Shown: positions 1 through 64,000 of the stretch, one piece after another
How the letters are laid out: the number at the start of each line of letters is the position of its first letter
How positions within the stretch are numbered: the first letter of the stretch is position 1
DNA from: Clostridiales bacterium
Lineage (GTDB): Bacteria; Bacillota_E; Sulfobacillia; Sulfobacillales; JAIMBI01
DNA: 64,000 bases
Direction of reading: 5' to 3'
NCBI GenBank assembly: GCA_027318915.1
Contig: DAHVOH010000002.1
Location: 49,116-113,115 of the forward strand
Made by a program: the position numbers and the translations under genes
Notes under the pieces: model-generated
What the model was told of the DNA's origin: nothing
Databases searched by the model: none
What the model saw: only the letters and a program-made list of their open reading frames with translations

Positions 1-35
1 TCCAAGCGCGGCGTTAAAGGAGCGTGGTGTCGGCC

Positions 36-365
36 ATGAAGGTGTTGGCCATCGTCGGCGATCTCATGTTTCAGAGTCGCCTGGAAGCGCTGCTGCAGCG
101 AGCCGGAGTGCCCTACGCGTCGGTGACGCCGGAGGCGGCGCGGGAGGCGATTGAGCGCGAACAGCCGACGCATGTCGTGGTCAATCTGGCGGACGCACCC
201 TTTGAGCTCATGGAGCATCTGTCCGGCCCCTACCAGCTGTTTGGCTTTGGCCCGCACGTGGACCGCGAGCGATTTTTAAGCGCCCGCCGCCAGGGGGCCA
301 CGGTGGTGGCCAACTCGGCCCTGGAACCGCGGCTCAGGCATTGGCTTGGCGTGGAGAGTCTCTAA
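36..365 (+). CDS. Small receiver-like protein, unknown
   Basis: About 109 residues beginning with a hydrophobic strand (VLAIVGD) and alternating helix/strand segments that resemble a response-regulator receiver fold. No clear phospho-acceptor Asp triad is visible, so it may be a pseudo-receiver. An AAAGGAG lies at 16-22; GTG codons at 24 and 27 are very close to it, and ATG 36 gives the most natural N-terminus, but the start is uncertain. The stop lies 2 bases before the patatin ATG, so the two are probably cotranscribed and translationally linked. The family was not recognised with confidence. Confidence 0.6.
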   Translation: MKVLAIVGDLMFQSRLEALLQRAGVPYASVTPEAAREAIEREQPTHVVVNLADAPFELMEHLSGPYQLFGFGPHVDRERFLSARRQGATVVANSALEPRLRHWLGVESL

Positions 366-367
366 CC

Positions 368-1252
368 ATGCTGGCGCTCGTGCTGTCCGGCGGGGGAATT
401 TACGGAGCCGCCCATGTCGGTGTGGTGTCGGCCTTAGAAGAGATGGGCATTGTGCCGGACCTGGTCGTGGGCACATCCGCCGGGTCCTTGGTGGCGGGCG
501 TATGGGCAGCCGGCTACGGGTCTTCGGTGCTGACGCGCATGACATTGGACCTGTCGGCGCGGGATGTGCCGGTCGACTGGCGCGCCATGCTGCGGTCGGT
601 CCTGCGCCGGGGCCACTGGCCAGACCGGGTGATGAACCCGGAACCCCTGCTGCGCAAGGCCGAAACGCTGATTGGCCGGCTCAGCGTGCGCACCGCGCCC
701 AGACCGTGCTATATCACGGCCACGTCACTGACCGCCCGGCGGGTGATGGTGTTTGGCCCGCCGCTGCAGGAGGATTCTTTGTCGGGAGATGCCTTGAAAG
801 TGGAGTCCTGGCCGGTGGATGTGCCGATTGTGACCGCCATGGCGGCCAGTACCGCCGTGCCCGGTCTGTTCCGGCCCGTCTTCCTCGACGGCCATTGGCT
901 GGTGGACGGCGGCGTGATGGATGACTATCCGTTGGATGTGGCGGTGATGGCGGGGGCGACCCGCGCCATCGGTGTATACATCGACGACCGCGGGGCCGCC
1001 CTCACGGATCCCCGCGACCCGCCCCACATCATCACCACTGCCGGAGCCAGCTTGAACCTTTTGTTGAATGACTCCTCCTGGGTCCGCCGTCATCTGGTGG
1101 CGGAGCGTTACGGGATTCCCCGGGTGGAGATTCCCATCCCCGTCACCGGCATGGGCCTCACCGACTTTCGGCAAATCCCGACGTTGATTGCCCGCGGCGT
1201 GGAGGAAACGCGAAAGCGCGCCGAGGCGCTGGAAAGGCTGGCCGCCGCCTGA
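368..1252 (+). CDS. Patatin-like phospholipase (RssA/NTE family)
   Basis: Predicted serine acyl-hydrolase using a Ser-Asp dyad. Visible near the N-terminus are the oxyanion loop SGGGIYGAAH and the nucleophile elbow GTSAG; the catalytic Asp is in LVDGGVMDDYP about 190 residues in. The usual GGGxRG has Tyr in place of Arg. There is no signal peptide, so it is probably cytoplasmic or membrane-associated. ATG 368 is preferred to upstream alternatives because the conserved ALVLSGGG strand starts there, and it follows the stop of the receiver-like gene by 2 bases. Lipid substrate unknown. Confidence 0.88.
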   Translation: MLALVLSGGGIYGAAHVGVVSALEEMGIVPDLVVGTSAGSLVAGVWAAGYGSSVLTRMTLDLSARDVPVDWRAMLRSVLRRGHWPDRVMNPEPLLRKAETLIGRLSVRTAPRPCYITATSLTARRVMVFGPPLQEDSLSGDALKVESWPVDVPIVTAMAASTAVPGLFRPVFLDGHWLVDGGVMDDYPLDVAVMAGATRAIGVYIDDRGAALTDPRDPPHIITTAGASLNLLLNDSSWVRRHLVAERYGIPRVEIPIPVTGMGLTDFRQIPTLIARGVEETRKRAEALERLAAA

Positions 1253-1394
1253 CGCGGCGGACCTCCCGGCGCCTACCCCCGTGTGCCGGGGCGACCCGCG
1301 GGCACCTGAGGATAGAAGAGCGGCCGGCGTGCGATCTTGGCGGTGGGGGGTCCGGATGCTAGGATGAGGGCGCCGGCCGCGGGAGGCGAGGCCC

Positions 1395-2009
1395 ATGGCG
1401 ATGCGGACGAACAGCGGGTCCCTTCGGTTTCGGCTGACCCATCCCGGGTTTGCCTTCTGGCTGTCGCTGGCCTTGATCGCGGTGGCGGCGGCCGCTCTCT
1501 TCGCCATGCGGGTGGAGGCGCGTCACAGTCCGAAAGGCGCCATACGGCCCACACCGGTTCTGAACACGGTCGAGGCCCCGGTGACCCTCACGACCGCGCT
1601 GGCGAAGCGCGCGTTTCTCAGTTTTGTCCCCGCGGGCGCCGCAGACACCCTGGGCCAGGCGATGTGTGCCGCCACGGGAACGGTCCCCTGCCGTCTTGAG
1701 CAATACCCGGCCCAAGTCACCTGGCGGCGCATTGCCGGCGGGCGCTATCAATTTGTGGTGGTGATGACGGTGAATCTGCGCCGACTCTTGGCGGGGGGCG
1801 AAATCGACGTCGGACATCTGCCGGGCGCATCCAACTTGCGGACAGGTCAATTGGCCGTCTCCACCAACAACAGCATCTACGGGGTCGATATGAATCCCAC
1901 GACGCATCGCGCCGTGTTTCGGTTTGATTTGGCCGGCAATGACGAAGAAGTGTGGGCCCTCAATTGGAACGCCCTCGGCATTGTGAGCCAAAATTCCTCG
2001 TTGCAGTAG
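1395..2009 (+). CDS. Membrane-anchored secreted protein, unknown
   Basis: About 204 residues: a short basic N-terminus, one hydrophobic helix around residues 20-41 (WLSLALIAVAAAALFAM), then a soluble extracytoplasmic region with no family I recognise. Two Cys lie close together (MCAATGTVPC), possibly a disulfide. GGAGG at 1382-1386 is spaced 8 bases from ATG 1395. It follows the patatin gene by about 140 bp and precedes the SDR gene in the same direction. Confidence 0.72.
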   Translation: MAMRTNSGSLRFRLTHPGFAFWLSLALIAVAAAALFAMRVEARHSPKGAIRPTPVLNTVEAPVTLTTALAKRAFLSFVPAGAADTLGQAMCAATGTVPCRLEQYPAQVTWRRIAGGRYQFVVVMTVNLRRLLAGGEIDVGHLPGASNLRTGQLAVSTNNSIYGVDMNPTTHRAVFRFDLAGNDEEVWALNWNALGIVSQNSSLQ

Positions 2010-2077
2010 GACGGCGGCTCAGCAGAGTCGGGGAGCCGACTGAGGCCGCCCGCGCAATATCGGGAGGGCTTCGTCGC

Positions 2078-2875
2078 ATGGATTTGAATCTGGCCGGCCG
2101 CCCCGCGCTGGTCACCGGCGGGAGTCGCGGCATCGGCCGAGCGGTGGCCCGCGTGCTGCTCACCGAGGGGGCATCCGTGGCCGTGGTGAGTCGTCACCGG
2201 GATGCCAACGCCGCGGCGGTGGCCCATTTGGCGGAGGAGACCGGGGGACGGGTATGGGGCGTGGTGGCTGACATGTCCCGTCCGGAAGACTGTGCCCGGG
2301 CGGTGGAGGAGACGGTCCGGCAGTTCGGCGGTCTGCACATCCTGGTCAACTGCGGCGCCCGCGTCAGCGGTGACGAGCCGGAGGATCCGGAGCACATCGA
2401 TGACGATCTTATTCGCCGCGATTTTGAGGAAAAGGTGCTGGGATACTGGCGGATGAGCCGGGCGGCCGTCTTGCCCATGCGAGCCGCGGGATACGGGCGC
2501 ATCATCAGTCTGGGCGGCAATGCGGCGCGGGTCGCCGGGGCGGTGAGTGCGGGCATCCGCAACGCCGCCGTCGCGCACATGACCAAGACACTGGCCATGG
2601 CCTACGGGCGTGACGGCATCACGTGTTATGCCGTGTATCCGGCGCTCACGCTGACGGAAGCCGTCCGCGACCGGATGGAACGGGAGGCGGCGGCAAAGGG
2701 CGTCGGCATGGAGCAGGTGCTGGCGCGTTACGCTTCGCATCACGCGCTCGGACGGTTGGTGACCGCGGACGAGGTGGCGGATGTGGTGGCATTTCTGGCG
2801 TCGCCCCGGGCGGCGGCCATGACGGGCGAGGTCGTGGCGGTCACCGGAGGCGCGGATCCCGCGGTCCGCTATTGA
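2078..2875 (+). CDS. SDR-family oxidoreductase-like protein with altered active site
   Basis: Rossmann-fold short-chain dehydrogenase/reductase of 265 residues. The cofactor motif TGGSRGIG is at 13-20 and NCGA at 91-94. The segment that should carry YxxxK reads SAGIRNAAVAHMTK, which puts Ala at about 158 and Asn at about 162 in place of Tyr and Lys, so classical SDR catalysis is doubtful. ATG 2078 follows GGGAGGG at 2062-2068; an in-frame extension upstream to 1952 overlaps the previous gene and has no homologous look. The VOC gene follows 34 bp downstream. Substrate unknown. Confidence 0.82.
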   Translation: MDLNLAGRPALVTGGSRGIGRAVARVLLTEGASVAVVSRHRDANAAAVAHLAEETGGRVWGVVADMSRPEDCARAVEETVRQFGGLHILVNCGARVSGDEPEDPEHIDDDLIRRDFEEKVLGYWRMSRAAVLPMRAAGYGRIISLGGNAARVAGAVSAGIRNAAVAHMTKTLAMAYGRDGITCYAVYPALTLTEAVRDRMEREAAAKGVGMEQVLARYASHHALGRLVTADEVADVVAFLASPRAAAMTGEVVAVTGGADPAVRY

Positions 2876-2909
2876 GGCGCAATCGGGGCGCAAGACGGGG
2901 AGGTGCCGG

Positions 2910-3287
2910 GTGAAGGCCGTGGCGCTGGATCATCTCGTGTTGGAAGTGGCGGATGTGGATCGTTCGTTGGCGTTCTACCATGATCTCCTGGGTCTGGAGC
3001 CGGAGCGGCTGGATGCTTATCGAGCCGGGGAGGTGGGATTCCCCTCGGTACGGGTGGGCGCGCTCCTGATTGATCTTTTTCTGAGCGCGCACCCCGGTCC
3101 CGGACCCAATCATTTCTGCGTGGAGGTGGATGTGCCCGCGGGCGAGATGGTGGCGGCGCTGGACGCCGGCGGTTGGGCGCATGGCGAGGTGGCGCGGCGT
3201 TGGGGCGCGCGGGGCGAGGGTCTGTCCGTGTACGTGCAGGATCCGGACGGCCATCAGGTGGAGCTGCGCACCTATCTCGGACCGTGA
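2910..3287 (+). CDS. VOC/glyoxalase-family protein
   Basis: A 125-residue vicinal-oxygen-chelate fold with paired beta-alpha-beta-beta-beta units. It starts DHLVLEVADVDRSLAFYHDLLG and ends with DPDGHQVELRTY. Candidate metal ligands are the early His, the His/Glu of NHFCVEV and the Glu of HQVEL. GTG 2910 is preceded by GGGGAGG. The TGA stop overlaps the GTG start of the next gene (GTGA), which indicates translational coupling. Dioxygenase, lyase or binding roles cannot be separated from sequence alone. Confidence 0.85.
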   Translation: MKAVALDHLVLEVADVDRSLAFYHDLLGLEPERLDAYRAGEVGFPSVRVGALLIDLFLSAHPGPGPNHFCVEVDVPAGEMVAALDAGGWAHGEVARRWGARGEGLSVYVQDPDGHQVELRTYLGP

Positions 3288-4219
3288 CGCCTCCGGATCT
3301 CGGTTGGTGGCCGGAGGCTGTTCGGGCAGTGCTGTCGGACCGGGTCGGCCGCGTTCGGCGGGTTGAGGATTTGGCCGGCGGGCAGACCGGCGCGCGCGTG
3401 GCCGCCATCGTGGGCGAGCGCGGCGCGGCGGTCCTCAAAGTGCCGGCGCCGCTGCGGGAAATCCAGCTGTATGCCACGGGAGCCGAGTCGCTTCGGTGTT
3501 GGGGCGTGAGCATTCCTGCCTGCTATGCGCACGGAGGGGCGGATGGCGGCCGGTGGGTGATGCTGGAGTATGTACGAAGCCCGTGGCCTTGGACCGGGCA
3601 CGACTTGGGCGGGGAGCCGGTGGCTGCGCTGGCGCGCCTGCATCAGGGCGGATGGGGCGGACCCGCCCTGACTCCGGATCCGTACGTGCCGGCATGGCCC
3701 CGGTCGCTGAGCGTCGCCGCCGCGGAGCTTTGGCCCGAGGTCAAGCGGCCTTCGGTGCGTCAGCGGATGGAGGCGGTGCGGTCGGGCATGGCGGCGTTGT
3801 TTACACCGCTCACTGTCTTGTCGGGCGACCCCAATCCGACGAATTGGCGCCGTCGGCACAACGGCGTTCCCGTGCTGCTCGATTGGGAGCGGGCCGGGGT
3901 CGGCCATCCGGCGGTGGATCTCGCCATCAGCCTGCCCGGGCTGCCCCTGGACGACAGCCCGTATCGCGTCCTCGCCGCACGGTACCGGGCCGCCTGGGTT
4001 TTCGGTGGGGCCTGGGACATTGCCGCATTGACCCGCGATATTCGCGCAGCCAAACTGTTTGTCGCCGTGGAGTATCTGGGGATGGTGGGGGCGGGGCGTG
4101 TGACCGTGACCGCCGACAAGGTCGAGGCGCTCCGCGGCCGCGTGGAGGCTCTTCTCGACCAGGCGGCGCATCATCCCTTGGGTTCGTGGCCGGACGCATG
4201 GCGTCCCGCTGACCGGTGA
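3284..4219 (+). CDS. Aminoglycoside phosphotransferase/kinase-like protein
   Basis: APH/choline-kinase-like fold of about 311 residues. The catalytic loop reads LSGDPNPTNW (Brenner-type HGDxxxxN with Ser for His), followed by VLLDWERAGVGHPAVDLA, where the Asp would bind Mg. An N-terminal lobe Lys is in AAVLKVPAP. GTG 3284 overlaps the VOC stop. This family phosphorylates small hydroxyl metabolites or antibiotics; nothing here identifies the substrate. Confidence 0.75.
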   Translation: MTPPDLGWWPEAVRAVLSDRVGRVRRVEDLAGGQTGARVAAIVGERGAAVLKVPAPLREIQLYATGAESLRCWGVSIPACYAHGGADGGRWVMLEYVRSPWPWTGHDLGGEPVAALARLHQGGWGGPALTPDPYVPAWPRSLSVAAAELWPEVKRPSVRQRMEAVRSGMAALFTPLTVLSGDPNPTNWRRRHNGVPVLLDWERAGVGHPAVDLAISLPGLPLDDSPYRVLAARYRAAWVFGGAWDIAALTRDIRAAKLFVAVEYLGMVGAGRVTVTADKVEALRGRVEALLDQAAHHPLGSWPDAWRPADR

Positions 4220-4317
4220 GCGACCAAACGGCCGGGGTGGGATGTCCCGCGCGACTGGCCCCGTTGATTGGCGCGGTGTGGACGCGGCGAGACTGGTGCC
4301 GCGGGAGCGGAGAGGGC

Positions 4318-4881
4318 ATGACGATGACGATGGCCGCTCAGGTGGCGGCCGGGATGGCTTTCGGCTGGATCATGGCCGAGGTGGGCATGGCGGCCGCTCG
4401 GCGGGGCGGCGAGGCGGGGCAGGACCGAGGATCCTTCTGGCGCGTGGGGGTCTTCGTCGGGCTGGGTGCCCTCGGGGCTTGGCTGGCGGCCGCCTTCGTC
4501 GGGGGAGCTCGCCTGCCCGCCTCTGTCGGCTGGCTGGGCGTTGGCCTGATGGCGTTTGGCATCGGCCTTCGCTACTATGCCATGGGTGTGCTGGGCCGGG
4601 AGTTCAGCCTGCGCGTCCGGGTGCGGCCCGATCAGCGCGTCGTCGAGACGGGCCCCTACCGATGGCTGCGTCATCCGGCCTACAGCGGAGGCTGGCTGGC
4701 GTTGGTGGGAGCGGCCCTCACGCTGCACAACTGGGCTGCCGTCCTGGTCATGGCCGGGTTGGCGCTCGTGGGATTCGGCCAGCGCATCCGGGTGGAAGAG
4801 GCGGTGCTGACGGACATCTTTGGCGATCGTTACCGCGCCTATCAGCAGCATACCTGGCGGATGTTCCCGTTCCTCTACTAA
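4318..4881 (+). CDS. Isoprenylcysteine carboxyl methyltransferase (ICMT)-family membrane protein
   Basis: Small integral membrane protein with about five hydrophobic segments and the ICMT/phospholipid-methyltransferase signature GPYRWLRHPAYSG near the C-terminus, then RIRVEEAVLTDIFGDRY. The signature binds S-adenosylmethionine in the membrane. A GTG at 4216 overlapping the previous stop would add a poorly conserved 34-residue leader; ATG 4318 (or 4324), behind GGGAG, gives the expected hydrophobic start. Bacterial homologues are often near lipid or pigment genes; the acceptor is unknown. Confidence 0.8.
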   Translation: MTMTMAAQVAAGMAFGWIMAEVGMAAARRGGEAGQDRGSFWRVGVFVGLGALGAWLAAAFVGGARLPASVGWLGVGLMAFGIGLRYYAMGVLGREFSLRVRVRPDQRVVETGPYRWLRHPAYSGGWLALVGAALTLHNWAAVLVMAGLALVGFGQRIRVEEAVLTDIFGDRYRAYQQHTWRMFPFLY

Positions 4882-4969
4882 CCCGAGACCGAACGGGCGC
4901 CGCCCGAGCGGTCCTCGGGCAAGGCGGTTCGTCTAGTCTGCCCGGGCCTCAAGCAGTGTTCCGGACGGC

Positions 4970-7519
4970 CTACCGGTTGGCGGGTCGCGGCATGCGGGCG
5001 TCCCGACGGAGTCCGCCCGTTTGGGCGTGCGAGCCGGGAGGATCGCCACCTTGCGCCGACGGCCGGGCGATCGTCTCCGCCCTCGCGCCGTCCACGCGTT
5101 CGCGTGCGGCCAGCGTGTCCCGGAGCTGCCGAGCTTGGGCCTGGACCAGGTCGGGCACATGCGGAAAACGCTCGTCCCACCGGTCCGGACCGGGCCGCCA
5201 GAGAGGTCCCCGCACGATGACGGCGCCTTTGTCCGCCAGACGCCGGAGCGCACGTTCCGCCGCGTCGCGCAGGTCGGCTTGCTCGAAAGTGGTCACCACG
5301 CCGAGCGGTGCCGGATTGGCGCGGACCACGGCCTGCATCAAGTCCCGCACCGTCCCGCCGTCCGGGCGGGCCACGAGCGCCGCGGCCAGCACCTGACTCA
5401 CGGTGACGGGCCGGTTCGCCAGCAGCCAGTCCCGCAGCGACACGCCGGGCTCCACCGCGACGAACCGGGTGAACAGGGCCAATCGGTGGTAGGACCAGGG
5501 GTCGTAGGCGCTGGCCGCCACCCAGACGCTGCGGGCGTGGGGAACCAGGCGGTCCAACGCGGCTCGAAAGCGCCCCAAGCCGCCGGTTTCGGTCATCTTG
5601 CCCTCCGGGGTGAGATAGAGGGTGATCCCGCGGTCCAAGGTTCCGGCCAGCGCGTCCAAGTCGGCGTCGACCTGGCGGCGAACTTGCCAGCGCACCTCCC
5701 GTCGGTAAGGGAGCGCGAGACGGCGGTGAGAGACAAACGGTTCCTCCTGGGGCCGGCGGCCCATCCGCCACAGGTCCGACAGCCGGGCCTCGGGCGGCAG
5801 CGACATCCGCTCCCGCCATTCCGGCGTGAAGACCTCCGCCACCGGCAGGTTGCCGTGACGCCGGAATACTTCATAAGCCCAGCTGGAAGGGGGACGGGCC
5901 AAGGGGTGATCCTCAATCGGATGAACGCCGAGGGCGGACAGGATCGGGCCCAGGTTGACCGGGGTGAGCCAGCGGCCGAGCCCCCGCGGACCCCGGGTGG
6001 CCAGAAAGCCGGGCTCAAACAGGCGGCGGGAGGCCGCCGAGGCGACGGGGCCGGGGAGAGGGTTTTGCCAAAACACCCAGGCCGGGATGACCATGCCTTC
6101 CAGGTCGTGCTGATGATTGCCCACCACCAGGATGCCGCCCCGGTCCCGGGGAAGTCTGCCCGTTACTCGCACGCGATAGACGATGCCGACATAGACACGC
6201 AGCATGGCGGCCACGATGAACACCAAGAACCATTGCGACAGCGCCGCCGCCCGCCGTGTCTGACCGATGCCCAGCACGGCCAACGATCCGGCCCCGAAGC
6301 TGGCTCCGGCCAACATGAACAGCACGCGATAGGAGACATCCGGATTGACGTAAGCCGCCAGAATCCACCCGCCCACGAGGGGGGCCGCCACGGCGGGCAG
6401 GTTGGAGGCAATGCCCCACAGTCCGAGATCTCGAGCGACGTTGGCCAAATCCGGAATCGAGTCGAGGGCCAAGGCCCAGTCGACCGATAGGAACGCGCCG
6501 TAGCCAAGGCCCCACAGCACCGCCAACACCAGGATGACGGTGGGATGCGGGAAGAACCCAAAGCCCGCCGCCGCGATGGCCATCGGCAATCCCGCCCACG
6601 CCACGACGGTGGCCCGGTTTGTGCGGTCTGACGCCCGTCCCATCCAAAACGCCGAGACGGCCGCCCCGACCAGCGCCAGACCGGCCACCAGCGCGGTCCC
6701 GCCGGCGGCACGGCGCACGTGCAGCACGTCCTGGAAGAAGTACAGCACGAAGGTCATCAGGATGGTCTGGCCAAAGATCATAAAGAAACGGCCGGCAAAC
6801 ACCCAGCCAAATCGGTGCCAATCCTGGACTTGCACGCGGGGCCGGTCGGCATTCGGCGCGACCGGCCTTTCGCGGACAGTGACGGATGTGTAGAGCGCGC
6901 CAGCGCCCGCCGTCCCGGCCATCGCCCAGTATACGATGTCGGGCGCCTCCACTCCGGCCGTGGCCAATCCCGCCACGGTACCGGCCAGGCTGGCGACCGC
7001 CATGTAGCCGGAGGCCAGTCCCCATCGCTCGCGGGGAACCACCTCCGGCATCATGGCTTGATAGGCGGCGGTGGCGACGCTCTGACCGACCAGGGCCACC
7101 AAAAACGAGATCGTCAGGGTGAGGAGCACCCGCGACTGCATGACGGCATAGAGCCCACCCATATTGATCAGGGTGCCGACGATCAACAGGGGACGGCGGG
7201 CGCCGCCGTGCGAACGGATTTTGTCGGAGACCATACCCACCAGCGGAGGCACGATCATGGCCACCACCGCCGCGAGGGCGGCCAACCGAGCCAGGTGAGC
7301 CGTGCGATCCGCGGGTCCCAAGCGGGTCAAGGTCTCTGGAATCACGATGGTGATGAGGGCGGCGGTCTGGAAGTTGAGCGAAAACCAGTAAGCGGCCAAA
7401 CCGATTTGATTGACGTGCAACGGTTGACCGGAATCTTGCGCCGACCGCTCCTGCCCGCCCATGACCCTCCACCACCCGGTACCATCCGGATTGACCGGTC
7501 CACCCGGCTCCTCCGCCAT
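4970..7519 (-). CDS. MFS transporter fused to a PlsC-like acyltransferase
   Basis: A long protein (about 849 residues). The N-terminal ~430 residues form a 12-helix major-facilitator domain, with a cytoplasmic loop like the MFS signature at VGMVSDKIRSHGGARRP. Residues ~455-650 look like a glycerolipid acyltransferase: VVGNHQHDLEG (NHxxxxD-like) and LYLTPEGKMTETGGLGRF (the PEGTRS-like block). A C-terminal ~150 residues resemble a helical/winged extension. The layout recalls LplT-Aas lysophospholipid flippase/acyltransferase pairs. ATG at 7519 or 7462 could start it. Confidence 0.8.
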   Translation of the reverse strand: MAEEPGGPVNPDGTGWWRVMGGQERSAQDSGQPLHVNQIGLAAYWFSLNFQTAALITIVIPETLTRLGPADRTAHLARLAALAAVVAMIVPPLVGMVSDKIRSHGGARRPLLIVGTLINMGGLYAVMQSRVLLTLTISFLVALVGQSVATAAYQAMMPEVVPRERWGLASGYMAVASLAGTVAGLATAGVEAPDIVYWAMAGTAGAGALYTSVTVRERPVAPNADRPRVQVQDWHRFGWVFAGRFFMIFGQTILMTFVLYFFQDVLHVRRAAGGTALVAGLALVGAAVSAFWMGRASDRTNRATVVAWAGLPMAIAAAGFGFFPHPTVILVLAVLWGLGYGAFLSVDWALALDSIPDLANVARDLGLWGIASNLPAVAAPLVGGWILAAYVNPDVSYRVLFMLAGASFGAGSLAVLGIGQTRRAAALSQWFLVFIVAAMLRVYVGIVYRVRVTGRLPRDRGGILVVGNHQHDLEGMVIPAWVFWQNPLPGPVASAASRRLFEPGFLATRGPRGLGRWLTPVNLGPILSALGVHPIEDHPLARPPSSWAYEVFRRHGNLPVAEVFTPEWRERMSLPPEARLSDLWRMGRRPQEEPFVSHRRLALPYRREVRWQVRRQVDADLDALAGTLDRGITLYLTPEGKMTETGGLGRFRAALDRLVPHARSVWVAASAYDPWSYHRLALFTRFVAVEPGVSLRDWLLANRPVTVSQVLAAALVARPDGGTVRDLMQAVVRANPAPLGVVTTFEQADLRDAAERALRRLADKGAVIVRGPLWRPGPDRWDERFPHVPDLVQAQARQLRDTLAARERVDGARAETIARPSAQGGDPPGSHAQTGGLRRDARMPRPANR

Positions 7520-7663
7520 CGTATGACCGCGATGAGCTTACGGGAAGGGCCGTTGGTTCCATTCCGGAAGGGGCGATCCGTACGCTGGCCGGCAGGCCGG
7601 GCGAGCGCGCTGCCTTGGTCGGGTCGGCGTCAAAGCGGGCTTGGGCCGGGCGCAGCGAGGATG

Positions 7664-8443
7664 TCAAGACGGCAGCGCGTTGACCCGCGCCTCAGCGGAT
7701 TTATCGGCGCACGGTTCGGCGGCCTCGGCTTCCGGCCTGACGTCGCGGGCGACGCGGGAAAACAGAGTGGTCACCGTCTCCGTCAGCGGCGGCAAGTCCG
7801 CGATCAGCAGATCCGGCGTATGGTGGACCCCGGTCGCCATCAGGACGGTCCGTCGATCGGCCAGCAGAGTGAGCCAGCCGTGAACTTCAAACGGTCCGGG
7901 CCGGACGGGGATGGGGTTGACGCACACGCCGCAGCCCGGAGCGGGACAGCCGTCAAAACAGTAATAGGTGACCTGCACACCGCGCGCATGGCACGCCTGC
8001 AGCGCCGGCTGCAGGATCTGCACGGTGCCGGCCGAGGCACCGACGTCTAAGGTTTGGCGCGCGGACTCGATGAGCGCGCGGCCCTGCTGAACCAGGGCCC
8101 CGTCTCCATGCGCCAAGGCCAGTTGGGGCCGTTTGGGCCGCGCCTCCAGGTCCCGATCCGCCTCATCCAAGACCGTCTCGATGTTGGCCAGCAGGCTCTG
8201 CTTCAGGTCAGCAAAGGAGACGGCCCGATAGCGCGTCAGGGACCCTTCCGGAATTTCCAGCACGGCGCCGCGCCGGACCAGGCGCTGGAGGGCAGGGTAG
8301 GCGTTGGGCCGGGGCGCGCCGGCCAATTTCGCACACTGATAGCCGGTCAACGGCTCCGGCGACTCATGAATCGCGACGTACAGCCGCGCCTCCAATTCCG
8401 ACCACCCCACCTGCTTCAATCCGTCCACAGCATTTTGTGCCAT
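7664..8443 (-). CDS. TrmB-family transcriptional regulator
   Basis: The N-terminal winged helix (GWSELEARLYVAIHESPEPLTGYQCAKLAGAPRPNAYPALQRL, quoted only in part for its helix-turn-helix) matches TrmB/sugar-regulator HTHs. It is followed by a coiled region and an effector domain with a Cys cluster (CFDGCPAPGCGVCVN) that could bind metal or sense redox state. Start 8443 is chosen because a GGAGGG lies upstream and the HTH begins shortly after. It is divergent from the DUF2892 gene and has a palindrome inside its own promoter, which suggests autoregulation. Confidence 0.82.
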   Translation of the reverse strand: MAQNAVDGLKQVGWSELEARLYVAIHESPEPLTGYQCAKLAGAPRPNAYPALQRLVRRGAVLEIPEGSLTRYRAVSFADLKQSLLANIETVLDEADRDLEARPKRPQLALAHGDGALVQQGRALIESARQTLDVGASAGTVQILQPALQACHARGVQVTYYCFDGCPAPGCGVCVNPIPVRPGPFEVHGWLTLLADRRTVLMATGVHHTPDLLIADLPPLTETVTTLFSRVARDVRPEAEAAEPCADKSAEARVNALPS

Positions 8444-8467
8444 ACCTCTTGTCACCCTCCGACTTCT

Positions 8468-8495
8468 ATTGTACACTCTCCTTAGGAGTTATCAA
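8468..8495 (-). promoter_or_regulatory. Promoter of the TrmB gene with internal palindrome
   Basis: On the minus strand TTGATA (8495-8490) and TACAAT (8473-8468) are separated by 16 bp, a plausible vegetative promoter. The spacer contains the palindrome CTCCTTAGGAG (8478-8488), a candidate operator. Binding by the TrmB protein itself is inference. Confidence 0.55.
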
Positions 8496-8533
8496 CGTAA
8501 CTACTATCGGAGACTGAGAAGGAGGAACCGAAG

Positions 8534-8746
8534 ATGCGAGTCAACGAAGGAACCACAGACCGTGTGATTCGGGTGGTGTTGGGGCTGGTCCTTGGATACC
8601 TGGCTTACGTACACGTGGGTGGGGTCGCGGGCGTCTGGATCTTTGGCATTGTCGGTGCCGTGTCGTTCATCACGGGCCTCACCGGCCGTTGTGCTCTGTA
8701 CCGGTTGGTGGGCATTCAGACCTGTCCGGTTCCCACCCGGAAGTAG
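8534..8746 (+). CDS. DUF2892 small inner-membrane protein
   Basis: 70 residues with two hydrophobic helices and the family pattern: MRVNEGTTDRVIRVVLG at the start, and a C-terminal TGRCALYRLVGIQTC with two Cys. This YgaP-C-like family is often fused to or beside rhodanese/sulfur-redox proteins. GGAGG lies just upstream of ATG 8534. It is divergent from the TrmB regulator and may be its target. Function unknown. Confidence 0.85.
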   Translation: MRVNEGTTDRVIRVVLGLVLGYLAYVHVGGVAGVWIFGIVGAVSFITGLTGRCALYRLVGIQTCPVPTRK

Positions 8747-8775
8747 CCGCGGCGCGCGGTTCGCGCACTTATCTT

Positions 8776-8802
8776 GGAGGACCACCGGATGGGCGGTCCT
8801 CC
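8776..8802 (+). terminator. Hairpin downstream of DUF2892
   Basis: Perfect 8-bp arms GGAGGACC / GGTCCTCC with an 11-base loop, 29 bp after the stop. There is no good T-run, so termination is likely but not certain. Confidence 0.45.
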
Positions 8803-8931
8803 TGCTGTGAGCGTCCTTGGCGGTGATGACCGTCTCGAAGACGCGATGATCGGATCAGCAGGCGGGACGGCGGATGGATTCCAGCGGGCGGCCCCGCGTC
8901 GGGCCCGGGGCAGGCGGCGTGCGCCCAAAAG

Positions 8932-8965
8932 GGAGGGGCGGCTCATTCAAGCGAGCCGCCCCTCC
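8932..8965 (-). terminator. Intrinsic terminator of hsp20
   Basis: Perfect 13-bp arms GGAGGGGCGGCTC / GAGCCGCCCCTCC around an 8-base loop. On the minus strand the stem is followed by a T-rich tail (CTTTTG), the form of a Rho-independent terminator for the Hsp20 gene that ends at 9007. Confidence 0.75.
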
Positions 8966-9006
8966 TTGATGCCAGCTTCCAACGACGGACCATTGCCGGC
9001 GGGATT

Positions 9007-9465
9007 TCACGCCGACGCGGATCCGTTCTCCAGCGCGGGCCGCTCCGCGGTTTGGATCGGAATCCGGCGCGGCCGCGCGTCCTCCGCCTTGGGCAGGCGC
9101 AACGTCAGCACACCGTCATGCCAGGCGGCCTCGATGCGGTCCGTCACGATGCCCGGGCCCAGGCTGATGGTGCGGAGGAAGGTTCCATAGGGCGCTTCCA
9201 CCTGTAGCCAGGACAAATCCTCGCGAGAGGGCAGATGACGCTCCGCCTCCACCGCCAGTCGGTGGTCGCGCACCTCCACACGGACATCCTCCTGTCGGAA
9301 CCCGGGCAAGTAGGCGTAGATCACCAGGGCGTCCGGCGTTTCCGCCAAATCAAAGGGAATCGGGTTGACCGTGCGACCCATTGCTTCGACCCCGACTCCA
9401 TCGACGCGGTCCATCAGCGACTGCCCGAGGCGGGTCAAGTCGGCCAAGCTGTCCATGAGTGTCAT
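9007..9465 (-). CDS. Hsp20/alpha-crystallin small heat-shock protein
   Basis: 152 residues. The alpha-crystallin domain runs from about residue 38 to 130: DLAETPDALVIYAYLPGF opens it, then DVRVEVRDHRLAVEAERH and the closing DGVLTLRLPK (GVLxxxxPK signature). It acts as an ATP-independent holdase chaperone. A CIRCE-type operator lies upstream and a terminator downstream, so the gene appears to be a monocistronic, HrcA-controlled heat-shock unit. Confidence 0.93.
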   Translation of the reverse strand: MTLMDSLADLTRLGQSLMDRVDGVGVEAMGRTVNPIPFDLAETPDALVIYAYLPGFRQEDVRVEVRDHRLAVEAERHLPSREDLSWLQVEAPYGTFLRTISLGPGIVTDRIEAAWHDGVLTLRLPKAEDARPRRIPIQTAERPALENGSASA

Positions 9466-9493
9466 AAGCCATCCCTCCGATTTCCCAAAGTTG

Positions 9494-9520
9494 CTAGCAC
9501 TCTCGTTGCTTGAGTGCTAA
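9494..9520 (-). promoter_or_regulatory. CIRCE operator (HrcA-binding)
   Basis: Arms CTAGCACTC (9494-9502) and GAGTGCTAA (9512-9520) with a 9-base spacer match the CIRCE consensus TTAGCACTC-N9-GAGTGCTAA at 17 of 18 arm positions. It sits about 30 bp upstream of the hsp20 start. Confidence 0.93.
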
Positions 9521-9685
9521 GCCCAGTTATTGGATACCGCGGGGAGAAAGCGAGCGCAAAGCCAAGAATGCCGTGATTTCAGGCACTGTGGGCGACCACG
9601 GGGAATCTGGTCGCGATCTCGCCATATTTCGCACTGACAAGCGTCCGGGTTCAGCGGTTCGCATGCCGACGAGAATCCGCTTAGA

Positions 9686-9901
9686 TCATTGCGCCGCACG
9701 GTCGGTGTCGTTGGATTCTTGGAGTCGAGGCATTTTCTGGCTGGCCGGGCGCTCCACCCAGCAGGCGAACTGATAGCGCGGCTCCGTGCGCCACCCCAGT
9801 CTCTGACAGCGAAAGAATGTGCCGGCGGGCGTCGCGACGTGGGCGATATGCATACAGGTCGCGCAGTGATGGCGCGGATCCCGGGCGGTCTGGTCCGGCA
9901 T
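9686..9901 (-). CDS. Small Cys-rich protein, unknown (tentative)
   Basis: 71 residues with CATC, then single Cys in FFRCQRLGW and FACWVER, a four-Cys pattern that could bind one zinc or an iron-sulfur cluster. ATG 9901 has no strong ribosome-binding site, and a GTG at 9964 would add 21 residues. The Cys spacing makes it more credible than a random frame, but no family was recognised. Confidence 0.4.
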   Translation of the reverse strand: MPDQTARDPRHHCATCMHIAHVATPAGTFFRCQRLGWRTEPRYQFACWVERPASQKMPRLQESNDTDRAAQ

Positions 9902-10201
9902 CAGGGCACCGTCAGTCCGGCCGGTATCGGGCCACCGCCGTCGGCGTCCATCGGATGAAGCCACAGGGTGCTTTTCTGCTGGTCCAAAGATCCAAGCCTC
10001 CCTCGGACGGGACCCGACCCGTCGTCTCCATGCTGGCTCCCCGGTCCCTCCGCGTCAAGCCTGGACACCGGCGGATGACCGAGTATGCGACAATACCGGG
10101 AGAAGGCGGCTGACGGGCCGGATCGCGTCCGCCGGCTCCATCGGCGCCTTGCCGGGCAACCACGCTGCCGAGCGGCCAAGGGAGATCGTGGGGGGTGTGG
10201 C

Positions 10202-10939
10202 ATGGATTCTGACAAAAACGTCCCCAGACCGAGTGGATACCACCGCGCCGAGCGCGGCCTGAGCAGTCCCGAACTGCCCGGGTCGGAAGCCTGCCTGGAG
10301 GCGATTTTCGTCCTGAGCACCGAGGGCGAGGAGGTGAGAGCGGCCCGAGTGGCCGAATACCTGGGCGTGTCGGCCGTCACCGTCTCCAAGGGTCTTCGGC
10401 GTCTGGAAGAGGCGGGCATGGTGGTGGCGCGGACTCCCGTCATCCGCCTGTCCCCCGAGGGTTGGCGTCAAGCGGGGTTGGTGGTCCGCCGCCATCGTCT
10501 GCTGGAGCGGTGGCTCGCCGATCGCCTGGGGTTGGGCTTGGTGGAAGCCCACCGGGAGGCGGAGCGATTGGAGCATGCGATGTCTCCGGTGGTGACCGAA
10601 GCGCTGTGGCGCGACCTGGGCGCTCCGGGCACCTGCCCGCACGGCAATCCCATCCCCGACGAAGACGGGGTGATACCCCACATCGTGGAGGCCGTGCCTT
10701 TGGTTGAGGCGCTGGAGGGCCCGGCGCGGATCGATCGCATCTTCGAACAGCTGGAAGGGTTGGAACCCCTGTTGCATTGGGTGGAAGAGCATGAGCTGCT
10801 GCCGGGCCGCCAGATCACCATCATGGGGCGAAGCCCCGAGGGCATTGCGTTGGGCGCGCCCGGGGGCGCTCTCACCACGGTGCCGGACGTCGTGGCCCGC
10901 CGGTTGCTGGTGGTGCCGGGAGCGACTCTGCCCGGATAG
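10202..10939 (+). CDS. DtxR/MntR-family metal-dependent regulator
   Basis: 245 residues. The N-terminal winged HTH (CLEAIFVLSTEGEEVRAARV, then VSAVTVSKGLRRLEEAGMV) is followed by the metal-binding dimerisation domain: HRLLERWLADRLG, EAHREAERLEHAMS and CPHGNPIP carry the His/Glu/Cys ligands typical of DtxR/MntR. A C-terminal SH3-like/FeoA-type domain of about 70 residues is present. It would repress Mn/Fe uptake genes with metal bound. ATG 10202 starts the homologous region; upstream codons lack it. The next gene is convergent and unrelated. Confidence 0.88.
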   Translation: MDSDKNVPRPSGYHRAERGLSSPELPGSEACLEAIFVLSTEGEEVRAARVAEYLGVSAVTVSKGLRRLEEAGMVVARTPVIRLSPEGWRQAGLVVRRHRLLERWLADRLGLGLVEAHREAERLEHAMSPVVTEALWRDLGAPGTCPHGNPIPDEDGVIPHIVEAVPLVEALEGPARIDRIFEQLEGLEPLLHWVEEHELLPGRQITIMGRSPEGIALGAPGGALTTVPDVVARRLLVVPGATLPG

Positions 10940-10976
10940 GACCGACGTGGACGGGTCCGCCGCTGGCCTGCGCGTT

Positions 10977-11525
10977 TTAGGGAGCCATACGGGTGCGATT
11001 GGGGCCGCGAAGGCCCCAGGTCAGCATGCCCGCGACGCCGAGCCCCACGATCAGGGGAACGACCACGGCGGCGTTCGAGGCCCCGTTGACGGGAGCCAGC
11101 GGCAGCAATACCCAACGGGCCGCCACCTGCAGCGTCCATAGGGCGGCTACGGCCGCCATGCGCCGGGGCGCGGGGGCATACGGTCGCCAGAGGATGGCCG
11201 GCAACACCCAGAGAGACAATGACGTGAAGTCGTTGATGACGGCGGTGCCCAGGACCACCAGGATCAAGGCGGCGGTCAGCACGGCTCGCATCACGGGGTG
11301 CTCGTCGAGCCGGGATTTGGTGGCCGCGTACGCGACCGCAACGATGATGGCGGCCGCGAAGTCCCCCGCCAGGACAATCGAGTGGACCAGGTGCGCAAAG
11401 AACAAGGCATCGGCCACCATCGCCCAGACCAACCACCAAGCGCCCCGCGTCAAGGTGTCACCACGGACCGCTGTGCCGGTGCGGTGTCGTCGACCCGGTG
11501 CGGCCACCGTGTGCGCACGGGGCAA
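10977..11525 (-). CDS. Polytopic membrane protein, unknown
   Basis: Up to 182 residues with about five hydrophobic helices (for example FAAAIIVAVAYAATK, MRAVLTAALILVVLG). A DEHPVMRA loop and a strongly Arg-rich N-terminus are visible. The start is unclear: 11525 is TTG, and an internal GTG and TTG are also possible. No motif identifies the family. Confidence 0.6.
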   Translation of the reverse strand: MPRAHTVAAPGRRHRTGTAVRGDTLTRGAWWLVWAMVADALFFAHLVHSIVLAGDFAAAIIVAVAYAATKSRLDEHPVMRAVLTAALILVVLGTAVINDFTSLSLWVLPAILWRPYAPAPRRMAAVAALWTLQVAARWVLLPLAPVNGASNAAVVVPLIVGLGVAGMLTWGLRGPNRTRMAP

Positions 11526-11644
11526 CCGCCCCGAGCTCCCGGGGGTCTCATCGCTGGCGCCATGGCGCCGGCGACGTCCATGACGCAGACCATATCGCCA
11601 CCAACCTTTCTCGGTACGGCTTCGTCTGTGCCGCCCGCCGTCCC

Positions 11645-12238
11645 TTATCGGGTCTCCCGCCGTCCCTGGCCGCGCGCAGCTGCCCGTTTGGACAGGGTGC
11701 GGTCGGAATGCCGGCGAGCGGTCCAGCGACGCGCGACGCGCGTCAGCCAGGACAACCGTCTGGGTTCCATGGCCAGGATGGCGGCCACGATGGCGTCCAG
11801 CTCGTCATAGAACGCCTTTAGGGCTTGGACGCGACTGCGCGCATGCCGGATGTCCGGAGCGTCCGGCGCTTCTTCCAGCAGGGCGAGGCTCTCTTCCACC
11901 ATGGCGAAGGACGCGTCGAATTCAGGACGCTGGCGGCGCTCCAGGAGTCGTTGCGCGATGACCCAGAAGTCCGCTTCCGCCTCAAAAAAGACGCGCCGGT
12001 CGCCGGCGTGCCAGTCGCGACGCACCATGCCCAGTTGCTCCAGGGTACGGATGGATACGCTCACATTCCCCTTGGTCACGCCGAGGGCCCGGGCGGCTTC
12101 TTCCAGAGACAGGGGACGCTCTGCCAGGTATAGGACGGCGTAGAGCTGACCGGTTATCTTGCCCACGCCCCAAAAGGCGCTCTGCCGGCCCAGCGCGTGG
12201 ACCAGCATATCGCGGGCGCGATCCAGTGCCGTCTCCAT
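11645..12238 (-). CDS. GbsR/MarR-type transcriptional regulator
   Basis: About 197 residues: ALGRQSAFWGVGKITGQLYA followed by a winged HTH (LSLEEAARALGVTKGNVSVSIRTLEQLGMV) typical of GbsR-like MarR proteins, then an Arg-rich helical C-terminus. ATG 12238 is preceded by GGAGGG at a good distance on the minus strand. It is divergent from the ABC exporter at 12431 and is the obvious candidate to control it. A longer open frame to 13228 is antisense to that ABC gene and is not real. Confidence 0.83.
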   Translation of the reverse strand: METALDRARDMLVHALGRQSAFWGVGKITGQLYAVLYLAERPLSLEEAARALGVTKGNVSVSIRTLEQLGMVRRDWHAGDRRVFFEAEADFWVIAQRLLERRQRPEFDASFAMVEESLALLEEAPDAPDIRHARSRVQALKAFYDELDAIVAAILAMEPRRLSWLTRVARRWTARRHSDRTLSKRAAARGQGRRETR

Positions 12239-12430
12239 GCCATCCCTCCGCTCGAACAGTATCATACGTTTCGAATGATGTAAACGATGGCCCGGGAACG
12301 GATCCGCAATGGATCTGCAGGACAATGGGACCGTGTTCCGAGGGACCATGGCGGGGCGTTCGCGATCGGCTATGGTGGAGGAGTCGGGGGCCCAATCCCG
12401 GGGAGCCCGGCGACAGGGGAGGCGCGGGCT

Positions 12431-13369
12431 GTGGCGCAGGCGCTGGACGTGGCCGACTTGACCAAGAGCTTTCAGACGCGCACCGGACGAGTTATGGCGG
12501 TGCGCGGCATCACATTCGGGGTGGCGGCGGGCGAAGTGTTGGCGTTTCTTGGTCCCAACGGCGCCGGCAAGACGACCACCATCAAGATGGCGGCCGGCTT
12601 GATCCGTCCGGATGCCGGGCGGGTGGCCATCGACGGCAGACCCCTCGGGACCGCGCGCAGTTGGGCCACAGCCCGGTTGGGCGCAGTCCTGGAAGGCAGC
12701 CGAAACCTTTATTGGCGACTTACCGTGCGCGAGAATCTCCTTTACTGGGGCTCGCTGCGGCGTGTGCCGCCGCGAGAGGCCCGACGCCGGGCCGACGCGC
12801 TGTTGGAGCGCGTCGGCCTGACGGCGCGGGCCCGCAACACCGTGCAAACCCTGTCGCGCGGCATGCAGCAGAAAGTGGCACTGTGCCAGGCCTTGATGCA
12901 TCGGCCCAGCGTGCTGCTGCTGGACGAGCCCACCCTGGGTCTGGATCTGGAGTCCAGCTTGGGCATCAAAACGATGGTGCGTGAGTTGGCCGGAGAGGGC
13001 ACCGCCATCCTGCTCACGACCCATCAGCTGGATGTCGCGCAGGAGTTGAGTGATCGGGTGGCCATCGTGCGCGAGGGCGAATTGGTGTTGGAAGGGCCGA
13101 CTGCGGCCGTCTTGGCGCAATATTCGCGACCTGTGGCCACCGTGTGGGCTGCGGCGCCATGGCCGTCCGACATTGAGCGGAGACTGGCCGGTCTGCCGGT
13201 GGCCGTGACGGGACCCGATACGTTGCACCTGACGTTGGAGTCATCGACCGACACGGTCATCTACCGGGTCCTGGAGCGGCTGGCGCCGCACCCGCTCCTG
13301 CGCGTGGAACGGCACCAGGCGGACTTGGCGGAGGTCTTTCGAGAAGTCATGGAGGGCAAAGGGTCATGA
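12431..13369 (+). CDS. ABC transporter ATP-binding protein (exporter type)
   Basis: About 312 residues with Walker A GPNGAGKTTT, the signature LSRGMQQKV, Walker B VLLLDEPT, a D-loop LGLDLES and the H-loop TTHQ. A C-terminal ~90-residue extension is typical of drug/lipid exporters of the CcmA/DrrA type. GTG 12431, about 10 bases after GGGGAGG, is preferred. The stop overlaps the permease ATG (ATGA), so the pair forms one transporter. A divergent GbsR-like regulator lies upstream. Confidence 0.92.
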   Translation: MAQALDVADLTKSFQTRTGRVMAVRGITFGVAAGEVLAFLGPNGAGKTTTIKMAAGLIRPDAGRVAIDGRPLGTARSWATARLGAVLEGSRNLYWRLTVRENLLYWGSLRRVPPREARRRADALLERVGLTARARNTVQTLSRGMQQKVALCQALMHRPSVLLLDEPTLGLDLESSLGIKTMVRELAGEGTAILLTTHQLDVAQELSDRVAIVREGELVLEGPTAAVLAQYSRPVATVWAAAPWPSDIERRLAGLPVAVTGPDTLHLTLESSTDTVIYRVLERLAPHPLLRVERHQADLAEVFREVMEGKGS

Positions 13370-14139
13370 CAGCTCTGCTGACGGCCGAGTGGCGGCGCAT
13401 GGTGGCGGAGATGGTGCGATACCCCGTGGACACCATTTCCGCCATGGCCACCATGTTCCTCATTTTTGCCGGGTTGTTCTACGGAGCGCGGTACATCACC
13501 AATTCCCCCATCGGCAGCGGTCGGCTGGCCACGGTGGTCCTGGGGTACGGTGTCTGGATGCTGATGATGACGGCGACCAGCGACATGGGCTGGTCCATTC
13601 AGAACGAGGCCCAGAACGGGACTCTGGAACAGGTGATGCTGGCGCCGTGGGCGTCGGTGTGGATTTTTCTGGTGCGGGCGGTCATGGCCATCGCCGGTTT
13701 TCTGGTGCCGTCCGCGCTGGTCATCGCCGGTCTCATTCTGTTGACGCACGTCCAGTTTGCCTGGTCGCCGCTGGCCTTGCTGCCGGTGTTGATGGTGGTG
13801 GTGACGGCCTGGGGTCTGGGATTGGTGGTGGCGGCCGTGGCACTGGTCCTCAAGCGCGTGGGCCAGATCCTGCAGATTGTGCAGTTTCTCCTGCTGTTTG
13901 TCATTTTGGCCCCCATCACCACCTTGGCGGGTTGGTTTTGGCACGGGGTCGCGATGGTGGTCCCGTTCACGGCCGAGGTGGCGCTGCTGCGTCAGATTTT
14001 GAACGGAGGAAGTCATCCGCTGTCCTGGGTATGGATTGAGGCGCTGGTCAATATGGTCCTCGTCTTTGCGGCCGGGGGCATCCTGTTCCAGGGTGCGGAT
14101 CGGCTGGCCCGGGCCCGCGGGATTCTGGGCCACTATTAG
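13366..14139 (+). CDS. ABC-2 type permease
   Basis: 257 residues with six predicted transmembrane helices in the ABC-2 arrangement; ENEAQNGTLEQVMLAPW near residue 85 is the cytoplasmic coupling-helix region of this family. The ATG overlaps the ATPase stop. Substrate unknown; hydrophobic drug or lipid export is the usual role. Confidence 0.88.
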   Translation: MTALLTAEWRRMVAEMVRYPVDTISAMATMFLIFAGLFYGARYITNSPIGSGRLATVVLGYGVWMLMMTATSDMGWSIQNEAQNGTLEQVMLAPWASVWIFLVRAVMAIAGFLVPSALVIAGLILLTHVQFAWSPLALLPVLMVVVTAWGLGLVVAAVALVLKRVGQILQIVQFLLLFVILAPITTLAGWFWHGVAMVVPFTAEVALLRQILNGGSHPLSWVWIEALVNMVLVFAAGGILFQGADRLARARGILGHY

Positions 14140-14273
14140 ACGTCGGCGACCCACCCGGCGGGGACTGGCGAATGAGGGTGCCGAAAGGCGGGACGGGCCG
14201 GGACCGGCGCGGTCGACGGGTCGGTGCGGGGCTCCACCGGGTGTGGGTTCGTCACGGGAGAAAGGAGCGGGAC

Positions 14274-14657
14274 ATGCGGATGCGGCAGCAAGGGCGATAC
14301 GGGCATCGGCCGGGCCGTCTGGACGTCATCCGTCTGGTGGTCGCGAGCCTCCTGGTGGTGTGGGGCGTGTCTCTGGCGCTGTCCGGCTTGGGGTTGACTC
14401 ACTCGGCGTTCGGCGACGTGTTCAACGTGTACTGGCCGGTGCCCTTTGCCCTGTTCGGCTTGGCGGGCCTCTTCTTCGGGCGGACATGGGGCCGTGGGCC
14501 GGGCTTCTATGGCCTGCTGCTGGCCGGGGGTGCCGTGCTGACTCTGGTGAATGTACGGGTGCCGGGCCTGCATATGGGGAGTCTGGTCTGGGCCGCGGTC
14601 GTCATCGGTTTGGCTGTGGTGATGCTGGTCGGCGTCAGATGGTGGTGGTGGCTGTGA
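14274..14657 (+). CDS. LiaI/LiaF N-domain-like membrane protein
   Basis: About 127 residues with four hydrophobic helices arranged as in the N-terminal half of LiaF (VVASLLVVWGVSLALSGLGL, then FNVYWPVPFALFGLAGLFFG). The downstream gene repeats the same LTxxxFGxxxxxYWPV pattern, so the two are likely paralogous. ATG 14274 follows AAAGGAG. It is probably an envelope-stress module component with the following LiaF, LiaS and LiaR genes. Confidence 0.7.
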   Translation: MRMRQQGRYGHRPGRLDVIRLVVASLLVVWGVSLALSGLGLTHSAFGDVFNVYWPVPFALFGLAGLFFGRTWGRGPGFYGLLLAGGAVLTLVNVRVPGLHMGSLVWAAVVIGLAVVMLVGVRWWWWL

Positions 14658-15385
14658 GGATTCGGTCCGGCGACGCGGAATTCCGTTGGCTGGCAGGCTT
14701 CGGTCTCTTGGCTTGGGGCGCGACGCTCGCAGTCTATGGATTGGGGCTGACGAAAGCGCCGGTCGGTCGCCTTATTGACGTGTACTGGCCGGTGCTGTTC
14801 ATGGGTTTGGGCGTGGGGGGCGTGATCCATCGACTGGTGCGGGGCCGTCGCGGCGCGTTCTTCTACCTCGTGGTGTTCTTGGTGGCCGGCGCGTTCCTGG
14901 CCAGTCACCTGCACCTCGGCCGTTTTGACGGCTGGACCGTCTTTTGGGCGGTGGTGGTGCTGGCCGGCGGCCTGAGTCTCCTGTGGCGTCGGCCGGGGCA
15001 TGGCGATTGGGATATGGGCCGGTTCGGCATCGGCGACCAGGACTCGGCGGGCTGGACGGACGGCGGCCGCAATCCCGCCAGCCGCCGCCTCTCCCATCTC
15101 ATCGGGGATGTGCGCCTCGATCTCGCCGACATGCACTTTCCGGATGGCGAAAGCACCTTGGACGTCTCGTGCTTCATCGGCGACATCACCGTCCTTGTGC
15201 CTCGCGATTTGGCGGTGAGCGTGGTGGGAGAGGCGTCGGTGGGCGATGTGCGCGTGTTTGGGCAGCGCGCCGACGGGCTGGGGCGACGGCTCTTCTATCG
15301 CAGTCCCGAGTTTGAGACGGCGCGGCGCCGCGTGGTCATCTACGCACATCTCACGGTGGGCGACGTCACCGTTCAGCGGTTCTGA
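14654..15385 (+). CDS. LiaF-like cell-envelope stress protein
   Basis: About 243 residues: four N-terminal transmembrane helices, then a C-terminal beta-rich domain (LIGDVRLDLADMHFPDGE, FIGDITVLVPRDLAVSV, VGDVTVQRF) characteristic of LiaF/DUF2154. LiaF restrains LiaS in Bacillota. GTG 14654 overlaps the previous stop; in-frame ATG 14639 and several GTG codons are alternatives. The sensor kinase begins 3 bp after the stop. Confidence 0.84.
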   Translation: MRIRSGDAEFRWLAGFGLLAWGATLAVYGLGLTKAPVGRLIDVYWPVLFMGLGVGGVIHRLVRGRRGAFFYLVVFLVAGAFLASHLHLGRFDGWTVFWAVVVLAGGLSLLWRRPGHGDWDMGRFGIGDQDSAGWTDGGRNPASRRLSHLIGDVRLDLADMHFPDGESTLDVSCFIGDITVLVPRDLAVSVVGEASVGDVRVFGQRADGLGRRLFYRSPEFETARRRVVIYAHLTVGDVTVQRF

Positions 15386-15388
15386 GCG

Positions 15389-16426
15389 ATGCCGGACGCG
15401 CGTGGGACGGGTCGGCCGGACGGGACGGTTCTGGGCATCGATTGGCAGATCGGCGGCTTCGGTGCGGTCATCGGAGCGGTCGCCGCCGTAGCCACCGCAC
15501 TCTTCGCCGGCGCGGGGTGGTCGACGACGGCGCTGGCGGCGGGCGGAGGGGCCCTGCTGGGGGGCTTGATGGGATTTCTGCTGGCGCGGCCGCTTAAACG
15601 CGACCTGCGTGACATTGCCATCTATGCGGCCGTGCTGGCCCGGGGTCAATGGGATGCGCGGCTGCCCGAGGAAGGGACCGGCGAGCTCCGGTACCTGATG
15701 CGCCAGTTGAGCGCCATGGCGGCGTCGCTCACCGACCAAATGGACGCGCTTCGCCGACTGGCCGAAGAACGAGCCGGACTGGCGCAGCGTGCGGAGCGCC
15801 TGGCGATTCTGGAAGAGCGCCAGCGCTTGGCGCGGGAGCTGCACGACACCGTCAGCCAAGAGCTGTTTGCCGTCGCCATGCTGGTGGGCGCGATTCGCCA
15901 GGGGCTGCCGGAGGAATTCACCGACGCCAAGCAGAAGCTGGTCCAAGCGGAAGAGGCGGCGCGGCGCGCCCAGGCCACCATGCGCGGCCTTATCCGCGCG
16001 CTGCGGCCCGTGGAGCTGGGCGGGCAGGATTTGCGGTCCGCCCTGGCCGCTCTGCTGAACGAGGTGCAGGAGCGGCACGGCATCGCCACTGAACTGAGCG
16101 CGGAGGAGCGGTTGGGCTTGCCCATGGCGGTGGAGGACGCGCTCTTCCGTATCGCCCAGGAGGCGCTGTCAAACGCGGTGCGGCACGGCGTCCCGACGCA
16201 CCTCCGGATTCAGGTGGAGCAGGGTCTGGCGGGGGCCGTGCTGCGCGTGGAGGACGATGGCCGCGGCTTCGATCCCGCGGCCGCCGTTGCCCATGTCGGG
16301 CTGTCCAGCATGCACGAACGCGCGATGGAAATTGGCGCTCAGCTTCGAATTCAGAGCCAGGCCGGCGCGGGCGCCGTCGTCGAGGTGCGTTGGACCGACC
16401 GGACGGTTGAGAAGGATGATGGGTGA
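15389..16426 (+). CDS. LiaS-like sensor histidine kinase (HisKA_3)
   Basis: 345 residues: two N-terminal membrane helices, a HAMP-like stretch, then the dimerisation helix with phospho-accepting His in RQRLARELHDTVSQEL. The HATPase domain follows, with N-box EALSNAVRHG and G-box DDGRGFDP. NarL-type kinase paired with the LuxR-type regulator immediately downstream. The gene order LiaF-LiaS-LiaR supports an envelope-stress role. Confidence 0.9.
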   Translation: MPDARGTGRPDGTVLGIDWQIGGFGAVIGAVAAVATALFAGAGWSTTALAAGGGALLGGLMGFLLARPLKRDLRDIAIYAAVLARGQWDARLPEEGTGELRYLMRQLSAMAASLTDQMDALRRLAEERAGLAQRAERLAILEERQRLARELHDTVSQELFAVAMLVGAIRQGLPEEFTDAKQKLVQAEEAARRAQATMRGLIRALRPVELGGQDLRSALAALLNEVQERHGIATELSAEERLGLPMAVEDALFRIAQEALSNAVRHGVPTHLRIQVEQGLAGAVLRVEDDGRGFDPAAAVAHVGLSSMHERAMEIGAQLRIQSQAGAGAVVEVRWTDRTVEKDDG

Positions 16427-16427
16427 C

Positions 16428-17063
16428 ATGGCGGTCTCCGTGCTGGTGGTGGATGACCACGCGGTGGTGCGGCAGGGATTGGCGGCTTTGATTGCCACCC
16501 AGGCGGATCTGGTGGTGGTGGGCGAGGCCGGAACCGGGCCGGAGGCCGTCCGCGCCGCGGCGCGGCTGCAGCCGGACGTGGTGCTGCTGGACATGATGCT
16601 GCCGGACCAGAACGGCGTGGAAGTGACGCCGCAGCTCAAGGTGGCGGCTCCGCGCTGCCGTGTGCTGCTGCTCACCAGCTACACGGAGGGCGATTTGGTG
16701 GAGCCGGCGCTGGCCGCGGGCGCGGACGGGTATCTGCTCAAAGCGGCTTCCGCCGACGGCGTCCTGGATGCCATCCGGACGGTGGCGCGCGGCCAGCAGG
16801 TGCTGGACCCGGGAGCCGTGCAGGCCCTGCGCCAACTGAGCGGCAGTGACCTGAGCCCCCGCGAGCGCGAGGTGCTGAACCTGGTGGCGGAAGGGCTCAG
16901 CAATGCCGAGATCGCGCAGCGTCTGACCATCACCGTGCGAACGGTGAAGGCGCACATTTCGAGTCTGCTCCAAAAGTTGTCTCTGGCGGATCGGACGCAG
17001 CTGGCCATCTATGCGCTCCGCCAGCAGATTCGCTCCGGGCCTTCCGCCGGAGGTCGGGCGTGA
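16428..17063 (+). CDS. LiaR-like NarL/LuxR response regulator
   Basis: About 211 residues. The receiver domain has acidic pocket VDDH at the N-terminus and phospho-acceptor in VVLLDMMLPDQNG; the switch Lys is in YLLKAAS. The C-terminal LuxR HTH includes LSPREREVLNLVAEG and NAEIAQRLTITVRTVKAHIS. ATG 16428 is 11 bases from AAGGA; ATG 16416 is also possible. The stop overlaps the GTG of the peptidase gene. Confidence 0.92.
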   Translation: MAVSVLVVDDHAVVRQGLAALIATQADLVVVGEAGTGPEAVRAAARLQPDVVLLDMMLPDQNGVEVTPQLKVAAPRCRVLLLTSYTEGDLVEPALAAGADGYLLKAASADGVLDAIRTVARGQQVLDPGAVQALRQLSGSDLSPREREVLNLVAEGLSNAEIAQRLTITVRTVKAHISSLLQKLSLADRTQLAIYALRQQIRSGPSAGGRA

Positions 17064-18247
17064 ACAGAGAAGGGGGTGACCACTTGCCGTCGAGGGAGCG
17101 AATCGCACGGCTTCGGCAGGCGATGGAGGAGGCCGGCATCGATGCGGTGTTTCTGCCGCCTTCCGGGGACTTGGAGTATGTTCTGGGCGTACGGCGCCAG
17201 CGCGCCCACGCCACGGATGACTATCAGTACGGCGACTGGCTCTATGGCGCCTGGATTTCCCGCCAGGGGATTCGGGTCGTCGTGCCCTGGGTGCTGCGGC
17301 ACTATGTGGAAAACCAGCTGCAAGCCGCGGGGGCGGACCTGGGAACAGAGTCCCGCCTGGATCTTCTGGTCCTGCCCGAGATCCCTCGACCGACCGGTCC
17401 GGTCGAGGCGTGGGTGCGAGAGCGCCATTGGGGCCGGGTGGCGGTGGGCAAGCGCGCCCCGGCTCGCCTGCTGGTCGAGCTGGCCGGTGCCATTGGGGGT
17501 CCCTGGGTAGATGCCGAACCGCTCATCGCTCCCATGCGGGCCATCAAGGGCGACGACGAGATTGCCCTCATGCGGCGGGCGGCGGAGGTGGTCGACGTGG
17601 TCTATCAGCAGCTCCTCTCGGTCATGCGGGTGGGGATGACGGAAGCGGACGTGGCCAGCGAGATTGACGCCCGTCTGGTGCGCGCGGGCAGTGAGGGCAC
17701 CTCCTTCGTCACCGGCGTCATGCTGTCGCGGCCCGGAGCGGCGCCGGTCGTCGAGGCGGTGGGACGGGCGGGATCCGCCCGATTGGATCCCGGCACCATC
17801 GTGGCATTGGACTTCGGTTGTGTGGTGGACGGCTATGCCAATGACTTCGGCCGCACCGTCTACATGGGCAGCGTGAGCCCGCGCCATCGGCGCATTCACG
17901 ACATCGTGGCCGCGGCGCAGCGTGTGGGGATGGAGACCCTGCGACCGGGCATCCCGTGTCAGGCTGTGGACGCGACCGTTCGCGATTTTCTGGCCGCCCA
18001 CGGCTATCCGCACGATCCGTTTCATCGCCTCGGCCACGGCATCGGTCGGGATGTCCATGAACCGCCGTTCCTCGAGGTGGGAGACGAGACACCGGTCGCA
18101 TCGGGGATGACGTTCACGGTGGAGCCCTCCATCTATGTGGCGGGCGACTGCCTCATTCGCTACGAAGACGTGGTGCGGGTGACGGATCAGGGCTGCGAAC
18201 CGCTGAATCGGGCCGATCCGACCCTCGCGGTCATTACGGCCGGATGA
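17060..18247 (+). CDS. M24-family Xaa-Pro aminopeptidase-like protein
   Basis: 395 residues: an N-terminal creatinase-like domain (~1-150) and a C-terminal pita-bread metallopeptidase domain. Dinuclear metal ligands are visible: two Asp in ALDFGCVVDGYANDFGRT, His in HRLGHGIGRDVHE, Glu in FTVEPSIY and Glu in IRYEDVVRVT. It probably removes N-terminal residues before Pro or hydrolyses a related amide. GTG 17060 overlaps the LiaR stop, so it is part of that operon. Confidence 0.9.
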   Translation: MNREGGDHLPSRERIARLRQAMEEAGIDAVFLPPSGDLEYVLGVRRQRAHATDDYQYGDWLYGAWISRQGIRVVVPWVLRHYVENQLQAAGADLGTESRLDLLVLPEIPRPTGPVEAWVRERHWGRVAVGKRAPARLLVELAGAIGGPWVDAEPLIAPMRAIKGDDEIALMRRAAEVVDVVYQQLLSVMRVGMTEADVASEIDARLVRAGSEGTSFVTGVMLSRPGAAPVVEAVGRAGSARLDPGTIVALDFGCVVDGYANDFGRTVYMGSVSPRHRRIHDIVAAAQRVGMETLRPGIPCQAVDATVRDFLAAHGYPHDPFHRLGHGIGRDVHEPPFLEVGDETPVASGMTFTVEPSIYVAGDCLIRYEDVVRVTDQGCEPLNRADPTLAVITAG

Positions 18248-18297
18248 CGGTGGGATCCGCATCGCCCTGATGAACCGGGGCCGGATCCAGAATCTCT

Positions 18298-18319
18298 CAA
18301 GACACCCCCGGGGGTCTTG
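18298..18319 (+). repeat. GC-rich near-palindrome before the Sec-peroxiredoxin
   Basis: CAAGAC and TCTTG flank CCCCC/GGGGG in a nearly perfect dyad, 50 bp after the peptidase stop and 80 bp before the peroxiredoxin start. It could be the terminator of the Lia operon (no clear T-run) or an operator. Confidence 0.45.
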
Positions 18320-18399
18320 TGAGGCGGCAGCGGCACCCGTATCATGAGCGTACGGTCGCAGCCGGCGTCCGATGTCGATGTGCAAAGGGAGTGAATCCC

Positions 18400-19044
18400 G
18401 TGGACGAGACCCGACCCTCAATTCCCCTCATCGGAGATGTGGCGCCTGACTTTGAAGCCACCTCCACACAGGGACCCATTCGGCTCAGCAACTACCGGGG
18501 TCAATGGGTGGTTTTGTTTTCCCACCCGGCCGACTTCACCCCGGTCTGAACCTCCGAGTTCATCGCTTTTGCGAACCTGGCTTCTCAGTTTGAGGAGCGA
18601 AATGTCAAGCTCATCGGTCTCTCCGTGGACTCCGTCAGCGCGCACCTGGCGTGGCTGGCCAGCATCGAACAGAACTTTGGCGTGCAGATCCCGTTTCCCA
18701 TCATCGCCGATGTGGACCAGAAGGTCTCGCACCTCTACGGCATGGTGCCGCCCAACGCCGCCACCACCGCCGCCGTTCGCAGCGTGTTCTTCATCGACGA
18801 CCAGGGCATCGTGCGGGCGCTCATCTACTACCCGTTGAGCCTCGGACGCAATATGGACGAGATACTGCGCGTGGTGGACGCGCTGCAGTTCAACGCCCGC
18901 GAAGGACTGGCCACGCCGGCGAATTGGATGCCCGGGAAGCTGGCGGTCATCCCGGCGCCGACCACCGTCGAAGGCATGCGCCAGCGGCTTCGGGAGCAGG
19001 ACGATCCGAATCAGACCACCTGGTACTACAAGACCAAGGGCTAG
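18400..19044 (+). CDS. Selenocysteine-containing 1-Cys-type peroxiredoxin
   Basis: 214 residues if TGA 18547-18549 is read as selenocysteine. The active site then reads HPADFTPV-U50-TSEF, the peroxidatic Cys position of AhpC/Prx6-type peroxiredoxins. Downstream sequence is well conserved: [30 protein letters not shown], then [14 protein letters not shown] and the C-terminal Prx6-like extension ending TTWYYKTKG. No other Cys is present, so it is a 1-Sec enzyme needing an external reductant. AAAGGGAG sits 8 bases before GTG 18400. A strong terminator follows. Confidence 0.93.
18558..18577 (+). promoter_or_regulatory. Possible SECIS element of the peroxiredoxin (weak)
   Basis: A bulged hairpin GTT..CGC-TTTT-GCG-AAC starts 9 nt after the TGA, with its loop about 18 nt downstream. 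The loop lacks the G expected in bacterial SECIS apical loops, so this is much weaker than the hairpins of the other four Sec genes. Confidence 0.3.
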
Positions 19045-19063
19045 ACCGGATCGGCATGAGAAT

Positions 19064-19100
19064 GGCGCCTCGAGTCGATCCGCGACCCGGGCGCCGTTTT
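19064..19100 (+). terminator. Intrinsic terminator after the Sec-peroxiredoxin
   Basis: Arms GGCGCCTCGAGTCG and CGACCCGGGCGCC (one mismatch and one bulge) close a short loop and are followed by GTTTTG. It starts 20 bp after the stop. Confidence 0.7.
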
Positions 19101-19136
19101 GTGTGCGGCGGGCGCCCGCGGGAGGCGCCGGCGACG

Positions 19137-20345
19137 TCAGGTCGTCGTCTCCCCGCCGAGAAGCCTGAGTGCCAGGCCGGTCAAAATCCGGGTGGCGGTG
19201 ACCAGATCCGGAACACGGACGTACTCGGCCGAACTGCCGGAGAGCGACGGGTCGTCCTCGTCGCGATCATAGTACGGGCCGAACATGATGGTCTCCATGC
19301 CGGCCCGGGCCAGCAGCCCGGCGTCCTCAAATCCAGCCGTGGCCGTCAGGCGCAGGTCCCGGCCGGTCACTTCGCGGTACGCCGCCCGGGCGTGCTGCAC
19401 CAAGGGGGCGTCGGCCGCAATTTCGTAGGGTTCGCGGACCATCATTCTGGTGAGGCTGAAATTCCAGGACTCGGCGTCCTGGCGACGCAGTGCGCGAAGA
19501 AACTCGTGCACCTCGGCCTCCACGGCGTCGGCCGACTCGCCGGGAAGCAAGCGACGGTCGAGCGTCGCCACGCAGCGATCGGCGACCAGATTGACCTGCT
19601 CGCCCCCGACAATGGTGCCGAGATTCAGGGTGGGTGGCGGCAGCAGCGGATGGGTGCGCGTCTGCCACGCCGGGAGCAGCCGGGTCTCCATCGCCTGGAT
19701 GATGCGGGCCGTCTTCGCGATGGCGTTGACGCCCCGCCACGGACGGCCGCCGTGGGCCGCTTTGCCGGTGACCGTGAGTTCGAGCCACAGGGCGCCCCGG
19801 TGGGCCAGATAGAGGGCCTGCCCGGTGGGTTCGCACACCACCGCGTAGTCGGCCGCCAACGCGCCCCGGTCCACCAGATACTGGGTGCCGTAGCGGCTGC
19901 CGCCCACTTCGTCCGCCACGGCGTTGATGACCAGATCGCCGTCCAGACGGATGCGGTTTCGCACCAAGGTGTCGGCCACGTACGCCATCACGGCCAGGCC
20001 GCCCTTCATGTCGATCGCACCCCGGCCCATAATGCGGTCGCCGTCTTCCACCGCTCCGAACGGGTCCACGGTCCATCCGTGGCCGGGCGCCAGGACGTCC
20101 ATGTGGCCATTGAGCAGCAGCACCGGAGAACCACGCCGGCCGGGGAGGCGGGCGATGAGGTTGGGACGGTCCGCCGCGGCGCCCAAGCGGCGGACGTCCA
20201 GACCCAGCTGGGTCAGATGGCCGGCCAGTCGGTCGGCCACCGGACCCTCATGGCCGGGGGGCGTGACGCTCTCGATCCGAATCAGGTCGCGCGTGAGTGC
20301 TCGAAGCCCGGCCGCGTCCACGGCCAGCGTGCAGACGTCCACCAT
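19137..20345 (-). CDS. M20-family amidohydrolase/peptidase (ArgE/DapE-like)
   Basis: About 402 residues with the M20 dizinc site: NGHMDVL, GRGAIDMKGGL, ADEVGGSR (general-base Glu) and the later CEPTG. The small dimerisation domain follows (KAAHGGRPWRGVNAI). These enzymes deacylate N-acyl amino acids or cleave dipeptides. ATG 20345 is preferred because the conserved region starts there. It lies at the end of a minus-strand group with aminotransferases and P5C dehydrogenase, consistent with amino-acid catabolism. Confidence 0.86.
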   Translation of the reverse strand: MVDVCTLAVDAAGLRALTRDLIRIESVTPPGHEGPVADRLAGHLTQLGLDVRRLGAAADRPNLIARLPGRRGSPVLLLNGHMDVLAPGHGWTVDPFGAVEDGDRIMGRGAIDMKGGLAVMAYVADTLVRNRIRLDGDLVINAVADEVGGSRYGTQYLVDRGALAADYAVVCEPTGQALYLAHRGALWLELTVTGKAAHGGRPWRGVNAIAKTARIIQAMETRLLPAWQTRTHPLLPPPTLNLGTIVGGEQVNLVADRCVATLDRRLLPGESADAVEAEVHEFLRALRRQDAESWNFSLTRMMVREPYEIAADAPLVQHARAAYREVTGRDLRLTATAGFEDAGLLARAGMETIMFGPYYDRDEDDPSLSGSSAEYVRVPDLVTATRILTGLALRLLGGETTT

Positions 20346-20509
20346 GCTGGAGCCCCCTGCGCCCAAAGGGATAGACTTTCCAAACTCCTTCGCACTGAGG
20401 CCCGAAAGTCCTGCCCCGCGTCCGCTTCTCGCGAGGGCTTGGGCCGGTTTCGAACTTCGCTCGAGGACGGAGGCCGGCGTCCGGGCTTCCGGCCCGCGCC
20501 CTCCAGGCC

Positions 20510-21802
20510 TCAACCCAGCGCCTCCAGGCTGTCGTCCAGCCGCTCCAGCAGTTCGTTCACCTGAGCCTCGTCTATCACCAGCGGAGGCCCAATCAGCACA
20601 TGGTCACCGAAGCGCGAGGCGCCGGTTCCGCTGCCGGGATAGATGATCAGGCCGCGGTCAAACGCCAGTTGGCCGAGACGCCCGGAACGCCCGCCCGCCA
20701 CGGTGTGGTCGGTCTCCAGCACCACGCCCTGCATGAGCCCCCGTCCTCGCACCTCGCGAATGACGGCGTGGCGGTGCCGGAGGGAAGCGAGACCTTCGGC
20801 CAAGACCGTCCCCATCCGCGCCGCGTTGTCCACCAAGTGTTCGGCGGCCAGGATGGCCAGCGCCTTGGCTCCCGCGGCACAGGCCACGGGGTGTCCACCG
20901 AACGTGAATCCGTGGGCAAAGCGGCCCGACCCCTGGGCGATGGCGTTGTAGACGCGGTCATTGGCCACCACTGCACCCAAGGGCGCATAGCCGCCGGACA
21001 AACCTTTGGCCGCCGTGATGATATCGGGGGCCACATCGTGGTGCTGGACGCCGAGCCATTGCCCGGTGCGTCCAAAGCCTGTCATCACCTCGTCGGCAAT
21101 CAGCAGGATGCCGTATTGTCGGCACAGGCGGGCCACTTGGGGCAAGAACCCGGGATGGGGCACGAAGGCGGAGGCGGCCGACCCGGAAATGGGCTCCCAC
21201 AGAATCGCCGCCACCGTGTCGGGACCCACCTGCTCCAGGGTCGTGCGCACGGCCGCGGCACAGAGGCAGAGCCCGTCCGAGCCGGGGCCGGCGCAGGCGG
21301 GCGACGGCTGGGGCGCATGGACAAAGGCGGGGCTCAACAATGGGTCGTAGGGATCGCGACGACTCAGGTGGCCGGACGCGGACAATGCGCCCAGGGTGTT
21401 GCCGTGATACGAGGGCCATTGAGCCACGATGCGGTAACGGCGCGGCTCTCCGATCTCGAGGTAGTACTGGCGCGCCAATTTGACGGCGGTCTCGACCGCC
21501 TCCGAGCCCCCGGACACGGGATAGGTGTGGCGCAGTCCATACGGCAGACAACCGGCCACGCGGTGGGCAAGTTCCTCCTGGGCGGCGGTTGTGAAGCGAA
21601 GCGTGTGGGCGAAGGCCACCTGGCCGGCCTGACGCGCCAGCGCGGCCGCCATGTCGGCGCGCCCGTGGCCCAGGTTGGCCACCAGGGCGCCGGAGGCGCC
21701 GTCCAGGTAGCGGCGGCCGGCCGCATCCCACAGGTAGATGCCTTCGCCCCGCACGGCGCTGGGGTATTGCACGCGCGGAGCACGATAAAACACGTCGCTC
21801 AT
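20510..21802 (-). CDS. Class III aminotransferase
   Basis: About 430 residues, PLP-dependent fold type I subgroup II. Visible: YPVSGGSEAVETAVKLARQ (phosphate-binding), ILLIADEVMTGFGRTG (Asp pairing with the pyridine N), and ITAAKGLSGGYAPLGAV with the Schiff-base Lys. A Cys cluster (DGLCLCAAAV) in the middle is less common. ATG 21802 is used; an in-frame upstream extension has an Arg-rich composition unlike the family. It probably transfers an omega- or alpha-amino group in the same pathway as the adjacent P5CDH and GabT-like genes. Confidence 0.88.
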   Translation of the reverse strand: MSDVFYRAPRVQYPSAVRGEGIYLWDAAGRRYLDGASGALVANLGHGRADMAAALARQAGQVAFAHTLRFTTAAQEELAHRVAGCLPYGLRHTYPVSGGSEAVETAVKLARQYYLEIGEPRRYRIVAQWPSYHGNTLGALSASGHLSRRDPYDPLLSPAFVHAPQPSPACAGPGSDGLCLCAAAVRTTLEQVGPDTVAAILWEPISGSAASAFVPHPGFLPQVARLCRQYGILLIADEVMTGFGRTGQWLGVQHHDVAPDIITAAKGLSGGYAPLGAVVANDRVYNAIAQGSGRFAHGFTFGGHPVACAAGAKALAILAAEHLVDNAARMGTVLAEGLASLRHRHAVIREVRGRGLMQGVVLETDHTVAGGRSGRLGQLAFDRGLIIYPGSGTGASRFGDHVLIGPPLVIDEAQVNELLERLDDSLEALG

Positions 21803-22171
21803 TGCGGTCGACTCTCCTCTCTCCCCGCCGGCGACGAAGGCCACCGGCGCGTGCGCGTCGCGCCACCGGGGCGCCGACCGCCCGCGCGCGACGGTGCCGC
21901 GTGCCCGACGCATCCGGATGCTCGGCGTCGCGGCGGAGGCTTGGGACCTCACCGAAGGGGATCGTGTCCGCTCCTCCGGGGGGAATCGCCACCGCCGCCC
22001 CGATCCGGACCTGTGGTTCTGCCCATGCCCGCGCGGGGCCGGACGACCCGCCCGGCATGCGCCTGACAGGCGGTCGGGCCGATGACCCCGCTCGGCTAGG
22101 CCCGAGGGCCGCGCGTTCTTTCTTCGACCGCCATCACGATGCCCCGTCGTTGACCAAAAGCTGCCTCCCGG
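21803..22171. other. 369-bp gap without a recognised gene
   Basis: It lies between two minus-strand genes. Both strands have only high-GC random-looking frames. It probably carries the promoter of the aminotransferase/M20 pair, but no convincing -10/-35 or operator was seen. Confidence 0.5.
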
Positions 22172-23755
22172 TTAGTCCGGCGTCTCGGGAGCCGGGTAGC
22201 GGACCTTCTCCGTGATCACCTGGGCTTCCAGGAAAAAGCCGAGATAGTCGGGCCCGCCCACTTTGGGGCCGGTGCCGGACCATTTGTACCCGCCGAAAGG
22301 ATGGACGCCGGCCATGGCGCCGGTGGAGCTGCGATTCAGATAGAGATTGCCGACGTAGAAGTGCTCGCGGATATAGTCCAGCTCGTCGGCACGGCGTGTG
22401 AAGGCGGCGCCGGTGAGCGCGTATTCGACATCATTGGCCAAACGGACGGCATCGGGCAGGTCCTGGGCTGCCAGCACCGCCACGACCGGACCGAAGATCT
22501 CCTCTTGGGCCAAGGGCGAGGAGGCGTCCACCCGATCGACCAGGGTGGGTGTGACGCAGTATCCGAGGCTGTCATCGCGCTGACCGGCCAGGACCATGCG
22601 GCCGTACTGGGGTGCGGACGCGACGTAGTGCTCCACTTTGTCGCGCGCCGCGGCGTTGATGAGGGCGCCAAAAGGGCGGTTGTCGACGGCGCGGCCCCGT
22701 GTCGCGGCCGTGGCCTGCATTTCCGCCGCCAGCGCCTCCACGAAGCGTGCGTGAATCGGGGGCGTGCAGATGACGCGGGACGTCGCGGAGCATTTCTGGC
22801 CCTGATAGCCAAGCGCGGCGCGGGATACCTCCGCCACCGCCCAGTCGAAGTCAGCCGCCTCCGTGATGATGGTGGCGTTCTTGCCGCCCATTTCCGTCAT
22901 GACGCGTTTGACGTGCCGCTGCCCCGGCGCGGCGACCGCGGCCCGTTGGGCAATCTGGGACCCGACGGCGCGCGACCCTACGAAAGCGACAAACCGGGTG
23001 CGCGGATCGCGGACCAACGCGTCGCCCACTTCGGCGCCCCGCCCCGTCACCAGATTGACGGCTCCGGGGGGAACGCCCGCTTCCAACAGAATCTGGACCA
23101 GGTGATGGGCGATGACGGAGGACTCCTCCGCGGGCTTGAGCACCACGGTGTTGCCGGCGGCCAATGCGGCCACCACCATGCCCAACGGGAGCGTGGCCGG
23201 GAAATTCCAAGGCGCAATCACGACGCCGACGCCGAGCGGTCGGTACCGGTACTCGTTCATTTCGGCGGGCAACGGCTGAATCGCCTTGCCCTCGGACCAC
23301 AATAAGAGCTGGCGGGCATTCCACTCAAAGTGGTCAATGGCTTCGGCCAGTTCACCGTCGGCTTGGTCGAAGTTCTTGCCCACCTCGAACGCCATCCACG
23401 CCAACAATTCCCGTCGCCGCTGACGCAGAATGTCCCCGGCGCGCAGGAGGCGGGCCGCGCGTTCGCGCACGCTGACGGAGGCCCAGACGGGAAAGGCGCG
23501 GTCCGCCGCGCGGACGGCGGCGGCGGCCTGGGCGCTTTGGCCGAGCGCCACTTCGCCGACCACGGTGGCGGGGTCGTCGGGGCAGCGCGACAAAAACCAC
23601 TCCGCGCTCTCCACGCGCTCGTCGCCCAGGATCAGCGGATAGCGGGCGCCCAGGCGAGATTCCACCCGAGTGCGGGCCGCGGCCATCCGGCGCAGCTCCT
23701 CGGGGTGGTCAAAGTGCAGAAGCGGCTCATTGTGAAATGGCGGTAAGCCCATCAT
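22172..23755 (-). CDS. 1-pyrroline-5-carboxylate dehydrogenase-like aldehyde dehydrogenase
   Basis: 527 residues of the ALDH superfamily. Landmarks: VIAPWNFP, KPAEESSVI, the general-base Glu in TEMGGKN and nucleophile Cys in GYQGQKCSATSR. The C-terminal EEIFGPVVAVL and GGYKWSGTG match P5CDH (RocA/PutA C-domain) better than general ALDHs. It would oxidise glutamate-semialdehyde to glutamate in proline/arginine catabolism. ATG 23755 sits behind GGAGG; ATG 23752 is alternative. Flanked by class III aminotransferases. Confidence 0.88.
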   Translation of the reverse strand: MMGLPPFHNEPLLHFDHPEELRRMAAARTRVESRLGARYPLILGDERVESAEWFLSRCPDDPATVVGEVALGQSAQAAAAVRAADRAFPVWASVSVRERAARLLRAGDILRQRRRELLAWMAFEVGKNFDQADGELAEAIDHFEWNARQLLLWSEGKAIQPLPAEMNEYRYRPLGVGVVIAPWNFPATLPLGMVVAALAAGNTVVLKPAEESSVIAHHLVQILLEAGVPPGAVNLVTGRGAEVGDALVRDPRTRFVAFVGSRAVGSQIAQRAAVAAPGQRHVKRVMTEMGGKNATIITEAADFDWAVAEVSRAALGYQGQKCSATSRVICTPPIHARFVEALAAEMQATAATRGRAVDNRPFGALINAAARDKVEHYVASAPQYGRMVLAGQRDDSLGYCVTPTLVDRVDASSPLAQEEIFGPVVAVLAAQDLPDAVRLANDVEYALTGAAFTRRADELDYIREHFYVGNLYLNRSSTGAMAGVHPFGGYKWSGTGPKVGGPDYLGFFLEAQVITEKVRYPAPETPD

Positions 23756-23854
23756 GGTCCCTCCTGTGTTGATGCCCATCGGAAAGCCCGTTCCCGACCG
23801 GGGGCGGCGCCTCCTGCATAGGGCCGAGAACGGCCGACAGTTCGTGCGCCGTGA

Positions 23855-24109
23855 TCAGCAGGCTTTCCGCCATGGAACCTCGGAGCCGCGCCAACGGCAC
23901 GCAGGCCGCGCGCGTCGACATATTGCGCCGTCACGCGCCGCCCAGTGGCGGTGTTCCCCCGTCATCGCGGCCAGGCGCCACCACATCGTCCGCGCCCGCT
24001 CGGACAGCGGCAGCGGGGGATGCCGTTCGTCAAACACCTCCGCCATGGCCAATCCCCGGCCCGGCGCCTGAATAACGTCGCGCGGCCGGGGCTTGGCCGT
24101 GGCACTCAT
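23855..24109 (-). CDS. Small ORF coupled to GabT, possible frameshifted gene
   Basis: 84 residues whose ATG (24109) overlaps the GabT-like stop in an ATGA, which favours a real cotranslated gene. It contains AEVFDERHPPLPLSERARTM and a Trp-rich helix, but no family was recognised. After about 23920 its codon third positions become less G/C-rich, while another minus-strand frame (23921-23727, containing MAESLLITAHELSAVL) looks more gene-like, so a frameshift or sequencing error may split one longer protein. Confidence 0.4.
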   Translation of the reverse strand: MSATAKPRPRDVIQAPGRGLAMAEVFDERHPPLPLSERARTMWWRLAAMTGEHRHWAARDGAICRRARPACRWRGSEVPWRKAC

Positions 24110-25374
24110 ACCCGGGCGTCAGCCGTTTCGGCGACGATGTCCGCCAACGTGGCGACGGCGTCCAGAAGAACCGACTCGGCCACATTGAGGGTCGGCATGA
24201 GACGGATGACCTCATGGCGGACGCCGGCGGGATGGAGATACAGGCCCCGGTCCCAGGCGCGGGCGATGACCCGCTGCACATGGTCGGCCGCGTCAGGGCC
24301 GCCAAACTCCACCGCCAGCATGAGGCCTTGTCCCCGCACTTCCTGGATGTCGGGACGGTCGGCCAGGGGTGCCAGGGCGGCCAGCGCGGTGGCTCCAACC
24401 GTCGCCGCCCGCTCCACGAGACCCTCTTGGCGAATGACGGAGAGCGTGGCCCGTCCCGCAGCGCACGACACCGGATTGCCGCCGAAGGTGCTGCCGTGGA
24501 GCCCGGCCGGCCACGCTCCCAAGAGGTCGCGGCGCCCGACCAGGGCGGAAAGCGGCAGACCGCCGCCAATCGCCTTACCCATCATCACCAGATCCGGCTG
24601 AATCGCACGGTGCTGATAGGCCCACATTTTGCCGGTGCGCCCCAAGCCGGTCTGCACCTCGTCCACGGCCAGCAGGATCCCGTGGCGAGCGGTGATGTCC
24701 CGGAGCCACGGCAAAAACGCGGGCGGCGGGATGATGTACCCGCCCTCGCCTTGGATGGGCTCCACCACGACGGCCGCCACCTGCTCGGGGTCCACTTCGC
24801 ACGTAAACAGTTGATCCAGCTGCTGAACGGTGTGGGCCAGGGCCGCGTCGGGCGTCAGACCCAACCGCGTCGGCGCCGGGTAGTCGATATGGTACACGGA
24901 GGGCAGCAGCGGCTCATAGGCGGAACGATAGCGGGCGGCGGACGCGGTCAAGCTGACGGCGCCCAGGGTCCGGCCGTGAAACCCGCCGCGAAAGGCGATG
25001 ATCGCAGGGCGGCCGGTGGCAAACCGCGCCGCCTTGATGGCGGCTTCCACGGCCTCGGCCCCCGAGTTGCCAAAAAAGACGAGATAGTCGGGGCCCACCT
25101 CATCGCGGAGTGCCTCCGCGTAGGCGGCCACCACCTCTTGGTAACCGCTTCCACTGTACACGTGCATATGGCGGCGCACCTGGTCCGTGACCGCGGCGAC
25201 CACGGCGGGATGGCCGTAGCCCAGCGCGTTGACGGCGATGCCCATGACCAGATCCAGATAGCGGCGCCCGTCGCGGTCCACGAGATAGCTGCCGTCCCCG
25301 CGGTCGATCTCCAAAGGGGTCTCCATGGGCACCACCGGCGCCAGCACTTGTTGATATCGCTCCGCCAGAGTCAT
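24106..25374 (-). CDS. 4-aminobutyrate/omega-amino-acid aminotransferase (class III)
   Basis: About 422 residues. GNSGAEAVEAAIKAARFATG binds phosphate, FHGRTLGAVSLT and VEPIQGEGGYIIPPP are highly GabT/ornithine-aminotransferase-like, LLAVDEVQTGLGRTGKMW holds the PLP-pairing Asp, and MMGKAIGGGLPLSA the Schiff-base Lys. GAGGGAGGCGG upstream supports ATG 25374. It is first in a minus-strand run with a small ORF and P5C dehydrogenase, suggesting production of a semialdehyde that the dehydrogenase oxidises. GABA, ornithine or lysine are possible substrates. Confidence 0.88.
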   Translation of the reverse strand: MTLAERYQQVLAPVVPMETPLEIDRGDGSYLVDRDGRRYLDLVMGIAVNALGYGHPAVVAAVTDQVRRHMHVYSGSGYQEVVAAYAEALRDEVGPDYLVFFGNSGAEAVEAAIKAARFATGRPAIIAFRGGFHGRTLGAVSLTASAARYRSAYEPLLPSVYHIDYPAPTRLGLTPDAALAHTVQQLDQLFTCEVDPEQVAAVVVEPIQGEGGYIIPPPAFLPWLRDITARHGILLAVDEVQTGLGRTGKMWAYQHRAIQPDLVMMGKAIGGGLPLSALVGRRDLLGAWPAGLHGSTFGGNPVSCAAGRATLSVIRQEGLVERAATVGATALAALAPLADRPDIQEVRGQGLMLAVEFGGPDAADHVQRVIARAWDRGLYLHPAGVRHEVIRLMPTLNVAESVLLDAVATLADIVAETADARV

Positions 25375-25593
25375 CCAAACCGCCTCCCTCAAAGTGCGAC
25401 CCTCGCCCCTCGGTGGTCGAGGGGGGTCAATTGTCCGGTCGTCCGCCGGGGGGCGGAGGCGCACGGTTTTCGGTCAAGCCGGAACGTACGGACCGGGGCA
25501 GGGATTCGGTCCTGCGCCGCGAAACCTGCCACGAGCCATTGTCACCACCACTATAACGCACACGGATACGATCACCGGAAGGGGAGGCAGAGC

Positions 25594-26640
25594 ATGCGCC
25601 CACGAGCGCGCGATCACGGCTGGCAGGTGGGGCACTGGCCGACCGGCCCCGGCAACGCCGTCACCGATGTGGCCGGAGTGAGAGTGGGCCATGCGACGCT
25701 CCGGGGAGGAGCGCGGGACGATGAGTCGGGTATGGCGTGCACCGGCGTCACCATCCTGGATGTTGGGGGCCCGGGTCGGTGGCGTCGGCGGTGGTCTGCG
25801 GGCAGTCACGTGGTCAACGGCTTTGGCCAGCTGACCGGTCGGGACGTGATTGAGGCCCAAGGCGCCCTGACCGGTCCCATCTTTCTAACCGGAACGCGAA
25901 GCCTCGGCCGTGTCTATGACGCGGCCATCGCGTGGGCGCTGGCCGATGATCCCGACGCGGCGCGGGCCGATATCCCCATTCCGGTCGTGGGTGAATGCGA
26001 CGACGGATATCTGAGCTGTCCGGACGCGGTGTGCGACTTCGACCAGGTGGCGGAGGCCGCCGGCGCGCTGGCGTCCGGACCGGTCCCGGAAGGCGGGGTC
26101 GGGGCGGGAGCCGGCATGCATCTCTTCGGATACAAGGGGGGCATAGGCACGGCGTCGCGACGGGTGCGGACCTCGACGGCCCTACCGGTTTACACGGTGG
26201 GCGTCTTGCTCTTGACCAACTTCGGCAACCCCGAGGATATGCGGCTTCCCCCCGGAGCCGGCGCCGCCGCCCCGCCTGGCGCGACGCCTCGGCCCGGCTC
26301 GTGCATCGGCGTGGTGGTGACCGATGCGCCGTTGCATCCCGGACAGCTTTCGCGTTTGGCCGCCCGGGCGGGATTTGGGTTGATTCGAGCCGGGTCCGTG
26401 GGACGGACCGGCAGCGGGGAAATCCTGTTGGCGGTGTCGACCGCCACGGCCATTGATCCCGCCGTTCCCCTGATGGACGGCCGGTTTCTGACCGACCGAT
26501 CCGAGGGCGAGCCGGACACGGTGAGCCAATTGTACGCCGCCACGGCGGAGGCCAGCGAAGAGGCCGTGTGGAACGCCTTGGTCGCGGGCACCACGACCGT
26601 GGGATACCGCGGCCATGTGCTGACCGGCTATTATCCGTAG
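25594..26640 (+). CDS. P1-family aminopeptidase (DmpA-like)
   Basis: 348 residues of the N-terminal-nucleophile P1 family, which self-cleaves before a catalytic Ser. The likely cleavage site is Gly-Ser in PGSCIGVVVTDAPL. Other family landmarks: NAVTDVAGVRVGHAT, VNGFGQLTG, GVGAGAGMHLFGYKGGIGTASR. Substrates in the family include D- or beta-aminoacyl peptides. ATG 25594 follows GGGGAGG; an in-frame extension to 24214 is antisense to GabT and is not real. Divergent from GabT. Confidence 0.9.
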   Translation: MRPRARDHGWQVGHWPTGPGNAVTDVAGVRVGHATLRGGARDDESGMACTGVTILDVGGPGRWRRRWSAGSHVVNGFGQLTGRDVIEAQGALTGPIFLTGTRSLGRVYDAAIAWALADDPDAARADIPIPVVGECDDGYLSCPDAVCDFDQVAEAAGALASGPVPEGGVGAGAGMHLFGYKGGIGTASRRVRTSTALPVYTVGVLLLTNFGNPEDMRLPPGAGAAAPPGATPRPGSCIGVVVTDAPLHPGQLSRLAARAGFGLIRAGSVGRTGSGEILLAVSTATAIDPAVPLMDGRFLTDRSEGEPDTVSQLYAATAEASEEAVWNALVAGTTTVGYRGHVLTGYYP

Positions 26641-26683
26641 GCGCTCCGGTCAGCGGTTCCCACGCGGCATTTTCTGCCGTTGT

Positions 26684-27925
26684 CTACGGTGTGGGCGAAC
26701 GGGTCGGCGAGTTGAGAGCCGCCATCACGGGGAGGGAACCGGCCAGAAGCGCCACCAGGAGAACGCCTGTTCCGCCCAGGACTAACCCGGCCCGGATGCC
26801 CACCGCCGTGCCCAGAAATCCGGCCAGGGCAAAACCGAGCGGGTTCATGGCCATCGACAAGGTTCCCATCGCACTGAGGACGCGACCGCGGAGACCGTCC
26901 GGAATCCAGTGCTGCCAGAGGCTGCCGCTCTGGATTTCCCCTACCATGAAGCCCACCCCGGCCAAGACGTAGGACAAAAAAAGTTGGGTGGGATTGTGGG
27001 CGAGACCCATGGCGGCGATGGCGAGACCAAAGAGCGCCAAGGATCCAAAGATGGCCGAGCGCCGGTGGCGGGTCAGCCAGGTCAGACGGCCGCTCAAGAG
27101 GGCCCCGAGCAATGTACCGACACCGAGGCAGGAAGCCGCCGTCCCATAGGCGGCAGCGGTCAGATGGAGGACGTCGCGGACCAAAAATGGCACCAGAACC
27201 GCTTCCACGTCATTGAGCGCATTGGTCAGGGAAAACGCTGCGACCGTGACCACCATGGCGGGCGTCTGCACCAGAAATGCAAGACTCGCACGCAGATCCG
27301 AGCCCAACGCGCGCCGGACCGGAGACGGAGGCGCGGAGGGCGTTCTGGCCAACGATACCAGCGAGACGAGGAACGTCGCCGCATCCAGACCGATGGCGGC
27401 GGACATGCCCAGTCGAAGGACCAGGAGTCCGCCGACGGCCGGTCCCAGCAGGGCGGCGGTTTCGGTACCCAGGCTCCAGGTGGCGTTCGCTGCGGCATAT
27501 TGGTCGGGATCCACCAGGGTCGGGCGCAGCGCGCTCAGCGCCGGGCCAAAGAACGCATTGGCCGTCCCCAAGCCGGCGGCAAACCCGAGAAGCTCGAGCC
27601 AGGTGATCCGGCGCATGAGGACCAGGAGACCAAGGCCACTCGTGAGCAGCAAGCGCACCACATCGGCGATCCGGGCTATGGTGGCCCGGTCGATCCGATC
27701 GGCCGCCACGCCGCCGACCATCAACAGCGCAATGGTGGGCACGTAGGTGACGATGAGGATAGCGCTCATGGCTGCGGGGGAACCGGTGAGTCTGAGGACC
27801 AACCAGGCGAGGGCAATCTGAAAGGCCTGGTCACCCAAAGTGGAGACGCTTTGACCCAGCCACAGCAACCGAAAGGAGCGGGACCGCAGGGGATGGTCGG
27901 TGGGCAGTCGGCTCGGTCGGAGCAT
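26684..27925 (-). CDS. MFS exporter
   Basis: About 413 residues with 12 predicted transmembrane helices, opening SFRLLWLGQSVSTLGDQAFQ as in EntS/macrolide-type MFS exporters, with the GGVAADRIDRATIARI loop. ATG 27925 has GGAGG upstream on the minus strand. A 14-bp palindrome directly upstream and a divergent ArsR-like regulator predict substrate-inducible efflux. Confidence 0.87.
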   Translation of the reverse strand: MLRPSRLPTDHPLRSRSFRLLWLGQSVSTLGDQAFQIALAWLVLRLTGSPAAMSAILIVTYVPTIALLMVGGVAADRIDRATIARIADVVRLLLTSGLGLLVLMRRITWLELLGFAAGLGTANAFFGPALSALRPTLVDPDQYAAANATWSLGTETAALLGPAVGGLLVLRLGMSAAIGLDAATFLVSLVSLARTPSAPPSPVRRALGSDLRASLAFLVQTPAMVVTVAAFSLTNALNDVEAVLVPFLVRDVLHLTAAAYGTAASCLGVGTLLGALLSGRLTWLTRHRRSAIFGSLALFGLAIAAMGLAHNPTQLFLSYVLAGVGFMVGEIQSGSLWQHWIPDGLRGRVLSAMGTLSMAMNPLGFALAGFLGTAVGIRAGLVLGGTGVLLVALLAGSLPVMAALNSPTRSPTP

Positions 27926-27946
27926 GGCATACCTCCAATTCCTATG

Positions 27947-27981
27947 GTTACTGTACCATAGCAAGAGTATGGTACAGTAAC
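27947..27981. promoter_or_regulatory. Operator palindrome between MFS and ArsR-like genes
   Basis: Perfect 14-bp arms GTTACTGTACCATA (27947-27960) and TATGGTACAGTAAC (27968-27981), 7-bp spacer. It starts 22 bp upstream of the MFS ATG and would overlap its promoter. Likely the binding site of the divergent regulator. Confidence 0.8.
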
Positions 27982-28137
27982 ATTTGTGATGCGAGAAAAA
28001 GGTGATACCCTCGGGGCGGTGGATTTGCCCGCTCGGCGTGTTCGTCTACGCCAGAGATCGCCGCAACGGCGGTCGTCTAGCCGCGAGCCGGGGGAGGGAC
28101 GGTGCTGCCTCATTGGGCAACGCGAGGAGGCTGATTC

Positions 28138-28767
28138 ATGGCGGATTCGGGGGGCGATGCGTCCACGTCTCTCGTGCAACAGCTGGTGACGGCGTTGACG
28201 GATGCCTCGCGCGGCACCATCCTGCTGGAACTGGAGCACGCGCATGAGCTGACGGCCACCCAGTTGGCGGGACGCTTGGGACTCACGGCCAACAATGTGT
28301 ATCACCATATGCGGGTGCTGAGAAAGCTCGGCGTGGTGGTGCGGACGCGGGTGGTGCCCGGAGAGACGTATGTGGAAAAATACTATGGCTTGCATCCCGA
28401 CGTGAGAGCCCTCTTGACTCAAGATCGCGACTGGCTGGACCGTATTCAGGATCAGGCGTCGGCCGACGATCGCCAAGCCGTGTTTGTAGCGATGTGCCTT
28501 GCCGCCGCGCAGTTGCTGCTGCGGGCCGCGCGGCGGTATCAGGCCATGGATGCGGAGACGTTCGACCGTGCGGCGCGGGGCCGACAATTGGGCATGGTGT
28601 CCATCGACCGGGTGTCCCGCGTCAAGCTCCGTCAACGTTTGGCCGCCTTACGGCAGCTCCTGGAGACGGACACCGACGTCTCCATTCCGCAGGCGCTGGA
28701 CGTGGACCTGGTTCTTATGATCGGACTGCCCGACATCTGGGACCCGGAGGCTGCGGAGCACCCCTGA
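28138..28767 (+). CDS. ArsR-like winged-helix regulator
   Basis: 209 residues. The N-terminal HTH reads ELTATQLAGRLGLTANNVYHHMRVLRKLGVV, an ArsR/HTH_20-type fold. The remaining ~130 residues are helical and may bind a hydrophobic ligand or dimerise. GGAGG upstream of ATG 28138 supports the start. Divergent from the MFS gene, with the palindromic operator between them. Confidence 0.82.
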   Translation: MADSGGDASTSLVQQLVTALTDASRGTILLELEHAHELTATQLAGRLGLTANNVYHHMRVLRKLGVVVRTRVVPGETYVEKYYGLHPDVRALLTQDRDWLDRIQDQASADDRQAVFVAMCLAAAQLLLRAARRYQAMDAETFDRAARGRQLGMVSIDRVSRVKLRQRLAALRQLLETDTDVSIPQALDVDLVLMIGLPDIWDPEAAEHP

Positions 28768-29011
28768 GCGCTCTTGCTGCACCGGGCGTTCGGGATGGCG
28801 GACTCTGGCGCCTGCTTCCGCGGCGGACAAGTGGACGATCATCGGGGGTCGGGACCGAGGAGTGCATGGCACGGGCGTTGATGCGCCGTTTGGCCCGTCC
28901 CCTCTGCGTCGTTCGACCGTGGCAAGCGGCGTCCCGGTGCGGGTCATGATGGTCACGCGCCCGCGCACGCGGGGTGGGCCGGCCAACGGTGGGGGAGCGA
29001 GGAGCTGTGCC

Positions 29012-30133
29012 GTGAGACGCTATCGAGTGCGCACAGGACGACTGCTGGGCATGGTGGTGATGTTCGGTCTCATCGTGGTCGGTGTGGTGACGGTTTGGCG
29101 GGCGTCGGCGGGCTCGCCGCCCGCAGCGTCTGCGCCCGTCCGTCATCGCCCGGCGATCCGGTCGGCACGCACGCCGCATCATTACCGCGGGTTGGTGGGC
29201 TCGTCGGTCCCGTTTCGCGGGGCAATCTACATCGCCGACGAGGCCGGAAACCGGATCATCAAAGTCAACGCGGCGAAGAAGATTCTGTGGACCGCGCACG
29301 TGCCGTTGCCCGACGACGCCAATCCCATGCCCAACGGCGGCCCCATCATCGTGAATTCCGACGCCAATCAAATCGTGTATGCTGTCTCGCCCACCACGGG
29401 CGCCATTTTGTGGACCTACGGGCATCAGGGTCAATCCGGCGCCGCCCCCGGCTATCTCTATATCCCCGAGGACTCGTACGGGATGCCGCAAAACCAGGTG
29501 CTCATCACCGATCCGGGCAACGAACGTGTCATCCGCATCGACCCGCTGACCGGCCGGATCCTTTGGCAATACGGCCATACCGGAGTGGAAAGCATCAAAG
29601 CCGGCTACCTCTACTGGACCAACAACGCCGTGCCGCTTCAGAACGGAGATGTCCTGATCACCGACGGAGCGGCGCCGGGGCAGCCTCAGCAGCTCTTGAT
29701 GGTAAATCCGGCCGGTGTCCTCGTCTGGCACATCATCCTGCCGTCCGTCATCTCCTATCCCTCCGATGCGATGCCGGTGGGACCCGGGCTCTACGCCCTG
29801 ACCGACTACGCCAATCCCGCCGGCCTCTATGTGGTGAACCAGTCAGGCCGGATTGTGTGGTCCTATCGCGTCGCCAGTGGGCCGGGTGCGCTCAATCATG
29901 CGTCATCCATCAATCGGTTGCCCAACGGCAACTTCCTGGTGTCGGACGACCAGAACAATCGGGTGGTGGTTATCAATCCCGCCACCCATCGCATCGTCTG
30001 GCAGTACGGCACGACGGGCCTATCCGGTGCGGGTCCGGATCAACTGGTGGGCAACACCGATTCCAAGGCGGTGGGCGAACCGCTCCCACCCTACGTGCCA
30101 TGGGAAGGCTATCAACAGCGCCCGCCCGCCTAG
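29012..30133 (+). CDS. Membrane-anchored beta-propeller (PQQ/NHL-like) protein
   Basis: About 373 residues: one N-terminal membrane helix (LLGMVVMFGLIVVGVVTVW), a low-complexity Ala/Pro/Arg linker, then repeats of about 45-55 residues ending in a strand such as TGAILWTYGHQG, TGRILWQYGHTG, SGRIVWSYR and THRIVWQYGTTG. This is a propeller displayed outside the cell; no enzymatic ligand set is apparent. GTG 29012 is preferred as it precedes the membrane segment. It may bind sugars, ligands or other proteins. Confidence 0.78.
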   Translation: MRRYRVRTGRLLGMVVMFGLIVVGVVTVWRASAGSPPAASAPVRHRPAIRSARTPHHYRGLVGSSVPFRGAIYIADEAGNRIIKVNAAKKILWTAHVPLPDDANPMPNGGPIIVNSDANQIVYAVSPTTGAILWTYGHQGQSGAAPGYLYIPEDSYGMPQNQVLITDPGNERVIRIDPLTGRILWQYGHTGVESIKAGYLYWTNNAVPLQNGDVLITDGAAPGQPQQLLMVNPAGVLVWHIILPSVISYPSDAMPVGPGLYALTDYANPAGLYVVNQSGRIVWSYRVASGPGALNHASSINRLPNGNFLVSDDQNNRVVVINPATHRIVWQYGTTGLSGAGPDQLVGNTDSKAVGEPLPPYVPWEGYQQRPPA

Positions 30134-30142
30134 ACCGCCCTG

Positions 30143-31081
30143 TCAGTCGGGCGGCTGTACCTGTGAGAGCAGCTGAGTCCGCAGCAGACCGGTGAAGCTG
30201 GCCACGTGCCAGGCGCTGATCGCGGCGTTCTGGTACGTCTCGGATGTTTTGAAGTGGAGGGCGGCCGCCTCCGCGCTGAGTCGTCCCGACACGACTTGGG
30301 TCATCGCCGGTTCGTGGGCGAGATGTTGGGCCAACGCCCCGAGAATCAGGAGTGCCGTCGCCTCCACCGCCGATTGGGGCGATGGGAGGGCGATGGGGGT
30401 GTACGCGGGGGAGGGCAGGGGCGGCTCCGCAGGCATCCCCAGAGCCGGTTCCAGCCATGTCTCCCACCGTCGCACCGATTCATACCGCGCCCAGGCGACG
30501 CGCATTTTCAGCGTCCGATCGGCCCAGTGATAGGCATCCATGGCGGCTTGACGTCCAAAGGCGTCCCCGGGCGGATGCATGGCCCACTCTTGCCCGGCCG
30601 CCAGCGCGGCTTTCCAGTCCAGGGTCTTGGGATCCGGCAGCCCCAGGGCGCTCAATTCTTCGGTTCCCAGAATCGCCGTCGGCACCAGCTCGGTGGGCTC
30701 GTCGCCCAACATCATGAAGGCCGCCGGGGCAATATCCGGGCGCCGGGCCGCCAGTCCGCGCACCCACCGGCGCCACGCATCGCTCACAGTCTCATCAATC
30801 GTGGCCGTGAGGATCGGGAGCAGCAGGTCCGCCGGCCAGGCGAGCGTGGAGCCGCTGGTCTCCGCGAATGCCGCCGGGGGATTGAGCCGATACCACCCAT
30901 ACGCCGCCACCCGCCGCAGCGGCAAGGATTCGTACTCATTGTCCGCCAACTGCCGCAGGCGGGGGCGAATACGCTCATCATCGTGATGGCCAAGGATCCA
31001 CACGGCCTGCTGGCGCAGTTCTCCCGGCGCCGCGGCATCGAAACCGAGATCAAGCAACGAACTGAATTGTGAGCTCGCCAT
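30143..31081 (-). CDS. Helical repeat-like protein, unknown
   Basis: 312 residues, Trp-rich and helical (GELRQQAVWILGHHDDERIRP recalls a HEAT-like helix pair). No signal peptide or catalytic motif. GGGGAGG upstream supports ATG 31081. It ends 9 bp from the convergent propeller gene and may share a minus-strand unit with downstream small genes. No family recognised. Confidence 0.72.
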   Translation of the reverse strand: MASSQFSSLLDLGFDAAAPGELRQQAVWILGHHDDERIRPRLRQLADNEYESLPLRRVAAYGWYRLNPPAAFAETSGSTLAWPADLLLPILTATIDETVSDAWRRWVRGLAARRPDIAPAAFMMLGDEPTELVPTAILGTEELSALGLPDPKTLDWKAALAAGQEWAMHPPGDAFGRQAAMDAYHWADRTLKMRVAWARYESVRRWETWLEPALGMPAEPPLPSPAYTPIALPSPQSAVEATALLILGALAQHLAHEPAMTQVVSGRLSAEAAALHFKTSETYQNAAISAWHVASFTGLLRTQLLSQVQPPD

Positions 31082-31176
31082 GGGATCAGTCCTCCCCTGA
31101 ACCGACTGAACACACCCTCTGACAAAACACGTGCCAAGTGCCCGCTGCCGGAGATGGACGGCGGCGGCGTGGCGAT

Positions 31177-31641
31177 TTATTCCCCACGGGCAGGCTCGAG
31201 CAGGTCGGCTATGTGTCGCAACGACTCCTGGAGGCGGTCACGGACGCTGACAACTTGTCGGGCCACGTCCGGAGAGAGGCTGCCATAGCCGGCCAGCGTC
31301 CGTCGGTCCCATTTGCCCAATGCCTCCATGCAGAACGCCAGGGTCACGTGCGCCGCCTGACGCGCGCTGAGCCGAGGCGCCGGAGAATCCACGCCCAGCT
31401 CCCGGAGGCCCTCCTTGAGCTGCTGTCGAAAGAGGGTGACGGCCGGACGGATCTGGGCGGCCCTCTCTTCGCCGATGTCGCGCACGTACTGCGTGACCAG
31501 CGGACTGTCGGCGACCGGTGCCGCCAACCGCAGCACGTCGGCCAACAATTCGTCGATGTATTGGGCCGAAGCCAGCAAGTTATTGGCTTGTGCCGCCTTG
31601 AGACGTTCCGCTGGTCCACCGTTCTGCAAGGAATCGTTCAT
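31177..31641 (-). CDS. Small helical protein, unknown
   Basis: 154 residues, predicted all-helical, with no motif recognised. ATG 31641 follows GGGAGAA on the minus strand. It lies between the MFS gene (stop 31716) and the repeat-like protein, all on the same strand. A longer in-frame extension upstream is antisense-type noise inside the MFS gene. Confidence 0.68.
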   Translation of the reverse strand: MNDSLQNGGPAERLKAAQANNLLASAQYIDELLADVLRLAAPVADSPLVTQYVRDIGEERAAQIRPAVTLFRQQLKEGLRELGVDSPAPRLSARQAAHVTLAFCMEALGKWDRRTLAGYGSLSPDVARQVVSVRDRLQESLRHIADLLEPARGE

Positions 31642-31715
31642 GATGGGTTCTCCCTTCGACTCGTCCCATCGCCGGCGGCCTGCGACGGAGTGCATTGCCC
31701 TCCGTCGGGGCAGCC

Positions 31716-32912
31716 TCAGCGCGCCGCCGTGCGGTCCACACGCCACAATTGCAGGGCCCCCTGCAAGGCCAACGCCGCCGCGATCCCGAAGGCCCAGACC
31801 GGGCCGACCAGAGTCCAGAGCGCCGTCACCAGCACATTGCCCACCAACTGACCCACACCTAAAGAGGCGCTCAACTGACCGAATCCTTCTCCTTGGAGGG
31901 TGGCTCCCAGCCGGGTGAGGATCCACGGCTTCTGAACGGTTTCCCAAAGCGCCGTCACAATCCCGGCGGAGATGAAGAGGAATGCCCACAGCAGCACCGG
32001 GGTTCCCGGTATGGCCCACCCCGCTAAGGTCAGGGCCCCAAGCAAGCCGGTGATTTTGAGAAGAATCGACGGACCGATCCGATCCGCCAACGCACCGGCT
32101 GGAAATGCCGTCAGCGCGTACGCCACATTGTGCAGAACATAGAGGCCGATGGCCAACTCCACCAGATGGCCGGGCGCGGATCGTTCCACCCGGAGTATGA
32201 ACAGCGCCGGCGCGACCCATCCCACTTGGAATTGGACCAGCGCTGCTCGCGCGCGACGAAATGGGGGGGACAACGGCGTCCGACCGGATACGGGAATGGC
32301 GTCGACCGGGCGACGGTCTCGCACCCAAAGCAGGACGGCCGCCACGGCCAGAAGACCGGGTACAGCACTCCAGGCCATCAGAGTCCGGGCCCCCCAATGC
32401 GCGACCAGCAGCGTGGCGGCGACGGGGCCCAAAACGGCTCCTGCGCTGTCCCAGGCTTCGCGAAACCCGTAGGCTCGGCCACGACCCTCCACGGGAACTT
32501 CCTCCGCGATAAGGGTGTTCCGAATGGGGCCTCGAGCTCCCCGCCCCACCCAGGCCGCGGTGCGCAGGACAATGACCCAGGGCCACCAGAACACGAAGGC
32601 GATGAGTGCCTTGAGGGCCGTGGCGAAATACCCCGCCACCACCCATTGGCGGCGGTGGGGGCTGTAATCCGCCAAACGACCGCCGGCCAAACCGGCCCAG
32701 GCCTGAGCCAGGCTGGATATGCCTTCCACGAGACCGATGGCCAAGGGCGGCCCACCCAAAGCGGTCAAGAATCCCGGCAGGAGGGCGGTGACAAGCTCGT
32801 GGCCGAAGTCTGAAAACAGGGAGGCGGCCGAAAAACCGCGTACCGCCGGCGTCAACCACGGGCGGGGAACCGGCTTGGTGGCGACAGCGCCCGCGCGCGG
32901 CTTGGTGCTCAT
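31716..32912 (-). CDS. MFS transporter
   Basis: 398 residues with 12 predicted helices. SASLFSDFGHELVTALLPGFL and VIVLRTAAWVGRGARGPIRNTLIA resemble the UMF1/drug-metabolite MFS class in which the DxGxExxxxLLP motif is conserved. The first gene of the minus-strand group. Substrate unknown. Confidence 0.85.
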   Translation of the reverse strand: MSTKPRAGAVATKPVPRPWLTPAVRGFSAASLFSDFGHELVTALLPGFLTALGGPPLAIGLVEGISSLAQAWAGLAGGRLADYSPHRRQWVVAGYFATALKALIAFVFWWPWVIVLRTAAWVGRGARGPIRNTLIAEEVPVEGRGRAYGFREAWDSAGAVLGPVAATLLVAHWGARTLMAWSAVPGLLAVAAVLLWVRDRRPVDAIPVSGRTPLSPPFRRARAALVQFQVGWVAPALFILRVERSAPGHLVELAIGLYVLHNVAYALTAFPAGALADRIGPSILLKITGLLGALTLAGWAIPGTPVLLWAFLFISAGIVTALWETVQKPWILTRLGATLQGEGFGQLSASLGVGQLVGNVLVTALWTLVGPVWAFGIAAALALQGALQLWRVDRTAAR

Positions 32913-33219
32913 GAGTCGCTCCTTTGTCTAGCAATGGGCGGCTCGGTGGGCACCACAAAAAAAGACACCCACCGAAGCACGGTAGGAGCCATCAGTCGCG
33001 ATCGACGATTGGCGGCCAGCTCCATGGCCGAGAGACCTGATTCCAGTGTACCAAACACGGCACGTCTCGGCCATAACCGATGCCCGGATCGCGAACGGCC
33101 CGCCGTCGGAGGAATCTTGGTATGCTGAGCGCAACTGGCCAAGGTGTTGGCCCGGATGTGTCCAAACCGCCGTCCCCGGCTGATAACACCTACCGATAGT
33201 GCAGCGGGAGGTGATGCGG

Positions 33220-34017
33220 ATGGCTGGGCGTCAGACGCCGGGGGCTCCGGAGTCGCGGACCGGCGCCGGAGTCGGGGGCTGGAAGCGATGGATGGCCAAA
33301 TGGGGGCGGCGACGACGGCGTTTGTCCGTCTCGGAACGGGCGTTTATCGGCGACTTGCTCGATCCGGCGCGTTGCCTGGTCTGCGCCGGTGTGGATCAGG
33401 CCGTCAACCAGTATGTTGATGCGCTGTTCTACGAATTCGTCAATGATCCCGAAATCCGGAACCGCATCAGGGATGCGCGGGGATTCTGTCCGGGCCACAC
33501 CCGCCTGGTGCTGGAGCGCGGCGACGCGCTCGGGGGCGCAATTTTGTACCAGGATGTGGTCACCGCGTTGACCAAGGGGCGCGCCTCCTTCGGAAGCGCC
33601 GTCTGCCCCGTCTGCCAGATCGAACGGGCGACTTTGGCTCGCTATTTGGCCGTCGTAGACCGGTTGACCGTCGACCGACCGCCTCCGGTATGCTGGCCGC
33701 ACCTCACGCTGTTTCTGGCTCCGGACAGTCCGGCATCGGCTGAGGGCAGGGAGCGGCTTTGGGCGCACCATCGTCGACTCTGGATGTCATGGCTGCCGAC
33801 CTTGGCCGAGGCAACGGCGAACCGTCCCGAAAATCCCGCCGCCTCCTCCACCGTGTCCCTCTGGCGGACGGTCGCCTTGTACTTTCAAGGCGGCGTCATC
33901 CCCCCGGAGTCTGACGCTCCCGTCGTGGGCGGGGAGCGACCGGCGGGCGCTGTCGGTGACCGTCCCGGAAAGGACCGCCCGCCTGCCGACGACTTCGGCG
34001 GGGACGGCTCAGGTTGA
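33220..34017 (+). CDS. DUF6062-like Cys-rich protein
   Basis: About 265 residues with four short Cys/His motifs: CLVC, GFCPGHTRLVLERGD, VCPVC and PVCWPHL. They form two paired zinc-like sites as in DUF6062-type proteins. The C-terminus is acidic and Pro-rich, and the N-terminus strongly basic. ATG 33220 follows GGGAGG by 8 bases; a GTG at 33199 is possible. Function unknown. Confidence 0.72.
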   Translation: MAGRQTPGAPESRTGAGVGGWKRWMAKWGRRRRRLSVSERAFIGDLLDPARCLVCAGVDQAVNQYVDALFYEFVNDPEIRNRIRDARGFCPGHTRLVLERGDALGGAILYQDVVTALTKGRASFGSAVCPVCQIERATLARYLAVVDRLTVDRPPPVCWPHLTLFLAPDSPASAEGRERLWAHHRRLWMSWLPTLAEATANRPENPAASSTVSLWRTVALYFQGGVIPPESDAPVVGGERPAGAVGDRPGKDRPPADDFGGDGSG

Positions 34018-34033
34018 GCGGATGCTGCCCGAG

Positions 34034-34066
34034 GGTCAGCGAGCCGGCCGAAGCGGCTCGCTGACC
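34034..34066 (+). terminator. Hairpin after the Cys-rich gene
   Basis: Perfect 12-bp arms GGTCAGCGAGCC / GGCTCGCTGACC, 9-base loop, 17 bp after the stop. No T-run follows, but the stem is strong. Confidence 0.6.
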
Positions 34067-34859
34067 TGTCGCACCGGGCCTTCGGAGATAAAACGAGCGG
34101 GGCTTCTCGGATTCGGTCCCACGGTGATGTTGCGGGCGTCCGGGGAAGTCACGCCGGGCCGTTGGCGTGTTCGCGCACGGACCGCACCCGCTGACCCCGC
34201 GTCCACCCGAGCGTCTGCAAGCATACGCACGACGGGCCGCCTCCCGGGCGGCGGCCGCCAGCGTTTTTGGTGGACCCTCGCCGCGGCGGGTGGTTCGTGT
34301 TCGTCCAGGCTCCTCTATGACCGACAGCGGGCCTCAAGTTCCTGGCGGGCGCCGACAAAAAGGTTCCAGAGCGGTGCGCGGCCGATGGGAACGACACCCA
34401 GATGGCCCGGATGGCGGTAGCGGCCGGCGCCGGGTGGGACCGATGGCACTTGGCCATGGCCGGGATCTGCGCGTCGTGATCGCGGAATGGTTCGTCCGTG
34501 GTTTCGGGATGGGTCCGGTTCGCGATGCAGGCGTTGTGACCATGGCGCGATCAAAGGGCGAAGGGACGCGGTGTCGTCACCCGGTCACGAGATGGGGAGC
34601 GGCGCGGAGTGGGGCCGTCCGGAGCGGGCGGATGGTCCCGCGCCCGCTCCGGTGGGACTTATGCAGAGGGGACACGCCGGCCGTGGGGCCGAAGGTTGGA
34701 GTCCGGCGCGGACATTCCGGGAAAGCCCGGGTTCCGACACCGGGCACTGACCGGCAAGCCAGGGAAGGAATCCGTGCACGCCGAAGGGGTGAAACGTGAC
34801 CGGGCGCATGTCGGCCCTGCGTCCTTGTCCGCCGGCGGACCGGAGGGAGGCGGCGGCAC
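34067..34859. other. Long non-coding gap with inverted repeat
   Basis: About 790 bp with no credible gene on either strand; the frames are Arg/Gly-rich artefacts of high GC. It contains a perfect 12-bp inverted repeat, CCGGAGCGGGCG / CGCCCGCTCCGG, at 34619-34652. Could be a degraded gene or an untranslated/ncRNA region. Confidence 0.55.
34619..34652. repeat. 12-bp inverted repeat
   Basis: Arms 34619-34630 and 34641-34652, 10-base loop. No gene ends nearby, so it is not an obvious terminator. Confidence 0.6.
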
Positions 34860-36059
34860 ATGGTTCTTGAGCCGGGGAAGCACACCGATGGTCGAGGGGT
34901 CGAGCCCTTGCTCCTGGCGTCGGTGCTCGATGCCTGGCTCATGTTTCTCCTCTTGGGCTATGGCGCCTTATATGCGCATCAACAATGGCATGCAAGCTAT
35001 GTTGAGGCGAGTTTGGTGGCGGCCGCACCCGGTTTCGCCTGGTTTGCCGGGGCGCCGCTGATGGGGCGATGGGCGGGGCGGTGGGGGCATGAATTCGTCG
35101 TCGCCATCGGGTGCGTGAGCTACACGCTTTTGGGCGCACTCATTTGGATTGTTCCGAATGCCTGGGTGTTGGCTTTGGTGGTCGGCGTGTTGTCGCTCGG
35201 GACGAGCGGTCTCCGCCCGGCGGTTGTCGGCGCCCTGCTGGCCCACGGACCCTTGGCGTCGTCCGGATCCCGCTTGGCCCGCCGCGTGCGGTGGCAAAGC
35301 GCGGGCTGGTTGGTTGGCGGTGTCGTGGGGGGGCTCTTGTACCAGGCATCGCGGGCCACCTACCCGGTGATGGTCACCGTGCTCGGCGCCGTCGCGCTGG
35401 TCACCGCCATCGTGGTGTGGCGGCGGCGCGCGCCGGACGCGGAGCCGTCCGGGCCGGGGAGCGACGATCCTCACGCACCGCCGTCCGCGCCGCGTACGGT
35501 CTTGTTGCTGGTCAGCTACTTTCTGGCGTACTGCGCCATAGAGGGAATCGTGACCACGCTGGGATTCCTTTTGGTGGCGGACCGGGTCTCCGCGTTTTGG
35601 GTCGGCGGCAACACGACGATCCGCACGGCCGTGGGTTGGCTTGCGGCGGCCTGGTACGGCAGCTGGGCAGACCGCTGGGGAGCGCGGCGATTTTTGCTGG
35701 GCTTGCTCATGGTGTTTACCGTCTTGTTCGGCGTCATGGCCGTGTCGCCCGGACCGGTGGTGGTGCTGGGCGCGTTTGCCGTCGTGCTGAACTCTCCCGT
35801 CACATTGGGCGTGCAGCTGATCAGCACGCGTCACATGGGTGCCCGCGGGCGGCGTGTGCTTTTGGGATGGATCCAGAGTGTGAGCGGTCTGGGGATCGGC
35901 CTCGGGACGGTGGGTCTGGGCCTTGTGGCCAACGTGCTGGGGCCGCGGACCATGCCGGCCGCGGCGGCGGGATTGATGGCGCTCGCCGTCCTGGTCGGTG
36001 TGGCGGCCACACGGGAAGGCAGAGCCCCGTTGGACCCGTCGACGGCCGGCTCACCGTGA
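34860..36059 (+). CDS. MFS transporter
   Basis: 399 residues with 11-12 helices and loop GAPLMGRWAGRWGHE in the MFS loop 2-3 position. GGAGGGAGG precedes ATG 34860. The third unrelated MFS gene in 10 kb, flanked by two long non-coding gaps. Substrate unknown. Confidence 0.83.
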   Translation: MVLEPGKHTDGRGVEPLLLASVLDAWLMFLLLGYGALYAHQQWHASYVEASLVAAAPGFAWFAGAPLMGRWAGRWGHEFVVAIGCVSYTLLGALIWIVPNAWVLALVVGVLSLGTSGLRPAVVGALLAHGPLASSGSRLARRVRWQSAGWLVGGVVGGLLYQASRATYPVMVTVLGAVALVTAIVVWRRRAPDAEPSGPGSDDPHAPPSAPRTVLLLVSYFLAYCAIEGIVTTLGFLLVADRVSAFWVGGNTTIRTAVGWLAAAWYGSWADRWGARRFLLGLLMVFTVLFGVMAVSPGPVVVLGAFAVVLNSPVTLGVQLISTRHMGARGRRVLLGWIQSVSGLGIGLGTVGLGLVANVLGPRTMPAAAAGLMALAVLVGVAATREGRAPLDPSTAGSP

Positions 36060-36794
36060 CCCCCGCGAGGATCGCAAGGGCCTATGGCCACGAGCGGTGA
36101 GGGGGAATCGGCACCGGTGAGACGGGTGACGGGAACGCCCGGTCTCCGCTGCGGGGTGGTCGGGTCCGTTCCGGCAGATAACCGCAGCCTTCCTCCGGCG
36201 TTGCGGGCATCCGTCAACGTGATGTCCGGTCCCGACGGTCGGTGCCGGATTGATGGCCCAGGGGCACGGTCGGCGGGCCTGCGGGTGAGCCGCCGGCACG
36301 GTCCTCCTTGAGCGACTGCGGTGGGGCCGACGGTTTCCGGGGCTATGCTGCGGCGAGTCCCCCGAGGCTCTTGACGCCGCCTCCGGTGGGATGGAGACGG
36401 AGGTTGTGTGGTATCCCGCATCATCGACGGTGTACAGAGGCCGGAGGGACGGGCCGCGACCCCCGTGGCGCTGGAGAGAGCCAGACCTTCCCGCGGTCCC
36501 GTCCCGGATCGGCGGCGCCCGATCAGCGAGCGCACCGTCGCGACGAGGTTGGTGGGTGACGGATGGCGGTCCGTTGATCGACGCTCTTGGGAAGGCGTGA
36601 ATGGCACGGGCGCGCCCCGTCATCGGACGCTTCCCATGCCTTCCCGACCGTGTCAGGCCGGAGCCGATGGGCGAGAGGAACGGGGCCTCGCCGGATCGAC
36701 GGCGCCGACGACATCGCCGCCGTCGGATCTGTTCGCCCGCGGGCCTCGACGACCCGTTCGGCGGCGGTGTCGAACACGGAGGTTCCGGTCCGGA
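36060..36794. other. 735-bp gap without a recognised gene
   Basis: Between the plus-strand MFS gene and the convergent GH4 gene. Only short, Arg-rich frames occur in all six frames. I see no RNA gene or strong hairpin. Possibly decayed sequence. Confidence 0.5.
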
Positions 36795-38060
36795 TCAGTG
36801 ATACGGCTCCACGAACTCGGCATTTAAGGCAAAGAATTCCTGCAAAATGTGTTCGGAGTCCTCCCAATCCGGGAACAGGGGGTGAACGAGCATGGAGCGC
36901 CTGAGATCGGCCAGACTGCGGGCCAGCCCGGCCCGCACCCAATAGGTGTAGACGGTGGCCATGGCGAGCACCAAAGGCAGGACGAGGTCCGGAAGAGCCC
37001 CGGTGTCGAGCGGCAGCACCTCGCCGTTGACCGCCACGGCCGGCACTTCCACCACCGTGTCGGCAGGCAGGCCCGGAACGGTGCCGCCGTTGCGCACGTT
37101 GACGTAGTGAAGGCGGCCGTCGTTCGTCAGCAGGCTCTGCATGAGGTTCACCACCACCTGAGAGTACCCGAACCCTCCGCGGGCTTTGAGCAAATCGGGT
37201 ACGCCCACCGTGCTTTCGTCGGCATAAATCCGCAAAAGCTCCGCCTCCAACGCCAAGACCTGCTGACCACGGCTCTGGGAGCGGGCTTTCAGTTCGCGCA
37301 GGCGGCGACGGGCATGAAAATAGTACTGGAGGTATGTGTTGATGCCGAGCGGGACGTCTTCCAGGAGGGTCGGGGCAAACGGGAATCCGGGCGCCCATCC
37401 TGGCACTCCCTCAAGAACGCGGGGCAAAAGATTGTCTGGATGACCGAGAGCTGTCAACCGGGTGACAAAGGTCAGATGGTTCAGGCCCTTCCAGTCCATG
37501 GCGAGCATGGCGGGATCGAGGTGCAGGACGCTTCCCGCCGCGTGCAGAAACCCGGGCGGCGAGTTGCAGACGCCCACCGCGTTGATGCCCCGGGCCTGGA
37601 GATATTGGGTCAACGCGCCGGCGGGATTGGTGAAGTTCATCACCTGAGCGTGGGGGGCGTACTGACTGACCAAGTCCGCGATCTGGTCGTAAATGGGCAC
37701 CGAACGGAGAAACGCGCCGAGACCCGGCACGGTCACCGTTTCGACGAACGGGATGTCGTGGCGAAGCGCGAGGGCCTCGTCCTCGATGCGCATGCGATTC
37801 CCGCCGGCCCGCAGTTGGATCAGAACGAAGTCGCTGTCCGCAACCGCTCGGTGGTAGTCTCCGGTGGTCTCAACGACCAGGGGCTTACCGGCCGCTGCCG
37901 CTTGCCGGCGAGCCAGGCCGGCGACGATGTCGAGCCGCCGGGAGTCAATATCCATCAACACGAGCGATCGGCAGGGGATGTTTCTGTCCAGGAGCAGTTG
38001 GACCAGCTCCGGCGTGAATACGCTGCCTCCGCCGATGACGCCCACCTTCACCGTGTTCAC
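36795..38060 (-). CDS. GH4-family glycosidase (6-phospho-beta-glucosidase-like)
   Basis: 421 residues with an N-terminal NAD-binding fold (VGVIGGGSVFTPELV) and the GH4 Mn/NAD catalytic elements: VGVCNSPPG with the metal-binding Cys at about 165 and LNHL with N194/H195. GH4 enzymes cleave by a redox elimination mechanism needing NAD and Mn. VPGLGAFLRSVPIY and FTNPAG are typical. It appears to be monocistronic; no PTS or sugar transporter is beside it, so the in vivo sugar phosphate is not indicated. Confidence 0.9.
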   Translation of the reverse strand: MNTVKVGVIGGGSVFTPELVQLLLDRNIPCRSLVLMDIDSRRLDIVAGLARRQAAAAGKPLVVETTGDYHRAVADSDFVLIQLRAGGNRMRIEDEALALRHDIPFVETVTVPGLGAFLRSVPIYDQIADLVSQYAPHAQVMNFTNPAGALTQYLQARGINAVGVCNSPPGFLHAAGSVLHLDPAMLAMDWKGLNHLTFVTRLTALGHPDNLLPRVLEGVPGWAPGFPFAPTLLEDVPLGINTYLQYYFHARRRLRELKARSQSRGQQVLALEAELLRIYADESTVGVPDLLKARGGFGYSQVVVNLMQSLLTNDGRLHYVNVRNGGTVPGLPADTVVEVPAVAVNGEVLPLDTGALPDLVLPLVLAMATVYTYWVRAGLARSLADLRRSMLVHPLFPDWEDSEHILQEFFALNAEFVEPYH

Positions 38061-38145
38061 AACATTCCTCCTTAGACCTTAGAACAGAACGCCAAGGAGC
38101 GGGCTGGACGCACTCGACCTCGGCCGAGCGCGTCTCTGAAAGGGC

Positions 38146-38176
38146 CGAAATCCTCCCGGTCGCCGGGAGGATTTCG
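38146..38176 (-). terminator. Intrinsic terminator after the cupredoxin gene
   Basis: Perfect 14-bp arms CGAAATCCTCCCGG / CCGGGAGGATTTCG with a 3-base loop. On the minus strand it follows the cupredoxin stop (38305) and is trailed by GGCCCTTTC; on the plus strand by CCTTGTCTTCC. Confidence 0.7.
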
Positions 38177-38304
38177 CCTTGTCTTCCAGCGTCTCTTCAT
38201 CATGCCATGGGAGTCCGGAAACGGCGACAGCCGGACGGGAGCGGGCAGGGCCGTCGGCCGGCCGATGCGCCGAGCGCTTGTGGGTGTGACCGCACTGGCC
38301 GACG

Positions 38305-38958
38305 TCAAGCCGCCGCCACAAGTTTGCCGTACATCCCCTGCTGCGCATGCCCGGGGGTCGGGCAGAGGTAGTAGTACGTGCCCGCGTCCAGCGTCAGGGA
38401 AGCGCTTTCGGTGGCGTAGGACGCTCCGGTCAAATTCTTTTCGCTCCGCGGCGGCAGCGGCATGAGAAACAAATCGCGTTGCGTCGACATCATAGGCACG
38501 TAGGAATACGGGGGCGGCGTCGTGGTGATTTCGAAACCGTGCCGGTACCCCCAGTCGGTGTTGACCAAGTCAACGGTGACCTCCGCTCCCGCGGGCACCA
38601 CCACCGTCGGGTTGACCAACCCGTCAATCTCCCAGGTCATGTTGGGCTGGCCGTGCGGAGACGCCAGCGCCACCAACGTCACCCGGCGTGTTGTGTACGT
38701 CACGGTATCGGCGGCTCGGCTGATGCGGGCGCCCCGGTCCCCGACGCGGACCCACGCCTGAACCTCCCCGGCATTGATCACCGCCTCGCCTCCGGCGCCC
38801 GTTCCGTCACCCCCCATCATCCCTGCCGGAAACATCCCGAGGGGGCGGTTGACGGCGCTGGGAAAGAGAGGCGCGCGTATGCTCCACCCCGCCACCAGAC
38901 CAGCCATTCCCACGCTGAGAAGGATCGCACCCGTCCACAGGGCCATCCGCCCGCTCAT
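38305..38958 (-). CDS. Membrane-anchored blue copper protein (sulfocyanin/rusticyanin-like)
   Basis: 217 residues: an N-terminal membrane anchor (~5-25), a Met/Gly-rich linker, then a cupredoxin barrel. Type I copper ligands are visible as H140 (YRHGFEI), C199 (YYLCPTPGH), H204 and M209 (AQQGMYG). The role would be extracytoplasmic electron carriage, possibly to a terminal oxidase. ATG 38958 overlaps the stop of the upstream SHOCT gene (ATGA), giving one two-gene operon. A terminator follows, and a two-component system is divergent. Confidence 0.88.
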   Translation of the reverse strand: MSGRMALWTGAILLSVGMAGLVAGWSIRAPLFPSAVNRPLGMFPAGMMGGDGTGAGGEAVINAGEVQAWVRVGDRGARISRAADTVTYTTRRVTLVALASPHGQPNMTWEIDGLVNPTVVVPAGAEVTVDLVNTDWGYRHGFEITTTPPPYSYVPMMSTQRDLFLMPLPPRSEKNLTGASYATESASLTLDAGTYYYLCPTPGHAQQGMYGKLVAAA

Positions 38959-39215
38959 GATCGTCCGCCTTTCCGATCCTGAAGGTCCTCTTGAATCTGC
39001 TGGAATTCCTCGCGCGTGATTTCTCCCCGGGCGTAGCGGATGCGCGCCAACGCCATCGGGTCGTCCCGCGGCGAGGATCCGTTGGCGGCAGCATCGGTGT
39101 TGCGCCGGATCAACCCATACACCAGAAACCCGAGGCCCACCAAAATCAGCATCCAAAAGATCGCGCCCAGCAGCATCATGCCCCACGCCGCTCCGGAGAA
39201 CATAAACCCACCCAT
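38955..39215 (-). CDS. SHOCT-domain small membrane protein
   Basis: 86 residues: an N-terminal Met/Gly/Trp-rich transmembrane helix (MMLLGAIFWMLILVGLGFLVYG), a linker, and a C-terminal SHOCT motif LARIRYARGEITREEFQQIQEDL. ATG 39215 lies behind GGAGG. It overlaps and is cotranslated with the cupredoxin and may help its assembly or localisation. Confidence 0.83.
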   Translation of the reverse strand: MGGFMFSGAAWGMMLLGAIFWMLILVGLGFLVYGLIRRNTDAAANGSSPRDDPMALARIRYARGEITREEFQQIQEDLQDRKGGRS

Positions 39216-39356
39216 CACTCTCGCCTCCTGCTCTGTCTCTGCTGTGAGCGTACCCGGACCGTGTCGTTTTTTGATGAAGCGCCTGTGAAGAGACGGTCGG
39301 GTTTCGATTTAGCCGACGGCTGTGCGATGCTGGAGGCGGCGGAGAGGGGGCAGGAC

Positions 39357-40049
39357 GTGGCACATCTCTTGGTGATTGAAGATGATGCCGAAGTGCGCCG
39401 ACTCATCGAAGCGTACGGCATGGCGATGGGCTGGGAGGTCACGACCGCGGCCGACGGGGCATCGGGGCTCAGCGCGCTGCAGGACGGGACGATTGACGTC
39501 GTCGTGCTGGACGTCCTGCTGCCCGATCAGACGGGCTGGGACGTGCTGCGCTCGATTCGGGAGCACTCGGACGTCTACGTCATCATGCTGACGGCGCTCG
39601 GCACCGAAGCCGACCGGATCGAAGGCTTGACCCGGGGTGCCGACGATTATGTGGTGAAACCGTTCAGTCCAGGGGAATTATTGGCCCGTTGCCGTGCCCT
39701 CCTGCGAAGACCACGCACGGAGGCGGCCCGGGCAGGCGGGACGGCTCCCGCGGTCGGTCTGTCCATCAATTCCGAGCGGTTCGAAGTGCTCCAGGACGGG
39801 CGGGCAATCGCCCTGACGGCGTTGGAGTTCCGTCTCCTCGCGACGCTCGCGGGACACCCGGGGCGCGTCTTTACGCGCGAGCAGTTGGTGGCGGACGCGT
39901 TCGGGGGCGAGTACGAAGGCTATGACCGGGTGATCGACGTGCACATTGGACAGATTCGAAAAAAGCTGGGAGATAACGCGGGGGCGCCTCGCTACATTGA
40001 AACCGTGCGGGGCGTTGGCTATCGGTTTCGGGCCGATCCGTCCCGATGA
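39357..40049 (+). CDS. OmpR/PhoB-family response regulator
   Basis: About 230 residues. The receiver has VIEDDAEV, phospho-acceptor in DVVVLDVLLPDQTG, and Lys in DDYVVKPFSPGE. The C-terminal winged helix includes LTALEFRLLATLAGHPGRVFTREQL and RVIDVHIGQIRKKLGD. GTG 39357 is chosen behind a purine-rich stretch; ATG 39327 is alternative. The stop overlaps the kinase ATG. Divergent from the cupredoxin operon, which it may control. Confidence 0.9.
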   Translation: MAHLLVIEDDAEVRRLIEAYGMAMGWEVTTAADGASGLSALQDGTIDVVVLDVLLPDQTGWDVLRSIREHSDVYVIMLTALGTEADRIEGLTRGADDYVVKPFSPGELLARCRALLRRPRTEAARAGGTAPAVGLSINSERFEVLQDGRAIALTALEFRLLATLAGHPGRVFTREQLVADAFGGEYEGYDRVIDVHIGQIRKKLGDNAGAPRYIETVRGVGYRFRADPSR

Positions 40050-41140
40050 GCTGGGAGAAGCAGCTCAGGGCGGCCTTGGTCCTGGTGGCCGGGGTGGCCA
40101 TCGCCCTCATGGCGCTCGGCATTGTGCTGGTTCTGGGCGCGGGCCTCGTGCGTCTGGGGGCACCGGCCGCGCTCGGCCCCAAGGCCCTGTCGCGGGCCGA
40201 AATCGCCCTGTTGGCGAGCGCGGTCGTCGCGGCGGCGGGAGCCTTCACGTTGTCCCTCCTGCTGGGGCGGCTTTTGGCGCGCACCCTGGGTCGGCGATTG
40301 ACACCGCTCATCGTCTGGTCGCGGAACTTGGGCCGTCCGGAAGGCGACCGAGAACTGCCCGTGCACGTGGCCGACGAGTTTGGCGAGTTGGCCTACGCGC
40401 TGAGCGAGGCGCACCGGCGCCTACGCGCCAACACCCGAGAGCGAGAGTTGTTTTTGGCGGCTGTCGCCCACGACCTGCGTACACCGCTGACCGCGCTCCA
40501 GGGCCAATTGGAAGGCATGGTGGACGGGGTGCTGGCGGTGGACGCGGAGCGGCTGGCGCGCTTGCAGACCGACGTGGGACGGTTGATTCGCCTGGTCAAC
40601 GACTTGCTGTTGCTGTACCGGGTCGGTGCCGGCGTGCTGCCACTAGACCGCCTGGACCGTCGCGCCACCGACTTGGTCGGCTTCACGCGTCAGGTGGCGG
40701 AGCGCCTGTCCATCATGGCCGAACATCGGGGCATCGCTCTGCAGCTTCACTGTCCCGAAGCCGCCGTCGCCGCCATAGATCCCGACCGAATGGACCGGGT
40801 GCTGACCAATGTGGTGGCCAACGCCCTGACCTATTCACCCTCCGGCAGTCGCGTCGACATATCGTTGGCCATGACGTCGAAGGCCGTGGAGTGGGTCGTG
40901 GCCGACAACGGCCCGGGTATCCCGCCCGAACTGTTGGGACGCGTGGCCGAGCCGCTGGTGCGCGGCGACGGCGCGCGAGCGCCCGGTCATGTGGGTATGG
41001 GTTTGGCGATCGCCAAGTCCTGGGTGACGGCTCACGGTGGTCGCCTGACCATCGTGAGCAGTTCGGCGGGAACCTCCGTGAGGATTCGCCTACCCGTCGA
41101 CGATGGCGGCGACCCGGTGGTTCGACCGCTGCCGTCCTAA
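40046..41140 (+). CDS. Sensor histidine kinase
   Basis: 364 residues: two membrane helices (~10-35 and ~55-75), a HAMP domain, phospho-His in FLAAVAHDLRTPLTALQG, N-box NVVANALTYSP, and G-boxes DNGPGIPPEL and GMGLAIAKSW. ATG 40046 overlaps the regulator stop (ATGA). The periplasmic loop is short (~20 residues), suggesting intramembrane sensing. Confidence 0.9.
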   Translation: MSWEKQLRAALVLVAGVAIALMALGIVLVLGAGLVRLGAPAALGPKALSRAEIALLASAVVAAAGAFTLSLLLGRLLARTLGRRLTPLIVWSRNLGRPEGDRELPVHVADEFGELAYALSEAHRRLRANTRERELFLAAVAHDLRTPLTALQGQLEGMVDGVLAVDAERLARLQTDVGRLIRLVNDLLLLYRVGAGVLPLDRLDRRATDLVGFTRQVAERLSIMAEHRGIALQLHCPEAAVAAIDPDRMDRVLTNVVANALTYSPSGSRVDISLAMTSKAVEWVVADNGPGIPPELLGRVAEPLVRGDGARAPGHVGMGLAIAKSWVTAHGGRLTIVSSSAGTSVRIRLPVDDGGDPVVRPLPS

Positions 41141-41774
41141 CGACGGCGAGGATGCCGCGCGTCACCGGCCGGCCAAGACCGCAGATCCGAGCGGCGGTCC
41201 CCAAGCCCCGCTCTCCGGAGGGCGGCGTGAAAATCGTCCGGGCCGCTCCAGGGTGCCGTGGACCGTGAGATTGGCGGTGGCGTTGGGTCCCCTCGCCGCG
41301 ACCGTCACGGGAGGTCGCGATTCTGCCGGAGAATCCGGGTCCGCCGGGAGAGTCCCGATGGTCGCGCCATGCCGACATGCAAAGACTTCCGCGGTCTCAT
41401 CGCCACGCCGCGGCACTCCGTGCTTCGGGACTCTCGCCCGGCCCTCTGGACACTCTCACAGCGGTGTTCTCGGCGGACTAACGGCCGTCTGTAACCTGGA
41501 TTACATCGCGAGGCACACGGTTGTGTTACTATACTTTCGTAAGATTAGATGCGCGCAGGTGTTGCCCTGTTGACGATGGCGGGGTGGACGGGTTCTCGAT
41601 GGCCCATGGTCAACCCTGACGTGTGTCCGCAAGACGTCAGGCGGATTCTGCGTGCCCCGCGCGAGCATCGCCGGAACGGGACGGTCGAGGGCCAAACCCA
41701 TCAGACCGTACGGCGGGCGCGGCCGAACCAGGCTGTGGAACGGCACACCGGCTGAGGGAAAGGAGACCGTCGGC
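41141..41774. other. 634-bp leader/gap upstream of selD
   Basis: No gene recognised. A TATACT sits near 41529-41534 and could be a -10 box of the selD transcript, but no matching -35 was found. A short inverted repeat (CTGACGT / ACGTCAG) lies near 41617-41641. I found no selC-like tRNA with a UCA anticodon here. Confidence 0.5.
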
Positions 41775-42830
41775 ATGACAGCTGCCCGAGATTTTCGACG
41801 CCTGACATCTTTGGCCTCCTGCGCGGGGTGAGCGGCGAAAATGCCGCCAGGGTCTTTGGCGCAAATGCTGAGCGGATTTCGGGACATGTTTCCGGAGGAA
41901 CTGACGCGGTCGTTGTTGGTTGGGCTGGAGGAACCTGACGATGCGGCCGTGTATCAATTGGACCCCGACCGGGCGCTTATCTTTACGGCCGATTTCTTTC
42001 CGCCGGTGGTGGACGAGGCTTCGGCCTATGGGGCGATTGCCGCCGCCAATGCGCTGAACGACGTGTACGCGATGGGTGGGCGGCCCATCCTCGCGTTGAA
42101 CTTGGCAACCTTTCCGGAGGATATGCCGTCCGCGGTGGCGCGGGACATTCTCCAGGGAGCCGCATTCAAGGTGCGCGAGGCTGGGGCTGTGGTCGCGGGT
42201 GGGCATACGACGCGAGGCGAGGAGCCCGTCTTCGGTCTGGCCGTGATTGGGCTCGTGCATCCCGAGGCGTTGGTGCGGAAGAGCGGCGCGCGTCCGGGCG
42301 ACCGCTTGCTGTTGTCTAAGCCGTTGGGGACGGGTGTGCTGACCACGGCCGGCAAGGCCGGCGCCGCCGCCGGCAGCGATCTGGCCGAGGCGATCGTCAC
42401 CATGGCGTCTCTGAACGACCGGGCCGCTCGTGCGGCGGCTCAGGTCGGTGTCCGTGCGGGGACGGATGTGACCGGATTTGGCTTGGCCGGGCACGCGGTC
42501 GAAATTGCGGAGGCCAGTGGGGTGGCGTTGTGCCTTCAAATGGGCCGGCTCCCCTGGTTGCCGGGGGCATTCGAGTGCGCGTCGACGGGCTGGTTTCCGG
42601 GCGGCGAGGGCAGCAATGCCTCGTATTTCGGTTCGCGCGTGAACGTTCGCGGTGAAATCGGTGACGTGTCGCGACGCTTGTTGTTTTCGCCCGAGACGGC
42701 GGGTGGATTGTTGCTGGCGGTGCCGCCGGCGCATGCCGCCTCGTTGATCCGAGCCTGCCGTTCCGTGGGCCAAACCGTGTGGGAGATCGGGGAGGTTGCG
42801 GTGGGAGCCGGAGTGACCGTGACCCCCTGA
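41775..42830 (+). CDS. selD: Selenide, water dikinase with selenocysteine (SelD)
   Basis: 351 residues if TGA 41829-41831 is Sec (U19). The sequence LASCAG-U-AAK places Sec at the catalytic Cys17 position of E. coli SelD, with K22 matching Lys20. It makes selenophosphate from selenide and ATP for Sec-tRNA and selenouridine synthesis. The AIRS-like domain continues with LIFTADFFPPVVDEASAYG, DVYAMGGRP, GGHTTRGEEPVFGL and DVTGFGLAGHA. AAAGGAG precedes ATG 41775. A reading that starts at 41841 would lack the active-site residue. A SECIS-like hairpin follows the TGA. Confidence 0.96.
41845..41861 (+). promoter_or_regulatory. SECIS-like hairpin of selD
   Basis: Arms CGCCA / TGGCG with 7-base loop GGGTCTT, loop beginning 19 nt after the TGA. 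The GGGUC loop resembles the GGUC loop recognised by SelB in fdhF. A second, closer hairpin (GCGGC-GAAAAT-GCCGC) directly after the TGA may compete. Confidence 0.68.
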
Positions 42831-42903
42831 GCGTTCCGGTGCCGGCGGAGGGGCGGCCAGGGACAGGGTCGCGCACGCCTTCGCATCTCGGAAAGGAGTC
42901 GTG

Positions 42904-43980
42904 GTGGACACTCATTCTCGCATGGACGAGGTGGAGGCGGTTTACGACGCCCGCATTCGCGGCGCGTGTCTCGTCGCCGCCCGATCCCGATCGCGGATGC
43001 ATCTGCATGCCGGCTGTTGGGTGACGGCTTGCGCTTACGAGCCGGCCCGCCTCTTGGTTGCGTTCCCCAAGGAGTTTGAGGCGGCGGAGATGGTTCAGCA
43101 AAGCGGTTCGTTCGCGGTCAGCTTGGTGGCCGAGGATCAAGCGGAACTGTTGGCTGCCATGATGGACGGGCGTCACTCGCTCGACCAATTGGGACGCGAG
43201 CACTTTCTCCTGACGCCAGGCGGCTGTCCCGTTCTTCGGGACGGGGTGGGCTACGTGGATTGTCAGCTGATTGAGGCGATGGATTTGGGCGATGTGTTGT
43301 TGGCGGTCGGCGACGTGCGCGCCGCGGCCGTGCTCCATCCCGACAAGCACAACCTGACGGTCAACACGATTCAAGCCGGGGTCGAAGCGGGTCCGGCCCT
43401 GCTCCCCTTCTCGGGATTCGAAGACGGGGGCCACGATCTGCCGCTGGCTCCGGCGGCCGGCGCCGATGGGGAGGCCTTGGAGCGCGTCTATGCGCGGCGG
43501 CAGTGGGGGTTGTTTGCCGTGACGGCGGGTTTGGATCCCGACCCGCCCCAGCAGGTGAGTGGGTGGGCTATTCAGTGTGGTCATAGCCCGCCCCGCATGG
43601 CCGTCGCGGTGCCAAGAGGCGTCCCGACGGAGATGGGCATTCGCCGCAGCGGGACGTTTAGCCTGAGCCTGTTGGCCGAGGACCACTTACCGTGGGCGCT
43701 TGCCCTGTCCGCAGCGGGGGGCATGTCGACGGATAAGGCTGTGCCGGCCGGTGGCCGCGCGGCTTCGGGCACGCCGATTGTGGCTGACGGCATCGCGCAT
43801 TTTGCCTGTCGTGTCGACGGGGAATTCAATGCCGCGGCCGATTGCGCGGGCTTTTACGGCACCGTCGAGGCATTTGGTTGGGGACGTCGGGAGGCAAGGC
43901 CATTGTGTCAAGACCAATTGAGTGCTGCGCGCGAAGCGGCAGCCTTACGGAGAATCGGGCGGTCAACTACCCCGGCCTAA
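42904..43980 (+). CDS. Tandem flavin-reductase-domain protein, 3' end altered by insertion
   Basis: About 358 residues with two FMN-binding split-barrel (flavin reductase-like) copies: residues ~15-180 and ~195-345. Both show the same order (CWVTACAYEPARLLVAFPKE and SGWAIQCGHSPPRMAVAVPRG; QQSGSFAVSLVAEDQ and RRSGTFSLSLLAEDH). GTG 42904 sits 5 bases after AAGGAG. The last residues and TAA stop lie in the end hairpin of the adjacent TnpB element, so the native C-terminus was probably lost. Adjacent to selD; a reductive role is plausible. Confidence 0.82.
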   Translation: MDTHSRMDEVEAVYDARIRGACLVAARSRSRMHLHAGCWVTACAYEPARLLVAFPKEFEAAEMVQQSGSFAVSLVAEDQAELLAAMMDGRHSLDQLGREHFLLTPGGCPVLRDGVGYVDCQLIEAMDLGDVLLAVGDVRAAAVLHPDKHNLTVNTIQAGVEAGPALLPFSGFEDGGHDLPLAPAAGADGEALERVYARRQWGLFAVTAGLDPDPPQQVSGWAIQCGHSPPRMAVAVPRGVPTEMGIRRSGTFSLSLLAEDHLPWALALSAAGGMSTDKAVPAGGRAASGTPIVADGIAHFACRVDGEFNAAADCAGFYGTVEAFGWGRREARPLCQDQLSAAREAAALRRIGRSTTPA

Positions 43981-43987
43981 AGGCCGG
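43972..43987 (-). repeat. TnpB-element right-end hairpin
   Basis: CCGGCC-TAAA-GGCCGG; with flanks, the minus strand reads ...AAGCTCCGGCC-TTTA-GGCCGGGGTAGTT, a hallmark of tnpB right ends. Such ends encode the 3' part of the guide (omega/re) RNA scaffold, the guide being just outside the end. Confidence 0.78.
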
Positions 43988-44077
43988 AGCTTGCGACTCC
44001 CCGGAAGTGCGTCCGATGGCTGAACGCCATCTCCTTCCTTGTGCTGGGGTCGCATCGTAGGGCGGTTGACGTCGCCC

Positions 44078-45208
44078 TCACGACTGCGGGCCTGCCGCGA
44101 TCGCACCTGTCACCCGGTACTCAATTCCCTGGCGGTGCAGGTTCATGGCGCCAATCCGGTCATCGTTCGACCGGTAGTGGCATTGTTGGCACGCGAAGCG
44201 GTGTCGGCGCTTATCGCGATTTCCTCGGGCCACGTGCCCACATTTGGGACAGGTTTGCGAGGTATAGCGCGGATCCACGGCAACCGTAGCCGCTTGATAA
44301 AGCGTGGCTTTATATTCGAGCATCTGGCGGAGTTGGTAAAATGCCCACGACACGGACGTATACCGATCCCGTCGCCGGACCCGCTCCGTTGCCCCCCGAA
44401 TCCCCGTCAGATCCTCCAGGACGAATAGCGTCTTTGCGCCATAGCGGACCACGAGTGCCTTACTGACCTGATGGTTCACATCGGTCATCCAACGGTTTTC
44501 TCGTTGTCCTAAGCGTTTCAGGCGCCGGCGGGCGGAAGGAGTCTGCCGGCGTTGCAGGTTCTGCCGGAGGATCTTGAAGTGGGCGCGCTGCGCTTTGACG
44601 GCGCGGCCGGGGAAAAAGGTGGTCTGCCCCTGGGAATCGTAGGCCGTTACCAGGAAGTTGATGCCGAAGTCTAGCCCGACCACCTGACGAATCTCCGCCA
44701 GATCGGTCTCGGCCACGTCTTTCGTCATCGGTACATGGAGAAACCAGCGACCATGGCGGTGCACAAGATGTGCCGTGCCAAACTGCCAGGTCCCGTCGAA
44801 GAAGCGTTCCATGCCCTGCCGGGCGAAGGGGACCGGCACGCGGCCGGCCAGCGTATTGAGAGAGAATGCGCCGGCCTTCAAGGAATAGTCGCGATTCCAG
44901 ACGAGATCTAAGGCCGGTTTGGTGAACTGCACCCGAGTCCAGGGATGACCGTTGGCCAGAACACTCTTGTAGCGGGCAATCACGGTTTTGATCACCGATT
45001 GCGCCATTTGGGATCGCAAGCCAAACTGCGCCCGCAAGGGCCGGTAGGTCTCGGCGTGGAGATCGGCTTGCTGAAGGCAGTGCGTAGTATCGACGACCCC
45101 GGAGACCCAGTTGCACCCCTGACGGTAGGCCTCGACGGTCTGCTGGAGCAACGTCACCTGATCCGGATTCGGATACAATTGCACTTTCGCGGTCAAGGTC
45201 AGTACCAT
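44078..45208 (-). CDS. tnpB: TnpB RNA-guided nuclease (IS605 family)
   Basis: About 376 residues. RuvC catalytic residues: Asp in VVGLDFGINFLV, Glu in LFVLEDLTGIR and Asp in SNDDRIGAMNL. A zinc ribbon with CPKCGHVARGN and FACQQCHYRS lies between the last two. TnpB uses a guide RNA from the element end to cut the vacated target and retain the element. ATG 45208 is preferred over ATG 45226. All catalytic residues are intact, so it may be active. Confidence 0.93.
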   Translation of the reverse strand: MVLTLTAKVQLYPNPDQVTLLQQTVEAYRQGCNWVSGVVDTTHCLQQADLHAETYRPLRAQFGLRSQMAQSVIKTVIARYKSVLANGHPWTRVQFTKPALDLVWNRDYSLKAGAFSLNTLAGRVPVPFARQGMERFFDGTWQFGTAHLVHRHGRWFLHVPMTKDVAETDLAEIRQVVGLDFGINFLVTAYDSQGQTTFFPGRAVKAQRAHFKILRQNLQRRQTPSARRRLKRLGQRENRWMTDVNHQVSKALVVRYGAKTLFVLEDLTGIRGATERVRRRDRYTSVSWAFYQLRQMLEYKATLYQAATVAVDPRYTSQTCPKCGHVARGNRDKRRHRFACQQCHYRSNDDRIGAMNLHRQGIEYRVTGAIAAGPQS

Positions 45209-45305
45209 CGCAGACGCCCCCGACATTCACTAGACCTATAATATCTCAATGTTAGTGAGACCACAACATGGGAAGAAGGGGGACTTCTCTTACGTGGCTC
45301 CTGCC

Positions 45306-45319
45306 CGGCCTGAAGGCCG
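45306..45319 (-). repeat. Second end-like hairpin near the left side of tnpB
   Basis: CGGCC-TGAA-GGCCG in the same strand sense as the right-end hairpin. It may be an end remnant of another element or part of the left end. About 65 bp upstream of the tnpB promoter region. Confidence 0.5.
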
Positions 45320-45880
45320 AGGTCTCCGCCGCGCGGTATTTTGATGAATCGCGTGACCCGAGTCTTGTCGCTGTGCGCGGATCGGGCGGTCCGGCCCCGC
45401 CCATACGGGGGATTGGTCACGGCGCCGGGGAATCCCCTTGCGGGCTTCCGTCGTCGCCTCTGGTGGGGATGGCGTTCAGGCGCAGGGCAACGGCGGTTTG
45501 CGGACAGCGTTTCCCAGAGCGAGACCCCGTACGGCACCGCGCCCGTGCGCGCTGTTTCCCCCACCACCGTCAAGGTGAGGGGGCCGGATACGTACGTGGG
45601 TGCCATGGTTGGTGAGGACCAGAATGGGGCCGACGACCAGCATCGTCCGCACGGAATTGCGTTGCAGGCGCGGATGTTTTACGGCGCAGGTCCAGCAATG
45701 CGGCGCTGGCGTGCCTTCCTTGGGCAGTAGGAAAAGAGCGGAGGGGGCGACCCGCCCGCCTGCTTCGCACGACGCTGCGGTTGCCCCCTCCATGATGACC
45801 TCTTTCCTGACGCCGGCTGGGCGTCGGCGACCAACGGCGGAACGCGCTCCACCTCGGGCCGAGGCGGCCTCACCTTTTCC
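45320..45880. other. 560-bp gap with long inverted repeat
   Basis: No recognised gene. Contains GGAGGGGGCGAC (45740-45751) and GTTGCCCCCTCC (45780-45791), one mismatch, a 28-base loop; probable terminator on either strand for unknown transcripts. The rest may be IS-derived. Confidence 0.5.
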
Positions 45881-46360
45881 TCAGACCTGTGGCTGGCGCC
45901 GCAGGACGAAGGCGGCGGCCACCAATCCGAACATGATATGAGCGACGGCAAACGCCCAAGGTGCCATGTGCGTCGCCATCATGGGGTCAATGACGGGCAG
46001 GATGACGAACTGACTCACCACCCAGACGATAAGGCCGTACAGCATTCCCCACAGCAAGCGCACGGGCCCGAACCCAATCCGCAGGAGTTGAAATGCTTCC
46101 ACCAGAATGAGAGCCAGAACCACACCCATCATCATATGGGTCATCAACCCGACCAGAATGACTCCCACCGTCACGTGCATCATGGCCGCCGTGCCCAGCC
46201 AAGCGGCAGCAATCAACTGTACTGGGGCCCAAAGTCCCATCCCCATCAAAGCCGCCACGATCATCGCCCACATGGCCATCACCGCCGCGCCGACCAGACC
46301 CCCGACCACCGCGCGCCCCACTGGATAGGTGCGTACTGCGGGAACCGTTGTGACCGTCAC
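45881..46360 (-). CDS. Four-helix membrane protein, unknown
   Basis: 159 residues, Met/His-rich hydrophobic helices (MMHVTVGVILVGLMTHMMMG, PMMATHMAPWAFAVAHIMFG) spanning the membrane about four times. The intramembrane Met/His pattern could bind metal or heme. GGAGG 8 bases before GTG 46360. It lies opposite to, and directly upstream of, the Sec-glutaredoxin gene, which makes the 265-bp space between them a shared regulatory region. Confidence 0.76.
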   Translation of the reverse strand: MTVTTVPAVRTYPVGRAVVGGLVGAAVMAMWAMIVAALMGMGLWAPVQLIAAAWLGTAAMMHVTVGVILVGLMTHMMMGVVLALILVEAFQLLRIGFGPVRLLWGMLYGLIVWVVSQFVILPVIDPMMATHMAPWAFAVAHIMFGLVAAAFVLRRQPQV

Positions 46361-46625
46361 TGTCTAACACCTCCGGTTTCACTCTATCGAGGTGCGTCGA
46401 CCGGCTCTGTGATCCAGTTCGCATGGCGAGACATTCTGTGGACCTAATGATCGGGACGTCTGTCCGGACAGCGATTGCCCGGCCATCGTCAAACGGAGGA
46501 GAGACGGCGTGAACCGGTCGGCGGGACGCTTGGCGATGGACCGTGACGCTCCCGGCGGGTGTTTGGTGAAGCATCTTACAGACGGCGTCGGCGTCGACGC
46601 GCATGGTGGTGGCGGGAGTGATGGC

Positions 46626-46895
46626 ATGGCGCAGGTGACAGTGTACACGCAGCCCGGGTGAAACGCCTGCGAAACGGAGAAAGCGTGGCTTTCTCAGATG
46701 GGCATCGCGTACGAGGAACGGAATATACGCCAAGATCCACGCTGGTTTGACGAATTGCTTCGGACGGGGGCGCAGGCCACCCCGACGACCGTCGTGATGC
46801 GAAGTGCCGAGCAGGGGTCCTTGCCCACCGTGATTGTGGGGTTCCGGGCCGAACAGCTCCGAGCGGCGATTGACGCTCAGTCGCTCGGCGCTTAG
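46626..46895 (+). CDS. Selenocysteine glutaredoxin-like protein
   Basis: 89 residues with TGA 46659-46661 as Sec12: VTVYTQPG-U12-NAC15, a UxxC in place of the CPxC of glutaredoxin/NrdH. The cis-Pro loop TPTTVV and C-terminal VIVGFRAEQLRAAI follow the fold. It probably reduces disulfides or Sec-S bonds, perhaps of the neighbouring selenoenzymes. GGGAG is 8 bases before ATG 46626. Read from the downstream ATG 46698 it would lose the whole active site. SEC-C and glutaredoxin-like genes follow. Confidence 0.93.
46677..46695 (+). promoter_or_regulatory. SECIS-like hairpin of the Sec-glutaredoxin
   Basis: Perfect 8-bp arms GAGAAAGC / GCTTTCTC with loop GTG (or 7 bp with loop CGTGG), loop 24-26 nt after the TGA. 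Distance, stem length and G-bearing loop fit bacterial SECIS. Confidence 0.72.
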
Positions 46896-46926
46896 CGCCG
46901 AAACCCAGGAAAGGAGGTGGCAGAAG

Positions 46927-47064
46927 ATGGATGATAAGCCCGCCCAGAACGAAGCCTGTCCCTGTGGCTCCGGCAAGGCCTACGGCGCATGCTGCGGCCG
47001 CAACGAGGCATGTGCATGCGGCTCCGGAAAGAGAGCCGGCGACTGTTGCCACGCCTCGGCGTAG
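46927..47064 (+). CDS. Double SEC-C zinc-motif miniprotein
   Basis: 45 residues made almost only of two SEC-C motifs: ACPCGSGKAYGACC and ACACGSGKRAGDCC. Each C-x-C-(x8)-CC unit binds one zinc, as in the SecA C-terminus. AAAGGAGG before ATG 46927 is a strong ribosome-binding site. It lies 31 bp after the Sec-glutaredoxin and is probably cotranscribed. Role unknown; protein-protein docking or zinc storage are possible. Confidence 0.8.
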   Translation: MDDKPAQNEACPCGSGKAYGACCGRNEACACGSGKRAGDCCHASA

Positions 47065-47075
47065 GGCATGACCGC

Positions 47076-47108
47076 GAGGAGCCCCGGCCGGGTGGTCCGG
47101 GGCTCCTC
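47076..47108 (+). terminator. Hairpin after the SEC-C gene
   Basis: Perfect 12-bp arms GAGGAGCCCCGG / CCGGGGCTCCTC, 9-base loop, 11 bp after the stop; no T-run. Confidence 0.6.
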
Positions 47109-47207
47109 GGGGTGTGGAGCCGTCTGCGGCGGGGGCGTCCGATCCAAAGCCTCGATCGCTGCTCGCTGCGGCCATCAATCCTTCGCCGGCAGAGGGGGGA
47201 TCGCATC

Positions 47208-47465
47208 GTGGATCTGTGTGCCGCCGATTGTGAGACGGTGGTCCTGTATAGTCATGACGGGTGCCTCGGCGGCGCGGCAGCGCGGCAGTATTTTCTGACG
47301 CATCACGTGCCCTTTGTGTGGCGCAATCTCGGTGGCGACGCCGCAGCCCGGGAAGAGTGGCGAGCGCTTGCCGTGGTCGGGACCCCCGTGGTGGTGGTGA
47401 ACGGAATCGTACTGGTGGGTTTTGATCCCGTCGAATTTGAAAAGGCTCGCAGGGTGGTTCCCTAA
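47208..47465 (+). CDS. Monothiol glutaredoxin-like protein
   Basis: 85 residues with thioredoxin-fold order: VVLYSHDGCLGG with one Cys at the nucleophile position, VVGTPVVVVNG with the cis-Pro, and VGFDPVEFEKA. The resolving Cys of CPxC is absent (CLGG). GTG 47208 behind AGAGGGGGG is chosen. It lies between the Sec-glutaredoxin unit and the Crp/Fnr gene, 17 bp upstream of the latter, so the three probably form a functional set. Confidence 0.78.
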   Translation: MDLCAADCETVVLYSHDGCLGGAAARQYFLTHHVPFVWRNLGGDAAAREEWRALAVVGTPVVVVNGIVLVGFDPVEFEKARRVVP

Positions 47466-47482
47466 CGGAAGGAGCGGAAGGC

Positions 47483-48205
47483 ATGGCTGGTCAGCCTTCG
47501 GGATTGGAGAAGCTCGAATATCTGGCCCAGATTGATCTGCTGCAGGAATTGAATTCGGAAGATCTGAAGGCCATTGATGAGGTCGCGCCCATCCTGTCTT
47601 ATCCGCCTGGCACGACCATTTATGAGCCGGGAGCCGAGCTGAACCGGTTGTTTTTTCTCAAGCGCGGTCGTGTCCGGCTCTTTCGGCTGTCGCCGGACGG
47701 TCGTCAATTGACCTTTGCCGTCCTGCAGGACGGCAACATTTTTGGTGAGACGGACAGCTTCGCCACCGGAGCCGGATCGTGCTATGCGGAGACGGTGGCC
47801 CCAACCTTGGTGTGTGCGATGACGACGGCCGACCTGACCCGCTTCATGGAGCGCCATCCCGCCGTGGCGTTGAAGATGATTGCGATCCTCTCGCGGGAAT
47901 TGCGGCGCATCCAAGAGTTGACGGCGACGCTGGTTCTGGAGAATGTGCGAACGCGGGTGGTCTACGTGCTGGTGACGTTGGCCGAGCAGTTCACGGCACA
48001 TGACGCCGAGCCACCCGCCCTCATTCCGGTCAGCCTGACCCATCAGGATTTGGCCCAGATGATTGGCGCCACGAGAGAGTCGGTCAGTCAGGTGCTGGCC
48101 GAATTGAGCCGGGAAGGCGTAGTGCGCACGGGCCGCGGCGTCATCACCGTTTGCTGTGAGCGGGCGCGTGCCTTGATGGCGGATGACCCGGGCGGCGGTG
48201 CCTAA
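47483..48205 (+). CDS. Crp/Fnr-family transcriptional regulator
   Basis: 240 residues: cyclic-nucleotide-binding-type beta barrel (LSYPPGTTIYEPGAELNRLF, DGNIFGETDSF), a long dimer helix, and C-terminal HTH LTHQDLAQMIGATRESVSQVL. The N-terminal Cys set of FNR is missing, so it is not an FNR-type oxygen sensor; scattered Cys could still sense redox. It is convergent with the PRXL2 operon and cotranscribed with the glutaredoxin-like gene. Probably a local regulator of the island (inference). Confidence 0.88.
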   Translation: MAGQPSGLEKLEYLAQIDLLQELNSEDLKAIDEVAPILSYPPGTTIYEPGAELNRLFFLKRGRVRLFRLSPDGRQLTFAVLQDGNIFGETDSFATGAGSCYAETVAPTLVCAMTTADLTRFMERHPAVALKMIAILSRELRRIQELTATLVLENVRTRVVYVLVTLAEQFTAHDAEPPALIPVSLTHQDLAQMIGATRESVSQVLAELSREGVVRTGRGVITVCCERARALMADDPGGGA

Positions 48206-48214
48206 TGAACATGG

Positions 48215-48778
48215 CTATCGGTCCGCCAAAAGGTCGGACGGAATCCACCGGGCCAAGTCCGGGCGGTCAGCCGGTGTCCGGCTGTAATGGATTTGGCGGA
48301 TGATTCCACCGGGATCGATGAGGACGTCTCCACCCAATTGCCGCCAGTCATCCCGCGCGTCGGGCCGCCGCAGTCTTTGACCCCGCCGCATCAATCGGCC
48401 GTAGGCCATCCAAACCGCCGGATGAAATAGCTGCAGCAGGGTGCCGCGCTCCAGTCCGTAAAGACGATACGTGAATCGCTCGGAATCGGCCAGGATTGGA
48501 AAGGGCCAGTCCAGGGCTTGTTGATACTGACAAGCATCTTCCGGAGCAAGAGGGGTGACCGCCACCACCTGAATCGCCGGGTGGGGGCCCCGCCCAAGAT
48601 ACTGACCCGCCGACCGCAGGTGGTCTTGGCAAGGCAGTCAGTAGCGATGGCGGACAAAGATTAAAAGACACCACCGCCCCCGGTAGTCCGACAGGTTGAC
48701 CAGTCTGCCTTGCGCGTCGGGCAACGTGAAGTCAGGGGCCGGCCGCCCGGCGCCCAGCGGTTTGAGTCCGCCCGTCAC
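48215..48778 (-). CDS. Selenocysteine PRXL2/SelU-like peroxiredoxin
   Basis: 187 residues with TGA 48640-48638 as Sec47: LLIFVRHRY-U47-LP-C50, matching the (F/L)xRHxxCxxC site of AhpC-TSA_2/PRXL2 proteins, eukaryotic relatives of which include SelU. The fold continues IQVVAVTPLAPEDACQYQ, WPFPILADSERFTYRLYGLERG and the GGDVLIDPGGIIRQIHYS core. GTG 48778 overlaps the methyltransferase TGA in a GTGA. Last gene of the four-gene minus operon. Confidence 0.92.
48605..48621 (-). promoter_or_regulatory. SECIS-like hairpin of the Sec-PRXL2 gene
   Basis: Minus-strand arms ACCTGC / GCGGGT (one U-G pair) and loop GGTCG, starting 23 nt after the TGA. The GGUC loop matches the SelB-recognised loop type. 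Confidence 0.68.
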
Positions 48779-49572
48779 GACGCGAATCGGGCGATCCACA
48801 GGCCGTAACCTAGGCGCCCGTCCTCTATGGCCTTCAACAGGGCCTCCTGCACCTGCTTGATGCGCCGGATGTCCCAGGACGCGCCTGGACGGGCGCGCAC
48901 CAGCAAGGGGCTCCATGCGGTCACACGAGCCGCGATCTGTTCGACCATGGCCGTAAGGGCTGCCCGATGGTCCTGATACGTCACCACCTCAAATCCCGCC
49001 AGCGCCAGCAGATGTTCATACCCACGCGGGGAACGGGCGCCGCCCAAACAGGAAACCCAGGCGGCCAGCTCGTCCAGACCTTCCGGCAGCGGCCCGGTCC
49101 GAAAGATGTCGGCGACACCGACTCGGCCTGTTGAGCGGAGTACACGGCGCCATTCTCTCAGCACAGCCCCAGGATCAGGGAATAGGCAAAGCGAGCATTC
49201 GCAGGCGATGGCGTCGACCGTCGCGTCGAGCAGCGGAAGACGTTCCGCGTCGGCACGTTGAACGGTGACCCGCGCGTCCAGACCGGCCATGCTCACCTTG
49301 GAACGAGCCGCGGCGACCTGTTGGTCGCCGTATTCGATGCCGCGGACACGACAGCCGAACCGTTCGGCCCAACGACAGGCCGAGCTGCCCTGGCCGGCGG
49401 CCACGTCGACCAACAGGTCGTGCGCCGTTAATTCCAGCCCGTATCCCATCTCATCGGTCAAGGCGGCGCCGCCGGGATGCCAAAACTCTCCCAGCAGCCA
49501 AGTCACCCAGGGATATCCGTAGACGGTCGCACAACACGTGGTGATCTCCGCCGACCATGCCTCATCGGCCAT
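48775..49572 (-). CDS. SAM-dependent class I methyltransferase
   Basis: 265 residues. The Rossmann SAM motif is LLVDVAAGQGSSACRWAERFG and acidic IEYGD; the post-motif segment is ECSLCLFPDP. The N-terminal ITTCCATVYGYPWVTWLLGEFWHPGG and several Cys (CCA, CEC, SCLGG) are unusual and could bind metal or metalloid. Not clearly ArsM or UbiE. The ATG overlaps nothing but is 1 bp after the radical SAM stop, and its stop overlaps the Sec-PRXL2 GTG, so the genes are tightly coupled. Confidence 0.86.
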   Translation of the reverse strand: MADEAWSAEITTCCATVYGYPWVTWLLGEFWHPGGAALTDEMGYGLELTAHDLLVDVAAGQGSSACRWAERFGCRVRGIEYGDQQVAAARSKVSMAGLDARVTVQRADAERLPLLDATVDAIACECSLCLFPDPGAVLREWRRVLRSTGRVGVADIFRTGPLPEGLDELAAWVSCLGGARSPRGYEHLLALAGFEVVTYQDHRAALTAMVEQIAARVTAWSPLLVRARPGASWDIRRIKQVQEALLKAIEDGRLGYGLWIARFAS

Positions 49573-49573
49573 G

Positions 49574-51037
49574 TCAGCGAACCTCCCGGCCGAATGTCAT
49601 GGGTTGTGGAGCGGTGGTGCGTCTGCGATGGGCCAGGTGTTGGCGGGTCTGCTCCCGATATCCGACCGAGTTGTATGCGCAGAACGGGATCTGCCGCCCA
49701 TCCGGCAACAGGACGGCTTTGCAGCACTTCATGACCGTCTTTTGGTTGAAGGTCCAAGGATCCAGGAAATCTTGCAGCATGATCATGAACATTCGGTCGG
49801 CAACTCCGCTCAGATCTCCGAGCGGGGGAAGCCCGCACGCCACGCACGCGGTGGCGAAGTCCTGCGCCAGACTGGTCGTGCCTGGGACGGCCGCCGACGA
49901 CCAGAGGCTTGCCACTGCCTGCTGCAGACCCTCGACCGATACATCCGGCAGGACTCGGTTGGCCACAACGTCTAAGTATGGCTCCAGATTGATGAGGCGC
50001 GTCAGCGGTGTGACTCCCCCTTCATCGACATACGCGTAGCTGACGGCGTTGCAGGTCGGAAAACAGCAAGGCACGGGCAGAAAGTCTTCGCGTCGGAACA
50101 GGCCGGCGGTCTGTTCCTGGATCCACCGCACCACATCGGGGATGGTCACACGCTCCAACGGGTCGTGCGGGTCGTGCCGACCCGCGTGAAAGGCGGGCTG
50201 AAAGGTGATGCCGCGGACGGCCGGGTGGTCCAGGCCGAAGCGAATGATGGCGCCCACTTCATGCTCATTGACGTGCCGTTCGACGGCTGGCACCAACACA
50301 ACGCTCAAGCCGGCGGAGGCCAGCCGATCGAGCGCCGTCAGCTTGAGCGGCAGCAAATCGGGTTCGCCCCGAAGCCTTTCGTAGGTTCGCCGATCGAACC
50401 CGTCAAACTGAAAGTAGATGGAGGGGCGAACACGCTGAAGCTCCTCGAGAAAAGCGTCATCCAGGGCGATTCGCCGACCGTTCGTGTTGATCATGACGTG
50501 TCCGATGTCGCGGCGATTGGCGGCTTCGATCATGGCAATGAGATCCGGGTGGATGGTCGGCTCGCCACCGGAGAACTGCACCACCTCCGGGTGGCCCTCG
50601 GTCGCCACCAGGTGGTCCAGGATCGCTTCCACCTCAGGCAGGGTTAAATTGAATCCGGCGCCCGCATTGGCGAAGCAGAGAGGACACGCCATGTTGCAGG
50701 CGGAGTTCACCTCGATGATGCCCACACACACATGTTGCGCATGCTCGGGGCATAGACCGCAATCGTCGGGGCAGCCGTGAACAGTTGCGGTTGAGAACCG
50801 ATGGGGAATGGCCCCTGGCTTGTTGTAGCGTGTGAGTTCCAGGTACTGCGCGGCGTCTCCGTAGATACGAGCCTCAAAGAGCCCGTGCTCAGGGCAAGTC
50901 CGCCGCAGATACACTTGATTGTCCCTCAACACGACTTTGGCATCTAGGCTGCGCCGGCATTCCGGGCAAATACTGCGGGTCAATTCGTGAAAAATTTCCG
51001 GCGAAACCGGGAGCGCCCCGGACGGGTTAGGTAGCAT
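49574..51037 (-). CDS. Tes/MptM-like radical SAM enzyme
   Basis: 487 residues. An N-terminal Cys segment (ICPECRRS, RTCPEHG) and CPDDCGLCPEH precede the radical SAM CxxxCxxC at C114-C118-C121 (CNMACPLC). FSGGEPTIHPDL is the GGE motif; the C-terminus has PCCFPTC, KCCKAVLLPDGR and PFCAYNSVGYR, as in the Tes (tetraether synthase) / MptM (pterin methylation) family. It generates a 5'-deoxyadenosyl radical. Here between a Trx-like gene (11-bp overlap) and a methyltransferase. Substrate unknown. Confidence 0.87.
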   Translation of the reverse strand: MLPNPSGALPVSPEIFHELTRSICPECRRSLDAKVVLRDNQVYLRRTCPEHGLFEARIYGDAAQYLELTRYNKPGAIPHRFSTATVHGCPDDCGLCPEHAQHVCVGIIEVNSACNMACPLCFANAGAGFNLTLPEVEAILDHLVATEGHPEVVQFSGGEPTIHPDLIAMIEAANRRDIGHVMINTNGRRIALDDAFLEELQRVRPSIYFQFDGFDRRTYERLRGEPDLLPLKLTALDRLASAGLSVVLVPAVERHVNEHEVGAIIRFGLDHPAVRGITFQPAFHAGRHDPHDPLERVTIPDVVRWIQEQTAGLFRREDFLPVPCCFPTCNAVSYAYVDEGGVTPLTRLINLEPYLDVVANRVLPDVSVEGLQQAVASLWSSAAVPGTTSLAQDFATACVACGLPPLGDLSGVADRMFMIMLQDFLDPWTFNQKTVMKCCKAVLLPDGRQIPFCAYNSVGYREQTRQHLAHRRRTTAPQPMTFGREVR

Positions 51038-51371
51038 GACTTCCTCCCAGACATGCGCAACGATGGTCGACAGTGGCCGAGGACGGTGAGGACAAGCGGA
51101 GAAGCTGCGCGGTCAGGGTATCAAGGTCCGGTACGACTTCCTGGCTGTAGACAGACCCGTCAATGACAACAACGGGGGGATGGTACGCACCCAGTTTCAC
51201 CGCTTCGCGTAGATGAGCCAGCCAGGGCTTGACGGTGATGGAGGCTTCCACCCCGGCGTCCCGCACCGCTCTCTGTACGGTGGTCACGGTGAGATCGCAC
51301 TCCGGGCACACCCAGTCGGGAATGGTAACCGGTCCCTGGCGCCCCGTTATGCGGTAGACAACGATGTGCAA
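51027..51371 (-). CDS. Thioredoxin-like protein with CPEC motif
   Basis: About 114 residues of thioredoxin/glutaredoxin fold. It opens HIVVYRITGR and has VCPECDLTVTTVQRAV with CPEC in the redox position, and the cis-Pro loop PPVVVIDG. Cys not Sec. TTG 51371, 7 bases after GAGGGGGT, starts the first strand; GTG 51398 would add 9 residues. It is the first gene of the minus operon leading to radical SAM, methyltransferase and Sec-PRXL2 genes, and may donate electrons or receive the Sec enzyme's oxidised form. Confidence 0.78.
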   Translation of the reverse strand: MHIVVYRITGRQGPVTIPDWVCPECDLTVTTVQRAVRDAGVEASITVKPWLAHLREAVKLGAYHPPVVVIDGSVYSQEVVPDLDTLTAQLLRLSSPSSATVDHRCACLGGSHAT

Positions 51372-51944
51372 GCGGACACCCCCTCGCGACCCAGCCACCT
51401 CTTAGCTAACTTGTCCCTGGGTCCATCGTCTGTGAAGCCGATTACACAACCGTCCTGAAGCCCCCGACACAAACACCGCCGCCGGCTCAGTCGCGAGCTC
51501 AAGCGGAACCGGGATCCACCGTGGTTGGACCACGGGCATCCGGCGGTCGGGCACGAGTCACCCGGGCTGTGTTCACCCGGTCCCGTCTCCGCGAAAAGCC
51601 CGCCCGCCATGTGCCGCGCGGCGCGCCGTGGTGCCGATCCGGAGCGGGCATCGGAGGTGGCGACGGCGAGCAATGGGTCAGTCGGCATCAGCGATGCTCT
51701 CCGGACCGCTCCGACGCGGGGGTGGTTCGGAATGGCGGACTCGTGTAAGGTGGCTCACAGAGCCGGGACAACGGAAGCGATACATGATAGGGAGAGGATG
51801 CTGTAGGAAAGCTGAAATCAAGCCGGGGAAAACGGTGGCCGGACGCTCCGTAGCGTTGGTGCGGCGAGCGTCAGCCAGTGCGCCGGTTTCCGGCGTCGAA
51901 ATTGCGTAACCGTCGGCATGCCGTTTCAGTGAGGAGGTGGCTCC
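51372..51944. other. 573-bp divergent gap
   Basis: Separates the Trx/rSAM operon (minus) from the deiodinase-like gene (plus) and must hold both promoters. No credible gene, tRNA or strong hairpin seen. Confidence 0.5.
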
Positions 51945-52700
51945 GTGGAGATAAGCTATAACTATACGCATTTTCACCATATCAGTGACGAGACCTTCGA
52001 CCGGTTTCCGGCCCATCTGCCCGTCGGGTCCGTGGCACCAGGGGGAACGCTCATTCGACTGGCCGACAACGCCTCCGTGAACCTGTCCGACCTCTGCCGG
52101 CAGGGCCCGGTGGTCATGGAATTTGGGTCGTACACCTGACCCTATTGCGGGCTGGCGGCGCCAGCTCTCGAGAAGATGGCCCGAGACCCACGATTTGAGG
52201 AGTTTCAATGGGTTCTCATTTACACGCGCGAAGCGCATCCTGGGGAACTGGTCGGTGCGCACGCGACCTTTGCCGACAAGCTCGCGTGTGCGCAGAGATT
52301 CCAGCAGCGATGGCAGATCCAGCGGACCATTCTGGTGGACGATCTGGCGGGTTCTGTGCACCGGGCCTATGGCGGTCTGCCGAACATGACCTACATCGTT
52401 GCACAGTCGGGTCATGTGGTGTTTCGGGCCGATTGGACGGATGCCCACACGCTGGAATGGGCCCTGACGTATCTGCAGCATGAGACCCGGGAGAAAGCGT
52501 CCGGGCAGCGTGTGGCCTCCTTTTTCGCTGAGATTCAAGGCCACCGGAGCGCGATGGATTATCCCCGCGTATTTTTGGAGGGATTGTTGACGACGGGAGG
52601 TCGGCGAGCCGCGGATGAATACATTGCGGCGGTGCGCGACCAACGGTCGCCGCATCAGGCGAATAGGATGGAGCAAATTCTTGCAGAACTGGTCCGATAG
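51945..52700 (+). CDS. Iodothyronine-deiodinase-like selenoprotein
   Basis: 251 residues with TGA 52137-52139 as Sec65. EFGSYT-U65-PYC68 matches the deiodinase active site (FGSxTUPPF), then LIYTREAHPGE (deiodinase EAHP box), and RTILVDDLAGSVHRAYGGLP. UxxC includes a second Cys. Bacterial relatives are redoxin-like and need not act on iodotyrosines. The ~65-residue C-terminal helical extension is extra. GAGGAGG precedes GTG 51945. Facing the Trx/rSAM operon; probably a peroxidase or reductive dehalogenase (inference). Confidence 0.93.
52149..52167 (+). promoter_or_regulatory. SECIS-like hairpin of the deiodinase-like gene
   Basis: 8-bp arms GGGCTGGC / GCCAGCTC (one G-U pair) with loop GGC, 18-20 nt after the TGA. 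Confidence 0.72.
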
Positions 52701-52781
52701 ACGCGTCCGAGACCACGGGTACCGGCCTGGCCCTCAACACATGCTGGGGGCCCTGGACGAGCATGCTTCGCGGAGCCGTCG

Positions 52782-55277
52782 TTAGCTTAGCAGTGTCCAG
52801 AGGAGCCCGACGGCGAAAGTGGCGGTGACGATTCCCATCAGGAAGGCTGTGGCAGGCGCGATGGTCCACGACCGCCACGGTCGGGCAGGCCAATGGGCCA
52901 ACGTCTCTCTGGCCGCCCTTTGTTTTGCCCGGACGGTGTTCACGATGACGGTCCGGTTCAGACGCACTCCAAACGAGTTGGCCAGCACGAGAGTGACGGA
53001 CGCAAGCATCGCCACCATGGCCCAGATGGGGCCCACCAGTCCCGAGACGGCAAGCGGCACGCCCACCCCGTTAAATAGGAACGCGATGGCAAGGTTCTGC
53101 TTGGTTTTCTCAAAACTGTGCACCGCAATGTCGCGGGCTTCCACGACCGCCGTCAGACGATTGCCCACCAGCACCACATCGGCCGACTCCATGGCGATGT
53201 CGGTTCCGGCTCCCATCGCCATCCCGATGTTGGCCTGGGCCAAGGCGGGCGCGTCGTTGATCCCGTCACCCACCATGAGCACGCGGTGTCCTTGGGCCTG
53301 CAGAGCGCGAATCACGGCCGCCTTGTCTTCAGGCAGCATCCGAGCTCGGACGTCGGTGATGCCGACGCGTCGGGCCACGGCAGCCGCCGTACGCTGGTTG
53401 TCGCCTGTGACAAGCAGCGGCGTGATGCCGATGGATCTCAGCCGGCGCACGACCTCTGCGGCGTCTTCCTTGAGGGTGTCGGCAATGGCCAAGAACCCCA
53501 TCAGGCGCCGGTCACGGGCGACGGCAATGACCGTTTCTCCCTGGTCTGCCCGCCCCTCATGCCATGCCCCGTCGCTTCCGACCCGTCGTTGGGGCTCCGA
53601 CACAAATCCGGCGACCCAGTCCGGTCGGCCGACGGCCACCCCTGCGCCATCGACCTCAGCCGTCACGCCCTGTCCCGTCTCCGACGTGAATTGCGAGATG
53701 GTTGGGAGCGGGAGGTCTTGCTCCATGGCGGCCGCCACGATCGCTCGGCCCAGCGGATGTTCGGAGGCGACCTCCACCGCTGCGGTTATCCGGAGCAATT
53801 CTTCGGCGGAAATGTCCCCGGTGGTCAGAAGCCCCGTCAGGCTGGGGCGTCCCTCTGTTAGCGTACCGGTCTTGTCCAGCACCACCGTGTCGATTTCGCC
53901 AAAGATTTGAAAGGGTTCGCCCGATCGCAGGAGGATTCCCCGCTCGGCCGCCAAACCCCCGCCGCGCATCATGGCGAGCGGAGTGGACATGCCCAGTGCA
54001 CACGGGTAGCCCAGCACCAAGACCGCCAGCACGGCGAAGACCGCACGGGTGGGATCAGGGTGTCCCGTCACCACCCACGCTCCGACGGTCCATGTGAGCA
54101 TGGCCAGGGCGGCGGCCGCCAGGACGCCGGGAACAAAAATGAGCAGGATCCGGTCCACGAGCTGGATGATGCCGGGTTTCAACGCCCGGGCTTCTTCGAT
54201 GTGGCGGGCTACCTGGGCCAAAAACGTGTCATCGCCGATTCGGGTCACCTCAATGACTACGGAGCCCGTCTGGTTGACGGACCCTCCAATCACGGTGTCC
54301 CCAACGCGCTTGTCAACGGGAATCGGCTCGCCGGTCACCATCGATTCGTCGATGGTGGAGGTGCCGGCGATGACTCGACCGTCAAGCGGCGCCCGCTCAC
54401 CGGGACGAATCCGCACCGACTCGCCCAGACGGACGTCGGCCAGCGGAACTTCGATCTCACGTCCCGCTCGCAGCACGCGGGCCGTATCGGGCTGCAGGGC
54501 GAGGAGGTGGCGCACGGCATCGGAGGCGCGTGTGCGCACCAGCGAGGACACATATCCGGACAGCAGGTGGTAGGTGGTAATGAACACGGACACCGCGAGG
54601 AAATCTCCGGCGGGAAACAGTCGAGGTGCCGCCAGCAAGCCGAGCAGACCGCCGCCAAGACCCGCACCGGCGCCCATCTCCAAGAGCACATGCTGGTTGA
54701 GAATGCCGCGACGCAGGCTGCCCCACGCCATCTGCAGGATGGGGCGGCCAATCACCAACATCATGGCCAACGCCAGTCCTAAGATCAGCCAGGGACCGTA
54801 GACAAAGAGACGCCCGTCGATCGGAAAGGAGGGGGAGTGCCCGTCAAGCCACGTGTAGCCCATGAGGGCGAGCGTGACCACGCTTGCCACGAGGCCCATC
54901 CGTAACCGTCCTCGCTCGGCGCTCAAATCGGCGGCGGCCTCTTCGTAGGCGTTGAGTTTGCGGGGGTCTCGGATGGCAAATCCCAGCGCGCGCAGCGTGT
55001 CAACGACGTTCTGGGGGTCGATGAGATCCGGTTGGTAGGTGATGAGTCCCTCCTCATGAGCGAGCGACACGGACACGCCGGTCACGCCCTCAAGACGGCC
55101 GACGGCTCGTTCGACCGTGGAAATGCAAAATGAGCAATGCAGATTGCCAAGCTTTACCTGCAGGCGATCCAGGCCATCTTCTCCTCGCCGAACGCGCGTG
55201 CCGATCCAGGAGTCGGCAGTATTAACCGCGACGAGCCGCTCCCCGCTGTGCGCGTTGTGTGTTCCGCTCGAGTCCAT
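52782..55277 (-). CDS. Heavy-metal (copper-type) P1B ATPase with altered CPC motif
   Basis: 831 residues: an HMA domain with C48/C51 (NLHCSFC), about eight helices, actuator TGEPIP, phosphorylation DKTGTLT, the SEHPLG motif and hinge GDGINDAP. In TM6 the usual CPC reads YPC ([16 protein letters not shown]), so the first Cys is lost; metal preference may be unusual. ATG 55277 sits behind AAAGGGGG. Divergent CopZ-like and CueR-like genes and two MerR-type promoters point to copper or a soft metal. Confidence 0.9.
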
Positions 55278-55297
55278 GCGGATGCCCCCTTTGTCGC

Positions 55298-55329
55298 ATC
55301 GTAATCGTTCCATCCCCGTGGAAAGTCAA
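55298..55329 (-). promoter_or_regulatory. MerR-type promoter of the P-ATPase
   Basis: On the minus strand TTGACT (55329-55324) and TACGAT (55303-55298) are separated by 20 bp, the long spacing used by MerR-family activators. The spacer has dyad TTCC-N8-GGAA. Confidence 0.55.
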
Positions 55330-55375
55330 GCGTGCCAAAGGAGGCGGACGGACCGGAGGATGGCCTGATCGTGTC

Positions 55376-55406
55376 TTGACCTTCCCGCGACCGGAAGGTG
55401 TAGTAT
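55376..55406 (+). promoter_or_regulatory. CueR-box promoter
   Basis: TTGACC (-35) and TAGTAT (-10) with a 19-bp spacer containing ACCTTCC-N7-GGAAGGT, which closely matches the E. coli copA CueR box. About 55 bp before the CopZ-like ATG. Confidence 0.85.
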
Positions 55407-55461
55407 CGCCAAAACGGTGAAGAGTAGGGGACGCTCGATCCCGTTCGGGGAGGTGTCCGTG

Positions 55462-55686
55462 ATGATCGTCATGACCACGATTGCCGTGGAGGAAATCCAC
55501 TGCGACAATTGTGTGCGAACTATCCACCAAGCCTTGATGTCTCTGCCCGGCGTGCATCAGGTGATCCTCCGTGCTGGACGCCGTGATGTCCGTGTGCTGT
55601 TCGATGCTGAGCGGATGGATGAGGAACGTCTTCGAAGCCGTCTGGCCGAAGTCGGATACAACCCTGTCGCACAGGGAGGCGCATGA
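55462..55686 (+). CDS. CopZ-like HMA metallochaperone
   Basis: 74 residues of ferredoxin-like HMA fold with EEIHCDNCVRTIHQAL (CxxC metal site) and VRVLFDAERMDEERL. It would carry Cu(I) to the ATPase HMA domain. ATG 55462 is 8 bases from GGGGAGG; the stop overlaps the regulator start. Under the CueR-box promoter. Confidence 0.85.
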   Translation: MIVMTTIAVEEIHCDNCVRTIHQALMSLPGVHQVILRAGRRDVRVLFDAERMDEERLRSRLAEVGYNPVAQGGA

Positions 55687-56129
55687 TGACCCGTGGTGGG
55701 TTAAACCGGACGGATATCCCAGTCCCGATGCGCATCGGACAGCTGGCCGCTCGCGCCGGTGTGAATCCCAAGACGATTCGGTTTTATGAGGAACGAGGGC
55801 TGTTGCCGACGCCGTTGCGCACATCGGCGGGCTACCGGACATACGGCGACGAGGATTTGGCCCGGTTGAGGTTCGTGAAGAGCGCCCAGCGGCTCGGTCT
55901 TCGCCTAAACGAGATCGGGGAGATCTTAGCGTTCAAGGAACAGGGCGCACGACCCTGCGATTATGTTATCCAACTGTTGGGACGGCGGATCGACGAGATC
56001 GACCGGCACCTGGCCGAGCTGCAACGACTGCGGGATGACCTCGAGACATTGAAGGCTGAAGCGGATCGGCTGCCGGCAGCGGGAGCCAATTTTTGCCGCA
56101 TCATCGAGCATGGGGTCCGGGCGCGATAG
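55683..56129 (+). CDS. MerR-family regulator (CueR-like)
   Basis: 148 residues. N-terminal MerR HTH MRIGQLAARAGVNPKTIRFYEERGLLP, long dimer helix, then C-terminal metal-sensing Cys in ARPCDYV and NFCRIIEH. The CueR-box upstream argues for Cu(I) sensing. Overlaps the CopZ-like stop by an ATGA. Confidence 0.9.
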   Translation: MMTRGGLNRTDIPVPMRIGQLAARAGVNPKTIRFYEERGLLPTPLRTSAGYRTYGDEDLARLRFVKSAQRLGLRLNEIGEILAFKEQGARPCDYVIQLLGRRIDEIDRHLAELQRLRDDLETLKAEADRLPAAGANFCRIIEHGVRAR

Positions 56130-56367
56130 ACCGGGTGGGCGCGCGGGCCGGCAAGAGGCGCCGGCGCGCCGCACCGGGCCTGTGCGACCGTTCCGGCGGG
56201 GCCGATGGTTGGTGATGCGCCGAGCATTGTCCACGCACGCTCCCGTGGGCTGAATCGCCTCTTGCGCGATGCTCCTGGCGGGGATGTGGCATGGGCGACG
56301 GGAGTCGGCGCGGCAGGGGGCACAGGACGAGGAGCCGGGGACGAATGCTTGCCGGCCCAGCGCGGCC

Positions 56368-57132
56368 TTACCCCGCTCGGCGCTTCGGCGTTGGACGGCG
56401 GAGCGGCAGCGCGGCGGCGAAAGCCTTACGGGCCGTGGCTTCGGAGATCATGTGATCTTGAACCATACTTTGCAGGACCTCCTGCTGCCGCACCTTCGCG
56501 AGGCGATAGTGGGCAAGAGGGTTGTAAAGAGACGGCGCTTGGGGAAGGCCCGCCAGCAGGGACGCTTCAGGGAGGGTCAGGCGGCTCGCTGCGATGCCGA
56601 AATAACGCGTCGAGGCTTGTCCCACCCCGTAGGCGCCATCCCCGAGGTACACCTCGTTGACGTAAAGGGTGAGCAGCTGCGGCTTGGTGTACAGCATCGT
56701 GGCCGCGAGTGACAAGAGCACCCCGCTCAGCTTGCGGGAGACGGTTTTGGCCGGGGACAGCATCAAGTCCCGGATAAGCTGTTGGGTGATGGTGCTGCCT
56801 CCCTGCGTGAACTCCCCGGTATGCAGATCAACCAGGGCGGCACGCGCAATGCCTTGGAACGAGATGCCCCAGTTTCTGTAGAAACTGCGATCCTCCGTGG
56901 CAATCAGCGCGTTCGTAAACCAAGGCGACACGCGGTTCAGTGGCGTCCATGCCGCGTGGTGCCGCCGCAGCTTGGTCTGCACGATGGCCGGGAGGCGGTG
57001 CAGGGTGGACCAGTTGGCGCCGTAAAAGACGCCGAGACCCATTGTGCTCAGCCCCAACCCGAGCGCCAGGCCGGCTCGCCATCTGACCCGGCGTCGCGGC
57101 TCATGTTCCTGTCTGGTGGCTATTTGGCGCAT
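56368..57132 (-). CDS. GT51 peptidoglycan glycosyltransferase-like protein
   Basis: 254 residues: one N-terminal membrane helix (~19-38), then the GT51 domain without a transpeptidase. Motif I TEDRSFYRNWGIS retains E80, motif II GGSTITQQLIRDL and motif V-like YVNEVYLGDGAYGVGQAS are present. Motif III reads RKLSG in place of RKxxE (Gly at 137), so the second catalytic Glu is missing. Such a monofunctional enzyme polymerises lipid II; this one may be inactive. GGGAGGG upstream supports the start. Confidence 0.85.
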   Translation of the reverse strand: MRQIATRQEHEPRRRVRWRAGLALGLGLSTMGLGVFYGANWSTLHRLPAIVQTKLRRHHAAWTPLNRVSPWFTNALIATEDRSFYRNWGISFQGIARAALVDLHTGEFTQGGSTITQQLIRDLMLSPAKTVSRKLSGVLLSLAATMLYTKPQLLTLYVNEVYLGDGAYGVGQASTRYFGIAASRLTLPEASLLAGLPQAPSLYNPLAHYRLAKVRQQEVLQSMVQDHMISEATARKAFAAALPLRRPTPKRRAG

Positions 57133-57804
57133 GGTTGTCCCTCCCCATCAGGAAAGACTGGGAATGTTGGCCTCCCCGGGCACATGTCGCGCCCACGGTT
57201 CCGGTGCTTTGCTCAGCCGAAGCAGGCCGGTTGCCCGCTCTCTATGGTCGTGCCCATGGCCAGGACGGCGAACCGAGCCAGAACCCGGGAAGATCGGGCG
57301 CGAAGACGTTCGACCCCTCCAGGGGGCCAACGCCGCTCTCGTCCCGATGCCGCGTCCCGATTCACCGTGGCCACAAGATTCCGGTGCCTCCTCCCCGGCC
57401 GGCGTGCGGACAATCTCCCAGGGAGCTTATCAAGCGGGCGCCCAGAAGTCATCAAGAGATCGGGACGGGTGGTGACGGCCTCGCCTCGAGGATGCGGGCA
57501 AAGACATGTTCGGCGGGCTCGCCGGAATGGATCCCGTGACTCTCTTCTCCGCAAGCGCTGGCGCGGCTTCATAGCAGACGCCCGGGGCGGAGGGACTCGC
57601 GGAAAAGCGCCCGGCGCGAGTCGGGCAGCCCACCGAAATGTCCCCAGGCGAAGCGGGTGAGGCTTGCCGCTCGTCCTCTCCGGGTGAGCGCTGCATCTTA
57701 ACACACCCTTCATGGTCTCTTGATGAGACCTTGATAGCGCTGGGTTACGCTGGCGCCAGGCATCGTCCTCGGCTGGAGCTTATGGAGCGAAAAGGAGTGT
57801 TGAT
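57133..57804. other. 670-bp gap without a recognised gene
   Basis: Between divergent genes. Frames are Arg-rich artefacts. It presumably contains the promoters of the GT51 and secreted-protein genes; no strong motif seen. Confidence 0.5.
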
Positions 57805-58776
57805 ATGCGGCGAGGTGCAGCGCTGGCCGTGCTGGCGGCCACGGCCAGTTTGGGATTGATTGGGGCGCCGGTTCTGGCTCACGGGCATAGGCCGGCAGCG
57901 CGCGGGGGCCGCGCGGCCGCGTCGGCGCACCGGCCCCGGGCCACCATCACCGGAATCACCGCGACCACGGTCACGCTGGCGATGGCCCACCACCGGGCCG
58001 TCACCATCAAGACCATTTCCCTCGTGGGACTCCGCGTGGACGCGGGTCCCTATTCGTCGACCCCCGCCTTGCTGATGGCCGGCGAGCACGTGAGCCTGCA
58101 TAAGGCGGGGGCCCAATCGATTCTTACCGTGTATCCCGCCGCGGCCGGCGTGCTGACGGTGGGCGCGAGCGGTGACACGGTGACGGTGGGATCGCGGGTG
58201 CTGACGCTCTCCAACAGCCATCCAGTTCTGCTGGGAATGCCGGCGGCCGCTTCGGGCACGCGGGTGCTGGTGTTTGGCACGCGCGCTCAAACAAATCTGC
58301 AGGATGTGGCACTGGCGGCTCAACCGGCTGTCTGGGCCGCCACGGTGCAGGCCAATCAAAATGGCGTCCTGACGTTGTCCACCAGTCACGGCACCCTCAC
58401 CTACGCGCTGAGCACCGGTGGGTCGTCTCGCTGGAGCAAAGCGCCGACGGGCACGCATCTTCGGGTCCTGGTCTCGCCGGTATCCCACACCGTGCTGGCC
58501 ATCCTGGCTCCCCGCCATGTCGTGCACCTGGCCTACGGCGTCTTGACCACGGCTATAGCCGGCACGGTCACGAGCGTGACGAACGGCACTCTCACGGTTC
58601 GAAACGCCTTGGGCACAGAGGCGGTGACTCTGTCCGGCTGGCATGTGACGGTCCAGTGGGCGCACCATGGGACAACCCCGCTGGCGGCCGTGAAAGTCGG
58701 CTGGGATGTCATCGTGCTGGCGCATTCACAGGCCCACCGGTTGATCGTGCGAGTCGTTCGGACGCCGGCCTCCTGA
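57805..58776 (+). CDS. Secreted DUF5666-like beta-rich protein
   Basis: 323 residues with a signal peptide (LAVLAATASLGLIGAPVLA-H). Several imperfect OB-like repeats of the form ITGITATTVTLAMA..., GVLTVGASGDTVTVGS and AGTVTSVTNGTLTVRNA. No catalytic residues; extracellular or periplasmic binding role likely. Similar in style to the smaller lipoprotein gene 265 bp downstream. Confidence 0.72.
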   Translation: MRRGAALAVLAATASLGLIGAPVLAHGHRPAARGGRAAASAHRPRATITGITATTVTLAMAHHRAVTIKTISLVGLRVDAGPYSSTPALLMAGEHVSLHKAGAQSILTVYPAAAGVLTVGASGDTVTVGSRVLTLSNSHPVLLGMPAAASGTRVLVFGTRAQTNLQDVALAAQPAVWAATVQANQNGVLTLSTSHGTLTYALSTGGSSRWSKAPTGTHLRVLVSPVSHTVLAILAPRHVVHLAYGVLTTAIAGTVTSVTNGTLTVRNALGTEAVTLSGWHVTVQWAHHGTTPLAAVKVGWDVIVLAHSQAHRLIVRVVRTPAS

Positions 58777-59040
58777 GGCATCCCGGAATCGGCCGGGCGT
58801 AAGCCACGACACCTTGGGGGCAAAAGCGGGGAGCGACCCGGCCCGGAAATCCTCGGTCCAGGGATGCTCCCCCTCCCTTTGCGTACCGGACCCGCACGGA
58901 AGCCGACGCGCCGTTCTCCGAGGAACGCCGAGGGCGAACGCGGAGCGCCATGGAGGGGAGCTGACACCGGACCCGGGTCGTGGACAAGCCTCGGGGACCG
59001 CAGCATGACGAACGGCGTGTCAAGACAGGAGGGATCCGCG

Positions 59041-59454
59041 ATGGGGGACAGCGAGAGGAGAACGAGGTCGGTGAAATGGGGGCGGCATTTTCGACGGGTG
59101 GCCGTGGCCGCGGCCATGCTGGCAGCGTTGGGTGGGCTGGCAGCTTGCGGCCCGGCGGGATCCACCCCGGCGGCGGCCACCGCGTCCGCGTCGGTGCATG
59201 CGTCGTCCAAGCACGCCCACCGCCGTCACCGGCTTCGTCGAGTGCATGGAAAGATCACCGCGCTGACCACCACGGCGCTGACCATCGTGACGAAGGCCGG
59301 CGTGACTCACACCATCGGCTACACCGGCAGCACGAAGGTGCGCCAGGGCCGGCAGGTGGTGACGGCGACCGCCCTCAAGGTGGGGGAGACGGTGACCGTG
59401 GTTGAGCGCCATGGCTCCACACCGGTGGCGGCGGTGGTGCACATCGCCCCCTGA
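59041..59454 (+). CDS. Small DUF5666-like lipoprotein
   Basis: 137 residues with a lipobox (LGGLAAC) after a basic N-terminus, an Ala/Ser-rich linker, then one domain with GKITALTTTALTIVT and VGETVTVVERHG. The lipid-modified Cys would tether it to the membrane. ATG 59041 lies 7 bases after GGAGGG. Confidence 0.72.
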   Translation: MGDSERRTRSVKWGRHFRRVAVAAAMLAALGGLAACGPAGSTPAAATASASVHASSKHAHRRHRLRRVHGKITALTTTALTIVTKAGVTHTIGYTGSTKVRQGRQVVTATALKVGETVTVVERHGSTPVAAVVHIAP

Positions 59455-59739
59455 TTTTCCGGATGCGCCAGGCGCGAGCGTTCGCCGTCCCGTTCCGGCA
59501 GACGGCGGCGCCGCGAGAGTGTCTCGCCCGTTTCCTGCCAGCCTTTGGCGACGGAGGGACATTGGGGCCACATATTTGGGGTCAAGTGGACCCTTCGCGG
59601 ATGAATGCCACCGCGTACGCTGAAACTGCTATGGTCCCCGCCGAAGGGCGACGGGACTCGGTGATTCGGGGTGCGCAGGGCGTGGCGGCCCGGACGCGGA
59701 TCGCCGCTGGGGCCAATACAGTCAAGGGGGATTCATCCG

Positions 59740-60507
59740 ATGGGAACGGCGATATCCGACAGAATCCCTCCGGAGACGGAACAGCGCTCGCGCGTTCCCT
59801 GGGCGCCGAATCTGCAGCGGGATCGGCGACGATCCGAGGAGACCCGGAGGTGGGTGGCCGCGTACGAAGCCTGTTCCCGCCTGTATGGCCATTGGCCGAG
59901 TGAGCGGGAATGGGATCAGTGGTCGGATCGTCCCTGCTCCTATTCCACCCTCGTCAGGCGGATGGGTGGGGTGGGGCATCTTCGGGAGAGTGTGCGGCGG
60001 CGTGGCGTGGACTACAGTGGCCATCCCGTGTCGTCGCCGGCGGTGCGACACCTGCTGGGCGTCCCAAGCGATCGGCTGACGCCGCAGGCCCGCGAGTTGG
60101 TGAGTTTGGTCCGACGCGGCCTCCCCTTGACTCGAGCCGGGGCTCAGCTTGGTTTGACCCAGGAGCGGGTGTGGCAGTTGGCGGCCCGGGCGGGAGCGCT
60201 CGAGGACGCACCCGCCGACAGCGCGCCGACCACCAAACCGCCGACATCCGCGCCAGCGCCCTACGCGCCATCGCCGGCGGATCTGACACAGTCGGCCCGC
60301 ACCACTCTGGCGGAGCGAGCCGCTAAAGGATTTGCGCTGTGCAAGCCCGGACTCTTGGCGGCGGTCGCGGAGGTGTCCCCGCTGGTGGTCTACGATTGGA
60401 TGAACACCGGACAGGTGCCCACACAAAAGGTGGGGCGCCAGCGGCTGGTCGACGTGGCGCGCCTGTTGGGTCAATTGGCTGAGAGTAAGCCCGCCGTCTC
60501 GCCCTGA
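59740..60507 (+). CDS. Putative HTH DNA-binding protein, unknown
   Basis: About 255 residues. Contains several helix-turn-helix-like segments: HWPSEREWDQWSDRPCSYSTLVRRMGG, LTRAGAQLGLTQERVWQLA and a C-terminal VYDWMNTGQVPTQKVGR resembling a MerR/excisionase winged HTH. A Pro/Ala linker separates them. ATG 59740 behind AAGGGGG. No relation to the neighbours was seen. Confidence 0.62.
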   Translation: MGTAISDRIPPETEQRSRVPWAPNLQRDRRRSEETRRWVAAYEACSRLYGHWPSEREWDQWSDRPCSYSTLVRRMGGVGHLRESVRRRGVDYSGHPVSSPAVRHLLGVPSDRLTPQARELVSLVRRGLPLTRAGAQLGLTQERVWQLAARAGALEDAPADSAPTTKPPTSAPAPYAPSPADLTQSARTTLAERAAKGFALCKPGLLAAVAEVSPLVVYDWMNTGQVPTQKVGRQRLVDVARLLGQLAESKPAVSP

Positions 60508-60516
60508 GCGTCGGGT

Positions 60517-61419
60517 CTACGGATCCGGGTCGCCACCGCTCGGCACCGAGACACGCCGGGATCCGATGGCCTCCACGATGGCGAGCACCAGATCGATGCC
60601 GAGCCGGGGAGCGCGCGCTTCGGGATCGCCGATCGGGTTGATGGAGGAGAGAGAAAACGCGGCGAGCGGAACGGTTCGCGCAGCCTCCGCCACTGCCGCC
60701 ACCAGGTCATCTCGCGACGGCCAGTAGGGCGCCGGGGTGATCACGCCCGGGGCCTCCGGCCCGGCCACATCCATGTCGATGTGCAAATACCAGGCGGGCG
60801 CAGCCTGGACCCGAGCCGCCAATGCCGTGCGGACATGGTCCACCGTCAAGTCGCGCGCATCCAGGTGGGCAAGCCCCGCGCGGGCGATGGCCGCCGATTC
60901 GGCGCGGTCGAGATCGCTGGTGCCGAAGAGAGCGGCGGCGGTGGGAGAAATGGGGGCCTCCAGTCCGGCGGCCCGTCGCCAGTCGTCGAAATCCCAGCCC
61001 AACACGACGGCGTAGGGCATGCCCCCGCAGAATCCGGTCTCGGACGTGCGAAGCGTGTGCAGGTCGCCGTGCGCATCGAACCATACCATCCCCACGCCGC
61101 CCCGGGCGCGGGCGACACCTCCCGCCACCCCCGGCGCATGGGTGCAATTGCCTTCTAGGGCCAGGACGACGGTGTCTTTGTCTGCCAAGGCGTCGGCCAC
61201 TAAATCGGATACCATGTGGTCGAGGCGGCCAAGGTTCGTCACGGTGTCACGTGTTCGCTGGTCCCGACGCAGATGTGCATACACGGGGTCGAGGACGGTG
61301 TGGCCCCGAGCTCGGAGCGCCTCGACCAAGCCGTGGTCAAGAAAAGCATCGGGACCTCGGGCATATCCCCATTTGGCTACATCGTGGTTGTACGGTACGG
61401 CGATGACCGCAATTCGCAT
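60517..61419 (-). CDS. Arginase/agmatinase-fold ureohydrolase-like protein
   Basis: 300 residues. The binuclear metal motifs are WFDAHGDLHT (DAHxD) and HIDMDVAGPE (DxDxxxP region); a third segment EGNCTHAPG replaces the usual GGxH(S). The fold class hydrolyses guanidinium or formimino groups. Start MRIAVIAVPYNH at 61419 has GGAG upstream. Isolated, with the dehydratase gene divergent. Confidence 0.8.
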   Translation of the reverse strand: MRIAVIAVPYNHDVAKWGYARGPDAFLDHGLVEALRARGHTVLDPVYAHLRRDQRTRDTVTNLGRLDHMVSDLVADALADKDTVVLALEGNCTHAPGVAGGVARARGGVGMVWFDAHGDLHTLRTSETGFCGGMPYAVVLGWDFDDWRRAAGLEAPISPTAAALFGTSDLDRAESAAIARAGLAHLDARDLTVDHVRTALAARVQAAPAWYLHIDMDVAGPEAPGVITPAPYWPSRDDLVAAVAEAARTVPLAAFSLSSINPIGDPEARAPRLGIDLVLAIVEAIGSRRVSVPSGGDPDP

Positions 61420-61673
61420 GGTCTGACTCCTTTGTTGGCAACCGTTCCTATCATACGAGATTGCGGTCGGAGCGCGCGGGTTCCGTGCGCCGAACGAGCG
61501 CCCGGTGGCCAACAAGATCCCGGCGAAATGACTCGGCCAGTTCCGGCATCAAGGGCCTGCGGCAGGAGGTGGTCATGGTACGCTGATGGCGGTGTGCTCG
61601 CACAGGCCCGCCAGGGCACTGACCCAGGGACCGCGCACTGAGAGCCCGGCGCTCTCCCCGAAGGAGCATGAAC

Positions 61674-62633
61674 ATGTTTGATGCACCGCTGCCGACACTC
61701 GGCGATGTGTTCCAAGCCCGCGAGCGCATTATGCCGTACCTGGCCCCCACGCCGCTCATCGCGCCCCGGGGCTTGGCAAAATTGACGGATGCCGACTTTC
61801 ATCTCAAGCTGGAGAACCTGCAGCCCATCGGAGCATTCAAGGTGCGGGGCGGCGTGAACCTGGTGGCCGCCGAGCGGCATCGCCTCGGCGGCAGCAAGCT
61901 CTTTGCCGCGTCGACGGGCAACCATGGGCAGTCAGTGGCCTACGCGGCGCACCTCTTTGGTCTTCCGGCCTGCATCTATGCTCCGGCGGATGCCAATCCG
62001 CTGAAGGTGGACTCCATGCGCGCTTTGGGTGCGGAGGTGGTCCTGACCGGCCGGGACTTCGATGCGGCACGCGAGGCGTGCGAGGACGCCGCCGCGGCCG
62101 AAGGAGGGCGCTACGTCCACGCGATGAACGAACCGTTGCTCATAGCCGGCGTGGCCACACTGTATCTGGAGGCGGTTGAGGCTGTTCCGGACGTCGACGT
62201 CATCATCGTGCCGGTGGGCGGGGGGTCTGGGGTATCCGCGGCCGGACTGGTCGCCAAGGCGGTGAACCCCGCAATCCGCGTCATCGGGGTGCAGGCGGAG
62301 GGTGCCCCCGCGTTTTACCGGTCGTTCCGTTCGGGAAGGACCGAATCCACGGAACAGGCCGAGACAGCGGCCGAGGGTCTGGCCACTCGGCAGACATTCG
62401 AGCTGCCGTTGGCCATGGCGCGCCGATTTGTGGACGACATGGTGCTGGTCTCCGACGAGGAGATGCGCGAGGCCATGCGCATCTTGCTGGAGACGGCGCA
62501 CATCGTGGCCGAAATGGCCGGCGCCGCGCCGGTGGCCGCCGCGTTGAAGCGGCGGGATCTCCGGGGCCAGCGCGTGATCGCGCCGGTGAGCGGCGGCAAT
62601 GCGACCCTGGCCCAGATTGCGGCGCTGTTTTAA
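61674..62633 (+). CDS. Threonine/serine dehydratase-like PLP enzyme
   Basis: 319 residues of fold type II: Schiff-base Lys in GAFKVRGG, substrate loop STGNHGQS, phosphate-binding VGGGSGVSAAG, and the PVSGGNAT C-terminal motif. No ACT regulatory domain, so catabolic type or serine racemase. ATG 61674 is 7 bases after AAGGAG; ATG 61668 is very close. Deaminates threonine to 2-oxobutyrate or serine to pyruvate. Confidence 0.87.
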   Translation: MFDAPLPTLGDVFQARERIMPYLAPTPLIAPRGLAKLTDADFHLKLENLQPIGAFKVRGGVNLVAAERHRLGGSKLFAASTGNHGQSVAYAAHLFGLPACIYAPADANPLKVDSMRALGAEVVLTGRDFDAAREACEDAAAAEGGRYVHAMNEPLLIAGVATLYLEAVEAVPDVDVIIVPVGGGSGVSAAGLVAKAVNPAIRVIGVQAEGAPAFYRSFRSGRTESTEQAETAAEGLATRQTFELPLAMARRFVDDMVLVSDEEMREAMRILLETAHIVAEMAGAAPVAAALKRRDLRGQRVIAPVSGGNATLAQIAALF

Positions 62634-62902
62634 GAGCGGCGCTGCGGGGGGTGGCCGGCGCCGTCCGTCGACCCGGCGCGATCGGCCCCTCGTGCCGGGA
62701 CCGTCGGTTCCGCGGTTGTCAGGAGGCGGGCTCGGGGCTTCCCGTGGGTGCACCGGGAGTGCCGGTGCCAAGGCGCCGACCGGTGGCACCACCGGGACGG
62801 CACATCGCGCACAGGACTGGGGTGGATAGCGGGGCGCCGCGGAACCTGCACCCGGACGGCCGTTCCAAAGCGGCCGTCGACACGCGGAACCGGCCGTGTG
62901 CT

Positions 62903-64000
62903 CTAAATGGCGTACGCGCTGAAAATCAGATAGCCGATCACGCTCACCGCCAACAGCCCTGCCCACAGAGCCGTGTACCCCCAGCGGACCTGCGGACTGA
63001 TGGCGGCATAATCGACCGGGCGCGAGCGGGGTTCCACCGAGAGCGACCAGATGACTAAGCCAATCAGCAGCACGGCGATGGGGTCAAATTGCCAGTGGGG
63101 CGCGGTGGGCCGATAGAACAGGACGGCCAGGGCACCCAAAGCGCCGGGGATCCACGCTTTCCAACGCCAGAAGCCCACCGTGCGCCCGCCGTCGAGAGGC
63201 AGCACCGGCATCAAGTTGAAGATGTGAATGAGAAAGCCGGCACTGGCCAGCGCGGCCCAGAACGGCTGTGCGGTCAACGCCCACAGCGCGGCGGCGACTC
63301 CGGTGGCCAAAAGGCCGAAGACGGGCCCGGCAATGCCGAGGAAGGCTTCTTCGCCGGCATCCTGCGGTCGCTGTTTCAATCCGATGAAAGCGCCCAGAAA
63401 CGGGAGAAAAATCGGCCAGGTGGTTGCCATGTGACGACGGCGGGCGGCCAGCACATGGCCCATTTCATGGCAGGCGATGAGAAGCACAAACCCGACGGCG
63501 AAGGGCCAGCCCAGCAGCAGCGCGTAAAGGGCCATGGTGACCAGCAGCGACCCGAAGACCAAGAGCAGTTTCAACTTGGCGAGCACCGCCACCCCGGCGC
63601 TGAACCACCGCCGCCATCGCGACGGCCGCGCCGGTTGACCCCCGGTGGTCAACCGGACGCGCATGACCGGCTGACCCTTGGGCGAGAACACAAACAGGAT
63701 GTCCTGGTGCCAAAAGACCAGGTAGTGGCTCCGCAAGGTCTGCAGCAGAGCCGGGTCATGGGCGGTTGGGAAGCTAAACGCGTGATGGACAAATTCGTTG
63801 CGCCCGTCGTTGCCTCCGGTGTCCGCTATCGCGACGCGCCACCCCGACGGGTCGGCCTGTTTCGGCCCCGACATCCAATACCAGTGGCCGTCGGCGAGGG
63901 TGGGCGCGCCGGTGAAAATCCGCTCGGCCACCCGGGTGATATCGGCTTCGCCGACCGCATCGATTTTCGCAATCGTCTCCTCGATGGGCACAATCCGTCC
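62903..64000 (-). CDS. M50 site-2-protease-like membrane metalloprotease, 5' partial
   Basis: At least 362 residues and still open at the window edge; a GTG at 63991 has no ribosome-binding site. HEMGH (in IACHEMGHVLAARR) and NLMPVLPLDGGRT give the zinc site inside a multi-helix membrane core. The N-terminal part seen (RIVPIEETIAKIDAVGEADITRVAERIF) resembles the C-terminal tail of M16 peptidases, which may indicate a fusion or a second domain upstream. Confidence 0.8.
   Translation of the reverse strand, partial: GRIVPIEETIAKIDAVGEADITRVAERIFTGAPTLADGHWYWMSGPKQADPSGWRVAIADTGGNDGRNEFVHHAFSFPTAHDPALLQTLRSHYLVFWHQDILFVFSPKGQPVMRVRLTTGGQPARPSRWRRWFSAGVAVLAKLKLLLVFGSLLVTMALYALLLGWPFAVGFVLLIACHEMGHVLAARRRHMATTWPIFLPFLGAFIGLKQRPQDAGEEAFLGIAGPVFGLLATGVAAALWALTAQPFWAALASAGFLIHIFNLMPVLPLDGGRTVGFWRWKAWIPGALGALAVLFYRPTAPHWQFDPIAVLLIGLVIWSLSVEPRSRPVDYAAISPQVRWGYTALWAGLLAVSVIGYLIFSAYAI

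Follow-up and report, generated by a model that had tools for sequence, protein, structure and literature searches.

The window, the whole 64-kb stretch of DNA analysed here, carries five genes, encoding a Prx6-type peroxiredoxin, SelD, a glutaredoxin (Grx), a SelL/PRXL2-type protein and a deiodinase-like protein, in each of which a single in-frame TGA takes the place of the catalytic Cys codon. The reading that we consider probable from sequence comparison is that all five TGAs are selenocysteine (Sec) codons served by SECIS elements, that SelL and, less constantly, Grx belong to a conserved module of SAM-dependent enzymes, and that they would act there as redox partners with a role in metal or metalloid handling. 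The features are as follows, with Sec assignments as predicted.

18400..19044, +, Prx6-type peroxiredoxin, Sec at TGA 18547-18549, motif PxxxTxxU
18580..18598, +, SECIS-like hairpin of Prx6, 8 bp, loop GUU, 38 nt past the TGA
41775..42830, +, selD, selenide water dikinase, Sec at TGA 41829-41831
41845..41861, +, SECIS-like hairpin of selD, 6 bp, loop GGUCU
45881..46360, -, membrane-like protein without Pfam family, beside the module also in G088 (63%) and G059 (31%)
46626..46895, +, Grx, Sec at TGA 46659-46661, UNAC
46677..46695, +, SECIS hairpin of Grx, GAGAAAGC-GUG-GCUUUCUC
46927..47064, +, 45-aa protein with two SEC-C motifs, near the module also in G059 (74%) and G094 (76%)
47208..47465, +, second glutaredoxin-like protein, Cys form, GCLGG
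47483..48205, +, Crp/FNR-type regulator
48215..48778, -, SelL/PRXL2-type redox protein, Sec at TGA 48640-48638, ULPC
48605..48621, -, SECIS hairpin of SelL, 6 bp, loop GGUCG
48775..49572, -, DVU_1556/ArsM-like methyltransferase, 3' end overlapping SelL by 4 nt
49574..51037, -, Tes/TrsS-like radical SAM enzyme with N-terminal zinc ribbon
51027..51398, -, thioredoxin-like (Trx-like) protein, CPEC, first operon gene, best family matches below cut-offs
51945..52700, +, deiodinase-like protein, Sec at TGA 52137-52139, UPYC
52149..52167, +, SECIS hairpin of the deiodinase-like gene, 8 bp, loop GGC
52782..55313, -, copper/heavy-metal P-type ATPase, TIGR01511 456 bits, cut-off 397
55417..55686, +, HMA-domain metal-binding protein
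55683..56129, +, MerR-family regulator, below every specific MerR-type cut-off

The radical SAM/methyltransferase module

The core of the module is a predicted four-gene operon comprising the Trx-like, radical SAM, methyltransferase and SelL(Sec) genes, the first two of which overlap by 11 nt. The best NCBIfam matches of the two SAM enzymes fall short of the equivalog cut-offs, at 334.6 bits against 490 for the radical SAM protein on TrsS (NF045646) and 131.4 against 155 for the methyltransferase on DVU_1556 (NF045667). The radical SAM protein also scores below the Tes cut-off (NF045702, 324.9 against 450), and its gene has no in-frame TGA. The methyltransferase ortholog of the related genome G094 does exceed the DVU_1556 cut-off, at 157.6.

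In all four relatives with a radical SAM match of at least 66% (G002, G059, G088 and G094), the Trx-like, methyltransferase and SelL genes lie within about 3.2 kb of one another, and SelL has the TGA, twice as UxxU. SelL and the Trx-like gene of G002 are on the opposite strand to the SAM genes. Around radical SAM relatives of at most 42% (G126, G256, G334, G452) the module is absent. The presence of Crp, glutaredoxin and metal genes near the four-gene core varies between relatives. Grx(Sec) adjoins the module in the window and in G094 only; G059 retains a remnant, and searches of the G088 stretch and the 3.9-kb G002 contig gave no Grx(Sec). MerR, HMA and a copper ATPase are encoded next to the G059 module, and in G094 the distance from SelL to a MerA gene (577 bits, cut-off 454) is 1.6 kb. 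The metal genes could be there by proximity alone.

The sequence-only reading had described a selenoprotein island around selD. Grx and SelL do lie in a conserved neighbourhood, but selD is found away from them in relatives: no module gene was seen near selD in three stretches (L001, L002, L083) and no selD on module stretches L183, L184 and L199-L201. Membership of selD in the module is thus unsupported within the class; in the distant genome G444, selD abuts a radical SAM/methyltransferase pair. For the deiodinase-like gene the evidence on membership is divided: it has no module genes beside it on the G001, G002 and G144 stretches examined, and it accompanies the SAM-enzyme pair on the plasmid described next.

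A similar set of genes is present on a plasmid of Mycolicibacterium, where matches to the radical SAM enzyme (52%), the methyltransferase (39%), the deiodinase-like protein (32%) and Grx (40% over 35 residues) all fall within about 16 kb, the last two in Cys form. The same 16 kb holds annotated Crp/Fnr and SelL-related genes. The Crp and SelL of the window have no match on this plasmid at E 1e-3, and a SelL search of plasmids at E 1e-8 returned none. A gene annotated as peroxiredoxin-like on the Mycolicibacterium plasmid reaches 73.5 bits on NF040769, short of the cut-off of 120. A Persicobacter plasmid shows the radical SAM match only.

Possible roles of the module

The radical SAM enzyme and the methyltransferase may act in succession on one substrate. 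The Trx-like protein, Grx(Sec), SelL(Sec) and perhaps the deiodinase-like protein would then be dedicated reductants that recycle the substrate or reduce a soft-metal, metalloid or chalcogen adduct, with the selenol serving both as a ligand for soft metals and as a fast nucleophile. Switch-on under redox or metal stress could come from the Crp/FNR and MerR regulators. SelD would supply selenophosphate for the whole cell, and Prx6 would be a peroxidase independent of the module. Among the biochemical roles we favour, and infer, metal or metalloid handling. A more far-reaching reading, which we think less likely than not, is that soft metals, metalloids or chalcogens are processed by a selenium-dependent pathway of radical SAM enzyme and methyltransferase. 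Its dedicated reducing partners would be SelL, Grx and the deiodinase-like selenoprotein, and it would have a Cys counterpart in Actinomycetota.

The two SAM enzymes could instead modify membrane lipids in the manner of archaeal Tes, with the Sec proteins protecting or reducing and the metal genes being chance neighbours. The tetraether/macrocyclic archaeol synthase 7tol is the only solved structure that matches most of the radical SAM protein (residues 7-462 of 487; 271.6 bits, E 1e-79), and the NCBIfam Tes model gives 324.9 bits. This score is nevertheless below the cut-off and slightly below that for TrsS, and the methyltransferase is nearest, among the 25 families listed, to the DVU_1556 and arsenite methyltransferase models; we therefore find a lipid role rather doubtful.

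The Sec genes might also be real but clustered by accident, as independent redox genes of a selenoprotein-rich lineage that happen to share one 11-kb stretch. Extra TGA copies of selD and Grx in several genomes of the order fit such an origin, as does the separation of selD and the deiodinase-like gene from the module on the stretches described above. The constant company of SelL, Trx-like, radical SAM and methyltransferase genes in the four close relatives, the co-occurrence of Crp, Grx, SEC-C and metal genes in some of them and the similar set on a plasmid of another phylum make this explanation unlikely.

A peroxide/thiol defence network with no specific tie to SAM chemistry, as the sequence-only reading proposed, accounts for the match of Prx6, Grx, SelL and the deiodinase-like protein to redox families, which we take to share a thioredoxin-type fold, with Sec at the Cys position. 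The proposal left out the SAM enzymes. SelL overlaps the methyltransferase gene and keeps company with the radical SAM gene in all four close relatives, and Prx6 is 23 kb distant. As a full explanation we judge it improbable.

Predicted selenocysteine codons and hairpins

The earlier placement of four Sec genes within 11 kb, with a fifth (Prx6) 23 kb from selD, proved correct, and a profile search yielded family matches that span the TGA in all five. SelD scores 342.3 bits on TIGR00476 (equivalog cut-off 125), Prx6 275.9 on NF009668, peroxiredoxin PRK13189 (equivalog cut-off 211), and SelL 133.2 on NF040769, SelL-related redox protein (subfamily cut-off 120); Grx scores 39.2 on PF00462 against 22.9, and the deiodinase-like protein 44.1 on the iodothyronine deiodinase family PF00837 (gathering score 27). 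Scores fall below the cut-offs of the PrxU model for Prx6 (NF040737, 122 against 270), the UXX-star glutaredoxin-like subfamily for Grx (NF041212, 41.6 against 66) and the curated deiodinase family protein model (NF038285, 67.6 against 250). The Prx6 TGA aligns with a conserved peroxiredoxin Cys in solved structures, as shown for 5ovq, and that of the deiodinase-like gene with a Cys in the entries 4tr3 (Dio3) and 9h48 (Dio2).

For four of the five genes, relatives have the TGA at the same codon. This holds for selD in 10 of 13 genomes of the order and 42 of 44 distinct contexts, for Grx in 12 of 18 such contexts, for SelL in its two closest relatives and for the deiodinase-like gene in G002 and G144. 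Prx6 is the exception, all 12 of its relatives having Cys, and is the weakest case of the five. Among the best 120 database proteins matching the deiodinase-like protein, compared at the protein level, 115 begin past the Sec codon; the family thus looks to be mostly Sec-encoding and mis-called or truncated in databases.

The machinery for Sec is present in most related genomes searched, with selA above cut-off in 14 of 18, selB in 10 of 13 and tRNA-Sec in both of the genomes searched (75 bits against a gathering score of 47). Of 14 control genomes, 5 also have a tRNA-Sec match above cut-off. In G094 SelL and Grx carry Sec codons, yet selA is not found above cut-off. A tRNA search of the window returned no tRNA.

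Hairpins were assessed with two rules. A loose published SECIS model (loop 3-9, stem at least 4, MFE at most -7.5; published spacing 16-37) accepts all five sites, but also 61% of 400 random TGAs in this window of 66.6% GC, and was thus rejected as evidence. The stricter rule required at least 6 unbroken pairs, a loop of 3-6, (N)G[GU] at the loop start and a spacing of 15-38; it was drafted with the folds of the loose test already known, and its upper limit of 38 lets in Prx6, whose spacing is one base beyond the published range. Under this rule all five TGAs have a hairpin, against 144 of 1556 control TGAs in the window; the sequence-only reading had noted four hairpins at a distance fitting SECIS. 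The independent test was provided by relatives, where the rule accepts 77 of 103 Sec-TGA sites, 2 of 28 sites with Cys and, among TGA controls, 219 of 2417 and 633 of 12645.

The selD hairpin has nearly the same position in selD relatives of at least 58% identity, the deiodinase-like hairpin is the same in G002, and that of SelL is positioned three bases further on in its relatives. In ten Grx sequences selected by hairpin pattern, 100% of 80 cells are paired despite sequence changes, and the count of pairs changed on both sides was reached in 52 of 500 shuffles; for SelL, both sides have changed in five of seven pairs. The covariation score was reached by none of 500 shuffles for either hairpin.

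Sec decoding is thus strongly supported by the same TGA in relatives, the compensatory hairpin changes and the presence of selA, selB and selD in most related genomes searched and of tRNA-Sec in both of those searched for it. A single error would likewise give one TGA per gene, and the database version of the window's deiodinase-like protein begins after its TGA, but ordinary stops, sequencing errors or pseudogenes are a most improbable explanation, since recurrence at the same codon in other genomes already counts against error for selD, Grx, SelL and the deiodinase-like gene, the hairpins covary and 26 of the 28 Cys sites have no such hairpin.

Every TGA in the window was also scanned by codon usage for coding sequence on both sides. 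Six places were flagged, three of them the Prx6, deiodinase-like and Grx genes; selD and SelL were missed, so that with 3 of 5 known sites recovered the scan is not exhaustive. The others were TGA 15383, a stop adjoining a start codon, TGA 16171(-), opposite ORF 15389-16426, and TGA 29370(-), opposite ORF 28862-30133, which satisfies the hairpin rule. At this recovery, no further Sec gene in the window was convincing. An Rfam scan of the window at gathering threshold found no SECIS family. Two fluoride riboswitches were found in the window at the same threshold.

Relation to known systems

We know of no partners of bacterial deiodinase-like proteins; a selenium-dependent SAM pathway, if true, would give them a pathway context. 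A single predicted operon in which two SAM enzymes are joined by a Sec redox protein, and whose four genes stay together in related genomes, turns a selenoprotein list into a testable pathway, and the natural Sec/Cys pair of gene neighbourhoods offers a way to ask what selenium confers. The openings of the abstracts retrieved contain no description of this module; the pairing of deiodinase and radical SAM genes was outside the scope of that search.

All five selenoprotein families are already known. Table 1 of PMC13188914 lists SelD, Grx, Prx (PxxxTxxU), a Prx-like thiol:disulfide oxidoreductase (UxxC/UxxU) and a deiodinase-like protein (UxxC), to which the five window genes correspond with the same Sec motifs, and PMC1088965 reports four Sec deiodinase-like sequences from the Sargasso Sea. 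The window adds another lineage, with its SelL and Grx placed within a module of SAM enzymes. PMC13188914 also describes the large selenoprotein operons SAO and Tso, whose genes are believed to work in a common pathway, with organometallic chemistry in the case of SAO. The window resembles them in having several Sec genes at one locus but differs in its proteins, no Sao or Tso model appearing among the families, at most 25 per protein, that were listed in the scans. Compared with archaeal Tes (7tol), the sub-cut-off radical SAM protein is bacterial and accompanied by a methyltransferase and Sec partners. The closest likeness by score is to the TrsS radical SAM (seleno)protein and the DVU_1556-family methyltransferase. 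The window differs from these in that its radical SAM protein is below the TrsS cut-off, has no in-frame TGA in its gene and has SelL(Sec) and a Trx-like protein coupled to it.

Five genes with an in-frame TGA

The sequence-only reading had proposed an island of selenoprotein genes around selD, with a further gene at a distance. All five genes were recovered, each with one in-frame TGA across which family homology continues:

18400-19044, plus strand: Prx6-type peroxiredoxin
41775-42830, plus strand: selD
46626-46895, plus strand: glutaredoxin (Grx)
48215-48778, minus strand: SelL/PRXL2 protein
51945-52700, plus strand: deiodinase-like protein

A search of solved structures aligned the Prx6 TGA to a conserved Cys of the top match, 5ovq (E 1.6e-69), and the deiodinase-like TGA to a Cys in deiodinase structures of type III (4tr3, E 1.9e-7) and type II (9h48, E 8.4e-5). 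A codon-usage scan of every TGA, which recovered three of the five known Sec genes, revealed no further convincing Sec gene in the window.

TGA is found again at the equivalent codon of related genes. Of 13 genomes in the order to which G002, a related genome, belongs, 10 have a close selD, and the best copy in each of these has one TGA. Across the fetched loci, the selD codon is TGA in 42 of 44 distinct contexts (TGC and TGT once each), and the Grx codon is TGA in 12 and TGC in 6 of 18. For SelL, 16 contexts comprise four TGA, seven Cys codons and five other codons, these last from distant matches; the close TGA contexts are those of the genomes G008 and G002. The deiodinase-like codon is TGA in G002 (53% identity) and G144 (37%, lacking the second Cys), and TGC in one distant match. 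SelL genes with two TGAs (UxxU) were observed in G002 and G094 (stretches L184 and L200). TGA was seen in none of 11 Prx6 contexts in one comparison and none of 12 in another, and the Sec case for Prx6 thus rests on its alignment, its hairpin and its PxxxTxxU motif, which a passage of the review PMC13188914 gives for Sec peroxiredoxins.

The deiodinase-like protein has 361 database relatives at E 1e-10. Among the best 120 of these, 115, including the window's own entry, have their start downstream of the Sec codon, in 108 cases at query residues 66-90. The five that span the codon have Cys (two), Trp (two, consistent with TGA translated as Trp) or a disrupted site (one). Truncation of this family at the TGA by gene callers would be the simplest explanation, judged for the other 114 from their protein starts, apart from any that belong to the loci above.

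Hairpins, decoding machinery and host

All five window sites pass the loose, published SECIS model, but so do 61% of 400 control TGAs. A strict rule (at least six unbroken pairs, a loop of 3-6, (N)G[GU] at the loop start, spacing of 15-38) is passed by 5/5 window sites versus 144/1556 control TGAs. This rule was devised after the loose-rule result was known, and the relatives are therefore the proper test. There, it is passed by 77/103 Sec-TGA sites versus 2/28 Cys sites, many of the latter being distant thioredoxin-fold proteins, and by 219/2417 and 633/12645 control TGAs, every third one being tested. By family, the passes in relatives are 64/85 for selD, 9/12 for Grx, 3/4 for SelL and 1/2 for the deiodinase.

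In an alignment of ten Grx hairpins, 80 of 80 cells pair and two pairs are changed on both sides. These changes involve 5 cells, a value reached in none of 500 shuffles; the pair count of two is reached by 52 of 500. The ten sequences were picked with a pattern that contains the hairpin, which favours pairing, and the changes therefore weigh more than the 100% pairing. The SelL alignment (n = 5) has both-side changes in five of seven pairs (4/500 shuffles as high) and a covariation score matched by 0/500; the window's own hairpin lies three bases closer to its TGA than the aligned register, and its row is the one in which pairs are broken. In G002 and G094, one strict-rule hairpin was found for both UxxU codons, lying 25 and 16 nt downstream of them.

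Counts of the Sec machinery refer to genomes related to the window's. The selA gene is above cut-off in 14/18 genomes and selB in 10/13; tRNA-Sec reaches 75 bits in 2/2, the family cut-off of 47 being passed also in 5/14 control genomes. The three members of the order without selA (G005, G012, G013) likewise lack a selB above cut-off and a close selD. No selA above cut-off was found in G094 despite its Sec codons, and we suspect an incomplete assembly. TGA recurrence, SECIS, covariation and machinery are four lines of sequence evidence that agree on probable Sec decoding.

Three further features were observed in the window:

32976-33038, minus strand, and 33128-33199, plus strand: back-to-back pair of fluoride riboswitches (39.6 and 36.6 bits)
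38305-38790, minus strand: cupredoxin resembling sulfocyanin (SoxE), with a response regulator and a histidine kinase nearby

One riboswitch precedes an MFS transporter gene (31716-32912, minus strand) and the other an ORF (33199-34017, plus strand) whose sole match is DUF6062. The host may be aerobic, if the cupredoxin is respiratory; aerobic selenoprotein carriers are described as rare in a passage of the 2026 review PMC13188914.

A conserved module around the SelL gene

On the minus strand, four closely packed genes (51398 to 48215) make up an operon in the order Trx-like (CPEC; 51027-51398), radical SAM, methyltransferase, SelL(Sec). Its junctions are an 11-nt overlap, a 1-nt gap and a 4-nt overlap, respectively. 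An IS605 OrfB/TnpB-like gene (44078-45226, minus strand) lies between selD and this module.

Among 154 genomes of the class, the radical SAM gene has five matches at E 1e-60 or better. In the four genomes with at least 66% identity, a stretch of no more than about 3.2 kb also holds the Trx-like, methyltransferase and SelL genes, and each of these SelL genes has TGA (UVPC in G059, ULSC in G088, UxxU in G002 and G094); in G002, SelL, Trx-like and Crp genes are on the other strand. G126 (radical SAM 39%) has no module genes. The outer genes differ between genomes. G059 resembles the window, with a membrane-like protein, Grx2, Crp, a SEC-C mini-protein, MerR, HMA and a copper ATPase on one 11-kb stretch, its Grx lacking the N-terminal active-site part. 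G094 has Grx(Sec) and a SEC-C protein beside the module and a mercuric reductase (MerA, 577 bits) 1.6 kb from SelL; its 12-kb contig lacks Crp. In G088, Grx2, Crp and the membrane-like protein are present, the radical SAM frame is split in two pieces, and the stretch has no Sec Grx. On L183 (G008:C188), SelL(Sec) was observed together with Crp, two glutaredoxins of Cys form, an arsenosugar glycosyltransferase (TIGR04283) and a flavoprotein that resembles MerA and scores below the MerA cut-off.

A database search with the CPEC Trx-like protein gave four proteins including itself (31 candidates); orthologs of 51-59% identity occur in four related genomes. The radical SAM protein has 4551 database matches at E 1e-100; where an organism is named for the best 120, it belongs to the Chloroflexota. 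A phylum sample of 398 genomes gave five radical SAM matches at 1e-90. One is G002; of the remainder, G444 is the only one with neighbours from the gene set. There (L207, 5403-8626, minus strand), selD, a TrsS-like radical SAM (46%) and a methyltransferase (39%) are closely consecutive on one strand, a hint that the radical SAM/methyltransferase pair is tied to selenium use.

A search of 72,556 plasmid records gave ten that encode a relative of the radical SAM protein (E 1e-40) and a single one for the deiodinase-like protein (E 1e-6). This single record is also the top one for radical SAM: a plasmid from another phylum, NZ_CP126902.1 of Mycolicibacterium vanbaalenii JOB5.

Genes within about 16 kb on NZ_CP126902.1, with likeness to the window
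Radical SAM: 52%
Methyltransferase: 39%, 4-nt overlap
Mycoredoxin-type glutaredoxin: 40% over 35 residues, E 4e-4
Deiodinase-like protein: 32%
Crp/Fnr regulator: by annotation
SelL-related protein: 73.5 bits, below the cut-off of 120
Match to the window's membrane-like protein: weak, E 3e-4
AhpD-like protein and Rv1678-1681-type genes

The window's Crp and SelL have no match on this plasmid at E 1e-3. Its deiodinase-like protein and Grx have Cys aligned where the window has Sec. The plasmid is the strongest indication of a link between the deiodinase-like gene and the SAM enzymes; against this link, on the stretches examined in G001, G002 and G144 the deiodinase-like gene has no module gene nearby.

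Proposed role and known systems

The operon anatomy, the conserved partners and the Sec codons are supported. The Trx-like protein, Grx and SelL would supply a two-step SAM reaction with electrons or remove adducts from it. Metal genes are neighbours in several genomes (copper ATPase, HMA and MerR in the window and G059, MerA in G094), and the TIGR04283 gene lies near SelL in G008. We favour metal or metalloid handling, at somewhat less than even odds, because of these neighbours and the methyltransferase's likeness to arsenite methyltransferases. The main rival to it is a Tes-type reaction on lipids, Tes being an enzyme that the radical SAM protein resembles.

Searches of one open-access library gave no description of this module, which may nonetheless have been published already. 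NCBIfam has named families for TrsS and DVU_1556, and the window's copies score below their cut-offs. All selenoprotein families of the window appear in a table of the 2026 review PMC13188914, deiodinase-like genes of Sec form were already reported from the Sargasso Sea in 2005 in a passage of PMC1088965, and Symbiobacterium thermophilum was earlier called selenoprotein-rich in a part of PMC1794560. Multi-Sec operons are likewise already known, with SAO and Tso described in a section of PMC13188914.
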